A stretch of 64,000 nt of DNA from Xanthostigma xanthostigma. Lineage: Eukaryota > Arthropoda > Insecta > Raphidioptera > Raphidiidae. The notes below the pieces were generated by a model. The model made no database searches. It was not told where the DNA came from and saw nothing but the letters and a program-made list of their open reading frames with translations. Of this stretch, positions 1 through 64,000 are shown piece after piece. The DNA is taken from the NCBI GenBank assembly GCA_963575645.1, contig OY754470.1, forward strand, positions 806,001 through 870,000. The letters are read 5' to 3'. Every line of letters starts with the position of its first letter. Within the stretch, counting starts at the first letter, position 1. A program made the position numbers and the translations under genes.

Positions 1-292
1 ATCAGAAGAAGTTGCACATTAGCGATAATTTATTATGTTGGCGGACGTGTTTGTCTCGCTCCAACGACGGACACGGAAGATAAAATGCGCATTTTGAAAA
101 TAGAAAAAAGTTGAATGTAATTACTGTAAGCTTCGTTTTTGTTTTTCTAATTTATGATTTCATGAAGAACCGAACGACAAATTACCGGGCAGTTTTTTAG
201 TTTATAGTTTCCCGTATTTTTATTACAAATTTATACTTTTTCTTTTTTATTCAACTTTAAAATAAAAAAAAGGTTATCAATTTGTGTGTATA
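1..292. other. Intergenic, nothing recognised
   Basis: AT-rich sequence without a convincing open frame, RNA gene or repeat boundary that I can see. Confidence 0.4.
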
Positions 293-497
293 TACAGAAT
301 GATTTTTAAGTTAATTCTTTTTTTAACAACGTGCAGAAATAGATGAACAAATATTTCAAGTAACTTTTTTATCAAAACTCAAAAATGAAAGAGAAACGGG
401 CTTTCAAAGTTTTATCAAATATCAAATTTTGAGGTCGGTTCTGTTATGCCACTGTGGAAATATGTTATGTTATAATCAAGGTTTCACAGAAATTGTC
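293..497 (+). repeat. Half copy of a foldback repeat
   Basis: This stretch runs TACAGAATGATTTTTAAGTT, then a TTTTATCAAAACTCAAAAAT block, then GAGGTCGGTTCTG and a TGGAAATATGTTAT block. The same blocks occur in the same order in one arm of the long hairpin at 59351-59827. Only one arm is present here, so it is a solo or truncated copy. No transposase is encoded. Confidence 0.6.
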
Positions 498-1097
498 CGT
501 TTTGTTGGAAACTGTACGTGCTTATAGTAGCGATAGGGCCCTTCCGCGAATTATTTGAAATCCAATATTAATAAGATGATTCAACATGTTGAAAGGAATT
601 TTTAATGTATGTAGGTAAGTGTAAAAAAAGATGCACACAAGAGTGCTCTTATTTCCAATCCTGTGATATAATCTTGATAAGACAGCCGTTGCCACTGACA
701 GATGTTTGTAGATTTTTATCAAAAAACAGTTCTTTGAAGCCACCTAGAACTCATTTCCAGTATCATCCATTAGTAATTAATCACAGCAAATAGCGTAGAT
801 CAAGTTAACTGTGTTTTTATTCACAGTTGATCTCCCGAGGATTCGTACCTTGGATACCTTGTACAGCTTTACGTCACTGTTGCATGGCGTGTTTTTTTTT
901 TATTTAACTAGACGTACGTTTTGTATACCTATAAGTCAGTCACGTAAACAAAAAGAATAAATATTATAACATGTTTAATAAACTAGAGCAGAGAATGTAT
1001 ATTCTAAACAACACTTTATATTTGTTTTTATGTCATAAATGATACAGTACACTTTTGTGTCAAATAAAATCAAAAAGTTTAAAAACGGATGAAAAAA
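498..1097. other. Intergenic, nothing recognised
   Basis: Short open frames on both strands here have no splice-site support and no recognisable motif. Confidence 0.4.
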
Positions 1098-1656
1098 CCG
1101 GTCAAGCACGAGTCGAACTCGGGCACCAAGGGTTTCGTACAAACTTGTAGGTATGTAAATAGTTCGTCCATCACGGGAGTCTCGAAGATTTTTTCTGTTT
1201 AGCTTTTGGAAAACTGTTGTTCCCATACATCGACAAACGTTGCGGTCAACTTGCCAACTAAACTTCTAATTGCAATGAGTTCAGATGGACTACTGAACTG
1301 TATTGTAACTCGTGGCTATATATGATAGCCTAGTTGTCGTGCCGTGTTGTATGCGAGATATCTCATATTGTGCTGTATAAACGCACCGGTAGCGGACGCT
1401 TGTTTTGTATTAGAACTGTTACCGCGTAAGTGCGTAGCATGTTGTTGCGGCTTAAAAATATTATTTTTTTTTGTGATGTAACTACAAATTTACGGTTTTC
1501 GGATTTTTCCCTTTACTTGTGCTACAAGACATTGCTTCTTACCTTTCACGATTATAGGTCAACGGGAAGTACCCTATAGGTTTTGATTCCCAAGAGTGAT
1601 CCAAAGTGATCCTATAAGGGTTCCTTTTTCCTTTTGAGGTACGGAACCTTAAAAAT
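1098..1656 (+). repeat. Dispersed repeat, interrupted copy
   Basis: The left part (about 1098-1140) reads CGAACTCGGGCACCAAGGG and the right part (about 1490-1656) contains TTTTCGGATTTTTCCC, AGGTCAACGGGAAGTACCC and GAGGTACGGAACCTTAAAAA. These modules recur together at 23535-23720 and in weaker form at 19080-19355. About 350 bp of other sequence separates the two parts here. I take it as a common lepidopteran-type interspersed repeat of unassigned class. Confidence 0.55.
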
Positions 1657-2795
1657 GTATAATTTTTTTCTTTTTTTTTACAATCACCTTCCTTACATTC
1701 ATTTAATCAGAGGTGTGATTAAATGTAACAAAGAAAGCTTCGAAAGACGATTGTAATAAATGAAGGAAAAAATTAATTTCATTCTGTTGTTTCAATTTCT
1801 TACTTCGGAGTTTTCGGTTTCGTTGTTTTTTTATTTTATTTCAAGTAGCTTGCTTTTGCTTCTGAAAATTTAGAAGTTGAACAAATAAAACACTAATTTG
1901 AATTTTTATAATGAACGCTATCGTTATTTTTTTAATTTTCTGATATACTTTTCAAAGAGAGAACATACAATGGAAACAAGTATATACATAAAGATAGTAA
2001 CTTTTCCTAATTTATTTTGAAACATGTTTCTTTCTGATTTTAAGAAACATTTATATTACACATAAAAGGCAACGAGACTTTTGTCGGAAGCTGTGCGATG
2101 AATTTGATTGGAAAAGAAGAAAAGAAAATATTATAAAGACGTGTAGAATTCATGACAACATTTCAAAAATGTATAGGAGAGCTTTTGTCACATTTCGTTT
2201 TTTTATTTCAAAACGCGTCTCATCTACGAAATATAAATAACAACTTCTATCTAAGAAGCTGCCAGCAGCCTGACGACAATGGTTATGCGTTATGTTGTGA
2301 AATACCTACCTCTATCGCTGTTGCCTGTGTTCAAACTAAAGATCCGCGGCTGAACTAGGCTTACGCTAAATAGTCCCAAAGATGGAATGAACTTTGGAAG
2401 TTTCCTTTGTTGAGCGGAAATAGTTCTCCGAAATATGTCCACGGATCTTGCTAGTTTCACTGCTTGCATCTTTGCTGCGAAGGATTGAAACATTTCCTAA
2501 TCTTTCTTTAGTTCTAATTGATCTAAAACAGTGGATCGATTTCCAGAAGAGGTGGGGGAGTGTCGAGTGAAGCAACTAAGAGGGCGGTGGAAACATATAA
2601 AAGAAGAACGTTTTGAAAAATCGATCGTAAATGTTTTACATGATGTATATTAATAAAATAGAGATCAATTCGTCGTGATTATATGTTGCGGATTAATTAT
2701 GTAATAAATGTCAGTTTTTAAACAGTCGGGAATGCGATTTTCAAATCAGGCGTCATTTGTCCAAGGTTAAAAATTGACAACTGGTTGGGCGCTTA
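1657..2795. other. Intergenic, nothing secure
   Basis: No gene can be supported. A short plus-strand frame near 2531-2640 looks faintly like a Myb/SANT-type domain but is too short and isolated to call. Confidence 0.35.
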
Positions 2796-3116
2796 AATCA
2801 TAGTACCTGGGTGACCGAGCTTTGCTCGGAAAGTTAAATAAAATACTGATATGCCCATTGTTTGTATAAAATTCCAAAACCTACTTACAATATTTAAATA
2901 TTTTCATACGTCAAAAAAATGATTTTTATAATGATAAAATCTGTAAGAAAACGATTTTTTCGAGAGATGAGACCTAGCTAAAACGATTTTTTGCCCCCCA
3001 AAATCCCTTTTCAGTAAATTTCATCCAAATCGTTAAGGCCGTTTTCGAGAAAATATTTAGGGACATAGGTAGGTACATAGGTAGATACAAGATTAGCTCG
3101 TTTAATAATATAGGGA
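2796..3116 (+). mobile_element. Non-LTR (RTE-like) or SINE 3' fragment
   Basis: It begins near CCGAGCTTTGCTCGG, carries TTTCATCCAAATCGTTAAGG and ends near TAGCTCGTTTAATAATATA, features I associate with RTE-type tails in lepidopteran genomes. A reverse-strand copy of the central part lies at about 38094-38290. No reverse transcriptase is present. The class is inference; the shared sequence is seen directly. Confidence 0.5.
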
Positions 3117-3732
3117 TTTGTAATGGTTTCTATTCAAATTCGGCCTTTTTTATTTTTTCATACATTGTAAAATTTTCGTTTAAAAATGTTTTCCAATGCT
3201 ACTATAATAAAAAAAAATTGTTGTCTATTGTATGACAGTTATTTGCAGTCGCAATGCAAAGTGGCTTATGTCAGATTTTTGGTAAAACAGCATTTACGAT
3301 TCAAATCTCCCGTGGGTCGTTGATTCAGGTATTTTTATTGTGAAGCCGCCATTTCTAGATTTTAAATAAGCATTATAAACAAATCTAATAAATTCTGTCA
3401 AATGAAGAGTGTGCTTCTACTAAACGGAGTAAATTGAAATTTCATTTTAAAAATTGGGAGTAAAAATCTTTCTAATATTACCTAATACTGTGTCACTTAA
3501 CGACAAAAAAACAAACATATGTTGGAAATTAGAACTTAAGACGATTCAGCGGTTTATTTTGAACCACTTTATTGGCGTGAATCTTTGATCCGGGCGTCCT
3601 GAAATATTCATTCCGGAGGTTATTAGTTCAGTCCTTTGTAAGGCGGGTAAACATAAGTTAGTTATTTTTTCCAAAACAATGCTTTTTTGTGAACGGACTG
3701 GCGGTTAAAATTACAATCCGGCTGCGACATAC

Positions 3733-4050
3733 CTACAGACATTTATAAATCTCGAAAGAAGTCAATTTTTGCCGATGTGGGTCGATGCAGTTCTTTTGAA
3801 ATTGACGATTCGAGTAAGACATAGACTGTTTATCTTTGTTGTCACAGATATACCCTGGTTCTTCCTGAATGAAACATCCGATGAATGCGTCTAAATCTGC
3901 GTTTCCTGAACACTCTGTTATTTTGTATAAATTTGATTTTCCTGAACACGAGTTTTTCATGCGCATATCAACATTCCAACCGAATGGATTTCCGCCCCCA
4001 AACTTACAATTCGTGTTATAGTGCGTTGACTTCTTAATACGATTTCATTT
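3733..4050 (-). CDS. Hypothetical cysteine-rich exon
   Basis: An open minus-strand frame of about 100 codons ends at the TAG at 3733-3735. It has seven cysteines, a Gly-rich start (FGGGNPFGW) and polar spacing typical of a small secreted protein. The first ATG is at 3966, but the frame is open upstream to about 4050, so it may be an internal or last exon whose signal-peptide exon I could not find. I see no polyadenylation signal close downstream. Cysteine density in an AT-rich background is the only argument for coding. It could equally be chance or an old gene fragment. Confidence 0.25.
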
Positions 4051-4767
4051 TCTTGCTAATGTAAATTAGTCGACCGAATGATAAAAACTTTTTGTTGAGA
4101 AAAATTCTTCTTCAGCAACAGTTCAGACACGTATAAATTCAATAATGTCCATATTCACCGAACAGTATTAAAGATAGAAGTTATACTAATCTTAGAACAA
4201 AATTCGTTAGAATGAAATTTACTTTCAATTCACCAAGCAAGATATCAGGAAGAAAAGTTAGTTAAAGAATAAATATACATTGCACTATACTCCTTGATCT
4301 TTGTGTTGAGCCCAAAAAATCCGACCGATGGCGTTACAACGGCGGACAACGGAGTCTCACCACAAGGGTTAAGTTTTTACTATTTTGGTAAAAAACCCTA
4401 AAATGCACATCCAGGCTTTTATTTAATATGCTGTTTGTGATAAATAATGTTTTTTACAGGTATATGGAAATTGAGCTAAATAAAACTAGAGTCTTATAAC
4501 ATTATATCTGTGTAGTTATGGTATGTGACATTCCCCTACTTTTTTTGCGACACGACAAGTTATCTCGTTGCGCTGTGGGTATTTCGAGCACGAACCACAT
4601 TCGACGCCGGTAAACTGACAGGAAGCCGGTAGCAGGAACAGAAAAGACGTGATCTTTAAGATGCATTGCGACTTTGGATACTCCGCCGGGATTTATACAT
4701 ATACAGGTCTATAGTCAAGAGGCAAAATAACATATGTCGAATTTTTTCTCTTTAGACCGTCTACAAA
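4051..4767. other. Intergenic, nothing recognised
   Basis: No ORF, RNA gene or repeat edge that I can support. Confidence 0.4.
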
Positions 4768-5070
4768 TATAGTACGCGCCACGGATCTAAAAGGTTTGGA
4801 AGTTAGTCACAAACAGCGTCGCAAAGGCACATTTTAGAGCCGTTGGTACCTCCCAGCTACCTGTACGGAACGTCCACTCGTCGGTGATTGGCCGTGATCG
4901 CTCGTTGCCTTTGTCACTTGTCGCTTTTCTGCTTTAAAGTACAGTCAACTTGCTATTGCTAAGTTAGTTTTGTTGAGTTGCGACTTTGTAGTTTTTCAAC
5001 AGACTGTACAAGCGCAAGCCTGCATTCGCATCTAACTTCCGAGCCTTTTTGATTCGTGGCGCGTACTATA
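4768..5070 (+). mobile_element. MITE, TA-flanked, copy 1
   Basis: The ends are inverted: GTACGCGCCACGGATCT at the left and the complement of a matching CGTGGCGCGTAC at the right, with similarity reaching about 35-40 bp inward (GGAAGTTAG). TATA flanks both ends. A second copy at 42641-42960 shares the interior almost throughout, including GTGATTGGCCGTGATCGCTC and TTTTTCAACAGACTGT. No protein is encoded. TA flanks suggest mobilisation by a Tc1/mariner-type transposase (inference). Confidence 0.75.
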
Positions 5071-5550
5071 CCCCCTGCACTCTGCATTCTGATCTCAAAT
5101 CTTTCCCCCCTCGCCTAAAAACGGCTACAGCTCCTCCGATTCTATTTTTAAATTTATATGGTTCGGATCAAGGATCATGATGCACACTACAGATCTTACT
5201 GACAAAAAAATGTATAAAAAGAAATCCTAGAAAAACTTGCAACTTTTTAAAATAAAATAAATTACGTAATAGTTCAATGTATAATTTTGTTCCAGATCAC
5301 TCTTGTATCACTTTCCTGTAACCTATTTGATTTATCAGATACTTGACCATGATCCTATGATGTATTATACCTATATGTATTCAGTATTTATACGAAATAT
5401 TAAGAGAAATCATAGAAAAACTCAAAATTATGACCATTTCTCTGCGAAATTAAGCAACACGAAACATATAGACTTGTTTCAAATTTTGTGCGTCCCTAGC
5501 ATACAGTGTTTCCAGTCGATACATAATTTGGAACACGTAATTGGATAAAG
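5071..5550. other. Intergenic, nothing recognised
   Basis: One 81-codon plus-strand frame has no domain, no splice context and AT-driven composition, so it is not called. Confidence 0.35.
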
Positions 5551-5745
5551 TTATTTCAGAGTTCCATCTGCAGGAGCAATGTTTCTGGTCACCGTGCAAT
5601 GCACGGAATCATCAAATGAAATAATTAAATCGTCGTTAATTTTGTTTTGCTGAAAGTTTGACATAGGCGGTTTTACTTTAGAGCCAAACATTGCATTGTG
5701 CACATGTGGAATACTATCTAACACGTTACTGTAACCGCAGAACAT
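5551..5745 (-). CDS. Hypothetical exon, possible C-terminus
   Basis: A 64-codon minus-strand frame ends in TAA at 5551-5553. Its composition is balanced for this AT-rich region (for example DDLIISFDDSVHC and NIAPADGTLK). A CAG preceded by a weak pyrimidine run lies at about 5720 and could be a 3' splice site, which would make this a terminal exon. I recognise no family, and no partner exons or polyadenylation signal were found. It is recorded because it stands out from neighbouring chance ORFs. Confidence 0.22.
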   Translation of the reverse strand: MFCGYSNVLDSIPHVHNAMFGSKVKPPMSNFQQNKINDDLIISFDDSVHCTVTRNIAPADGTLK

Positions 5746-6060
5746 AGTTCAGAGATAGAAAGTAAGAGAGACGGTATAACTGGATTTTTCGTTTAGATAT
5801 AATGGAATCTTTTAATTTCTCTCACCTTTATCAAAATTCAGAATTTAAACTACGAATACAATAGGAAAAACAGTATTTTTAACTTATTTTCGATTGATTG
5901 TTATTGCATATTTCAGTTTATTGGAGATTATTTCTCATTTATTTTTATAAGGCAAAATAGTTGTTAAAAAATGTACAGCTATTGTAATTATTTTGTAATT
6001 GTAATTTTTCATTTAATTTCATTTTTTTCCCATTTCATAATTAATAATGCACATAAAAAC
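5746..6060. other. Intergenic, nothing recognised
   Basis: Very AT-rich sequence with no supported feature. Confidence 0.4.
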
Positions 6061-6365
6061 ATATTATTATAAAATTCTTGTGTCATAATTTTGGCCGCGC
6101 TAATCTCCGAAACAACTGAACCGATTTTAATGAAATTTTGTAAATGTTTCTTGCTTGGAGCAACTTACGCTATATGATAGTTTTTAATAAATATTTTGTA
6201 CAAAATTACGGTGTTTTCTCAAACCGATTAGTTCAGAAGTAGCGACGTCTGTTAGAATTCACTCAAAGCTATTAGTTCAGAAGCAAATCTGGCAGAATTT
6301 GCTCAAAGTTATTAGTTCAGACGCAAACGAAATACATTTTGCAGAATTATATCTATCGCACCCGG
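6061..6365 (+). mobile_element. Non-autonomous Helitron, truncated 3' end
   Basis: The left part has TTCTTGTGTCAT followed by GCGCTAATCTCCGAAACAAC and a repeated ATTAGTTCAGA(A/C)GC module. The right part has ATCTATCGCACCCGGGTGAA, the subterminal hairpin sequence shared with 25017-25377 and 61615-61862. The last bases after the hairpin do not show the CTRR end, so the terminus is eroded. Confidence 0.55.
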
Positions 6366-7162
6366 GTGAAACCGAGTTCTATAATAAACTGAAAAAAGAA
6401 GCAAAGAAGCACATGAATAGTAAAAAGCTTTTGGTTTTATGAAAGGCAAATATTCGTCGTGTACTCGTGTTACAAAAGTCAGTGCGTCTCCCAGTCTTTG
6501 AGGGCTTTGGCACGCATTATCTATTCTATTTCTATCTCTGTTTATCAGAAACACAAACTTTTGAGTAACTGATATCAGACGAGACAACGATGGTACTATG
6601 TAAATCACATACGAGCCAATAATTTATTCATGCTTGTTTTTGGTACATAAAATATAATCCCTCCTTTATTTCTGTTATGACTTCTTTTAGTGTTGTTTAT
6701 GCACTATTGGCGTCAATTTTATGACGGAAATTTAGTCGTCAAATTATGCCTGGTATTTTCTTATTTTTTATCGACTACCAGTGTTAGTTAAGTATCAACC
6801 CATATTATCATTTATTTGTAAATATAAACTAAAAAATAAACGTGTATTTTCACTAGTTTTTTTATTAGATTATGACAAGTTCGGGTTTTCAGTAAACGTA
6901 TTTATCGCAAAGATTTTACTTACTTCAATTCGGTATTGTTTAATTTAAAACTAATAAAGTGTATATTTCATTATCAAGGTATAGTTCACAGTATTATTGA
7001 TATAGTAAAAACCAAATCAACGTGCACACCGAATTAACACTTTAGTAAATATTTTGTTGTAATACAGCCTTTTACATTTATCTAATACAAGTATAATTTA
7101 TATAAGATAATTGATAGAGGCTGTATTAAAATAATTACTAGTTAATTAAGTTATATGGTTGC
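6366..7162. other. Intergenic, nothing recognised
   Basis: A 98-codon minus-strand frame at 6312-6608 partly overlaps the Helitron and is not considered a gene. Confidence 0.35.
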
Positions 7163-7289
7163 TATGAAAATCATTAATGTATTACAGAAAATCGTTCCAT
7201 ATAAAATGCAACATAGGCCGGGCGCCCAAGGTAGATTCGAATGCATTTTATGGGGAACAATTTTCTGTAATACATTCATGATTTTCATA
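7163..7289. repeat. Hairpin, arms of about 48 bp
   Basis: The left arm begins TATGAAAATCATTAATGTAT and the right arm ends with its near-complement, ATACATTCATGATTTTCATA. The loop contains a GC-rich GGCCGGGCGCCC. It looks like a small foldback MITE without coding capacity. Confidence 0.7.
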
Positions 7290-8245
7290 ACATTCAGGTA
7301 TTGCGTCATGAAATTTACTGTATGTAACACTAATGGTACCTAGTTCGTATATCGGATGGAATGAAGTATATTACTGATTTATTTATGTTATAACGAGCAC
7401 CAGCGAATTTTAATAGTTTTTGTTAGGTTGAATTGAACTAAGGCAATTAATGTCTAAAAAAAATTTTTGTTAATAAAATACCGTTTGAGGTGAATTTACT
7501 CGGTACGTATAAAATTGATCTTTAGTTTTCCCACAATCCACACATCCTGGGAATGATATTTGAATATTCCTGCACATGTTATTCCTGATTTCAAATAAAA
7601 CACCAACGGCTGGCGTCACGTACTGAAAAACCGCAAGTCTTCGGGCTTAACGAAATCTTTGATGGCACAGTTTACAACTGGGGCACGTTTTCAAATATAC
7701 CGTGTGTTCGTAATGAGAAGTCCAGACTGATGTTATAAAAGTGTAAAACATACTTTTACAGGCAATTTTTACAAAAAAATATTTATATAATGAAAATATA
7801 ACTTTTTAAAAAATGGACTTCTATTATCAATATATTCATTCCTTCGGTTTCTATACCTGACGAAAAATCGAGACTATACTGTATTGTCCACTAATATTGA
7901 CTTAATTTTCCTGATTTGTACGAAGAAGAATGATAGTCTTTTTAAAATAATATATAGATAAATTTCTGTTTTGCAATTTTCGTATACCTATATTACAACC
8001 CATTTTAAGATAATGAGCAGATTCATGTTTGATGATAAGATAAATTTAGCAAGACTTATCTTATTTCCCCGAAAACAATTAATGAATTAATTGTTTTTAA
8101 TTTAAGTGATGTAGATTTTTTTATACATCTACTGACAAAGAGATACCTATATACTTAAAGATGATGCATTTTTATTTTTTTTTTCTATTTTTCCTTCTAT
8201 AGAGATGCAAAAAATAGAAAATGCTTATTAGTAATTTTTAGGTGT
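7290..8245. other. Intergenic, nothing recognised
   Basis: AT-rich, no supported feature. Confidence 0.4.
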
Positions 8246-8350
8246 TCTATACTAATATTATAAAGGGGTAAAGTTTGTAAGTTTGGATGTAGGAAGTAAT
8301 CTCCAAAACTACTGATCCGATTTCAAAAATTTTTCCACCTATATTTAGAA
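8246..8350 (+). mobile_element. Lep1-type Helitron 5' end
   Basis: It starts TCTATACTAATATTATAAAG, then GTTTGTAAGTTTGGATGTAG and AATCTCCAAAACTACTGATC. This is the 5' end typical of Lep1-like Helitrons as I recall them, and it recurs at about 52251-52345. No matching 3' terminus is evident, so it is probably a truncated copy about 450 bp upstream of the first secreted-protein gene. Confidence 0.6.
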
Positions 8351-8658
8351 TCTAGACCTTATACTTCATCAATTAACTAACGAATGATATTGGGTTAGCT
8401 GTCAATTGAATATTGGTTATTAAAAATGGTTAAAAAATAAACAAATAATTTACATACAGAACTCACCTGGTAGAAAATTTTGAAATATTACTCTTCACAA
8501 AGTAAGCTTTCATACGTGATCACAAATCTATAATCGCCCCCTAAATAAAAAATTCTACCTTTAGATGCTGAACTGTACACCTTGCAGAAAAAGTTGTATT
8601 GTAAAAGAGAACGTCTATGGGGGCCTTTAAGGAAGATGTGTTAAATAAAATCAATTAA

Positions 8659-8806
8659 TTGCAACATATTGCAAACAATTCTTACAACAATGATATATCA
8701 TGTGATTATTAGATAAATAATCTGGATAATGAGTATAAAATGGATCCTTTCATTTCAGCAGTTATAGTATTTTAGTGATTACAGCACATCGACAATCAAC
8801 TGAAAA
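8659..8806 (+). promoter_or_regulatory. Promoter and 5'UTR of secreted gene 1
   Basis: TATAAAA lies at 8734-8740, about 23 bp before an initiator-like TCAGCAGTT at 8756-8763, and the start codon follows at 8807. Upstream blocks TTGCAACATAT (8659-8669) and ATGTGATTATTAGATAA (8700-8716) are conserved in the paralogue's promoter at almost the same distances. The GATAA core suggests a GATA-factor site (inference). Confidence 0.65.
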
Positions 8807-10756
8807 ATGAAGACCAGTTTTATTATTCTTGCTTTGGTAGCGGCTTTGGCCAATGTAAGTATAACATGTAATTATAAGTTTTTCAAAAAAATATTTATTT
8901 TTGTTATTTATATTATATAACTTAATGTCTCATCGACCACCTACAGACAGTGAAATAGAGACAAGCGCTCTGAGCAAAAAAGTCCTCAGACATTTTGTTA
9001 AGTCTGTATAATCTTAATTTCTTGCAGGCATCTAAACGTGGTGACTTGTTTAGTGTAGAAGATCAAGTATCTAAAATGATGACAAATGTAGATAATTGGA
9101 TAGAGTACGTAACAAAGGAGGCCGCAAACAATGACCCAACTGTACCCCATCTAGTAGAACATCTTGGCGAAATTGTTAGTGACGGTATTGATGCAGTAAA
9201 CGCTGAATACCAAAACAATATCAATACACTTGACAAGCTTATCACCAACGAAATAAGTCTTAGTCCCGACCCTTCGAGTAACAGAGTAAAGTGTCTCAGA
9301 CTGCAAGCAGATAAATTGCCGCAAGCACGCAAGGACGCCAACGACAACGCAACAATCCTGAAAGTCAAACCGAATGATCAATCTCAGCAATTGTCTGTTG
9401 AAGTTCAAAAACTCATCGAATCAGTTCATCCCGACTCTCAAGTTAAATTCGTTGTTGATTTGTGTTTCGGTTTATATCCAGGTAATATTAATCGATACAG
9501 TTAAGTGTATGCAATTTTCGAATTTTCAGCGTTTAAACTTTAAAATACTAGGCCGAATCTAATGCTAAACATTTTTTGTCTGTCTATATTTAGTGATGTA
9601 ACGAATACTGGCATTTGAATTCGCGAATATTCATTTTGAGAATAATTTATACCAGAAAATATGATATGAAATCTAAAACCAACATACGCTTTTTTATTGA
9701 AAAACAATTGAAAACGGGAGATTAAATTTTAATCGGTTTTTTTTGTAAGTTATAAATTTAACTGAATCGTTCTAGTTTTCGATGAAAGTACTTCTATTAT
9801 CTCGATTTTTAAGATTTCTAAATGATTTTTAAAAGACTGGAAAAAAAGATGAGAGGGAATGACATATTCTTAACGACTTTGAAGTATCATATCTTGCAAA
9901 TGATTTAACTAAATAAAAATATTTTATATTTGCAATTAAAAGAAAATATAGATGTCAGCACGCGGAACATTTATGTGGGGTTTAATCGGTCGTATCACAA
10001 GTATATAAAGATAAGAATTTCATAGCAACCAGGAATTGAACAACAGCATCTTAGAGAATATTTTCATTTTTTATTGTTGTTTTGATAATTATTAGAGGTT
10101 GTAGTAGCAGAGAATGGGGCAGCCATTTTGCGCGTTTTTTATAAGCCCCACATAGGATGAACACCAGATGTCGACCATTTAGCTTTTAAGAAAAAAATTG
10201 CTATTCCAATTTTCTATGTCAGCTTTTGCGAATGTTTAAAAATCTATATCCGTTACATCACAGACTCTGTATGTCTGTATAAACGAATTTAACGTTAGAC
10301 AGTTATCCACTAATTGAATATGTACAAATCGTCAATGATTTACCACTATTTAGTAGAGAATTTAATTCTATTTACGAATATATAGGGTTTGTACTTTGTA
10401 TCTTCAAAAATACTGGATAATTATATCTGGGATGCTCTGTATTTAATATTTTAATAACATATATCATATAGTATAATACCTACTTTGTTTAAGGTTTGCA
10501 CCAAAACGCAGAGGTTAACAATTGCATTACTACTTTTGGAAGCGATTTGACAGTTGAGGAAAAGGTCCTGGCCCGTCAAATAACAGATAACGGTTACAAA
10601 TTTCAGAAGGATGGTCACAATATCGGTGTACAAGCTAGTGTCTCAATGGTTAGCTTCGATGATGCTAATAATAAAAAATACAGTCAACTGTGGAACAATA
10701 TTATTATGTGCTTAAATTTGAATGAAATTGTTAAAAAATTACTCTCAACTTATTAA
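8807..10756 (+). CDS. Secreted four-cysteine protein, paralogue 1
   Basis: The three coding exons are 8807-8854, 9028-9481 and 10494-10756, 254 codons plus TAA, with GT-AG introns in phases 0 and 1. Exon 1 encodes a hydrophobic signal peptide (MKTSFIILALVAALAN) that ends exactly at the first intron. The mature part is charged, probably helical and has no membrane segment. Four cysteines (KCLRL, DLCFG, NNCIT, MCLNL) align with the neighbouring paralogue, as do DGIDAV and QARK(D/E)AND. AATAAA at 10826-10831 fits the 3' end. I do not recognise the family; a TsetseEP-like or lepidopteran haemolymph or gut protein is possible but unproven. The start follows the TATA and initiator and opens the signal peptide. 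Intron 2 holds a hAT-like element. Confidence 0.85.
9591..10262. mobile_element. hAT-like element inside intron 2
   Basis: The left end TAGTGATGTAACG is matched by CGTTACATCAC at the right end. The interior has an inverted pair, TGTGGGGTTT and the complement-like AAGCCCCACATA. The left sequence continues with ATTCGCGAATATTC-like bases, as at 53209. No transposase frame and no clear 8-bp duplication were found, so class and exact ends are tentative. Confidence 0.5.
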
Positions 10757-10825
10757 GTTTATTTGCAGTTAAATTATTTTATTTATTAGATACCAAATGT
10801 CTTAAAAAATGTAATTGTTTATAAT

Positions 10826-10831
10826 AATAAA
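10826..10831 (+). terminator. Polyadenylation signal, secreted gene 1
   Basis: An AATAAA hexamer 70 bp after the stop codon of the first paralogue. Confidence 0.6.
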
Positions 10832-11810
10832 ATTAGAATAGCATAATTATTAATATATTTCTTTTATTTACATGCTACAGACCTTCAGCTGTTGAGGATC
10901 TATAATCTATTGTATTTAACTTGTTTAATGGAGTCGTGTTGCTGAATTAACATCCACAACCCAGCCATTCTTACTTGGCAAAGATAATATTATATTACTG
11001 TTTAACATACATGTTATGGAGGCAGAAGAAAGATTAAAATTCCATGTTTATTTCAAGTAGTAACTTTAAACACCCGTTATGAGTGTTATGACGTAATCTA
11101 ATTCGAGCAGTCCAACCAATAAGCATATTACGACATGATTACATAAGAAGTGTGACTTTGTTTAGTAAGTTTACGTCACATTTAACGTGTTTTTTAAGTG
11201 CGCTATTATTGTTGACGCGATTATTGTTTGTATCAGAGTATGGTGCTGTTTCACCCAGAAATAATAATAATATTGACGTCATTGTCCGTAATTGTTAGAA
11301 TATTGATATTAATGTTATTACAATATGTTAATTGTCGAGTTCAATTGCCAAATTATTTATTAATTAATAACTATAAATAAATACAATTTGAAACTTGCAC
11401 CGTGATTATTTTTTCTTGATAAGATACGTTTTGATACAATGCACATATTTTTTCAGAAATCTTATCGTTTAGCATGAGTCAAATGTTTAACCTACCTTAT
11501 TTAAACTTACCACAATGCACTAGATCTGGGTGCAACCGCCAAGTCGAGCACTGTCTGCCTTTTCTCGAAGCGATTCAGCGTATTTTTGAACCCTCGTAAC
11601 TTTGATCTTGATATCACTTTTCAAGATAAGATAAGGCTACTATGCTTGTGTTAAATTAAATTTTTTTGCCTTGCTACTTATTCGAAAATTCTCACTTTAT
11701 TTAAAACTCATCGTAGTTAGGGGATTTCCCTACAGAATACAGATTGCCAGTGCCGTTTGTAGTTTAAACGTGTGAAGAAAATGTGTGTTGCTAAGTTCGA
11801 TGAAATTCAT
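10832..11810. other. Intergenic between the two paralogues
   Basis: AT-rich spacer with no supported feature before the duplicated promoter. Confidence 0.4.
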
Positions 11811-11813
11811 GAT

Positions 11814-11967
11814 TTGCAACATATCGCGATCAATTTGCACTATCTACATTGCGATTACAAAATATGTGATTATCTGATAACGTTGAACTGTTCAATGTGC
11901 AAATGATCTTACGTCTAGCAGTTTTCAGTATTTTGATGAATTCAGTCGATAAACTGCCATCTGAAAA
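11814..11967 (+). promoter_or_regulatory. Promoter and 5'UTR of secreted gene 2
   Basis: TTGCAACATAT (11814-11824), ATGTGATTATCTGATAA (11864-11880), AGCAGTT (11917-11923) and CTGAAAAATGA at the start codon match the first gene's promoter with nearly the same spacing. The position of the TATA box holds TGCAAA (about 11898-11903) instead. Confidence 0.6.
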
Positions 11968-13517
11968 ATGAGTTACGCTTTTTATGTATTTGCTGTTGCT
12001 GTTGCAGTTGTAGTTCATGTAAGTACAATATAATAATTTATGTTTTTCATGGCAATATTCACTGAACGTAAGTAGTTATTTATTCGGTTCATTTGATCTT
12101 GAGCTAACTGTATTCCTCCGAATATTATAGGTCACTAATAGTTATTAAAAAAAAATACATGGTGTTATTTAAAAAGTGGAGTTATTGATATAGCTTCAGC
12201 GCCTCCACCGAAATAAAGTTCAGTATAAAGGCCTTCTAGAACAATGTAACTTTCATCTGAAATATTTTTGGGTATCATCAATTGTTTATGGACTATTGCT
12301 ATGCAACACTTTATTTGGTAATTTTTATTTTTTAATATTGCAGATATGTTATATAAGTGGTATGTTTAATTTTAAATTTTATGAGAGAGACGCAAAAGTT
12401 CCAAATATCGAGTTAATAGTTCCCGATATAGTGAGACGTATTGGTGAAACTGTTATTGATGGTATTGATGCGGTAAACGATGAATATCTGAACAATATCG
12501 ATGCATTGGACGAACTTATTACCAACGCGATAGGTAGTAGCTCCGACCCTACAAGTGGCAAAGTCAAGTGTCTGAGGTTGCAATCAGATAAATTATTGCA
12601 AGCACGCAAAGAAGCCAACGACGAGGCAACAAAACTGAAACTGAAACTAGACAAACATTGTCGCAAACTGTTGGTTAAAATCAAAGAAATCATGGAGTCA
12701 ATGCCTCATGACTCTAAAGCTGACTCCGTTGTCCATTTATGTGTCAAGGAATTGCATCCAGGTAATGAGATTTTAAAAAATTGGACAATTCTCAGATGTT
12801 GAGCGTCTATAATCCTCGACATGGCACTGTAGAGTAAGTGATAGTTCAGTCGCTGCTTATAATGAGGGGTCCACCAAGTAGGTCGGTATCTTAGACTAAT
12901 AGCTATCTATTTCTAATAATAATTTTGTCATACTTATAGTACTGTAATATACAGTTGTAAGCTCTTTATATTTGACTAAATTGATCACATCATTATTTAA
13001 AAAATATCTTTATTTCTACATCTCAATAAACTGACTCAAAATCAATACGATGGATTTCCGTGCGAGATTCTTACAAAACCATGCTCGTTTGAAGGTATTG
13101 GGGCCTACTACTGAATACGCTTTTCTAAGGCACTGTTGCCTTATAAAACCGTGCTCGTCGTGAGGCAAGTGTCTCCTACTGAAAACGTTTTTGTAAGCTA
13201 ATAGTGCCTCTTACAGTCCAAGGAGTTTTTAACACACGGTTTGAGAACTGGACAAAATCAACTTGTGTTTTGTTTCAGGTTTAAAACAAAAGACAGAAGC
13301 TATCAAATGCATTAATGATTATGGAACTGATTTGACAGTTTCACAAAAGGACTTGGGGTATCGAAAAGCAAATATTATTAAAAAATTTCAGCAGTACGCT
13401 AACAAGAATGATCTTATTTTTCAAGTTGGTATTACGATGGTCCGCTTAGATGATTCTAATAAAGGAAAATTCAACCAAATGTCGATCGACTATCTTTCCT
13501 GTTTAGATATGGTTTAA
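11968..13517 (+). CDS. Secreted four-cysteine protein, paralogue 2
   Basis: The coding exons are 11968-12018, 12344-12761 and 13279-13517, 235 codons plus TAA, with the same intron phases (0 and 1) as the upstream gene. Exon 1 gives a short, very hydrophobic signal peptide (MSYAFYVFAVAVAVVVH). Exon 2 is shorter than in paralogue 1, lacking about 20 residues near its start, but the core with DGIDAVNDEY, KVKCLRLQSDK and QARKEAND is well conserved. The four shared cysteines are kept (KCLRL, HLCVK, IKCIN, LSCLD) and one extra lies in KHCRK. The family is unknown. Shared structure and promoter show a tandem duplication. AATAAA at 13630-13635 is a likely polyadenylation signal. Confidence 0.85.
13071..13212 (+). 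repeat. Two-copy tandem repeat in intron 2
   Basis: Two units of about 70 bp (13071-13140 and 13141-13212) both contain TTA(C/T)AAAACC(A/G)TGCTCGT, CCTACTGAA and TTTTCTAAGG-like sequence. They lie just upstream of the exon 3 acceptor. Confidence 0.6.
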
Positions 13518-13629
13518 ACTCAAATCAATAATCCTTTCCTACTCTGGAGTTAGGCGGAGCATTACGAAACAAGAATGTGTTAGGGTAAGCACGTGCGATC
13601 ACTCGACCAATGGCGTGTACAGTTAATTT

Positions 13630-13635
13630 AATAAA
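13630..13635 (+). terminator. Polyadenylation signal, secreted gene 2
   Basis: An AATAAA hexamer about 113 bp after the stop codon of the second paralogue. Confidence 0.55.
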
Positions 13636-13639
13636 CAGG

Positions 13640-15853
13640 CTGAAATAATAATATTGTGCTTTAAACATTTTTATTTACCCAAACAAACATTTTTTTAAAT
13701 AAGTTATTAAAAATAACAAGGAATTTTTCAATGAACAAAACTACATTCTTAACGAATTAAGTTAAAGATATTGATTATTTATTATTTAATTATATGTTGT
13801 CTTGTTGTCTTTGATGCATGTATTTTTTTAACAAGAATGCTTTCGATTGTAATGTTAAAAAAAAATATACTTTACTTTTACCGCTTAGAAAATATGTCAC
13901 TATAAAAGTTGTTCTTCTTTGTAAGTTTTACATTGTTTGCTATAAAATATATAACAGTAGATAATATAGATATCATTCATAAAGCAGCTTTCGCCACATT
14001 GCTGCATTAGTGTGACTATGAAAAAGAAAAATTGTTTTAAATGAATAAAGAAGATAGAGGAGTGCTCGTGGTTTTAGAATTTCACGCATTAATAAATAAT
14101 CCGTGGATAGTTTTATGGCGAACTTCAAGTATACATTGTTTTTTTTTGAGTGTAAGGTTATTAAACTTCCGGAGTGATCGCGCTTTTGATATTTATTCCG
14201 CATTAAAAACCATTAAAAATAGAATAAACTACTTTTGGCTGTTTTTTTTTTACTTGCGGACTGAAATAAATTAACCAATTTGAAAATGAATTGCTTTTAA
14301 ACCAATCCACCATTAAAAAAGGTAATAAATTGAAAATACACGATTTACTATTAGAACCTTATAATGGTCTTTAATTTGAAAAAACTACTTCCTTCTTGAA
14401 ATTATTATTTCATAGTTGACACATAAAAGTTATCGAGTTTTCCGTTTTCCAATTTGTTTTTTAGTCGAGTTTCCAATGAAATGGCGTATCATATTTCGAT
14501 AATTCAAAATGAAATTGCTTTTTAATCTCATCTATAAATAGACGGCGTAGGTACAGTTTGATATAATCATATACAAAGCTCGATTCCCGGAGAAGCATGT
14601 GTGGACGGGTTCTTTAGCCACTGCCTCCCATCGAGAAATGGTAAACCGGTCGTCTTGTTAAGGTTTTCTATGGTTTGTTCAATAATTTCAGATAAATATC
14701 GAAATGTCGCTTATGTCTTTTTGGGCATTAACCGTCGATATGTGTGTTATAATAGTTATTGGCGTAACTAGTACTCTAAGTCATTCATCGCGCTGACAGG
14801 TCATGACTTAGCCTACAAGTTGCGCCCATAATTTTATTCAACAATTGCGCGTTATTCATGTTTTAATTATAATGAGATGTTGTAAATATCTATTTATTTC
14901 TTTATGAAAAAAGCTGTCAATACTAACAGCACCAAACAGCACGATTCAATGTTTTGGTTTGAGGTTAGCCGGTTATGAATAAACTCCATGTCGAAAACAT
15001 TCGGCCTCTCAATTTTAGTCTCAATGGGTAACAACGGAGTTGTTGTTACCTACTATTTCGTTACGACTCAGAAAATAGTTACGTTTATTTTCATTACTCC
15101 ACAATGGTCGAGCTAGTAGGAATCTTCATTGAGTTATGACAAGTAATTGTCACCAGTCGGTAAATGGCTATTTAGGGTTCGGTTTTTAGGCATGATCAAA
15201 AACATGAATAACGCGCATGAGTTGAATAAAAATTATTACCTCAGTTATCAAGCATAAATATAGTCTACAGTAACTATCTATAAAAAGTTATTGAGTTATT
15301 TCCTTCGTAAATGTATTCTCGGATACGTCTACTCTTTAGGAAAACATATGCAATGTGGAACGAAAAGAACTGTACAACATTATAAAGACGTAATAAAAAG
15401 CAAAACTGTTGAAGAGATTGCGAATATTTTATTATCTTTATTTCAATTAGAAAAGTTGCAAAGACTTAGTAATGGAATTCATTATTCTCAGATGTAACAT
15501 TTAAAATTAAAAATCATATTTATATAGTCAACTGTCAACGGTGAGCCTTAACGCCGTGAGCAAGAAAGTAATTTCTATTTATTTTATGTCCATTACAATA
15601 ATAGTTTGAGAGTAGTAGTTTTCTCACATGTGCTCAAAAGGCCTTGAGGTTACACATTGATTGTACTTAAAAAAAACCGTTTAAAAATACGAAATACGAA
15701 ACGTGTAATGACCAATAAATACAAGCACCCTTCGTTGACTCGCTGCAGTCGGGTAAAAAACTTGTAACTGATATTAGGACGATGATATTGATGCTGTAAG
15801 ATAATTGGGGCGTATTATTCTTTTCAAATTTTCTGTTAAACTAATTACTTATA
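13640..15853. other. Intergenic, nothing secure
   Basis: Several 60-80 codon frames occur on both strands without domains. One at 15291-15497 has a helical-looking C-terminal part but no splice or promoter context. Confidence 0.35.
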
Positions 15854-16038
15854 CAGGCTGTCCCACGACATGACTGTCATAGCCTGGGACTGTGTTGCTG
15901 GAGTGATTTCAAGTCAAAAATGTCTAATGAACTTATACCCGCAACGGTATCCTAACTGAGCTAGAAACATTTGAAATTTTAGATAAGTAGTAGTAGGAAT
16001 TCCTTACTAATTTAAAAAAAAATTAAAAAGAAATCGCT

Positions 16039-16140
16039 TTATTGAATTAGTTGCTCAAAATGTCCACCCAGTTGCTGTATACATAGTCTAGCTCTTCTTA
16101 GAATTGAAGTGGTAGCTCTGCGAAGAGTCTCAATAAAGCA
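16039..16140 (-). pseudogene. Transposase C-terminal remnant
   Basis: The minus-strand frame ending at 16039 reads LRRATTSILRRARLCIQQLG, then a final GHFEQLIQ. This resembles the C-terminal tail of transposases in the IS630/Tc1/mariner superfamily, where an arginine-rich helix precedes a GGHFEHLL-like end. The catalytic domain and N-terminus are absent, removed by deletion and by the inserted (TGAA)n-tailed segment. It cannot encode an active enzyme. Confidence 0.55.
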
Positions 16141-16149
16141 CGAATAAAT

Positions 16150-16352
16150 ACTAATGGTGATTAACAGCCATCTGGTCTTTTTAATAATAACAAAACCAAC
16201 AGTCGAACCTAATACCTGCATTAGTGGGCTTACTTATTTATCTATATTTTATATTTTAACTGTTTCTATTTATATTTCCATGTGTATGTATTTGACGTAT
16301 CCTCCATACTCTGTATGCATTTTAAGGACAAAAATAAAATGAATGAATGAAT
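16150..16352 (+). mobile_element. LINE-like 3' tail with (TGAA)n
   Basis: This segment interrupts the transposase remnant and ends AAAATAAAATGAATGAATGA, the simple tail expected of a truncated non-LTR retrotransposon. It has no reverse transcriptase sequence, so the class is inferred from the tail alone. Confidence 0.4.
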
Positions 16353-16479
16353 GAAAATTTCAAATGCTTTTAGCTCAGTTAGGATAGCGTTCTGGGTATA
16401 TATTCATTAGACATTTTTGACTTGAAATCACCCCAGCAACACAATCCTAGGCTATGGCAGTCATTCGTGGGACACCATG

Positions 16480-19079
16480 TATATGTAAATGTAAAAGCTA
16501 AGTGATAATTGCCATATTTAACAAAACAATCAACATTATAACCTTATTGTTTGATTCCATGAAGAACAATGGTGTTGTCAGGTATTGAGGACACGTTGTG
16601 TTTCGACTACAACAATGAGCCTTTGACCTTCTATAGTGGCGAAGGCGAAGCCTATAGCGAATTGTTATGTTAGTTTCGCCTGGGAAAACTTTTGTGGATC
16701 GGAAATGTGTCTAAAGCTCGTTTGAAAACTGTAAAATATATTTCTCGAAAAGTGATTAATTTTTTTTGATGGAATTACTGAAACGATGTCCTAAGTTAAA
16801 AAAAAATATTTAAAAAAATGAGTAACACATTTTTCCTAAAACTGAATAAATTTCAAATAGACATTTTATCTGGGTGTATTATTTTCTATGCAGGGTTGTC
16901 TTTATTTGTGCTAAATTTCAAAATGTGTTATAAATGAAAAATAATTGGCATTATCGGTAAATATAAGAGCAGACACATGCTTGAGAAGTAAGGACTAACT
17001 AACTTAGAATTCAGTCGCTATTATTTCATTTTGACATTGACCATTTTAAAATGGGAATCACCTGGCGGACATATTAGCTAGTTTTTTTATAAGGCCTGGC
17101 GCTGACAGGTAATCTAAATTAAGCATCTTTAATTTACAATATTTGGCAACCTTCTGACCTTCAATCAACCTACATAATTGCACAATTAATAATTGCCTGT
17201 CAGTGTGTAGCCTAAAACGAAATGAGCGCCGAAATAATTATGACAGTGTAATTTATGCTTTAGTTTGTATAATGAAACCATATCACGTATTTCTCTTACA
17301 CTTGAGAAAATGTGCATTGAAAAGAAAACATAAATGACAAAAGAAGGAACCGTATAACTTTATATTATACTCATAGATTTATCATAAATTTAATGTTTTT
17401 TTTTCAGGGTACAGGTAAATTTAGTAGACGTTTCAATTTTGTGGAAATAATTGAAAACTGTTTTAATGGAGAATTATCATATAGGTTATTTTCATTAGTT
17501 TTTCTTAAAAAGAAATGTCAAGCTGTGAGGTTTGTAATCCTCAAAACCAAATTAATAAAATATATAATTTCCTCCTCGCATGGCTCGATGATACTTTTAA
17601 ACTTGTTGTTAAAATTTAAGATAAATGTAGAAGAAATTAAAAATGTCACTTCTTACATTCAAAATTGGTTGTGTGCAAGAAAAAACAAAAAATGTTTCCG
17701 ATATTAATGAAACTTTGAAACATACTAAGTATAAAGTCTGGGATATCTGTCCGGCTTCACGTTTCTGTTAAAATCTACAGGTAGTACGTAAAAATGAAAT
17801 ATTATCATTGATTAATACTTTAATCAAGGATATTATGGAACTGGAATCGGAAAAGGTTTCCAAACCACTGCTTACATGTGTAACTTGATAAATATAGTTG
17901 ATCCTTGCACTGTAAAATTAACTTTTCACTCCCTTACTCTGAGAATTCATGTTTGGCATGCCCAGTGCTTCTTTAAAATGCAGCGAAGAGCTCTGAAAAT
18001 TCTGTCTAGTGTAACTGATGTTCTAGAAGTAAATTTAATAAATACAATGATTTTCTCCAGGGCGGATATGACCGTCGGGATACCGGATCGCGCATCAGTT
18101 TTTTTCAGATATCGGAATTTCTTGGTGCATCGTCGAGTAATTGTAATTTTTTACAAATATGTCATTGATATTTCGGAAGAAAAAAAAATATTGCGACTGT
18201 TACCTATTTTATTATATAATATTTATAGAATTTTATTATTATAGCTGTGCTTATTACAACTAGTTTATTAATATGCGCTCCTGTTACAATATAATTAGAT
18301 ATTGTTTTATAGCTTGTTCTTCCAATTAACTCATCATATGGATTTTCTTCTTCAAACAAGGCAGACTTGTGAGTGTGTCTGAACTTATCAGATTTATTTA
18401 AAATTACTCTTCAAAAACATCCCGGGGGGAATCCCTCCCCCCACAGAAATGGTATCGCCGCCCTCCACGTAGGCCGTCGATCTCATCTATCCCCGTGCTA
18501 TTTTTTATAGCCTATCCTATCTCTGTACTCTGTAGATACGTTTATGAATGCAAAAGACAACTAGTGAAAACAACAATACTCAATATTTTCAAAACCGTTT
18601 TTAAAAATTTTTGTGACTTATGTGAGATATTTTATATTATCCGCAAGAATAAAGCAATATACATTTGTTCCTACGTAGAAGGAATGCACGAAAAGGAGGG
18701 GAGTAGCATTTCGACGTAAATTGCGGGGCTCTTCCCGTCGGGAGTTTGTTGTAGATATGTTCTTCCCGCAAGCCAGCACAGTCGTTAAGCGGAAATAAAC
18801 GTCTCTACAGAAGAATGCATTTGACCGCTTTTACTATATTAAATTCTCTTCATTGGCTCCGTCTCTTATTCGTTTGGTTGTGCCTCGTCCGACTCATTCG
18901 TCGCCTCATATCTTTTTATCTAGCATTCGCTACACAACGGATTAGTGACGTCTATATAAACTTGTGAAAAAAGATCTCGTGCCAGAAACGGTTGAAACTT
19001 GCAAGGAAAGATATAAAGTTTTCAAGGAAGTCCGATCTATAGAAATGTGTTTGTATCTTTTCCAAATTAACATTAAAAA
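16480..19079. other. Intergenic, two unassigned ORFs
   Basis: An open frame at 17393-17707 follows a good TTTTTTTTTCAG acceptor-like site, and another at 17876-18244 lies downstream. Neither has a recognisable domain, a donor or a partner exon, so they are not called as genes. GC-richer sequence near 18420-18790 has no identity I can support. Confidence 0.35.
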
Positions 19080-19355
19080 CCAGCCAAACGCGCGTTAGGC
19101 ACACACTTGATAGGGTTCCGTAGTGTTCGTATGACGTATTTTTAATCTATTTAACGCTTGATAAATATCACACCCTGACCTAGAAACGGTTCACTGCAAT
19201 ATGTTGATGCTGTTTTGTGGATTATTAATTAAAAAGAAGTCGAATATCCATGAGTTATTATTTGCGCTATTAATATCGTAACATACGAACGGACAGACAG
19301 ACAGACGTACTTGACGGAATTATAATGGCCATTTTGACTACAGAGTTCTAAAAAT
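19080..19355 (+). repeat. Dispersed repeat with (GACA)n
   Basis: It contains CGCGCGTTAGGCACACACTT, GGGTTCCGTAGTG and GGACAGACAGACAGACGTAC. These resemble the start, middle and end of a widespread lepidopteran repeat also seen at about 1098 and 23535. Boundaries are approximate. Confidence 0.45.
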
Positions 19356-20020
19356 GAACATTGATGTTAAAAAGTTGCACTGCTATCTAGGGCACCGTCA
19401 TGATTCAAATTTGAAACTCTCGAATTCGCGTAAGCCGTTGACTAGCAGTTTCACTTCTGTAGAATGCTATAAAATACACGGTCTCTTTTTTTGAAGTGAA
19501 ACTTCTTTGCGCGTGCTAGAGTGGATTGGATTCTTGCAGCTGTGCGTGTAATAAAACGCTTCATCCCCACTCTTTTGCGTAGAACTAGAGTGGAACGCTG
19601 GGAAGGCATCGCTGTATTTTATTTAATGTATTGAAATGTAATCTAATAGATTACAAACTTCAGGCGACTCCCGGGTAATATGTAGTACATGATTATTATT
19701 TTTATTTGGCCTGTCGGCTGCCACAAACACTGTAGGTCTGTAGCTTGTAGGGATGATGATATCAATATAATATATAGATATAATTAAAACGCTGCAATTA
19801 CGATCGAGGTAGTTGTTAAATATATTATGTGTGTGTATTTTGTATTTCGCAAAACATGCAATATTGCTTCCTGTGTTAATTGCCGGTCTATAAATAACAT
19901 AGATATTAGATAGCTATTGGCCTGTACGTTTTGACGTTGAAATTCAACTAATATTTTTCATGAAAACGCCAATAAACATTGGTGGACTTAATACCCAATA
20001 ATCAAAATAATAACCAAAAG

Positions 20021-20108
20021 CTTTTTGATTTATTGATGATTCAATGCTTTTTGGTCCAATGCAGCTGCATTGGATCAAAAAGCATTGAATCATCAATAAA
20101 TCAAAAAG
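20021..20108. repeat. Near-perfect 88-bp palindrome
   Basis: Arms of 44 bp meet without a loop at GCAGCTGC (centre 20064/20065), with one mismatch (GGTCC against GATCC). The left arm starts CTTTTTGATTTATTGATGAT. It could extrude a cruciform. Confidence 0.85.
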
Positions 20109-22838
20109 GTTTTGATTCAATGTTGCTGGCATTATGTTTCCATTTAATTGGAAATCGCAGTATAGTTTGATATTAAACACGACAATAATACAGAAACAAT
20201 ATCAAAAGTTAACATCGTAATATTATCGGCATAATAATAGAAGCGTTAGAGCAGGAGCTATGAAAACAGGATCGCGTTTAAAGTTTATAATTAGTTCGAG
20301 CTATTGTATATATGCTCATAATTTAAAAGTTGTAATATCAAAAGTTTCTCTAATTATTATTTCTCATAAAATCACTCTAATAATCATTATAACACTTAGT
20401 GTCTATCTATTGTTTTAATTTATTAATATAAGCTGATTTTTAATCATCGACTCAAAAAACAAGTGTGTTTGAAGTCTGTCTTTTTTTTTTGCTTTGGGGG
20501 GTGGCTCCACCATATAAGTTATCTGAACAGTATTATTAAATAAACATCACAAAATATCCATGAGCGGCGGGATTCGAACCCTGGACAGTCTGATCTAAAG
20601 GCCAGCACGCTGTCCTTTGTCTTATACAGTAAAAATTAAAAACGCCCCTGATTTAAAACTATTACCTCTAAACTGCTGTTTAAAAAGTATGAAATAATTT
20701 AATATTCATACCCCATGAACGCGTCGGAGACTGCTGCAATACAAAAAAATGGAAATTATTTGATATTATTTAGGAATCGAGAATTTTTAAAATTTTTGTT
20801 ATATAACTAGAAATCGCACGACCGATTTTTATTAAATTTGGTACATTAAGGAACATTAGGTACTTATTTTATTAGGATATTTGCTCGAAATATTTCAATA
20901 ACTAATTTTGGCCGGCTTTTTTTTAACTGAATGATCTTTACTTTAATAAGTAATTAACCTGGGCTAGTTGTGTTATTCAAATAAAATGTCGCAAAAATTT
21001 GACTATTAGGCGACGCAAAAGTGCCAACATATAAACTATATGAAGGCTGCAATTCTAGAATAATTCTGTATATTTTACAGCTCTTAGCGTTTATTTATAA
21101 TTAAAAAAATGGAAGACTAGTACTGTATTCCTTGAACATTGTTTGCGTTAATCCACTATACGTTAATAATAATTATGAATTTTTTAAAGTAAACTTTCTG
21201 GCACCCTCAAGTGTAATTAATGATTCACCTCGTCGATAGAGTTTCTTTCTGTAATCGTTCGGTGTAATTACATAAGAAAACGCCGTAAATTATTTCAAGC
21301 TTGATTATTATTGCCGCATTATTAAAGGTTATTCACTTTAGTTGTGTATAACATAGGTTGACAAAAAAAACAGAGGCAATATAATGAGAGCATAATGGTG
21401 TTATATATCTTTGTTTACTTTGTAAATAATTTTATTAATTGCCAGTTACAATATAACTGAATTTTGAAATTTACAATCTTTGCTATAAATAAATACATTG
21501 TGTTAAGTAATAACCGATAACTTATGCAATTCTTAATTAAAGCCAGATTCACACTTTCATAGACGGGAGGTTAGGTACGTTTAAGGTTTGATACGGGAAA
21601 GTTCATACAAACATAAAATAAATATTAGAAAAGTTTGAGAAAAGCGTGAAATAAAAGTAAAATAAAAACCTTGAATAAAATATGAAAATTTTGAATAAAT
21701 GGTAAAATAAATAGACATTTGAAGTGTGAACAAGTCAATCATTCACCTGACGAATTATTATCAATGCAAAGAGACGTTCAAAACAGAATAATATATAAAT
21801 CCTGCGATTTTAAATAGTCGTTCGTGCCTGTCATTCGCTGTAAAATCCGTCACTTTCAATAATTTTCTACTCTGCTATAGAAAGCTCTGTTTATGTTACG
21901 TTATAAATAAGTTATCGATATCATCTTTAGGGCTGACCAAATCAGAAATGTTTTTATTGATACGTAAATATCTTTACTGGCTTTGGCTGGCTGCTATGGC
22001 TTATATGCACCTATTTGAAAATAATCGCAATTTAATTTCTACGAAGAGAAAAAAGATAAATTATTTTTGCAGTGAATTATTAATTAAACCCTGTTTATAT
22101 TTGTAAGATGAGCTTTCTTAATTTTTCCGTCCGTCTATTACAAGCTCGCAGAGCTAAACGGTACAAGCCAGGGACTTTAAATGGTCTATAGTTAAAGCTT
22201 GTTTTATTTATTATTATGGTAAGAATAAATATTTCCAATTTAATGTTTTGATTGATAATAAATTACAAATCTAATTAATACTTTTACCAATTCTTGCATA
22301 AATATTAAATAGTAGATATTTTCTTTTCAAAATTAATTGATGCGATTTAAAGTATATCCCTGAATTAGGGCTTTTAAAAGTAACTGAATAAGAACCGTTC
22401 TTTCTGTAAACATTTTATCACTGAAAGCACTATATAAAGTTTTCAGCTCCTCTTAAAAATATTTCCGTATGGTGTTTGCTGGTGACGAAAGAAATTTATT
22501 ACTGTAAACATTAATAAAACATAATGTTTTTTCATGTTTATCGGACATTTTTTGACAGCAGAAGTGAATTTACGACGGATGTTAGACGTAAAATATGCAT
22601 GTATTCTAAAGTTATTTGCATTGCAAAAAAACTCTCTTCTTATACAAATAGACTTTACATAGGTATATAATAATATGTTCAAAAGAGCTGTGCACCGTAT
22701 TTGCGAGCGATGCATCCGCTTGTCTGTGGTTTTGCTTAAAACCACATTGTAGAGTCAAACTCTCTCACCCACTCATCAATAAACTTTCATTTCCTCTCTC
22801 ATTCACACACACTAAAAACAATTATTTATCTAAAAAAA
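20109..22838. other. Intergenic, nothing secure
   Basis: AT-rich sequence with one tRNA-like fragment (separate entry) and no supported gene. Confidence 0.35.
20556..20640 (-). repeat. tRNA-like (SINE head or tRNA relic)
   Basis: On the minus strand GGACAGCGTGCTGGCCTTTA is followed by GGGTTCGAATCCCGCC, a perfect B box preceded by an A-box-like region. I could not fold a complete acceptor stem, so this is a tRNA-derived fragment rather than a gene. Confidence 0.45.
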
Positions 22839-23087
22839 TTGGTTGTCTGTAAAGTTGGTTTACGGACGATAGTTTTCCGTGATAACGTCATAAAGAAACA
22901 TTGACGAACTCTCTGACGTCACGCGAGAAGAGAGAGAAATGCCTACAAGCCGACGCTTGGGCCGATCGTGCCTCTCTATCGCTTATACCGCGCTCTCGCT
23001 TGCACGCTCAGGCTCGGGCGGAACGTGACACTTTTTCGTGCGTGCAGCCGGTGTTTCATCAATTTTTAAGACGTTATCACGTCAAAA
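22839..23087 (+). repeat. TTGGTTGTCTG repeat, long form
   Basis: It starts TTGGTTGTCTGTAAAGTTGG, continues with GTGATAACGTCAT and ends GACGTTATCACGTCAAAA. The same ends bound the units at 62323-62803. This copy has about 100 extra central bases that are GC-rich. The inverted GTGATAACGT and ACGTTATCAC blocks suggest a non-autonomous DNA element. Confidence 0.6.
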
Positions 23088-23534
23088 ACTGTTTACTTAA
23101 AATTCTTAAATGTAGCTTACAATTGATACGTTGTCATTTTTTTTTGTACACCTCATTAAATTTTTAAAACTACATAGAAAAATAAAATATAAAAAATTTA
23201 AAAATATATTTAATCGAACGTGGTCATTATTAATTCTGCTATTAAAATTGGGTTAAAATAATAGCGAACTGTGTATAGACACATTACACATGTATAAAAC
23301 TTTTATAGATACATTCAGTCTAACATTGATTTATAGACCACTTTATTCGAAGAACGACCAATTTTCCTTGAGAAAGATGTGAGTTTTTTTATCGCATCCA
23401 ATAAGATTTTAAACCAATACACTTTCTCTGAGAGGCAGCAATCAATATTAATGTATTTTCTGTCGCTGAAACGTAATATGACAATCAGTATTATATTTTA
23501 AACAGCTGTTATGAAAAAAAGAATGATAAAATAA

Positions 23535-23720
23535 AAAAAAAACGGGTAGAACTCGCACCCTGAGGGCTCCGTACCGTTATATCATAAAAATTTAATTTTT
23601 TCATGTAATAATTCTATAATATATATAAAGACAGAATTTTATGATTTTCGGATTTTTTTCTTTACTCGTGCCATGCAACTTTCTTTCTCGCCAAACAAGA
23701 TTCTAGGTTAACGAGAAACA
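23535..23720 (+). repeat. Dispersed repeat, second copy
   Basis: It has AGAACTCGCACCCTGAGGG, TCCGTACCG, TTTTCGGATTTTTTTCTTTAC and CTAGGTTAACGAGAA, matching the repeat at 1098-1656. Confidence 0.5.
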
Positions 23721-23810
23721 TTAAAAGATTTGATGAGTGGGTCAGTATAAAAAAATATAAACAAGTGATTTGAAATTTTAAAAATAAAAAAAATAAATAA
23801 ATCAATTTCA

Positions 23811-24420
23811 TAAGTATATTAAAGAATTTGATTTTTGCGATTTTTTCAAGGCATACCTTTTTAAAAAATTGCTATTTTTAACGAAAACCGAAATCTTTCG
23901 GAACTTTTGCAAAATAATCACACTTATAGAAAAAAAACAGGCTGAATGCAATGAGCACAAACAAACGTCAGTATGTCTTTTGGTTTAGAAGTTATTTGCG
24001 TTTATAGTTTTCAGAAAATCATATAAAACCTTTGAATGGCCGTAATTTCCAAAGTACAAGAGATACAGACGTTTACTTACGCTCATTGAATTCAGCGTAA
24101 TTTTTTCTGTAAGTATTCTCAATTTCAAAAGTATATTGAAGAATTCGATTTTTGCGATTTTTTCAAGGCATAGATACCTCTTTAAAAAAATCGATTTTTG
24201 ACGAAAACCGAAATCTTTCGAAACTATAATGCTTATAGAAAAAAAAACACGCTGAATCCAATGAGCACAAACAAACGTCTGTATGTCTTTTGACTTGGAA
24301 GTTATTTACGTTTATAGTTTTCAGAAACTCATATAAAACCTTCGAATGGCCGTAGTTTCCAAACTAAAAGAGTTACAGACGTTTGCTTACGCCTTACGCT
24401 CATTGAATTCGACGTACCTA
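23811..24420 (+). repeat. Two tandem units of about 305 bp
   Basis: Units at about 23811-24119 and 24120-24420 share GCGATTTTTTCAAGGCATA, ACGAAAACCGAAATCTTTCG, ATGAGCACAAACAAACGTC and CGTTT(A/G)CTTACGCTCATTG. A further copy lies at 56880-57150. Each unit holds an inverted pair built on CAAACGTCTGTA and TACAGACGTTTG. Confidence 0.8.
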
Positions 24421-25016
24421 GCTACTAATATGAACGGTATAATATTATTAAAATTTTCAGACCAAGACCTTATTTAGTGAAAAAACAGCAGCTGACCATA
24501 AAGATCAGACACTAATAAAATAGAGCCCGAGTATCCATGCATTCGCTTTTATTGTCTCGTAACAGTCACGAAATTACGGCCTGGCCTCTTTTCTAATTTT
24601 TTATACTCCTCTACACTTTAATGAATTTTTATCTAGGATCTGTAATGGCGGGTATCGTCTATACTCCTTGTAAATATTATGCGGATCACGTAATGATATT
24701 TTGTCAGAGCCGATTTGTTAGACTCATTTTTCAACTTAAGTGCTTTTTCATGTTAAGTTTATACACATTTTAGTATTCCGAATGGCGTCTTTGATATATT
24801 GACACTCCTTGCACCATTATAAAGCTATAAGGAAATTTTGTAAGATAGTGCAGTATGCTTTACAAGATTTTACTTCTTGTATAAACGCTGTGAATTCTAT
24901 AGTTATCCGCTTATCTAACCAATTTTGCATCAGAATGGTGAGCGAACCAGGGTTGTCAACCTTTTTCAGTAGTTGTGGTGCCAACAGTGAGAACATTAAC
25001 ATAGCATTATAAAAAA

Positions 25017-25377
25017 TTAGCGGCCGGGCCCGGTTTCACCCGGGTGCGATAGATATAATTCTGCAAAATGTATTTCGTTTCTGAACTTAGAGCTTTGAGC
25101 GAATTCTAACTGATGTCGCTACTTGGTACTGAAACAGTTTTTTTTTGCTTCTGAACTAATAGCTTTGAGCAAATTCTGTCAGATGTCTCTATATGTCACT
25201 AAAACAGGTTTTTTTTTACAAAACACCGTAATTTTGTATAAAATATTTAATAAAAACTATCCTCTAGCGTACGTCGGACCATGAAAGACACATTTACAAA
25301 ATTTCATTAAAATCGGTTCAGTTGGTTCGGAGATTAGCGCGGACGAACATCGTGACATGAGATTTTTATATAATATA
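25017..25377 (-). mobile_element. Non-autonomous Helitron
   Basis: Read on the minus strand it begins near TATATAAAAATCTCATGTCA and has the GCGCTAATCTCCGAACCAAC and ATTAGTTCAGAAGC modules. It ends with the CGCACCCGGGTGAAACCGGG hairpin region and CCGCTAA followed by T, matching the CTRR terminus and A|T insertion rule of Helitrons. No Rep/helicase is encoded. Confidence 0.65.
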
Positions 25378-25380
25378 TGT

Positions 25381-25518
25381 GTTACGGTTAATACAAGAAA
25401 GTAGTTTATTCGCGAATTAACCGGCTAATACCCGAATTAACCTACGTCAAGGATTGGTTAATTCGGGTAATTAGCCGATTAATTCGCGAATTAACTACTT
25501 TCTTGTATTAACCGTAAC
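25381..25518. repeat. Inverted repeat, 62/63-bp arms
   Basis: The left arm starts GTTACGGTTAATACAAGAAA and the right arm ends with its complement, TTTCTTGTATTAACCGTAAC. They are separated by about 13 bp and differ at only a few positions. It directly abuts the Helitron's 5' side. Confidence 0.85.
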
Positions 25519-26500
25519 ATACAGATTTGGTATTTGGGGTAAACATGCTTTATTTTATGCATACTTTTTTTGATGGATAAATCGTACGAGCTTTATGACA
25601 ATTCAACTGGCAGACAAATCAGACGTAATGTGATGCGGTAGTCTCTCTCTCTCTAAGTTGAAGTTGATGTATTATTTACAAAAGTGATTTTTGACCTAAA
25701 TTAATACCATTCCCCACGTGTGGACTTGGAGTGGTACAAAAATGCGGGTATCAAGTTTTTGCAGTAAATTCACGATTATATAGGTAGATCGGTTGTATGG
25801 ATGCAACGTGGAAGCTATAGTTGAAAATTTCATTTTCGTCAACTCAACAAACTGTAAAATATATTTGACCATTCCTATTCAAATTTTACGTTCAATATTT
25901 TCCCGTCGCACGGCATTTTATGTACCCACGTTGATTGAATCTCTTCTCTTCCATAAAATATACATTTATATTTAAATTATATTTATAATAAAATCAAATC
26001 TCTAAAAGTGATAGGATAAATGTTTTTGATTTTTATTCTTTTCTTTCTTTACTATTTTTGTTCAACGTCAAAAGAAACTTATATTTTAAAGCAATGTATT
26101 TATTTTTACTTTCTTTACTTGTCTCTTGCAAATTTAAAGTGAATACGAACTCCGTCAAACAGGGCACACAGTGTATGACATAAAACGGTAGAAAATTGAA
26201 ATCTGTATAATGATACCGTGTTGGCATAGTTGTATAGAGTTCGTTTGTTTAATGAGAAGGCAGGATTGATAGATCAATGAAGACGAAAACAACAATTAAT
26301 TAAGGATCTCTATTTATACAGTAAAATAATAATAATAATACTAATAATGCGTTTAACGTCCGTTTCTCGGCTTTACGTCATAGCATACGCCATTCGCACC
26401 ATTACTATTTTCCATCTATCACAATTCCCGTTATTTTCTACATTTTTAAACTTCCACTTAATTAACAGCAATGGGCGAATGAAGGAATTTTATGGCATTA
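25519..26500. other. Intergenic, nothing recognised
   Basis: A short (TC)n run near 25644 and AT-rich sequence, with no supported gene. Confidence 0.4.
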
Positions 26501-27204
26501 AGGCCCCCATACACCTCGTTCTTTTTTGGCAGTTTTCATCGTCACGATAAAACACGTCGGTCAAAACCGAAGTGTATGGGCAAAAACTGTCGATGAAACA
26601 CGGCAGTTTTTTTATCTGCCGAAGCTTGATTTTAAACACGACGTGTTTGCTGGTTGTCGTTTTAAATCGTAATGTGTGGCGCTTTCCGATAGAATCGACG
26701 TGTTTATTCAGTGGTGCGACGTACAGCAAATAAGTCATATTAATTAAATGATTGTAATTAGTTTGAGTATTGATTTATATTTTAACCGTTTTAGTGCTAA
26801 GCAATTTTGACAAAAATAAATGAAAATTGCTATAAACATATTGATTAATTTAGAGGAAAAAATAATGGTGTCAAATAAAACACTCTAATTTAGACTAATA
26901 TCAATCAATTTTATTAATTATTTTTGCATTATATTGTTTATTAATGTTTATTAAACATAAAATAATATCAATATTATTGTATTTTCCATCAAAGCAGATC
27001 GTATTAATGATGCCACGACTTCAGAAAAACTGAACGAATTACGAAACTACGCCTCTGTGTTTAAATTAACCGTACAGTTTTACCAGTGCGGTTAAAACTG
27101 CCATAAAAGAACGAGGTGTATGGGGATGGCCGTTGTTCGTGTTTAACCGTACAGTTTTACCCGGCGGTTAAAACTGCCAAAAAAGAACGAGGTGTATGGG
27201 GGCC
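26501..27204. mobile_element. Harbinger-type MITE, long copy
   Basis: The ends AGGCCCCCATACACCTCGTT and the complement of AACGAGGTGTATGGGGGCC are inverted over about 35 bp, and ATTA flanks both sides. GGCAGTTTT and GGTTAAAACTGCC motifs repeat inside, and a second ATGGGG-ended module lies at about 27060-27130. The copy at 39983-40366 shares ends and interior. The Harbinger assignment rests on the GGCC termini and short TTA-type flanks and is tentative. Confidence 0.65.
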
Positions 27205-27647
27205 ATTAGATAAGGCAGGAAAATTTTGAGCATTGGAGTTTGACAGGTAATCGGCCATGGCCTTGAATATAAAAAACCATCTCGATATTTATCTGGAATT
27301 ATGGAAAACCTCAACCAGATTGCTCGGCGAGAGGCAGCGGCCTTAATTTTATTCTATTTATTTTAAATGCGTCGTGAAAGGTATATCAATTTGTAGTTGT
27401 TAGATTTCTTTGTTCTTTTTTCTTATAAATGGAATGAAATCGATTACATAATTGAATGAAAGAACATGATAAAATTTAATTACATAAACTTTTTGTAGCG
27501 TCATTGTAGGGCCATGTGCGCGAATGATTTCATTAAAAAGGTTCACAACTAAAGACAGACAAAGTTTAAATCCTAGATAGCAGGCGAAATCCTATAAGCT
27601 TTAAGATATATGTATCACTGCAACGAACCATGATAATATGAAGAAAT

Positions 27648-28671
27648 ACGAATCTCTGTACTGGAAAACAACTTGTTCAAAACTTAGAAAAAAAATGAGC
27701 CTCCTTTAGAAAAGGGTCACTAAAAAGCGTAAAATAACAAAGTTTTGAGGTCGGCACGAATGTAATTCACGTACTACGTTTTAAGTAGTTAGGTATCTAT
27801 ATTACACTAGCGGACCCGGCGAACTTCGTACCGCCTAACAGTATTATATATATATATATATATATCTATATAATTGGAACATCTATCTATCTATTTTATT
27901 TATTTTAAAATATACATGGACGTATATGTGTGTATGTCGAACACTCCGGCTGCGCCGTCGTGCCCGGTGCAAAAGAACGAATGGGGATATTTGAATCTTT
28001 GATTAACGTCTGATTAGTACTCTTCAATAAATAAATTATCGACCAATTTTTATAAGATCAACAACATTTTCGATATGAATAAAAAAAAGTATACTTACAA
28101 CACAAAATCCGTTGTTATTGGAAGCTCGTTTGAGTACTTTTGAGGTTATAAAATCACTTGAAAATTATTTAATGATGAAAAATGTTAAAAGTATATAAAT
28201 CAATGTTTTTTTAATTTTTGACAGAATTTTTTCAAATCATACATAAGGCTGTTTATATTTTAAAACCATGGATACGAATTTAAAAAAAAAATCGTGTCTT
28301 TAATAATAATTATAATCAAAGGAAGAAAAAAAATTTAAGGGTGGACTACCCCTAACATTTAGGGGGATGAAAAATAGATGTTGGCCGATTCTCATAGATA
28401 CCGGATAAGCACAAAAAATTTCATCAAAATCCGTCAAGCCGTTTCGGAGGAGTTTGGCAACGAAAACTGTGACACGAGAATTTTATATATTAGATTGGTG
28501 TCGACCTCAAAACTCTGTTATTTTGCGTTTTTTAGTGACCCTTTTTTGAAGGAGGTTCATTTTTTTTAAAGTTTTTTATTTAAAGTTGACCCTTTTTTGA
28601 AGGAGGTTCATTTTTTTTTAAATTTTTTTATTTAAAGTTTTGAACAGTTGTTTTGCAGTCCGGAGATTCGT
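27648..28671. mobile_element. Foldback element split by a Helitron
   Basis: The left arm (27648-27758) starts ACGAATCTCTGTACTGGAAA and ends GTTTTGAGGTCGGCAC. The right arm (28497-28671) is its complement, ending CGGAGATTCGT. The right arm carries an extra tandem copy of a unit of about 55 bp around CCCTTTTTTGAAGGAGGTTC. The Helitron at 27807-28494 sits between the arms. Confidence 0.65.
27807..28494 (-). mobile_element. Non-autonomous Helitron, complete
   Basis: On the minus strand it starts TCTAATATATAAAATTCTCG and ends GGGTCCGCTAG. It is preceded by A and followed by T, as expected for Helitron insertion between A and T. The 688 bp interior has no Rep/helicase frame and includes a (TA)n run near 27845-27865. 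Confidence 0.65.
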
Positions 28672-29464
28672 TTTTTTTTCATATTATTATTATTAAAAAA
28701 TCTAATCAGCTGTAACGGCATAATACTTTTCAAACTTTGGATTTTGTGTTATGCTTTTTTTATTGTTTCGTTGGTTGGATTTTTGTTGTGTATATATTAT
28801 TTTTTTTTATTTTGATAATCTTTTTGAATTAATACCATAATAAATATTCAGAAGTTTGGAAGAAACGAAATCTTCATTAAAATTCCCAACAGCCGTGAAA
28901 TTAACTTGTCAAAGTTTTAAGAGTTTGAAGAAAACTTTCTAATAAAAGGAAAAAGCTTTAATTTTTATTAGCGTTACCCATAATCAACATTCTTTGTTTA
29001 CAATTAAATTTCTTTTAACTTTATTGTTTTAAAAATTTCATACATTTTTAAAAATGGTATAGTTGAAGCTATAACTAAAGAAAATTCATAATTGTTGTCG
29101 ACGTAACATTATTTAGGTTTAAAACTTAGGTTTAAAAAACAAGTCAATAAAAATTAAATTTTTTTTAACAGGGAGTAAATTCCATGATTTTTACTTTTAT
29201 TATTTGCATTTGTATTATTGCGTTTGCTGTAGGTACCATGTTTATTGTTTACACTAGTAGTTCGTATACAGTTTATAATATAATGTGTATTAAAAGCAGT
29301 TATACGAGGTCTGACACAAAAGTACTCGAAACTGATTTTGTATCTACCAAATTCTCAACACTGCAAATGCAGTGGCGGTTGTAATAAATATATTTATATA
29401 AAAAAATATGCATTTTGCACACTACCAGACTTTTTGATCACCTACCGCCATTGGATGCAAATAA
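28672..29464. other. Intergenic, nothing secure
   Basis: A 66-codon frame at 29184-29384 starts with a signal-like hydrophobic stretch after an acceptor-like TTTTTTAACAG, but nothing else supports it. Confidence 0.3.
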
Positions 29465-29669
29465 GACTTGAAGACACGAAGCTGGTTTTGCCGCTAGACT
29501 CTATGCTTAATAATGCCAGTAGAGAATCAAGCACGAACAATAGGTCCGGTTTTAATTTCGAAATCCAGCTTGTAACCACGCAACGGAGCCCGAGGTGACG
29601 TTCTTTCCTCGCAGTCAGTATAATTCCCAGCAGCGATTCTAGCGGCAAAATCGGCCTCGTGTGCAGCGA
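29465..29669. repeat. Divergent copy of TAA-flanked MITE family
   Basis: It has inverted GGTTTTGCCGCTAGA near the left end and TCTAGCGGCAAAATCGG near the right end. CTCGTGTGCAGCG at the right matches the ends of the elements at 54832-55298 and 55483-55882. Edges are eroded. Confidence 0.5.
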
Positions 29670-32600
29670 AATGCTGACAATATGCATATCTCTGTTGTCG
29701 AGCGTCTATTATTTACGGTATGCTGACGAGTCCCAAGAGTTGAGGACCACTATATACCTGAAGCAAATTTCGTTGAAATCAGATTAGGGATCCTTTGCCA
29801 GTTTTATTTTTAGTGTTGATTCTCCAATTTTAGGAAAAATTAAACACGAAGAATTAATAGTAGATCGTTTATTGATTTTTTTACAAGAATACATGAATTA
29901 TATTTTAAAATTTTATTTTCATATCACATAATATATAATATGTGTGTATTTTATCTTTGCTCTGACTGTACTATTGTTGCAAATATGGAAATTCTATTTG
30001 ATATTTCCATTTCTACGGTGTTCGCAGATATCATGATGTACCTCGCTTTGTATAAAATTTAATTCCAAACAGAACCGTTTCAAGTTTAAACAGATTAAGG
30101 CATAAGCTTTCAATGTGGTTCGAAGCGTAGGTAGAGATACGCATCAATTTTATTAATGAACGAGGAAACTCAATAAAAAAATCTGATACGAACGATGCGA
30201 TTCAGTGCGAGTACTTTTTAGATAAAAATTCGTAGTTCAAAACAGGTTTACACCCTAATCAATAAATGTCCGTTTATTTTCAAAATTACTTTTTTAGATC
30301 TTAAAGCTCAATGCAATTTTGTTTTCAAAAACGACAACAAAAATATTTTCTGTAACAAAACTTGTCTCGATGGATTTCTACCTTTGTAGGCCAGAAAATG
30401 ATTTGACCCTAAATATTTCCACAAAATTGAAGGAAGTTATATAAAAGTATGATACACAATTTGTCAAAATTGAACCTTCGTGCGATGACTGGAACTTGTT
30501 AAAAAAGAGTTAAAAAACTGTGTTTCATCAGTTTTTTGCTTGTATCTTCTCAAAATTCAATATTGTAACCATTGAAAAGAACTAATTTTCGAATTAGTGG
30601 CCTATTTGATGTTATTAATTCCTTGATAGAAATACATAATATTATGTATCTTAGTTATAACATAATAACCGCATTTCTTGGTATATAATTTAGAATTTTG
30701 CGACTGCGATACGCGACAGAAACTAGATCGCAACGACACATCGACGAACTAAAATACTATATCTCTGTTCCAATCCCTCTGCGAACGTAAATATTATCGT
30801 CACGAAAACCGATACACTTCGTTTTAGCTATTGCGCAAGACTGTGACGCAGTCACGCAGAGAGCTTATGTCGTGTACAGATTCGAAAGTTCCCAAAGACT
30901 ACTTTTGGCTTCCCTTTGTATACTTAGATGGAAATGGATATTTCTAAAAAATTACTTTTATTTGTTTTTACTCGTTTGTCACGTGTAATATATCCAATAA
31001 AAAAATGTTTTGTATATATTCCGAACATTGAAAAGTTGTAACATACCCAAGCAATTTTAATTCAGGTACAGTGAAATTCATGGAGAAGTATTAATTTTTT
31101 TACAACACATTCAGAAGTCTTGTGAATTAAATAAAGTCAAATGAAATATTTATTTTTAACTATTTAATAATATCACGAAATTTTCGAGCTTCATTTAGTA
31201 ATACATATATACATAAATACAAATGATATCTACACAAAGTACCAAATTGATAATTATATGTACATAATTTATTATGGAAATCTTAAAAAAAACGTAGATA
31301 CGAGATACATTATTTGAAAAGGAGAATAAATATACTTACTTGCTATACTGGCCCGCGCGTTAATCTGTGCATCATTATTTGAATGCCCGTATTCAACGAA
31401 GGAGCAACAACCAGAAACTTTTAGTTTTTGGAACTGGATATATGCAGGAACATTATTTAACTAACATTTTCGGAAACTTAGAACAGAAATCAAAAGTTTC
31501 TCATCTTTTGTAGTTAACTATATGGTGGCATGACGGGTTTTATACCCGTCATTCCACCATGCATTCATATCTCTGCAATAAGATTAATTATATTATGCAC
31601 CTTTGTCGGTAGACTGTAAAAATAGACTAATCATGTGACAGTTCTGTGACTAAGATACGCTGAACTACACTACACCGGCAATTAACTATTATTTTTTTGA
31701 AATGTGATGGTGGTATAACGGGAATTAATTATTACAACATCAACAGGACTTGGTGTCATAATATACAAATGCAATAGGTACCTAACTATTGTTTAAAAAT
31801 ATTTTTTTCTTATATTGCGTTGTAACAATGTGTGTTTCATGACAATAATAGCAAACTATTGCTATATATTAATAATTATAACATTGAATTACGAGTGTAA
31901 AATAGTTAAAAAATAGTCGAATAAAAATATAAGTATTTTAATTTAAAAACAAAACGACCTTTTGTGCTTTATGTAGAATTCAAATCGAAAGAACTGATTA
32001 TTGACTGTAAAACGGATTATATAACTGCATTTACAACGCGAAGTTCTTTCTTTTTATTTTACTGTCAGCTTGTATTTTTGTTTACTTTCTTTCTATTTTT
32101 TTAATAAATCCTTTATTAATATCACTGAATGTAGTAGTTGGTTTTACTATAAAGATGATATTTAATTACACCTTTTTACGACTGTGCAACCTGTAAATTG
32201 TGAATTTCACTGGTCCAATCAAATTATCAATTAATAAACGTTGTTCGCTTGTTTATTACTCGATCAAATTTTTTTCGAGTATTTTTTCTACTCGAGTCGG
32301 CCGTGACGATCTTTTACTACTTGACCGGCACTCTCCCCAGACACGATAAAAGGTCCGATGTATGAGCGCGAGGGTATTATGCATGCATATGAGTGCGAGT
32401 GAGATGGCTTTAATAGACAGCTACACTCGCACTCTAAGCAGTACTAACTGGTTGCTCTGGGCTCTTGGACTAATAGTTCAGCTTATAGTTTACTACTATT
32501 GCTGAAATATGTAAATCAAATCCCGGGACGTGTTTTTAAAGTAGCGTCATTTTTATGCATCAGACGACACTAGAAACGCATTTAAATACAATTCACATTG

Positions 32601-33608
32601 GACCGAATTCTCTAGCAAAATTGAAATGTCCTTTTTAAATTCAATGAGAATATTTATAACCCAGAGTACATACATTTATCAAAATAAAAATCACGGAGAA
32701 ATTTATTTTTTTGTGAATATTACACAATATTTAAATGAATAAATTTTATATTTACTTAAGTTTTTGTTTGATTACTCACGTACTTTTTTTAAAATTCTAA
32801 TACGTTTTTAAGGTTAAAAATATTTTAACAATTTCACTTTTTAAGTTAGCTAACGCACATATAATAAAAATTAATTAAAAAAGGTTAATGAAAAATTCTA
32901 TTATTTGTCGTTTTTTTAATCCTCAAAGTGTTTTCACTACGATGTAATGTACACTCTAAATACACAATTTAAAATTCATTTATATTAAAATATATTCACT
33001 TATTTTAAATGTACCCTTCATTTTAAAATGCCTCAGGTTAAAATTATTTTATCGAATTATTGTTCTAGTAATTGCAGAGGCAAAAATCAAACTTTAAAGT
33101 TTTTTATGAGAAAATGTCAAAATTATAAAATTTAAAACAGTATGAAAAATTTCTCATGACATGACGTATTCAAATATTGAAATTATTATTATTTCTTTAC
33201 ATTAATAACTCCATTATTTGTCTACTGGAAGACTAGTCACGGATTACAACACTATAATAATAAAGAAATATGCTTTCTGATGTATTTTAAATGACAATAA
33301 TATAACCAATTATTACGACATATAATGTAATATATGTAAAATTACATGTAATTTATATAGTGGAAAAGTGTTGATAAAAAACTAACATTTGAATTTATTT
33401 ATAATACTGTGATTATTTACTATTGGAGTCGTAGAAAGCTTTTCTTATACGATTAAATATTTGAACAAAAATATAAACTATATGAAGTTTGATTTTCGGT
33501 AACAATTAAACCACAAATAATTTGTCTCACTCCTTAAAACAATTATGTCACATTATTTACACTCCTAATTTGCTTTCAGTTTAGTAATTCAAACACAATA
33601 CACTTGCC
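29670..33608. other. Gene-poor AT-rich stretch
   Basis: About 4 kb with no open frame over 60 codons. GC-richer, possibly unique patches lie at about 30700-30900 and 32280-32480, the latter with inverted GAGTGCGAGTGAG and CACTCGCACTC. I can assign no function. Confidence 0.4.
31521..31560. repeat. Tight 40-bp hairpin
   Basis: ATGGTGGCATGACGGG and CCCGTCATTCCACCAT pair around a short TTTTATA loop. A related GGTGGTATAACGGGAAT lies at about 31708. Confidence 0.65.
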
Positions 33609-33825
33609 AATAGCTGGCCATACACACACAGTTCGATCTGCCGGTTTGGAACGGCGCGGTTCAAACGTGCGTATTTATCTGTCCGTTTGTGGGGTATGCA
33701 CGCGCCAGATGTAACCGGCCCAAACTAGTCTGCCAGTTTGCACTGCCATGGAGAAAACCGTCGCCGCCCACAAACGGGCAGTTTTCGTGCAGTTTTGTTT
33801 TGAAGTTCTAACTGCGACAATCAAC

Positions 33826-33909
33826 ATGTGTTCTGAAGGTGTTGTTGGAATTATAGAGATTTATAAACAGCATCCGACTTTATGGAAAATCAAAAGTACC
33901 TTCATGTAA
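33826..33909 (+). pseudogene. MADF-like Harbinger ORF, 5' fragment
   Basis: ATG at 33826 opens 27 codons reading MCSEGVVGIIEIYKQHPTLW, then a TAA at 33907. The pattern of a hydrophobic helix, YKQHP and LW matches the first helix of MADF (Myb/SANT-like) domains. PIF/Harbinger elements normally encode such a DNA-binding partner beside the nuclease. Here the rest of the domain has been lost at the internal deletion. So short a match could be chance, but its position and orientation within the element are exactly those expected. Confidence 0.5.
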
Positions 33910-33920
33910 CCTGTCTTTAA

Positions 33921-34295
33921 TTAAATATTACGGTACATGTTACTGGTATTAAATATCCCAGCGCCTGTGCAGAAAATTCCCACTGAATATTTTAAATACA
34001 ACCTTCCCGTCGCCAAAAAAACGAAGGGTATTAAGCGTTCCTCTGGATCAATTGCTTCTCTCATTACAGTTTTTTTTTTCGTGAGGGCACCTCTTACTAA
34101 ATTTAATAAAAATGTGTTTATATCCATCCTCAAATAATTCTTAAAATCGTCCGGGTCATTTTCTCTTAGCTCCTTTAATAGAACACTATGGCTGAGTTGT
34201 TTTTTCTTTAGCAAATAACTTTTAACCCATTTAGAACGTCGCTTTCTTACACCCGTATTGTCCATTATTTCCATATTAATTATTGCACAACACAA
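33921..34295 (-). pseudogene. Harbinger transposase (HARBI1-like), N-terminal fragment
   Basis: A 124-codon minus-strand frame from ATG 34295 has the family's N-terminal pattern: RRSKWVKSYLLKK, then LLKELRENDPDDFKNYLRM, then MREAIDPEERL and FLATGR. These precede the DDE nuclease domain in HARBI1-like proteins, which are usually about 350-400 residues. After LKYSVGIF the similarity fades and a stop occurs at 33921, so the catalytic DDE residues are all missing. The stop lies only 11 bp from that of the opposing MADF fragment, so one central deletion probably removed the 3' parts of both genes. No activity is expected. Confidence 0.8.
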
Positions 34296-34704
34296 AGCTA
34301 GTTTTTTTTATCACTTAACATTTCAGCAGTTGACTAAGTTTAACTTTTATAAAAACGGTGCACTTTTTATACGTCAAATAAATTATTTACCTGCAGTTCA
34401 CTTTACTAACATATAAAACCGTGCCGTTCCAAACTTTCGTCAAGACGAAATTCCATCCATACGGTTGAATCTGTGGATAAATCTGCCAGTTTCTCCCACT
34501 AACGTGCAGTTTGGCATGTGACAGACCGCCCGGTGCCAGGTTGATGCGTGGATTTTTGTTTTGCGTTAGTGGGTGGCAACGGTTAAAACCGACATGCCGG
34601 CGTGACGCATCAAACCGGCAGACTTATCTGTGCCGGTTGAAACTGCCGGTTCGATCTCTCTGTGTGTGGCCAGCTAATATTGTAGTTGATGTCCAGTTGA
34701 GCAG

Positions 34705-34839
34705 TCAAACCACCCAGGCAACGCGACTGGTCCTTTCTGCGGTGACCCCAGTCGTTGCAGTCGCCCCACCCGTTGGTCCTCCTATGACACTGATGCCTAT
34801 TGTTCCTGTACCGCCGCGATTTATCGCGGACGACCCTGG
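34705..34839 (-). other. Possible readthrough extension of four-helix gene
   Basis: After the UGA at 34840-34842 the same frame stays open for 44 codons to a second UGA at 34705-34707. The region is GC-rich and Gly/Thr-rich (for example TGTIGISVIGGPTGGATATT). The first stop is UGA followed by C, a known leaky context. A second minus frame and the plus strand are also open here, so base composition may explain the absence of stops. Confidence 0.3.
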
Positions 34840-37800
34840 TCAGTCAGGATCGTATTTACAATCGATACGCAATAACACCATTACTGTCGCCAGAATTGTT
34901 ACCGCAAGGAAAACCTGAAACACACAACAATAACTTTCGGTTAGAGAAGGAATATATCGATTATTATTAAAATGTCTCGAGAGGCAATACAAAATCAGTC
35001 CGAGATGTGTGAAATCTATAGATAAACCGTTTTCGTATTTCGTTTGACAGATTTCTTTAGACACGAAGTATTTTTTTTTAATTTCTTACACGTTCAGCAA
35101 TTGGGCTACACGCTGGGTGCGTGTCGGCAGCACCGCCTGCCGTCTGCAATTTTTCACGCTCTCAAAAGAGCATTTTTCAAATAATTGTAATAATATTTAA
35201 GCGAAACCTTTAATTATCAAATTTTTTATATCTAGTTAATGAAAAATGTAAAAAAATGTGATTCGACGTTTATTTCCACGAAGACTACTAGCGCCGCTAA
35301 CGGACAATAGAGCGAGATTCGACTGCCTTGTTATTAGTGTTTTAAACCGCAAACCTTCTTAATAAACTATATGGCAGAGATGAAAACGACATAAATACGA
35401 CGGCCACATGAAATCATACTCTATAACCGTTGCGTGATTTATTGCTCGTTTGATCCACAGCTCACGCTGCGGTCGATTCAATTGTGTCCCCACTCTATAC
35501 TGTGCACCCGGCAATATAGGCACGCGGTTTAAATATTATAAAACTCAAAATAACGGTTATTATCTTAGCAGATTTTTCGAGACATCTTTGCGTAATCATT
35601 ACTGACCCCGATGCGCTATGAAAATAATTTTGAAAAGATTTCACTAAATTAGTCTCGTGCATGCTCAACAAGAGCGATTTGTGGACAAGAAATTACTATC
35701 ACGAGGTCGAAATTTACTCTTCAATAAATAAAAGACTAACGTCTAAAGATTCTTACAATAAATCTACTAGAGGAGGGTTGTAAGATAGGTGACGACATTC
35801 TCTTTCTCCTCAAACTACCCAGCGATATCTAAAAGAGAGCCTGAAGGCAGTTGTTGTAATCCCTTCTTGCAGAGACGTTTGCGTCCGTTCGCATCTCGTT
35901 AAAGATTCCGATGGTGACGAGGGAAGGAAGAAGGAATAATTGTTAGCTCCTGTCTGCCTCTCTTAATGAAGCATCTAATAATTATTCCGTGAAATTATTG
36001 AGGCTATAGATTTTAAGGTTTTCATTTTATTTTGTGTAAAAAATGTTTTAATAAAAATCATACACAGTTTGAAACGATGTGTTCGGTTTCTAGTTGTTTC
36101 ATGATTGGTTTATAAACAAAATATTACCGACTTGTCAACCAATAAAAGCACCAGAATAATTTCATTTTTAACACTCTTTTATTAACTTCACTCGTGTGTA
36201 TGTATCTATGTATCTATTAATGGGATCTTTCAATTTAATTTTCACCCTCTTCCAAACGTCTGAATGAATTGACATTTTGCACACGTAGTAAGAACCCACG
36301 ACAATAGAAAATTTATCATAATGCATCAATTAATTAAAAAACTGCTGTTACGCAATATTTTTCAAATTTCCTGATTCTATAAAAAATACATCATATAAAT
36401 TAAAATACATATATTATAAATTACATCACAAAAATGCTAATTTTTTTTATTAATTGATCCATTATCTATTAAAAAAATAATATTAATATTACTGGATCTG
36501 AAACACGTATCATGAAACTATTTTCATATCATATTTTTTTCATCAAGAAAATTATCTTAAAAAGTTGATCCGTTTATAAATAAATAAAAATGTTGACGTT
36601 CTATTATTTTATTTTTGTTTTGCTTGTCTTTTAAGTCAAATATGAATGTACATAAAAATAGTCAATTTCCCGTTCTTAAATCGACATCACTATATCTTGT
36701 ATAAATTGCAAATAATTTCTTCCTTTTAATAACGTAATATGCTTGTATATACCTATATCTGTTTTATTATGCATGTAGAAAATAAGTAAAACTGAAAATT
36801 TACAAAGGTATAATATAGAGTTTATTTTTCTCATTTTTGTATAATGTGAAAGTGTATTATATTCAATATGCTTCTTTCCTTTATTTCCAAGTAAACAACC
36901 TTCACAAACAGAATATGTAGAGATCTTGTTCATGACTAAGTCGTGAATGCAGATATAAAATAAAAGAAATAAAAAAATGTTTTATACCACATTTTGAAAA
37001 CTAAGTGAAAAGTATAAAATAATTTCTTTACAGACAGATTTTTAACTTGTAGGATTTGAAACGAAAAACGTGGGGCGCATTATTAGTTTTATATCATAAA
37101 TATATTTTTTCATTGGTAGCTACTCTCTACATTTCTTATATAACTGTCGCATGCGTCCCACATTTTTCGTTTCAAACCCTACAAGTTAAAAATCTGTCTG
37201 TAAAGAAATTATTTTATGCTTTTTAGTATGTTTTAAAAACGTGGTATATATTAAACATGTTTTTATTTCTTTCATTATTTTCTTCTGTTTTAGTATTTTC
37301 TTATATTGTCGTCTAATACTGAGTTCTGTTAAAAATTTCAAGTCTCTATCTCATCAGGAAGTTTAAAATCAATTACAATGTTCCACCCGGACAGACATAC
37401 AAGAAAGTGAGTTAATAAAAACGTGGTAAAATATTATGCAATGTATAATTTGTTATTCGCCGTCATTTTTAGAAAACCAAGGCCATCGCTCTTAGTGTGA
37501 ATCAACTGTCAATTTTACGTTTGACTAAACGGTTTTTTTATTCGAATATAACACTAAAACAAAGGAATTGTCTATTGTTGTGTGTACATTTGTGATGTTA
37601 TTATTATTAAATTATGTAGATATGTGCAGCCAATCATGAATATAATTTATACGGCTAAATAATTAATTAATCTCGACCAGATGCACGTATTAAATGAAAC
37701 GTACCTATACAGAATATTTATACAAAGAAGTAATTTCTCTTCTGTACCTAATACTCACATCTATAGTATCTACATTTGTTTTTTAAGTAAACAAAATTAC

Positions 37801-40800
37801 CTTGTTTTCAAATCTAAAATCTCTCTCTCAAAAAGTAAAGAAATAAAGACACATACATTTTTAGAATGTCTACTCCAGGAGTGGCGAACCTTTCTACATG
37901 TACGTGCCATTTTTGTTCAAAAATGTTTAATGTAGTCATGACGTTAAATTTTCATGTAAAGCTTCATGTGGCGCTATTGAGTTTTTTGACGTGATAACGT
38001 CTTATAAATTGATGAATCACCAATCTTATAAATTGATGAAACACCGGCTGCATGCACGAAAAAGTGTAACGTTCCGCCTGACCCTGTGCGTGCTTTTCTC
38101 GAAAACGGCCCTAACGATTTGGATGAAATTTACTGAAAAGGGATTTTGGGGGGCAAAAAATCGTTTTAGCTAGGTCTCATCTCTCGAAAAAATCGTTTTC
38201 ATACAAATTTTATCATTATAAAAATCAATTTTTTGACGTATGAAAATACTTAAATATTGTAAGTAGGTTTTGGAATTTTATATAAACAATGAAACAATTG
38301 TTTTCAAAATATTATGACAATTAATCTTTGAGACTTAAAATAAATACGAAAGAAAGAAAGTTAAAAAAAACAATTATTATTATAGGTGGTGAGTAATTTT
38401 AATAAATAAAATCAACCTAAATTTGAAGCGAAAGATGCAATATCATAGATTCGAATTATTATAATTATTATATGTAGAATTTAGGTTATGTATTACGGAA
38501 TACGTTATCACGTAAAACTATCGTCCGTAAACCGACTTTACAGACAACCAATTTTTTTTTTTGTTAATTATTATTCAAAGAGCCGATAAATCTTTGACAT
38601 AGCCGACGTTTTAAATAAAGTGTCTACCTGCGTTGTTTAATAGAGACTGAAATTGCAACGTCAGGAACAGTAGTTAGGCTTCGTCGTTATATAGTCTAAC
38701 AATTGAGAAGTTTGTTAGTTAATTGTAAGCCGCACGCGTCCAACCATAGAATAACGTTTTAAGAGATATTCCGGTAAAGTTGGATTTACAAAACGTTCAA
38801 ATGTGCTTTAGAGTCTTGATAAAATCATGAGAATTGCAAGTAAATACTAAAAAGAGCAGCAGTAGTATACCCTGTCTCTGTTCCTAGGGTAGGTAAAGTG
38901 TCTCCGAGAAAATTTGAAAGAAATTGAGTACCTACCTACATAATAGGTCGAAAGTACGTTTACTAATTACGTTAATTAATTACATAAAAACACATAGATA
39001 AATTCGAAGCAAGCAGCTTTGAGGTTATACGTAAAAACCCGAATGAGAGCTACTCGCGACTATTGGCTGGCGGCAGTAGCGGCAGTCTCCATACATGATA
39101 ACTATTTTTCTTTATATAGCTGGTCGAAAGTGCGTACTTTCGGCATCAGTGCGTGTAATCCCACCATACATTTTAGATTATCTGCCTTAAAATTGATGAT
39201 ACTTTCGACCGAGGTATGAAGAAAATATAATCTATTAAATTGTTAGCGTTATTAAACTCATATAAAGACAGCTGCTGCTGCACGTTCATGTGATCAAAAG
39301 AAGAGAAAAAATGCTTCAACTGACGATTTTCTTGATATTGTTTTCTTGATACAATAATTTAGCAAGGGTTCTGTCATTATTTAATAGTAAATATTTATTT
39401 AGGTCTGTTATATTTTTGTTTATACATTTATTCTTCATCGGAAAGTAAATATCTCGGGTAATTTTATATAGATCAGATTACCAGAACCGTCTTTTATCAA
39501 TGTGCTTCTATCACCAGAGAAAATAATATGGTTATTTACAATTTTTTTTACTTGTTTTCAGATGAGCCGTTTTTACAAATGCTCGTCAACTTATCGGTTT
39601 ATTGGTAAGTAATCAAAAATTTTATAAGTATTAGTCAGTGAGTATTTCTCAAAAAGTAAAAGAAGTTGGTCACACTTGTGTGTCCATACTTATGTCCACG
39701 GTGGATACAGTTTCTGGGTCAGTCATTGCGTCAAAAAGTTCCCAAAACTGTTGAATAGCAACCATGGCATGTGAAAACGTTGAAAAACTCTATTCTATAA
39801 GATTAATTATTTATAGTAAAATCGCGTGTTCATCTATAGATTGAAATATTTTCAAAAAAATTGTTACGGGCCTTTTTACTCTTGGTTCTATCCCTGTCTT
39901 CTACAACTTAACCACACACTACCAAGCAGAAAACTGTGCTTCGATGACAAACTTTGTTTTGCCTGTTCGCTGCAATGTGTTAAGGCCCCCATACACCTCG
40001 TTCTTTTTTGGCAGTTTTAACCGCACGGGTAAAACTGTACCTACGGGTAAAACGGTCGGTGTGTGGCCAAAAACCGTCCTTCTTACCGGCGTTCAAAAAT
40101 ATCTGCTGCTGCTTGATTTAAACCGTCCGTTTTAAACGTGGCGTTCAAGTCGGCCCGTGTGTGTGACGACACAGTTAAAAAGGACGGGTTTTGTTCGACT
40201 CTGTAACGTTGTAGGATCCATCAAAGCAGATCAGATGATGCAACGACTTCAGAAAAACTGAACTAAACAACGCCTAGTGTATGGATATGGTCGTTGTTCG
40301 TGTTTACCCGTACAGTTTTGCCCGTGCGGTTAAAACTGCCAAAAAAGGACGAGGTGTATGGGGGCCTTAAAGTCTTTCACAGAACAGATAAAAATCTATT
40401 TTGCTTTATACTGCGTTACTTACATCATAATCCAGAAATAAAATTTCAGTCCGCTGCAATGGCGAACTTGAAGCAAATTGAAATTTTTATTTCGAGGGTT
40501 ATAATAAGTGACGCGGCAAATAACATAATTTTATCTGAAAATGGAAGTGGAAAAAAGTATAAGATTTGTTTACTTTCAAAATAAAATAAAATCTATTAAA
40601 AAAAAATTATACTGTGTGTCCTGTCCGTAGCTTGTAACGCTAAAGAAATGAAAAACACACGGTCCCTATTTACACTCTCCCGACCTGTTTTTTGAACTTA
40701 GAGGTCCATGTTGATAAAGGATGCACCCAGTTTTTAGAAATAGAGAAAAAAATCAGTGGAGGGAACATAAAAACTTCTGATGCTCAAAATGATGTTAAAA

Positions 40801-43800
40801 TTTCACAAAGTAGCTTGTATCGCGTAAAAGAAAACCATCAGCTTTAAATTTAAAATGCAGTCTCGGATGAAAAATACGACAGGGAGTGTGTAACAAAATT
40901 TAAGGCGGCTATATCCCTCTTAAAATAATCACGTTCCACTGATTGGGCTATTTGAGTGAGAATCTCAACTATGTACAAACTACAAACCCTTCTGTTAGCT
41001 ACTCTGTATATATATTCATTGTTAAGATGTTTGAGGGCAGACTTTGTACAAAGCGAAGACATTAAGACAGTTGAACACACTACAATATCAATAAGTTTCA
41101 GGATAATAGGTTCAGTATTCAGACCACAAGAATCATGAAACATGTCAATTCCACTTTAAACTACGTAAATGAACGGTTAGTGAATTACTTCAGTGGCCTT
41201 TGATCGTTCTATCCGATAAATTCTCAAGTTTATTCTTAAGTGATCGGATTAATGTTTGAACTTCTTGTCTTATCAAACTCAAATAAGAAGCGATTTCGAT
41301 TTGAGAATTGTCGAGTTCTATAGTATATATCTAGATGCCGTTATTTATATTGCGTTTTCATGGGTTATCTATAAAAAGAGATGTATCGGCTTATGGACAC
41401 ACGGCAGAAACTATGTTCCTTAAGCATTTTATATTAATGTTTAAAATTTACGTATAAACAAAACACAACAACATTATTGTTATTAGTTGTCAAAAATAAT
41501 AAAATAAATATTAAACTACGGGACGCATTTCAGTGACTTTAAACAGGGTTCTGGTCTAATAGTAAACAAAGTGAATAAAATATAAACCAAGGCGATCCGA
41601 CCAAAATTGCGATCTGTAGAGCTCGGACGTACGTACGTACAGATCAATCGACAACTGCTGTTCGAGATTTTCAATTACAATTTTAGGAGTATTATGAACT
41701 CGAATCAATCTAAAAATGGTTCCGTTTTATAGAACAGAATGTCCCCTTATCTAAGAGCTACAATTTGATTAGATTTCGTTCGAAATTAACTTAGATATAA
41801 CTTCTTGTATGAACGAACACAAAGCGATTATAGAGCACATATCGCTATCAGTGCAGCGATATTATGTGCAATTCGCTCTAGGTATCTTTAAAACTGTACA
41901 ATTACAGACAAAGATAAAATTTTATTTATTTGAATTCTTTCAACTAACATCTGTATAATTCATTTAAAAAACGGCTCTCTCAGTATATGAATTTTGTTAA
42001 TAAATATAATATAAAAAATGGTTTTATTATATTATGTATAGATTCGTTATACTACATAAACGGATTTATAGGCCCCGCAAAAACGTCACATTTGTCCCTA
42101 ACGCCCATGCACTGAGTAGCTCTTTCACGTAACGAAATCGATTAGAATTTATTGATCCAAAGACCAACAATTATATACCATAGGATTCGTCAAAAAGAAA
42201 GATATTTCGTGTTTACAACTCATTTACAACAAAATTATCTACCTTATATTATAGAGACATTGTTTAATTATTATTAATGAAAAACGAGCTAATTTTAATC
42301 ACAAACCTGTATTCCCGAGAGCACAACAAGATCCTGTTGATCGGGTGCATCGATGTCATCAGCTAAAAGTTCTATCTGCGGCGTGCGCGACAATGTGCGT
42401 ATCGCTTGTGCGAAAAGTGCCGTCTGTAGCGAGCATGCCATGCCCCACAGAACCGCTAGCGGCGCTGCGACGCGAACTGACGGACCCAGGAAGCGCAGTG
42501 ACGACCCGGGCATGCACGTTGACGGCTGGTAACCGTCGAATCCACGACTCGTATGAATGCTTGCGGCTATAACAGAAGAACGTAGTTGACAAAATATTTT
42601 TTTGTTTTTCTGAAAGTGTCTTTGATTTTTTACGTGGTAGTATAATACGCGCCACGGATCTAAAAGGTTCGGAAGTTAGTCACAAGCAGCGTTGCAAAGG
42701 CACATTTTAGAGACGTTGAGACCCCCACCACCTCCTAGCTACCTGCACGGAACGTGCGCTCGTCAGTGATTGGCCGTGATCGCTCGTTGCCTTTGTCGCT
42801 TTCCTGCTTTAAAGTACAGTCAAGTTCACTATTGTCAAGTTGTTACTGTTATTTTAGTTTTGTTGAGTTGCGAGTTTGTAGTTTTTCAACAGACTGTTCA
42901 AGCGCAAGCACGCATTCGCATCTAACTTCCAAGCCTTTTAGATTCGTGGCGCGTATTATAATACTCGACCTGATTTTATTTTTCTTAAAATGAAATCGCT
43001 AAATATCCTACCGCGTTATTTTTAATTTCAATTTTGAAATTCCGTGCTAAAACGCCAGACGCCAGAAAAGATGAGATTTTAAATCCGATGTGACATTTTT
43101 GAATCGCTCTAAATGACGAACAATGTTTTCCGATCGACTGTTGGGAGCTTTTACTGTATTAATATTATTAAAGCTATGATCATTATGTCAAGAACGTTGT
43201 TCAAAGTGAACTTGATCAAACAAAAACGAAATGAAATATTCCTCCATTATTAATAGAACGTGAAAGTGGTGAAAATTAATGTTTGCCGTTATCGAAAATA
43301 CATAAAATGTCAAGTGGCCCCGCTCTTTATATATAGGATTATATAATAGATTATGTCGTTCAACACGCTGAAAAGTTGGAGAATGTGGCTTCTACAGATA
43401 ATACAGTAATGCCAACAAAAACCCCTTTGCAATTTAATCCCCCTGTGCGCAGTGAAGGCATTCTTCATTTTGCAAAACACGCAGGTCTAACAGAAATACA
43501 AATAACTGTTTATATTTGTATTCACTGATCTCTTTCAAGAACACATGGATAGCGGATAGGCTTTCCAAACGCGTACTTCTTAGACGCTCTTGTTTCAAAT
43601 CGCCACAAGGCAAATCAGGGAGAGGGACTGTCAAATCGTCGATTGCAAACTATACCGGTATCTTATGATAATTTAAATTTGACGCCTACTGGAATGTCAT
43701 ATTTAAATCGAATTACCAACTTTACGAACAGGCTTTTCTCCCCGTGCTGTGCTGGTTCCTGCTTGACACGTATGCGCGGTCTTTTAAAATACCTCTTTTT

Positions 43801-44328
43801 CTTATAAAAACACTTTTCACAAAAAGAAAAATTAAATAATATCGCAGCTATTATCCGAACGGAGTTTGATTGGGATTTCAAAGTGGTATTGCATAGTTTT
43901 CCATTGAAAGATTTATTCCATAAAAAGGGTAGGTATAACATTTTTAAAAATATAGAAAACGTGTAAAAATAAAGAAAGAAAAATACCTGCGGCAATTACT
44001 GTAGCACCACCTGCGGGAATTCCCAGACCCAAGTTAAATTCACCTCTCTCTTCAATAAATGCCACCGTGCCCATTAACAATGACGAAATGCCGCAGACAA
44101 TCTGAAACAACAAAGGAATTAAAGACAATTAGTTCACTTCGCGTATTGTTGATTTTGAAACTTTATTTTCACATAAATAAAATTTACCTGTAACACTCTT
44201 AATCTGAGAACCACCGCGAAGGGATAGGTTTTTTCGTTCTGTAACGGAACATCGTCTCCCATAGGTTCATCTCCGTCAGGTGTCACAATTGCGGGAGCAA
44301 TTGATTCTTTTCGTTGTCCAAGTTGAAT
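34840..44328 (-). CDS. Four-helix membrane protein, spliced
   Basis: Coding exons on the minus strand are 44328-44188, 44101-43987, 42566-42307 and 34914-34840 (stop UGA), joined by GT-AG introns in phases 0, 1 and 0. With the candidate first exon at 51650 the protein has 202 residues. Four hydrophobic segments are predicted: about 48-69, 77-96, 122-147 and 179-194. The N-terminus is polar and the C-terminus short and charged (DCKYDPD). The loop between helices 1 and 2 reads EERGEFNLGLGIP. It is probably a small tetraspanning membrane protein. I cannot name the family, and it lacks the tetraspanin CCG signature. The last intron of about 7.4 kb holds several mobile elements. Matching phases and hydrophobic pattern across four exons make chance unlikely. 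Confidence 0.75.
34915..36962. other. Large intron of four-helix gene, no other gene seen
   Basis: AT-rich sequence with a GC-richer patch near 35105-35155. No ORF or repeat edge could be supported. Confidence 0.4.
36963..37274. repeat. Long hairpin, arms of about 115 bp
   Basis: The left arm (to about 37078) contains TTATACCACATTTTGAAAAC and AATTTCTTTACAGACAGATT. The right arm (from about 37156) contains their complements. The loop is about 75 bp. It resembles a foldback MITE and encodes nothing. Confidence 0.75.
37275..37984. other. Intronic, nothing recognised
   Basis: AT-rich sequence without supported features. Confidence 0.4.
37985..38560 (-). repeat. TTGGTTGTCTG repeat split by an RTE-like piece
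   Basis: The two ends of the repeat seen at 62323-62803 lie at about 38498-38560 (ACGTTATCACGTAAAACTAT on the plus strand) and 37985-38093 (GACGTGATAACGTCTTATAA). Between them, about 38094-38290 is a reverse copy of the RTE-like fragment at 2796-3116. A small duplication of CTTATAAATTGATGAA lies at about 38005-38040. Confidence 0.6.
38561..39982. other. Intronic, minor repeats only
   Basis: GTCGAAAGTACG near 38948 and ACTTTCGACC near 39203 are inverted and may bound an eroded MITE. A block at about 39633-39780 (TTCTGGGTCAGTCATTGCGT and a GTCCACGGTGGA motif) recurs at 49860 and 63850. Confidence 0.4.
39983..40366. mobile_element. Harbinger-type MITE, short copy
   Basis: It has almost perfect inverted ends of about 60 bp, GGCCCCCATACACCTCGTTC and its complement, flanked by TTAA on both sides. 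The interior is shared with 26501-27204 (CATCAAAGCAGATC, CGACTTCAGAAAAACTGAAC). It lies inside the last intron of the four-helix gene. Confidence 0.75.
40367..42306. other. Intronic, nothing secure
   Basis: Short frames on both strands (for example 40850-41143) lack domains and splice context. Confidence 0.4.
42641..42960 (+). mobile_element. MITE, TA-flanked, copy 2
   Basis: TATAATACGCGCCACGGATC at the left and the complement of GGCGCGTATTATA at the right form the inverted ends. The interior matches copy 1 at 4768-5070 apart from small indels. It starts about 75 bp upstream, in transcript sense, of the splice acceptor at 42567 of the four-helix gene. Confidence 0.75.
42961..43986. other. 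Intronic, nothing recognised
   Basis: No repeat or gene boundary could be supported. Confidence 0.4.
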
Positions 44329-44731
44329 CTGAAAAAAAAAACACAGAAACGTTTATAAATGATGCACAAGAGAAAGAGAAAAAATTCTTCAATTCTTTCA
44401 AATTAAAAAAAGGCATTAATCTTCAGAAAACAAAGGGATATCTGAAGTTTCATTATTAAATTAACACGAAAAGATGAAAATATTGAAGTACCTAACTATA
44501 GGAGACGACATTAAAATAATCGTAAGGTTTGCCCAAAGCTAACCATTTTTTGAGAAAGTTCGAAGCGTTGACTGAAATAAGTATTCAAAATAATTTTGAA
44601 AAAAAAAATGTGAGGGTCAGATCAGACGAGATACCCCGCACACCGCGATTTTTTGACAGATCTTGTTTGAAACATAATATAATATGGGACTCCTAAATTT
44701 CTTTTCAGAATTCATGACTATTTGATTAATA

Positions 44732-45429
44732 TACAGATTGTATCAAATCAAAACAGTCCATAGAACATTCTGTGTGTAAGACAGAGACGATATTATATAA
44801 AGCACTAAAGCAGTAAGTAAGAATGAGATAAATGATCGCTAATAGTTACTGTGGTTATACAATCTGATAGTATCATCTTTGTTTTCTACAGTAAAAATCA
44901 CAATTTTATCAAATGTCAGTATTCACTAGTGAAATTATTGATAAAATGACTATTTATACTTTTCGGGAAAAAATCCAAATAATTAAATTATGGGGATTTG
45001 TAAAATCCAAAATTTATGGCTTTCAAGAAAATAGAGCTAATAATTTAAACGAATTGAAAATACAGATTTCCAATGCATGTCAGTTCGTTGACCGTGAGAT
45101 GTTTGCCAATGTGAGGGAAAATATTTATAATCGATTAGGATATTGTTTGGCAGAACGTGAAGGTCTTTTTGAACATTTAATAAATTAATTATTAAAAGTA
45201 TTGTTAAAACTTTTGTACCAGATATAAATCTAATACGAATTAATATTACAGTTTAGTTGTTTTAATTGATAAATTGGTAAAAAGATTTACAGCGTACGTA
45301 ATTATTTATTTACGTAACCACAGTAACTATTAGCGATCATTTATCTCATTCTTACTTACTGCTTTATATATCGTCTCTGTCTTACACACAGAATGTTTTA
45401 TGGACCGTTTTGATTTGATACAATCTGTA
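44732..45429 (+). mobile_element. Deleted Tc1/mariner-like element with fused ORF
   Basis: The element 44734-45427 starts CAGATTGTATCAAATCAAAA and ends with its near-complement, flanked by TA. The inverted ends extend about 130 bp through GACAGAGACGATAT and GATCGCTAATAGTTACTGTG. The interior is AT-rich and carries one short frame with both ends of a transposase. Confidence 0.75.
44913..45188 (+). pseudogene. Transposase remnant: N- and C-termini joined
   Basis: This 91-codon frame has an N-terminal segment YTFREKIQIIKLWG, similar to the first helix-turn-helix of IS630/Tc1/mariner-type transposases. It runs directly into a C-terminal tail, LNELKIQISNACQFVDREMF, then NRLGYCLAEREGLFEHLIN, like their C-terminal ends. 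The central DDE/D catalytic region, normally about 200 residues, is missing, yet the frame is unbroken. It therefore cannot cut DNA. The assignment rests on recognising family patterns by eye and is moderate. It may be plain decay or a retained small DNA-binding protein. Confidence 0.5.
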
Positions 45430-46231
45430 TTTAACTTTGGTTCAATTATGTTGTCATAGATTTCTAACTGACTGACGAATTGTAGATTGTAGACGCTCGA
45501 CAGGTTGATTTCTAGCTTCGCTACGCCGACAATACAAACATAGAAGATTAGATTGGATTACAGATTATAGACGCTCGACTGTAACCTAGAAGCATAGCCA
45601 GTATTTAAAATAGCAAGACGGATTTTTTGTAACGAAAAGGTTCTTTGTTAGTTTATTGATGAAAAAATGAATTGGTTGCCAGACCTAAATAGTCTTAGCT
45701 GTTGATGGCCCAAAAAATTGAGAAAAAAAAATCTCTCGTCAATAAAACGAACGACTGAAGTGCTACAAAAACTACCTCACTGATGAGACCACCAATAAAT
45801 AAACTGATCGAACTAATAATATAGCAAATAAAAAATAGCTTATCGATTCTGTATTTGCTGCAATTTCATATAGCTGACACAATTTAATTAACATCTCGAG
45901 CGTGATGAATATTTATAATGTTCATTCAAAATAAAATTTTATTATAGTAAAAACCAGAAATACAAAACATACACACATAAATATTAGTATAAAATATATT
46001 ATCAAAACATTATTTACAAGTATATGCTTGATTTTGAAGACCAAAAGTTTAAATAAATAATACATTACAAGTTAATATAAATATGATAAAATAATAAGTA
46101 TTGTAACTACTATGTCGTAATTTTTTCACTCCTTTTGAATCTTGAAAAATCATTGAGAAGGCAGTATAAAATTTTTCTCTTATTTGTGTTCTACTAATGA
46201 AAGTTATGAAATTGTTTTTTTTTCTCGTATT
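45430..46231. other. Spacer 3' of WDR63
   Basis: It holds two copies of a 17-bp motif, GATT(G/A)TAGACGCTCGAC, at 45485-45501 and 45563-45579. On the minus strand AATAAA at 45938-45943 could be the WDR63 polyadenylation signal, about 290 bp after its stop. Confidence 0.4.
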
Positions 46232-49200
46232 TTATACTGGGTCGTTGCCAGAAACATCTGACACACCATCTACTGTTCTTGGCGATTCTTCACTTGGACT
46301 CTTTTCTACCGTTCCAAGATTTTCCACTTGCTCGTCAATCGTTTCCATGTTTCGTTTACTTTCCGTGCGATTTTTGCGATTTTTATTTTTTCTTCTCAAA
46401 GCCACGTCAATTGTTCGACGTCTTTCGGTGCCATCACGAAGAACTTTGTTCCAGTCGAATTTGTATTTGAAAGGATTGTTGTCGACATATTCAGACAAAG
46501 AATTTGTGAGAGCTTCATATTGTTCAGGCAGTTTTGAATATATCTCCTCCTCGTTGATATTAATATCAAGACGTTGTAAATCAACATGTTCGGCATGTAT
46601 TTGAGTAGTTTCTGGAAAGAACATGGATACGGTTTCTTGGAAAATTCTATCCTGCTGACTTAAAATAGACCTCTGTTTTTCTTTTTTCAGTTCTTCTTGT
46701 TCTCTTATTTTTATCAAAGGCATTTGTTTCTTTTCTAAGTCTTCTTTGACCAGTTTTTTTTGATCGAGTAATAAACGATAATAGCGTTTCTCCTGATCCT
46801 TTTCCCATCGTTTTTTCGACCATTCTGAGTACATACCGGGCTGCGGCTTTTCATCCAAGGCTTTTTGTTTTAAAATGGCTAGCTCCTCTAATCTCTTTTG
46901 CTCCTCGGCTTTGTCTTTTTCTAACTGTAGTTCCATTTTTCTCAATTTGATTTTCTGTTCATGTTCTTCTTTTTTTTTCAATATATATTCTTTATTGCGT
47001 TCATTCCATTGATTTTGCCAAACTTCGTGAACCATTCTCCTGTCTTTATCGCGTTCAAATATATAGGCCAGTCTAGTCAACTCTTCCTCGTCATGATACT
47101 GATGCAACCTAGGAATATTAAACATACGGAACGATCCATGTTCATCTGCAATACCCATCACTTCTACGTTGTTAATGCTAAATGGATCTATGTAACAGCC
47201 CGTTAACATTTTACCAGAAACGCTCTGTACGATGACGGGTTTGTCTGAATGCACTAGCAAATCCCAAACCTCCATCGAACCATCCTGACGCGTCAAATAA
47301 AACACAGAGCACCGACCCATTGACCAGGAACACGACGTTAACTTATATTTACATCGCCGTATCAACGCCGATTCCCTCAGTTCTTTCCAAATGCCGAACA
47401 TGCATCCACCGATTGCTAAATACACGTTTTCCAAGAAAGGTGATCGTCTAATATCGGTCACGCAGCTTCCAAACACTTTATTAAAAATCTTGAAATTTAT
47501 TTGTTCAGAATTTATAATTTGACCAGATTCAAAATCATAACCGTCCCAACTGCCAATGATAAAATCGCCTTCTGCTGTTCCAATCGCCAATTCGGATAAC
47601 GGCAACATTCGTATAGGTATCGGCCTATAAATTATTCTTTGGTATGGTATTTTTAGACGATGCGGTATTGGATCTTCTTCTTCATAACGCACTCTAGGAG
47701 GACCGGCACTAAGTGCTACTATAGGTATATTTCTGCCCGCCTTGGTAGCTACAATTAATTTGTATATAGGTCTAACAGCTCTATTCAAATGTTTATAAAC
47801 CGAAGTGTCCATGGCTAAGGCCGACGGTCTTTTTTCGAGTCTTTTAGACTTACGTCCTGCTTTGGCGACTTGTAATCCGCCCGGTGTCCACTCTAAGTCC
47901 CAAACGCAAATCGTACCATCTAGACTGGCTGTCACGAATTGTTTAGAATATTCTTGTTCGTGGTCTCCTTCTGCTACGGGCACAGCTTCGTAGCGACCAG
48001 TCGGAGTAACTTTATTAAATGGTGGCAGCCATCGTATTTCTGATATACCGTCAGTATGAGAATATTCCAGTGAAGAGACTGCCGCCGGCTGTACAACCGC
48101 GTGGTTCCTTATATTCAACATCCAATTCATCAATGAAAACATAGTTATTCTATATTTTTGTTGTGCTGTTGTTAAAATTTCGTCTTCTTCAACGTTTTTC
48201 AATTTGTTTTTCAGATCCCAAATTGCGACTTGACCGTTACTCAAACCTCCTATTAATAAATTCGCATCAATTGGACAAAACGAAATCGTAGTTATTTCTC
48301 GTGGAGCAATTAAGCGAAGTTTCGGAAAAAGGGCATCGGTTAAACTCCATATAAGCACCTGATGTGTACCGTGAACAAGTCTGTTGACGGGATCGCTGGT
48401 GTCTTTCGTGGTATTCATTCTGCAAACACTTAAGACGGCATAAGCGACGGCAACAATGTCCGTCCACATCGGATGCCAAGCGGCGCACGATATCAATTTT
48501 CCAGCGCTCGTAATAATATCCGAAAACGACATAAACTCTTTATAGATAATTTTTTCAGGGGTGTGTACGTACCGTGAATTTTTCACCAATTGCGAATAAT
48601 CATTTTGGTACATATCGAATACCGTATTGTAATCGATTTGACTACACATTTCATCAGCCCGTTGATTAACGAAATCCTCCATGGTCAATTGTCCCTCTTC
48701 ATATTTCAGTTTAGGAACTACGTATTCGTATTTGTATTGAGTATACTTATTGGTCGGATATGTGGGTAGTGTTTGCGCATGATTATCTCTTGTCAGTGCA
48801 GCGGCTTGAACGGCGGTATGGATGCGTCTCTTGTACACGTTGAAATATTGTGCTCGACCCGGAAGAATTTCTGCATAGCCGTCGTGAACATCTTCCACAT
48901 TACGATTTTTAAACTTTAATGTATCTTCAAATATCGGAAACCTCGACTCGATTTCGACTTCATAGAGGGTACGCGAACTCTGATCCGGCTGGAGTTCTCT
49001 TACTTCGGCTTCACTTCCTAACGAAGTCCACTCGCCTATATTCTTTAAAACTGAATTCTTTAAGCGTTCTTCTTGTACCGTTTCGATCCGTTGTATAATA
49101 GTTGCAACATTTTTTTTCGCATCGTCAGTTACGCACACGTAGAACGAATCGATTTCAGCCGATTCGTCGGGAACGTATCCCACTAACATTTCGGTTCCGG

Positions 49201-49555
49201 GATATTTAATAATCTCAGTTTTAATTGGAAGAAAATCGGAACTCTCTTCGTGTAATTCGAGATTGTCTGCGATTTCTTCTTTTTTAATATATTTCCACGG
49301 CTTTTCTGAAGTTACGTCTTCACCCACTACACAGTTAAGTATTTTTTGTGTCAGCGGTGTTAAAACCACTTTTGACACTCCCGGAATTTCTGTAAATTCT
49401 TTGGTGAAAGTTTGTTCTTCAGATATGCGTTTAGTAACCGGCCTTTTGCGCATCTGTCTAGCTGCTCGTCGTTTCATTTTAGCTTCTAGTCGTGCTTTCT
49501 CCATTTTTTCCATTTTCTCTTTGTCAGTTTTATCTACTTTCTCTGATTTTTCCAT
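46232..49555 (-). CDS. WDR63: WD repeat protein 63 / dynein intermediate chain 3, axonemal
   Basis: An unbroken 1107-codon frame encodes an axonemal dynein intermediate-chain-like WD40 protein. Its family (WDR63/DNAI3) acts in inner-arm dyneins of cilia and flagella, in insects chiefly in sperm and sensory neurons. A lysine-rich N-terminus (1-45) precedes a conserved N-terminal region. WD repeats span about 350-815, with WD motifs at VLIWSL (400), VAIWDL (443), ICVWDL (549) and MEVWDL (761). A charged coiled coil follows (about 845-965), then a C-terminal extension. Human WDR63 is about 890 residues, so this is longer. The start ATG at 49555 has AAAAATGG context, and no in-frame upstream extension is needed. 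The gene is intronless. Assignment to WDR63 rather than another dynein intermediate chain is from memory of the family. Confidence 0.9.
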   Translation of the reverse strand: MEKSEKVDKTDKEKMEKMEKARLEAKMKRRAARQMRKRPVTKRISEEQTFTKEFTEIPGVSKVVLTPLTQKILNCVVGEDVTSEKPWKYIKKEEIADNLELHEESSDFLPIKTEIIKYPGTEMLVGYVPDESAEIDSFYVCVTDDAKKNVATIIQRIETVQEERLKNSVLKNIGEWTSLGSEAEVRELQPDQSSRTLYEVEIESRFPIFEDTLKFKNRNVEDVHDGYAEILPGRAQYFNVYKRRIHTAVQAAALTRDNHAQTLPTYPTNKYTQYKYEYVVPKLKYEEGQLTMEDFVNQRADEMCSQIDYNTVFDMYQNDYSQLVKNSRYVHTPEKIIYKEFMSFSDIITSAGKLISCAAWHPMWTDIVAVAYAVLSVCRMNTTKDTSDPVNRLVHGTHQVLIWSLTDALFPKLRLIAPREITTISFCPIDANLLIGGLSNGQVAIWDLKNKLKNVEEDEILTTAQQKYRITMFSLMNWMLNIRNHAVVQPAAVSSLEYSHTDGISEIRWLPPFNKVTPTGRYEAVPVAEGDHEQEYSKQFVTASLDGTICVWDLEWTPGGLQVAKAGRKSKRLEKRPSALAMDTSVYKHLNRAVRPIYKLIVATKAGRNIPIVALSAGPPRVRYEEEDPIPHRLKIPYQRIIYRPIPIRMLPLSELAIGTAEGDFIIGSWDGYDFESGQIINSEQINFKIFNKVFGSCVTDIRRSPFLENVYLAIGGCMFGIWKELRESALIRRCKYKLTSCSWSMGRCSVFYLTRQDGSMEVWDLLVHSDKPVIVQSVSGKMLTGCYIDPFSINNVEVMGIADEHGSFRMFNIPRLHQYHDEEELTRLAYIFERDKDRRMVHEVWQNQWNERNKEYILKKKEEHEQKIKLRKMELQLEKDKAEEQKRLEELAILKQKALDEKPQPGMYSEWSKKRWEKDQEKRYYRLLLDQKKLVKEDLEKKQMPLIKIREQEELKKEKQRSILSQQDRIFQETVSMFFPETTQIHAEHVDLQRLDININEEEIYSKLPEQYEALTNSLSEYVDNNPFKYKFDWNKVLRDGTERRRTIDVALRRKNKNRKNRTESKRNMETIDEQVENLGTVEKSPSEESPRTVDGVSDVSGNDPV

Positions 49556-51649
49556 TTTTTTGATGTTTGATTAATTTAACGTTTGACAGCTTTTCATATG
49601 CAGTTATTTTTATATTACCTGCAAAGCACACTTTAATCAAGTTTTTTAAACAATTACTGTTATCTATTATTATAATAACATGTGGGTAGTATTTCTTTTA
49701 AAACTTGAACAGTTTTCAGTGGTAGTCTTAACTTCTACCGAATTGCAATCAACACTCAAAATTTAAGAACGCTTACTAATTTGATTAAAAAAAATTATAA
49801 TTATGAAATTAACCTGATCTCTTATAAGAAAATCGCGCATTCTTAATATTGAGAAACGTTACTGGGTCAGTCATTACGTCAAAAAGTGCCCGAAACATTT
49901 GAATACCGTAATCACCACCATGACGAAAAATGTTCGATCATTCCGTATATAGTTTATTAACTCTCCTAGTTAAAATTCTCACCTCGAACTGAATCTTCAA
50001 AATGCAGTCCTAAATTGGATCGACTTTAAGACATGCCGGAAGTTTCTCAAAAATAACAGCCGTTTGACTTCAAGATTCACAATATCATTTTGTTCTATAC
50101 ACAAATGTCACAGTACTTATAAATGCGCTGTCGAGCGTCTATAATCTACAATATGTCTATCTTGTTAATACTTTCACATTACCGACATTCTAAATTCGAC
50201 ATGTTTTAATTGTAAAGTTAAATAACCTTTATTTCTCTATTGACGTACGCAGTCTGTTTGTAATGTTATAACAGTAATATTTGCTACATCAATACAAAGC
50301 TTACAAAATAAAATAGTACCAGGCAGTGACGGGTTTGCCTTGATGTTTCATTTCACCTACAGTAAACGGCCACACCAAAGGGGATTATTTCAAAATATAG
50401 ACTGCGTATAGTACGTTTGTTGTTAAGGTGACTGTTTACTTAGGTTATAAAAAACGCTCTCAACAAATTTTAAACCGTGGTCGCAAAAGGCATTTAACTA
50501 CTGTTTTTATGCTGTGATTAAGCGCATAATTTGGCTTGTCGCTTGAAAATTTCAAGAAATACATTTTTTGTCTTAATCATTGTGTCAACAAATTTGATAT
50601 ATTTTGTTAATATTTGTTTATATAAGAGGCTATCAAAATTTCAATTACAACGAATTCACAGTCAAAGTTAAATTGTTAGATGGAAGCATTTCCCATTATT
50701 GTTGTGTGATTTCGTAAACCTTTTAAGAAATTCAACTTTTTCATTACATAAACGAACCAAAACACACTATAAAATAAAAGCATTGCTTTCGCGAAAATTC
50801 TCAGTTGTACATATGTTTCTGTGTCGGAAAATTTTGTCTTGTATGCTTCGGTGTCTCACATCAAAACTTTATTATTAATAAATTAACATCACGAGATTCT
50901 GACACTGTATTCAGTCTAAAGTTAGTTTATATTGTATTTTGTTTTCAAAAAAGGAAAAACATAACTGATTTTTAAGATTTTGTAATACAATGTTCCTGTC
51001 AAGTTTTATAACTTTATAATCATTTTGTGTGTAATTTTCTTGGGTTAAAATAATAGTCGTTTATAGCCATAGTTTTGCTACAATTGTCAAGAAACGTTCA
51101 TTGTTAAAATGCTATATTAGAAAAATGTATTTTCAAACACTGTCACCGTCGGAACTCAAAACCGAATCTTTTCACTATCGCGGCAGAATGAGTTATCTTA
51201 ATTGCTCAACAGTGATATATCCAGGTCGGTGCAGTAAAATTGAATAATTTTACTATTATTTCATATTACTTCAGCTGGGATCGAACCTGCCAAGTTCTGA
51301 ACAGTATACAAGACATATGACATGACACTGCTTCCAACTAGCTTATAGAGCTTTTTATTTATATTTTTTTTCTATATTATATTCTAACTAAAGTTTACTA
51401 AATACGTGAAATGCCAAATAGTCAAAGATATGAATGCTGAAAATGTTGAAAATACTGAAAATGAAGACAAAAATCGCATTTTTATAAGAAATGAATGCAG
51501 CTTCGACTCATATGACTGTTACATTCGCAAGGTCTCAAGTAACCATTTAACAAACGTCACACTAGATAAAATCGCCTCCATTACGCCCTAGATACTTAAT
51601 CTAAAAGCATTATTCTATTCTATTAGTTTTTAAAAATAAACATACTTAC
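49556..51649. other. Spacer 5' of WDR63, minor repeats
   Basis: About 49860-49950 repeats the GGTCAGTCATT(A/G)CGTCAAAA block of 39720. A copy of GTCGAGCGTCTATAATC lies at 50130-50146. The rest is AT-rich without supported genes. Confidence 0.4.
51270..51352 (-). repeat. tRNA-like SINE head
   Basis: On the minus strand TAAGCTAGTTGGAAGCA resembles an A box and GGTTCGATCCC is a perfect B box about 50 bp later. The cloverleaf is not complete, so a tRNA-derived SINE or tRNA relic is more likely than a gene. Confidence 0.45.
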
Positions 51650-51667
51650 AATTTCCGAAACTTCCAT
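51650..51667 (-). CDS. Candidate first coding exon of four-helix gene
   Basis: ATG at 51667 opens six codons (MEVSEI) that end at a consensus donor, ATT|GTAAGT, in phase 0. The first firm exon at 44328 starts in phase 0. No in-frame ATG precedes the conserved-looking start of that exon within 44188-44328, so an upstream exon is needed unless translation begins at its internal Met (residue 29). If correct, intron 1 spans about 7.3 kb and contains WDR63 on the same strand. The exon is short enough to be a chance match. Confidence 0.4.
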
Positions 51668-52250
51668 TATTCGTAGACAGCTCCTTTTTAAAAGCATTTA
51701 TGCAACAGATTAAAAAGATGTTTTATCCAATTATATTAACTCTATTAATTACGCCATTTTGTCAAGACTTCACACGCGTCGTAAATAGTACGTATTTTAC
51801 ACGTATAAAATGTCAGTAGACAAATCTCACGAGAATTGCGTTTTATGTCGCATTAAAATATTTCCACGAATCATGTCTCACTTAGCAAATAAGGCGAATA
51901 TAATATAACTTTTTTATACCTTTAAATCTTGTTGGATGATGTTTTTATATATTAAAACACAACCCCTGTTTATTTTAATAAGCTTGATTTTGCGTGGCTT
52001 TAGTCGAATAATGCTTTTACTTTCATTTTTAAAAATTGTTATTCACAAAATAACACTCTCATATTATTATTCCACTATCGTTTTAGATCAGTCATAGCTG
52101 ACATAGACACATTTTTAAAATAGAAAACTGCTCATTTTTCAAAGAACCCCCCGCACAAACCTTATGGGATTTGGTTCTCGGTTAAATTGATCGTAAATGA
52201 TTTTATTTTATAGTTTAACGGTCACTAAGAAAAAATGTCCTTAAAAAAAT
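51668..52250. other. Intergenic, nothing recognised
   Basis: This may contain the promoter of the four-helix gene if the candidate first exon is right, but no TATA or initiator stands out. Confidence 0.3.
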
Positions 52251-52345
52251 ATATTAATATATTATAAAGAGGTGAAGTTTGTAAATTTGGATGTAGGACG
52301 TAATCTCCGAAACTAGTCATCCGATTAAATAAAAAATTTACCAAT
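52251..52345 (+). mobile_element. Lep1-type Helitron 5' end
   Basis: ATTAATATATTATAAAGAGG, GTTTGTAAATTTGGATGTAG and GTAATCTCCGAAACTAGTCA match the 8246 copy. It runs straight into a LINE fragment. Confidence 0.55.
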
Positions 52346-52364
52346 ATTTAGAATGAACCTTTAG

Positions 52365-52610
52365 AGTGCACATAGGTTATGTACAAAATTATACAATAAG
52401 TTGCCTATAGAAATAAAAAATATTAACAATTATGACAGATTCAGACAGTCTCTTAAAAAGTTTTTATTTGAAAAATGTTTTTATAAAACGAATGAGTTTT
52501 TAAACTATTTGTGTTATACCTATTTTATTGTTTTGACGTATTCTAAGCTGTTTCCAGTATTACAGAATAAAAATATCTATCTATCTATCTATATATTATC
52601 GCGTTAAAAT
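52365..52610 (+). pseudogene. Non-LTR retrotransposon 3' fragment
   Basis: The frame reads CTKLYNKLPIEIKNINNYDR, then FRQSLKKFLFEKCFY, the C-terminal pattern following the reverse transcriptase in Jockey/CR1-type ORF2 proteins. A non-coding tail and a (TATC)n simple repeat at about 52573-52600 end it, as expected for a 5'-truncated LINE copy. The upstream catalytic domain is absent. Confidence 0.65.
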
Positions 52611-53208
52611 AAAAGCGCTTTTCGTGGAGATCAATATTGCAACGTTAGTCGACGAAAAAACGGCGGCAATTTATAAATTTGAACGAAGCCGAACCGGGCT
52701 GTTAGTCATAAATAAAATAATTTGTCTCAACTAGTATTTCTTTAGAGTTTTTTGGAACCCTGAGGGCTGAGGAACTGCCTCTTTTGCCCTACGCTGCGCT
52801 ACTGAACACTCATTGTCTGTAGTTTTAAAACATTTTACTTGCAACAAATCTTCTATTCAAAGTAGGTATTTACTACGGAACTAGAAGTTGTATGATAAAT
52901 TATCACGTCCAAGTTTTATGCTTATATTATGAGGGTTGTGTAATGTGTGTAGATGTGTGCTCGAGCGAAACAGAAGTTGTAAACAGTAAATGGAAGGGTT
53001 AGGTAATACATAATGCCAGGCTTGCTACTTTACATTACGTATTGTTAAACTTTAAGCTAAGTAAACAAAAGCACGTAAATACATATTATCGTAATTATTA
53101 ATTAATAATAACTGAATACAAGTCGTTGCAATTCAAGAAAGCGTTTTAACTATTTTGAAGTAAAACAGCAACTATTTATGAACTACTGAACGAGTTCGAT
53201 TGGCACTA
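52611..53208. other. Intergenic, nothing recognised
   Basis: No supported feature. Confidence 0.4.
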
Positions 53209-53300
53209 GTGATGTAACGAATGTCATTTTTCTAGGCATTCGCGAATGAGAAAATCTGTCGCTGATAGCGAATATTCACAATCTTAGCAGATTTTCTGGT
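53209..53300 (+). mobile_element. hAT-like terminus, solo
   Basis: TAGTGATGTAACGAATG and CATTCGCGAATGAG resemble the left end of the element in the intron at 9591. I found no matching right end. Confidence 0.4.
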
Positions 53301-53355
53301 AACGCGCTCTGCAACTCGACAATGTCTTATTTTATTATTATAGTAAAACCCAGAG

Positions 53356-53476
53356 GTGTGCTATTTGATACTTAAATTTTATGGATTGAAATTGAACACA
53401 CTAGAATATAATATTGCAACACCTTCGAGCGAATTTAAATCCATAAAATTTTGGTATCAAATAGGGCACTTACAGT
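53356..53476. repeat. Hairpin, arms of about 29 bp
   Basis: TGCTATTTGATACTTAAATT is matched by the complement of AATTTTGGTATCAAATAGGG about 65 bp away. Confidence 0.6.
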
Positions 53477-53712
53477 TTATTATGTTGTAATAAATGTGCC
53501 GGTATGAATTCACAATGAAATTGTTCAGACCTTTTTTTTTGTTGTTTTATAAATTTAATAACAGCACGAATTTGTATGTGTACAATCATAGACAGGATTT
53601 GAGGGAGGAGTTCCCATTCTGCGAATCGCTAAAGAGAAAGTTAGAATATGTTTAAATTTTATTAGCATTTTTATTTCTTAAATGAAATATATTGTTATTA
53701 ATTATAATATTA

Positions 53713-54109
53713 TTAACCCTTTCCCGGTTAGGAGCCACGAGACGCATCGTGATTTTAGAATAGTAGTGTGTACCTACTCCATTCACAGGCCAGTCACTTT
53801 ACGCAGTGCCGTACCATGAATACACTAACTCCTTAACTATGATAGTAACCTAACTAGTTAATTAATAATGATGTTTATTCAAATTGTTCATAGATTCATT
53901 TAAAAACTTTTTGTTATTTTTAGTAACTTATTTAAAAAATGTTTGTTTTCGGAATAAAAAATGTTTTTTATTTTTTAGTGACATTCGGTTATTCTGATTA
54001 TTAAATTTGCATACGCCATTGGCCCATGTGCTTACTACACACTCTAATCTCATAATTCTCCGCCTAATTCCGGAGTATAAGAATTCGCAGTTAACCGAGA
54101 AAGTGTTAA
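53713..54109. mobile_element. TTAA-flanked MITE
   Basis: TTAA at 53713-53716 and 54106-54109 bounds inverted ends CCCTTTCCCGGTTA and CACTTTCTCGGTTA. TTAA duplication is characteristic of piggyBac-type elements. There is no transposase, and the interior is only weakly inverted. Confidence 0.5.
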
Positions 54110-54831
54110 ATACAGACAATATTCTATAAAATATTAATAAGAAAATTAAAATCAGTATATTTTCATAATTAACTCTTTCCAAGAATGTACCACGTGCTGA
54201 ATTAACAAAAAAATTAATTTTCACTTTTCCTACGACTGACTGCGAGCCGCTATACTCTCTCTGTATTTCATGTTTAACCGTTCAGGAGATGGACGAAGTA
54301 CTTAAAAATTCTCAAAAATGATCGAACTTAGCGACCCTTCAACTGTAAGATCCCATTTTCAGTTCTATAGATCAATACTCGCATTTTCACACGAGCAAAG
54401 CGACAAAAATTCAACACTTAGAAGAGCGTTATATTCTGCTTCGCGCACTATTGCGTTGTGCCGCTAACTTTAAAAGCTCCGATTGAAACTACTGAAATTT
54501 TTCAAAGGAGCATTTTCTCGTGCTGCGTCGTGATACGTTGTTATGTGAAGAGCTTAGCGCCTTTCCGGTTGACGAAACCTGACTAAATTAACATGTTTCT
54601 ATTTGTTTCGTCATTGTAAGGACTAAGGTTAAGGGCTCATTGTTGTATAGTCGAAACACAACGCATCCGCAACATCTGACACTATCTTTGTTCTTCCTTG
54701 AGTCAAGTAACAATACGTTAATTGTTCTCTTAAGGTCATTGTTCAGCAGCTGTTCAATATGACCCTTTATTCACCCTCAGACCTCTTTATTAGGAGCATT
54801 TGAATGTATGTGTGCATAAAACATGCACTAA
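54110..54831. other. Intergenic, nothing recognised
   Basis: No supported feature. Confidence 0.4.
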
Positions 54832-55298
54832 AGACCGCTGCACACGATACTGGTTTTGCCGCTAGATTTTACTGCTAGAAACACTGCTTGGACTTCAGCT
54901 GGCCGGCAGACTGGGTATGAGGCTGGAAATGACGTCACTGCGGACCCACAAGATTTTAAAATTACGACAGGAGCTATTTTTCTTGTTAGTTCCTCTGCTT
55001 GCTCTAAGCGACAACCAATCAGGAAACAGTATCTTGTCACGTGGACGACATTAACGCACGTCCACAGACCAGCGTGACGTCTCTCTCTGCTCAGAGTAAT
55101 ACAGCAGGCACGTTTTGCTCTGTGTTTATATTTGAACTGTCATTGCGCGCGCATCAGATCTATCCACAAAACAAGCTTGAAAAATAGTCTCGTGTGAACC
55201 GAGCACTTAACAGCAATCAAGAAAGCCAGCGCTAGAAAACTAGTAGGCAAATCTAGCAAGGAATCTAGTAGCGTTTCTAGACTCGTGTGCAACGGCCT
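54832..55298 (+). mobile_element. TAA-flanked MITE, copy 1
   Basis: AGACCGCTGCACACGA at the left and the complement of TCGTGTGCAACGGCCT at the right are inverted, with TAA flanking both ends. The interior includes TGACGTCA, AACCAATCAGGAAACAGTAT and CTAGCGC-rich subterminal repeats. Three-base TAA duplications fit the PIF/Harbinger superfamily (inference). Confidence 0.75.
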
Positions 55299-55482
55299 TA
55301 AATGAAAGTTGGAATATGTGTATACGTAACCCGCATAGTTTAAACTTCAAGCACAAGACTACTAAAATAAACAAAAAACCTATAAATATAAGGAACCTAC
55401 TCTGAACATTATTTAAATTCAAGAAGTTGACGCCTTGTTAAAAAGTGTTGTGTGATAAATTCATTCATCTAGCACTCTGTAA

Positions 55483-55882
55483 AGGCCGCTGCACACGAGG
55501 CTTGATTTGCCAATAGATTCCTTGTTGAATTTGACTACTAGTTTTCTAGCGCTGGTCTTCTTGATTGCTGTTATGTTCTCGCTTCACACGAGACGTCTTT
55601 TCAGGCTAGTTTTGTGAATAAATCTGGTGCGTGTGCAGTGACAGTTCAAATATAAACACGGAGCAAAACGTGTCTGTTGTCTGACTCTGAGCAGAATGAT
55701 GCCATGTTGGTTTGTGGGCGTTTGTTCATGTCGCTCACGTGAGAAGATACTGTTTCCTGATTGGTTCTTGCTCAGAGCAAACAGGAAATTTATCTTGTGA
55801 GCTAGCAGGTGAGCCCGCAGGGACGTCATTTCCCGGCCAGCAGACGTCCAAGCAGTATTTCCAGTCTCGTGTGTAGCGGCCT
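55483..55882 (-). mobile_element. TAA-flanked MITE, copy 2, inverted
   Basis: AGGCCGCTGCACACGAG and its complement bound 400 bp flanked by TAA. The internal modules are those of copy 1 in reverse order (TTCCTGATTGGTT, GACGTCATTTCCCGGCC), so the two copies face each other about 184 bp apart. Confidence 0.75.
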
Positions 55883-56604
55883 TAAGTTGCAAAGTTTTGG
55901 TTGTGTATTTAATATGAATATGAATCCATACGGAGCTCTATTGTTGTAAAAACTCTGTCTGTCTGTCTGTCAGAGCTTTCTAGCATTCTAAACAGGATAG
56001 AATAGAAGTTTAAAATTTTTAGAGGTTATGTATTACTTTGATTAAAAAGATGTGTCGCAAAACAATGTTTTCTAGAGTAACCTATTGTTTTGAGCTCTTT
56101 ATATCTACATTTTTTTTAGATAAAATATATCTCTTACTGAATCATCATTTTTTCAAGAATAACAACAAAATACGAGTTTCTAACTAATATATTAATGTAT
56201 GTACGATATGAAAAAAGTGAACTTTAAATATTAATTCACGTGGAATAACAATTCCCCGAAGCACGATGAATTTTTTGTTTTAAAAATTTAAAAATGTTGC
56301 GTTTTTGTTTACACAGTTTATTTTTCACTTCTATATACAGCGACGAAGAACAGAAAAAGTAATTAATTTTATGTTTTGTAAGAGATATTAAAAATCACAA
56401 ACGCACCAATGTTACGCACTTCTTCGATCTCTCTGATGATTGATGGTGATGACTAAACTCTTTTATATTTTTAATCAAATAATAACGTATTCAAAAGTAA
56501 ATATGTCACACTTTAACGTAATTAATTATGCGTCTATACCGATAAATAGGGAAGGCTTAATTACTAGTGTAACTGTCCTTTTTCAATGTATAACCGAACG
56601 AGAC

Positions 56605-56850
56605 AGTGCCAGGTTAGCAAGATGCACTCAAGGCTGGCTTTGCCGCTAGAAACACTACCGGGACTTGGGCTGGCTGCCGTGCGGGTTACGAAGATGAAAA
56701 TGACGTCATGTGGGCTCGCCTGCAAAGTGACAAGATGGATTTCAAAATTAGACCCGGGACTATTTTTCTTGTTTGGCCGTCTGCTTGATTTCAGCAAGAA
56801 CCGATCAGGAACAAGTATCTTGTCACGTGGGTAAACGCGCACAAACACGG
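56605..56850 (+). repeat. Partial copy of the TAA-flanked MITE
   Basis: It has GGCTTTGCCGCTAGAAACAC, AATGACGTCATG, GGACTATTTTTCTTG and AAGTATCTTGTCACGTGG in the order of copy 1. The ends are missing. Confidence 0.6.
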
Positions 56851-56879
56851 TATCATAGTGAGTGTTCTGTTCAGAGACC

Positions 56880-57150
56880 TCTTTAAAAAATGCAATTTTT
56901 GATGAAATCCAAAAGATGTCGGAACTTCTGTAAAATCACCATGCTTATAGAAAAAAACACGAATCCAATCAGCACAAACAAACGTCTGTATGTCTTTTGG
57001 TTTAGAAGTTATTTGCGTTTAAAGTTTTCAGAAAATCATATAAAACCTTCGAACTGCCGTAGTTTCCAAACTATAAGAGATACAGATGTTTGCTTACGCT
57101 CAATGAACTCGGCGCATTTTTTTGTGTAACCGTTCTCAATTTCAATAGTA
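56880..57150 (+). repeat. Third copy of the 305-bp unit
   Basis: It matches the tandem units at 23811-24420 through ACAAACAAACGTCTGTATGT, TTTAGAAGTTATTTGCGTTT and ACAGATGTTTGCTTACGCTC. It lies directly after the MITE fragment. Confidence 0.7.
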
Positions 57151-58911
57151 TGTTACACCACAAGGGCCGAAAGTTTGATACTCTTACACTGCGCGCCATG
57201 ATTCCCGATGAGGATTCCTAGAACTCCATTGATTTTCTCATTCAGATATTTCTTGGAACTGTCTTATAAATTAAAGACAAAACGAAATTTAATATAGTCT
57301 ACAAAATAAAAATCAACAATGGTTGTATCACCCGTCTCGAATTTATCTTTTATTTTAGACAACTCGATTTGTCATGTTAATAACATATTTCAGTCGATTG
57401 GAAAATAGGCCATTACTTCTATGCTTATAAAAAAGTCATTTTTTATCGAAATTATTCCTAGAACTAGGATTAAAGTCCCTCATACAGCATCACTGATTTC
57501 TGGAAATATATTGAACAGAGTTTGTCATTTTTCAAAGTAATTAATATATGATTTCAATTAATTTAGCAATAGACAATTAGAAATAATACATATAAATTAT
57601 GTAATTAATATTATTAGATGAAATTTGCGTAGTACAGTAGGTAAGGATGTTTCCAGATATTCACGTTTGAGATTTAATCATGCAATCTATTAATTATTCG
57701 CAACGTTAATTAGCATCTCTTATCACGTTGGTACTCTACGTATAGGTCAACCTTCATAATATACAGTGTGTTCACTAAATCATTTTTTTAAATATATTCG
57801 TAAAAACTACTTACAAGGCGTTTGAAGAAAATGAATACCTATTGTAATTTTTTGTATTGAAAGTATTTCGATATAAATTATATTAATTTTATTTTAAAAA
57901 AGCATGTTTGCTAGTTACTTTAGGAAAAAGGAACACAAAGCAAAATAAATAAAAAATATAATTCTTTAATGGGTAATGTTTTTCAACAGGTACAAGAGGG
58001 ACGCTCATGACATTATGGTCTGAGGGCATTGCCAAATCAATTTTTTGACAATTCTTTCTGCAACTCAACGACAATTTCTTAAAAATGTATAGGTATTTTG
58101 AAAATTGTTTACACTATATTTAACCTAGCACTAAAGAGAACACATAATGCAAAATCGAAACTTATGTAAACGATTGTAAATAATGTAGTAAAAAAGTCAG
58201 GCCTTCGTAGTAGAATTTGATTAACTTTTTGTAGTGTCAAGCTGTGGTCTAGTAGTTCGACTGCTTATTTTTTGATGTTAGTGTGCATTTGTATGATCAT
58301 AAATTAGTGATAAAGATCGAAATAGTGTTTATTAAAAACTGTTTAGCATATAATATTCCAAAACGATCGTCGAAGTAATTAAACGTTTGTCTGTTTTAAT
58401 TATAATTTCAATCGTGTGCTACGACAAATGACTTCATACTATATACGGTATACACAGGTTTCACTGTATAACGCACAAACATTCTGTATATAAATTGATG
58501 CAACTCTAATCTCTTATCTTATTAAATTATACGTGTGGCAATTCAACTTTATCTCCGTAGAAGGAAATATTATCATCCCTCCTAGTCATCTTTCACAGCG
58601 GCTTATGTTGCGTCACTTGCTTCATGAAACTAGGTATATGAAATTCAGTAATAATGTTTTATTATAATAATTTTATTTATATTATAGCATGCGCGGATTT
58701 AGAGTTTTTTTTTGGCCCTTGGAATAAACTAGTATTTGCCGACCTGCTTATACCGAGCTTTTTAAGATTACGCAAAAAAAATCATGGTTTACTGAATCTA
58801 ATTCGGCCCTAAGATCGAAGAACACACATGTATTTTTTGTTATCTAATGATTATGTAACATAATTATAAAAATCAAAAGTTACCGCTTCCGTGAAGCGGT
58901 TTGGTCTAAAC
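57151..58911. other. Intergenic, nothing recognised
   Basis: AT-rich sequence, no supported gene. Confidence 0.4.
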
Positions 58912-59156
58912 CGGTGTTTCCCAACGTGGGGCCCACGCCCCACAGGGGAGCAATTTGATTAAAGGGGAGCAATTCGAAAATGGACTCGACACGAGTTTAA
59001 CCCTTTCGCTCTGGACCATTTAAATGTAATGCTAGATTTCGGTGCCAATTTTTTTAATATTAAAAATTATGTATGTTACATAGGGGGGGCATAAGAATTT
59101 TAGAAAGGCTAAGGTGGGGCATGGCACAAAGAAGGTTGGGAAACACTGGTCTAAAC
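58904..59156. mobile_element. hAT-type MITE with 8-bp duplication
   Basis: The element 58912-59148 (237 bp) has ends CGGTGTTTCCCAACGTGGGG and the complement of GTTGGGAAACACTG. GTCTAAAC is duplicated exactly at 58904-58911 and 59149-59156. C(A/G)GTG ends with 8-bp duplications define hAT elements. The unmutated duplication suggests a fairly recent insertion. Confidence 0.85.
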
Positions 59157-59164
59157 CCATGCCA

Positions 59165-59240
59165 TGTTGTGAGGTATCTAAGATTTTATTAACTTCTAAG
59201 TAGTTAATAACCACTTGGAAGTTAATAAAATCGTATTTAA
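59165..59240. repeat. Small hairpin
   Basis: AGATTTTATTAACTTCTAAG is followed by CTTGGAAGTTAATAAAATCG, leaving a loop of about 11 bp. Confidence 0.55.
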
Positions 59241-59350
59241 AGTACCTACTTGAAAAAATATGACTAGTTATTTATCTTTTTGTAAATTATTTTTTCAAGT
59301 ACTTTGGTAAATACTGATAAAAATCATATTTGTTTATATATAAGTTTATC

Positions 59351-59827
59351 TACAGGGTGAGTTTTAAGTTGATGCTTTTTTTTACAGCGTGTAAAAATCA
59401 AATAGACGAGCAAATATTTGAAATAGTTTTTTATCAAAACTCAAAAATAAGAGAGAAACAGCCTTTCGAAGTTTAAATAAATTTTATTAAATTTTCTTTA
59501 ATTTTAAGGTCGGTCCTGGGGTTATATTATGTCACTATGGAAATATGTTATTATTATCAAGTATTCACAGAAATAATTGAGGCACACACAATTCTCTCAA
59601 AAACAGAACAATACACATACTTGATAATAACAACTTATTTCCATAGTGACATAATATAACCCCAGGACCGACCTCAAAATTAAAGAAAATTTATTTAAAC
59701 TTCGAAAGGCTGTTTCGTTTCTCTCTTATTTTTGAGTTTTGATAAAAAAACTATTTGAAATATTTGCTCGTCTATTTGATTTTTACACGCTGTAAAAAAA
59801 AAGCATCAACTTAAAACTCATCCTGTA
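59351..59827. repeat. Long foldback element, 210-bp arms
   Basis: TACAGGGTGAGTTTTAAGTT begins the left arm and the complement of AACTTAAAACTCATCCTGTA ends the right. The arms stay highly similar for about 210 bp around a loop of about 55 bp. A one-armed relative is at 293-497. No protein is encoded. Confidence 0.85.
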
Positions 59828-61614
59828 TATATGAGCCTTTACCTGCGTCTTTGCGCTCTTTAATAAGCCAGTAGTTATTACATAAACAATATCAACAAAC
59901 AGTCTAGACATACACTTTAAAAAAGGGGTTTTGACGAGATACACAAAAAGGGTTTTTGACGAAAATCGAAATCTCTCAGAGTGTAGGTGTTCCGTTGTTT
60001 GTATAGTGTTTCCTTAGTTCGTTTTTTACAGCTTCCAGATTCAGATCTAAGAACTGATGAAAGTATCAACTAAATTTTGCGTAATTTTTTTTGAGTTTTA
60101 GAATATTTGTAACTACGTTTTTTGACTCGTCTACTGCTAAATAAATGAGTATACACTAAAATGTGTTTCTTCATTGTGACCTTTTCAAAATATTTTCAGT
60201 TTATCTTCTTGCGATCTTTTTTTTTATTTGTGCAAATCTATTGAATTATTATTGAAATTCGTCAATATTGTGTTGAAAACTGCATATATATTTGAAAAAT
60301 AAAACATATAATATTTTGCTGAACAAAGTAACTGTCATTAATCATTCTATTTCAGATATATTACTAAAAAAGACGCTTTAGATATGAATTCTGAAATAAA
60401 TATAAGAATCCCGTTTGATTGATTAGTTATAATATTCAAGCATTCGAATTTTTTGTTAATATTACAGGCGTTATTCGATTTTTGAATGTTCACCTTTCTT
60501 TGCATTCTTACTTACGAGATTTTGCATTATAAATTAAAATAAACATAAAAAATATAAATTTGGTGAAAGATAAAAATCGGCCTTGTTAATTACGTCTATT
60601 TTCTACATTAAAAAAAATGGAATTTATAAAATTTAAAAACTGAGTACGGCACTCTATTTTATTAAAAAAAATAGGTCAAATTTATAGTCATAGTGTTTTT
60701 TGAAAGTTAGAACGGGTTAATATAGGTATAAAATATTAAAGAAATAATTAGTTTTTCTTGTAGAATGTTTGCAATCATTATTACCTCGTTGACAGTTGAC
60801 AACTTTCTGCAATTTTCGTATAATAATTGCTAGACACCCAATTGGTTTAACTATTTTTTTTCTGTAGAGCTGGTAACTCTTACTTTTTTTATAAAATTAT
60901 AGCTACAGCAATTAGATTAATTGGCCACTAATTTAATAACTGTGGCATTTTAGTATGGTAATGTTTAACAATAATATAAATTCACATGACTTTTAGTGAG
61001 CAGATGTGCATTTTTACCGTAAATGAAATTAATTAATAAATGCAATAAAACCATAATTACCATTTTTTATATATAAATAAAAATGAAAAACAACACCAGT
61101 TTTTAATAATATATTGCACAACTTTAATAATAAATGACACAATAAATTATTTAAAATTGTGTTTTAAATAAATCCGCGCTTTAACTGAAATTACAAATAG
61201 CACAAGATAAGTTTCGCGTGCGTCGGTGAAGCGTAAGGACGCGGCCGTCGCATGACGTCGTCGTTCGTACACTACAGGTGTCACTGACGCTAGATGAAAC
61301 CGACGGATGCTGAACACGGCGCCGCGTCTCTGATGCGCCCGAAACTAATGTAAACCTCTTGTACACACGCGCAACAATCAGCTCCCCGCTTAAAAGAAAT
61401 TATATTTTTTTAATTATCTGAATACGCCAGCGTTTTCAAAGTTTTTGCGTGCAAAAAGGCCCTTTTTATTACACCGTATGCGAGCGGCTCTACATAGGGA
61501 CTATTAGGGCATAAGCCCTGGAACCCCAAGTGTCAAGGGCCCACAAACATTTATTTGTCATCATAAATTTTTCATACTTTTGGGTGAATTTTGACAATTT
61601 TTTGTGTAAATTGT
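59828..61614. other. Intergenic with a GC-rich island
   Basis: Mostly AT-rich. About 61190-61385 is strikingly GC- and CpG-rich (GGACGCGGCCGTCGCATGAC, GCGCCGCGTCTCTGATGCGC) and could be a first exon or promoter of an unseen gene. No frame could be assigned. Confidence 0.35.
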
Positions 61615-61862
61615 TTTTATTAAATGTTTTGTACAAAATTTTCTGAAAATAAACTGTTTTAGTGACATGAAACGACATCTCATAGAATTTACTCAAAGAT
61701 ATTAGTTCAGAAGCAACCAAAAACAACTGTTTTAGTACCAACTACCGACATCTGATAGAATTTGTTTAAAGCTAATATTAGTTCAGACGCTGGGTCGCAA
61801 ACGAAATACATTTTGCAGAATTATATCTATCGCACCCGGGTGAAACCGGGACGAACCGCTAG
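61615..61862 (+). mobile_element. Helitron 3' end
   Basis: It has ATTAGTTCAGA(A/C)GC modules, ATCTATCGCACCCGGGTGAA and then GGGACGAACCGCTAG at 61862, followed by T. These are the same 3' features as the copies at 6061 and 25017, here with a good CTAG end. The 5' end is missing. Confidence 0.65.
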
Positions 61863-62322
61863 TTATGTTTATATATTTTTCCTTTAAAGTTTTGTAAAGG
61901 ATAGAAAACAATAATAACAAAATTGTCCTTTACAGGCATAAATCCTTTGTATGAGAGGAAATATTGGCATATATGAAATATGCACAATGATCGTCCCAGT
62001 ACAAACATTTTTTAATCTTCTTATGGCCGTGATAAATCTGTTTTCAATCTATTTTAGAATATCAAAACACTGATGCTAAAAACGTAAAAGATGTCATTAT
62101 ATATAATATGCGTAAATATTTTTATTATGTGCAATTCGAAAGTTAGACCGATGTTTTCATTTCAAAAAATATGAGAAGTGTTTGATGTGTCACAAATAAT
62201 TTTTAACATTTCTAAATATTGCAATCAATTCTTCGTTGAACCGCGTATTTTGGGTAGCGAGCTAAAAATTTGGTTTATAGATCATGAATACTGAACTACA
62301 AACGTTTATATATAAAAAAAAA
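61863..62322. other. Intergenic, nothing recognised
   Basis: AT-rich, no supported feature. Confidence 0.4.
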
Positions 62323-62803
62323 TGGTTGTCTGTAAAGTCGGTTTACGGACGATAGTTTTACGTGATAACGTATTCCGCTCGAATATCCAGGCGGAACGTG
62401 ACACATTTCGGAACGTGACACTTTTTCGTGCATGCAGCCGGTGTTTCATCAATTTATAAGACGTTATCACGTCAAAATGGTTGTCTGTAAAGTCGGTTTA
62501 CGGACGATAGTTTTACGTGATAACGTATTCCGCTCGAAGGTCAGGCGGAACGTGATGCATTTCGGAACGTGACACATTTCGGAACGTGACACTTTATCGT
62601 GCATGCAGCCGGTGTTTCATCAATTTATAAGACGTTATCACATCAAAATGGTTGTCTGTAAAGTCGGTTAACGGGCGATAGTTTTACGTGATAACGTATT
62701 CCGCTCGAAGGTCAGGCGGAACGTGACACATTTCGGAACGTGACACTTTTTCGTGCATGCAGCCGGTGTTTCATCAATTTATAAGACGTTATCACGTCAA
62801 AAA
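62323..62803 (+). repeat. Three tandem units of 155-171 bp
   Basis: Units at 62323-62477, 62478-62648 and 62649-62803 each start TGGTTGTCTGTAAAGTCGG, have TACGTGATAACGTATTCCGC, then GGCGGAACGTGACAC copies and GTGCATGCAGCCGGTGTTTC, and end GACGTTATCAC(G/A)TCAAAA. The middle unit has one extra 17-bp AACGTGACACATTTCGG. Single copies lie at 22839 and 37985. Confidence 0.85.
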
Positions 62804-63149
62804 AAAAGACGGGTTGCACTCCGGGAGTGATGGCGCAAGTGAAAACTTGAATATTAACGTCTTACGATTTTTCGATCAAAATGGTTTGTATCATAGATTG
62901 CATTTTTATGTACGATATTTCAACGCTAGATGTCTAACGTTGTATAAATAAAAGTTTTCGTCTTAACGCATATCTGACGATCTGACGCGAGTTTAACATT
63001 TTTTACCCATTACAAAAAAAGTGTACAACGCCGCTAAAGAAGTTTTCACTTCAAAAATATTACGGGGACATTTCTGTAATTCCACTTTATTTGTGAGTTT
63101 TTCAAACTGTTTGAAAATGTGTTTACCCAAAAAGGAAAAATCGTTTCAA

Positions 63150-63300
63150 AAATTCTTATCTATATACCGGCATCACTAAAAAAAAACATGACCGATTTTG
63201 ATGAAACTTGGCAAACTTCCCTGACTTAAATCACATAATGCTTTTCAGTAATAACATCAAATCCCACCCGAGCGAAACCAGACCGAGCGACAATTTTTGA
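63150..63300 (+). repeat. Probable transposon remnant
   Basis: CATGACCGATTTTGATGAAA, CTTGGCAAACTT and GAGCGAAACCAGACCGAGCG resemble repeat tails of RTE or Helitron type. Boundaries and class are uncertain. Confidence 0.35.
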
Positions 63301-63849
63301 TACAATTTCCTGTTATTTAGAGCCAACGTTTTTATTGAAATAATTTTGTAATATGAGAACACCAAAAAATAATATTGTCTTTTATAAATGCTTTTACCTT
63401 TTATAGAGATTCAATTTTATTTTTTTTAATAAAGATTTTAATTCTTTCTGACGTTTAATTTAAAAAGCTTTTTTATTTCAAAAAACAAAACTAATTCAAT
63501 TTAACTTCTCCGTCGCCGTCTTACTTACATCGACCGCATCAGTAAGATTTCTAATTACATTTGTTTTAACAAAAAGGCATTGCAGATTTTAAATAATTGT
63601 AAAATTGAATTGTACACGAGTCTTGTTAATCAACTTTTATGTCTGCATCAAATCCTGTATAACCTTTGAAATTAAAAATAATGGATGCTATTGTACTCAT
63701 GTACGCGCGTTAGAAGTTATACTTCTTTAACGTGGCAGTTAACCTCAATTATATTGGAGCACTTTAAAAAAAATTATTTTTATCACTAACATTCACAACT
63801 AACATTTATCTTTTCAATAATGAATACACCGAAATTTCAAAATGCAGGG
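63301..63849. other. Intergenic, nothing recognised
   Basis: AT-rich, no supported feature. Confidence 0.4.
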
Positions 63850-64000
63850 GCGAATGGGTTCAACTATTTCGACCCGGGAAATAACTGTTTCCACCGTGGA
63901 CATACCTGTGTCCACAGAGGGTATAACTGTGTCCATCGTGCATATAACTGTGTCAAACTTCTTTTTATTTCTTTTTACCGCTCTTCCTTTTTGAGAAATA
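63850..64000 (-). repeat. Short-unit repeat at the window edge
   Basis: Three to four degenerate units of about 20 bp built on AACTGTGTCCACCGTGGACATA-like sequence occupy about 63870-63958, followed by AACTTCTTTTTATTTC and TTTTTGAGAAATA. The same modules occur in reverse at about 39633-39720. The repeat may continue outside the window. Confidence 0.5.

Follow-up and report, generated by a model that had tools for sequence, protein, structure and literature searches.

A spliced gene for a small, predicted four-helix membrane protein in Xanthostigma xanthostigma

The window analysed here is a stretch of 64,000 nucleotides from Xanthostigma xanthostigma (contig OY754470.1, positions 806,001-870,000; G+C 33%), and all positions given below are counted within it. 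Its minus strand carries four segments, E2 to E5, that can be spliced into one open frame for a small membrane protein, together with a candidate first exon, E1 (Table 1). Between E1 and E2, on the same strand, lies a gene resembling DNAI3/WDR63 that was absent from the earlier note on this DNA.

Table 1. Minus-strand exons of the membrane protein gene and the neighbouring ORF, with positions in the window.
Feature	Position	Strand	Description
E1, candidate first exon	51650..51667	-	ATG, MEVSEI (six codons), donor GTAAGT
DNAI3/WDR63-like ORF	46232..49555	-	uninterrupted, 1107 aa; within intron 1 if E1 is right
E2	44188..44328	-	N-terminal tail, first part of helix 1; in-frame ATG is Met 29 of the 202-aa join
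E3	43987..44101	-	bulk of helix 1, and helix 2
E4	42307..42566	-	helix 3, acidic loop, start of helix 4; G+C 58%
E5	34840..34914	-	remainder of helix 4, stop TGA

The earlier note had proposed that four minus-strand segments join by GT-AG splicing with matching phases, and that no single ORF shows the gene. Both claims hold. The junctions are GT...AG at 44188/44101, 43987/42566 and 42307/34914, with phases 0, 1 and 0, and the joined frame of E2-E5 stays open as far as the TGA at 34842-34840 (minus), whereas both alternative frames of the join contain many stops. What is gained is a well-bounded model for a small membrane protein gene that is invisible in any single ORF.

Coding potential points the same way for most of the gene. 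With a codon model trained on the neighbouring DNAI3 ORF alone, the joined frame has log-odds of +20.2 bits in E2, +10.6 in E3, +20.9 in E4 and -3.8 in E5, and it is the top frame among the three on the minus strand in each of the four exons. Frames on the reverse strand come close behind in E3 (+8.9) and E4 (+17.9), and in E5 two of them (+5.0 and +5.8) exceed the joined frame; under different smoothing the score of E5 is +1.6. We also searched the window for exon chains by dynamic programming, with the DNAI3 ORF cut out, introns of at most 2 kb and no guidance from the earlier finding. The best minus-strand chain was E2-E3-E4, with boundaries exact to the base, at 69.6 bits against a maximum of 35.3 and a median of 14.5 in dinucleotide shuffles made in 400-base blocks (50 windows, 100 strands); absolute bits are rough, since we used hand-set splice matrices. 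The best plus-strand chain, at 42.8 bits, was a single exon (9028-9481). When introns of up to 9 kb were allowed, the top chain again opened with E2-E3-E4 and continued into five weak exons rather than E5; the search had no terminal exons and so could not choose it. Sequence and statistics together make E2-E4 almost certainly parts of one gene.

Where the protein begins is less sharply defined. Upstream of the E2 acceptor the frame runs into a stop with no in-frame ATG in between, so that the protein must either depend on splicing at this acceptor or start at the ATG within E2. The fifth, upstream exon suggested in the earlier note does fit, in that E1 joins E2 in phase 0, but it is just one of 15 phase-0 ATG exons (12 donors) between 60000 and 44328, seven of which fall within the DNAI3 ORF, and E2 has an ATG of its own. 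Among the eight outside that ORF, E1 scores highest. The protein accordingly has between 174 residues, starting in E2, and 202 residues, starting in E1.

The ORF that lies between these two exons matches PDB chains 9fqr_Hw, "WD repeat domain 63" (E 4.6e-85), and 8j07_k1, "Dynein axonemal intermediate chain 3" (E 2.5e-81). The similarity is nearly full-length, with residues 28-889 of 1107 aligned to 6-869 of 892 in 9fqr_Hw. The ORF is intronless, which could mark a retrocopy or be usual in this group, and its C-terminal end extends about 200 residues beyond the solved chains. Given its position, E1 is either a first exon whose intron holds a nested gene or a chance fit.

As to the protein itself, the four hydrophobic helices of the earlier note reappear as four hydropathy peaks of at least 1.5 in the 202-aa join, at residues 51-69, 77-95, 124-142 and 171-189. 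Four peaks were also reached by 21 of 2000 whole-protein shuffles, and taken alone they are thus just moderately unusual. The net charges on the N-terminal side of helices 1 to 4 are +2, -2, +2 and -3, and from these helix-end charges we infer that both termini are cytosolic, the first outer loop being short and the second longer and acidic. This second loop, between helices 3 and 4, has about 25 residues and no cysteine (the cysteines are at 56, 109, 136 and 197), and the 202-aa protein has no N-glycosylation sequon. We consider it likely that E2-E5 are all or nearly all of the coding exons of one gene for a four-helix membrane protein of this predicted topology. We take the spliced gene to be real and ordinary, and its product is probably called "uncharacterized protein" where it is annotated.

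Family searches gave one lead. No Pfam family passed its cut-off for the spliced protein, and the only match of the 202-aa protein at E up to 1 was MgtE (PF01769; E 0.19). MgtE (E 0.19 and 0.11) and SLATT (E 1.1) were taken as chance. The CD20-like family, PF04103, did not appear for the full-length protein at that threshold, and on the 164-aa core it scored 10.9 bits (E 0.47). On three overlapping pieces around helices 1 and 2 its scores were, in descending order, 17.0, 16.1 and 15.4 bits; by piece, the E-values were 0.012 (69 aa), 0.02 (81 aa) and 0.0065 (55 aa). These pieces were picked by hand with CD20-like proteins already in mind from the helix pattern, which favours a match. Neither the core nor any piece reached the gathering cut-off of 27.9 bits. 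The match covers positions 2-52 of the 156 in the profile, and helices 3-4 had no Pfam match.

Shuffled pieces help to weigh these values. When the 69-aa piece was segment-shuffled 60 times, PF04103 itself was never matched, and a single family match came in at or below 0.012 (E 0.0093). PF04103 was likewise matched by none of 40 shuffles of the 55-aa piece that preserved glycines, prolines and charges; among these, five other families came in at or below 0.02, the best at 0.0014 and 0.0094, and the matches below 0.01 were to two other membrane families. Since shuffles reach comparable E-values against other families, values in this range are no proof of anything when the pieces are hydrophobic.

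The protein resembles the CD20-like family in its four helices, in an N-terminus that hydropathy and charges predict to lie inside, and in the sub-threshold profile match across helices 1-2; it differs in a score under the cut-off, in the unmatched helices 3-4 and in its cysteine-free second outer loop. Like tetraspanins (PF00335), it has four helices, and its second outer loop is the longer one. It lacks the CCG motif, a tetraspanin feature according to a human four-helix survey (PMC4815072), and its loop has no cysteine, as against 4-6 in the large second outer loop of tetraspanins. PF00335 was not among the Pfam matches of the 202-aa protein or its pieces. That survey also places FAM189A1, FAM189B and TMEM212 in PF04103.

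We think it rather probable that the four-helix gene is real yet not CD20-like, encoding for example an arthropod-restricted tetraspan, and that its similarity to PF04103 arose by chance. This would fit the score beneath the family cut-off, the similar E-values that control shuffles attain against other families and the second outer loop without cysteine. It would also fit a 2010 survey of MS4A genes (PMC2826416), in which short similarities of this sort occur in unrelated membrane proteins and invertebrates are concluded to be without MS4A-like genes. It fits less well with the failure of every shuffle of either piece to match PF04103 itself, and with an alignment that begins at the start of the profile and lays helix 1 on helix 1. 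CD20-like kinship is for us a tentative lead, suggested by the profile match and short of membership by the family cut-off.

Searches among more distant collections bear little on this choice. PDB sequence searches returned nothing useful (one match at E 1.3 in one search, none in another), and no relative was confirmed in viral and prokaryote contigs. Such collections could hardly hold an insect orthologue, and their silence says little. The further suggestions of the earlier note, that the protein is conserved in insects and may be undescribed, gain no support from these searches. A literature search found no insect CD20-like protein, which is no proof of its absence from print. If orthologues were to confirm a CD20-like origin, the gene would bear on the question of older roots for the group, the MS4A branch being reported from jawed vertebrates only (PMC2826416).

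By analogy with CD20-like tetraspan proteins, helices 1 and 2, which are rich in small residues, may let the protein pack against copies of itself or against other membrane proteins as partners, and such packing would set the assembly or activity of the partners. We regard this as the most likely mechanism, though a tentative one; a scaffold or auxiliary subunit would be the most likely role.

A different doubt concerns the 3' end, where E2-E4 could be real and spliced to another last exon, with E5 and its helix a chance fit. E5 is 7.4 kb distant, its coding signal is weak, and the chain search was unable to select it. Moreover, two of the 29 acceptors of at least 2 bits between 42252 and 30000 lead into a transmembrane-like terminal exon, E5 and a second one at 40592. 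Against this, E5 is superior to the 40592 candidate: its acceptor has 4.3 bits against 3.2, its hydropathy is 2.23 against 2.08 and its coding score 1.6 against -6.8. It also completes the fourth helix already started in E4. We hold another last exon to be unlikely, and on sequence and statistics E5 is probably the last exon of the E2-E4 gene. That the gene has decayed into a pseudogene is highly improbable: nothing speaks for it directly, the joined exons are free of stops and frameshifts, all splice sites are intact and the chain score is far above the shuffles.

The stop codon at the end of E5 has some features of a readthrough site. The TGA is followed by C (TGA-C, 34842-34840, minus) and then by a perfect inverted repeat, CCGCGAT-AA-ATCGCGG, and 44 G+C-rich codons stay open down to 34708 (minus; feature 34705-34842). 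According to a study of flies and mosquitoes (PMC5100048), readthrough genes are enriched for TGA stops, for C as the next base and for RNA structure. The fold has z -2.05 over 46 bases (9 of 200 shuffles equally good) and z -0.86 over 86 bases (39 of 200). The window has a single mismatch-free copy of the inverted repeat, and a match within three mismatches was found in 41 of 100 shuffles. The 43-codon tail shows no coding signal in its own frame: the minus-strand frames score -21.2, -27.8 and -28.0, a plus-strand frame scores +6.7, and 344 of 2000 shuffles did equally well. The 43 codons remain open in 19.7% of 5000 shuffles. On this weak evidence we set readthrough of the E5 TGA aside. That the gene encodes an invertebrate CD20-like tetraspan, and that it may also host the uninterrupted DNAI3 gene within intron 1 and have a readthrough tail, seems to us rather improbable.

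The window holds several other features. Just past the 3' end of the membrane protein gene is a minus-strand element (33612-34675) with inverted ends, AGCTGGCCACACACAG ... TGTGTGTGTATGGCCAGCT; it contains an ORF (33924-34274) with no Pfam match, which from its appearance may be a PIF/Harbinger transposon remnant. On the plus strand, two pairs of ORFs are neighbours (8995-9504 with 10493-10753, and 12296-12802 with 13245-13514). Their first parts are identical at 66 of 121 positions and their second parts at 26 of 78, and the pairs have the look of a two-exon gene duplicated in tandem; no Pfam family exceeded its cut-off for them. Rfam and tRNA scans of the 64-kb window were empty. Copies of a dispersed repeat at 42641-42960, which sits within the intron between E3 and E4, and at 4768-5070 are 90-92% identical. 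A further repeat at 62319-62802 includes a 171-base tandem unit containing the 17-mer CGGAACGTGACACATTT, and has dispersed copies near 22836-23087, 38024-38093 and 38496-38559, on both strands.
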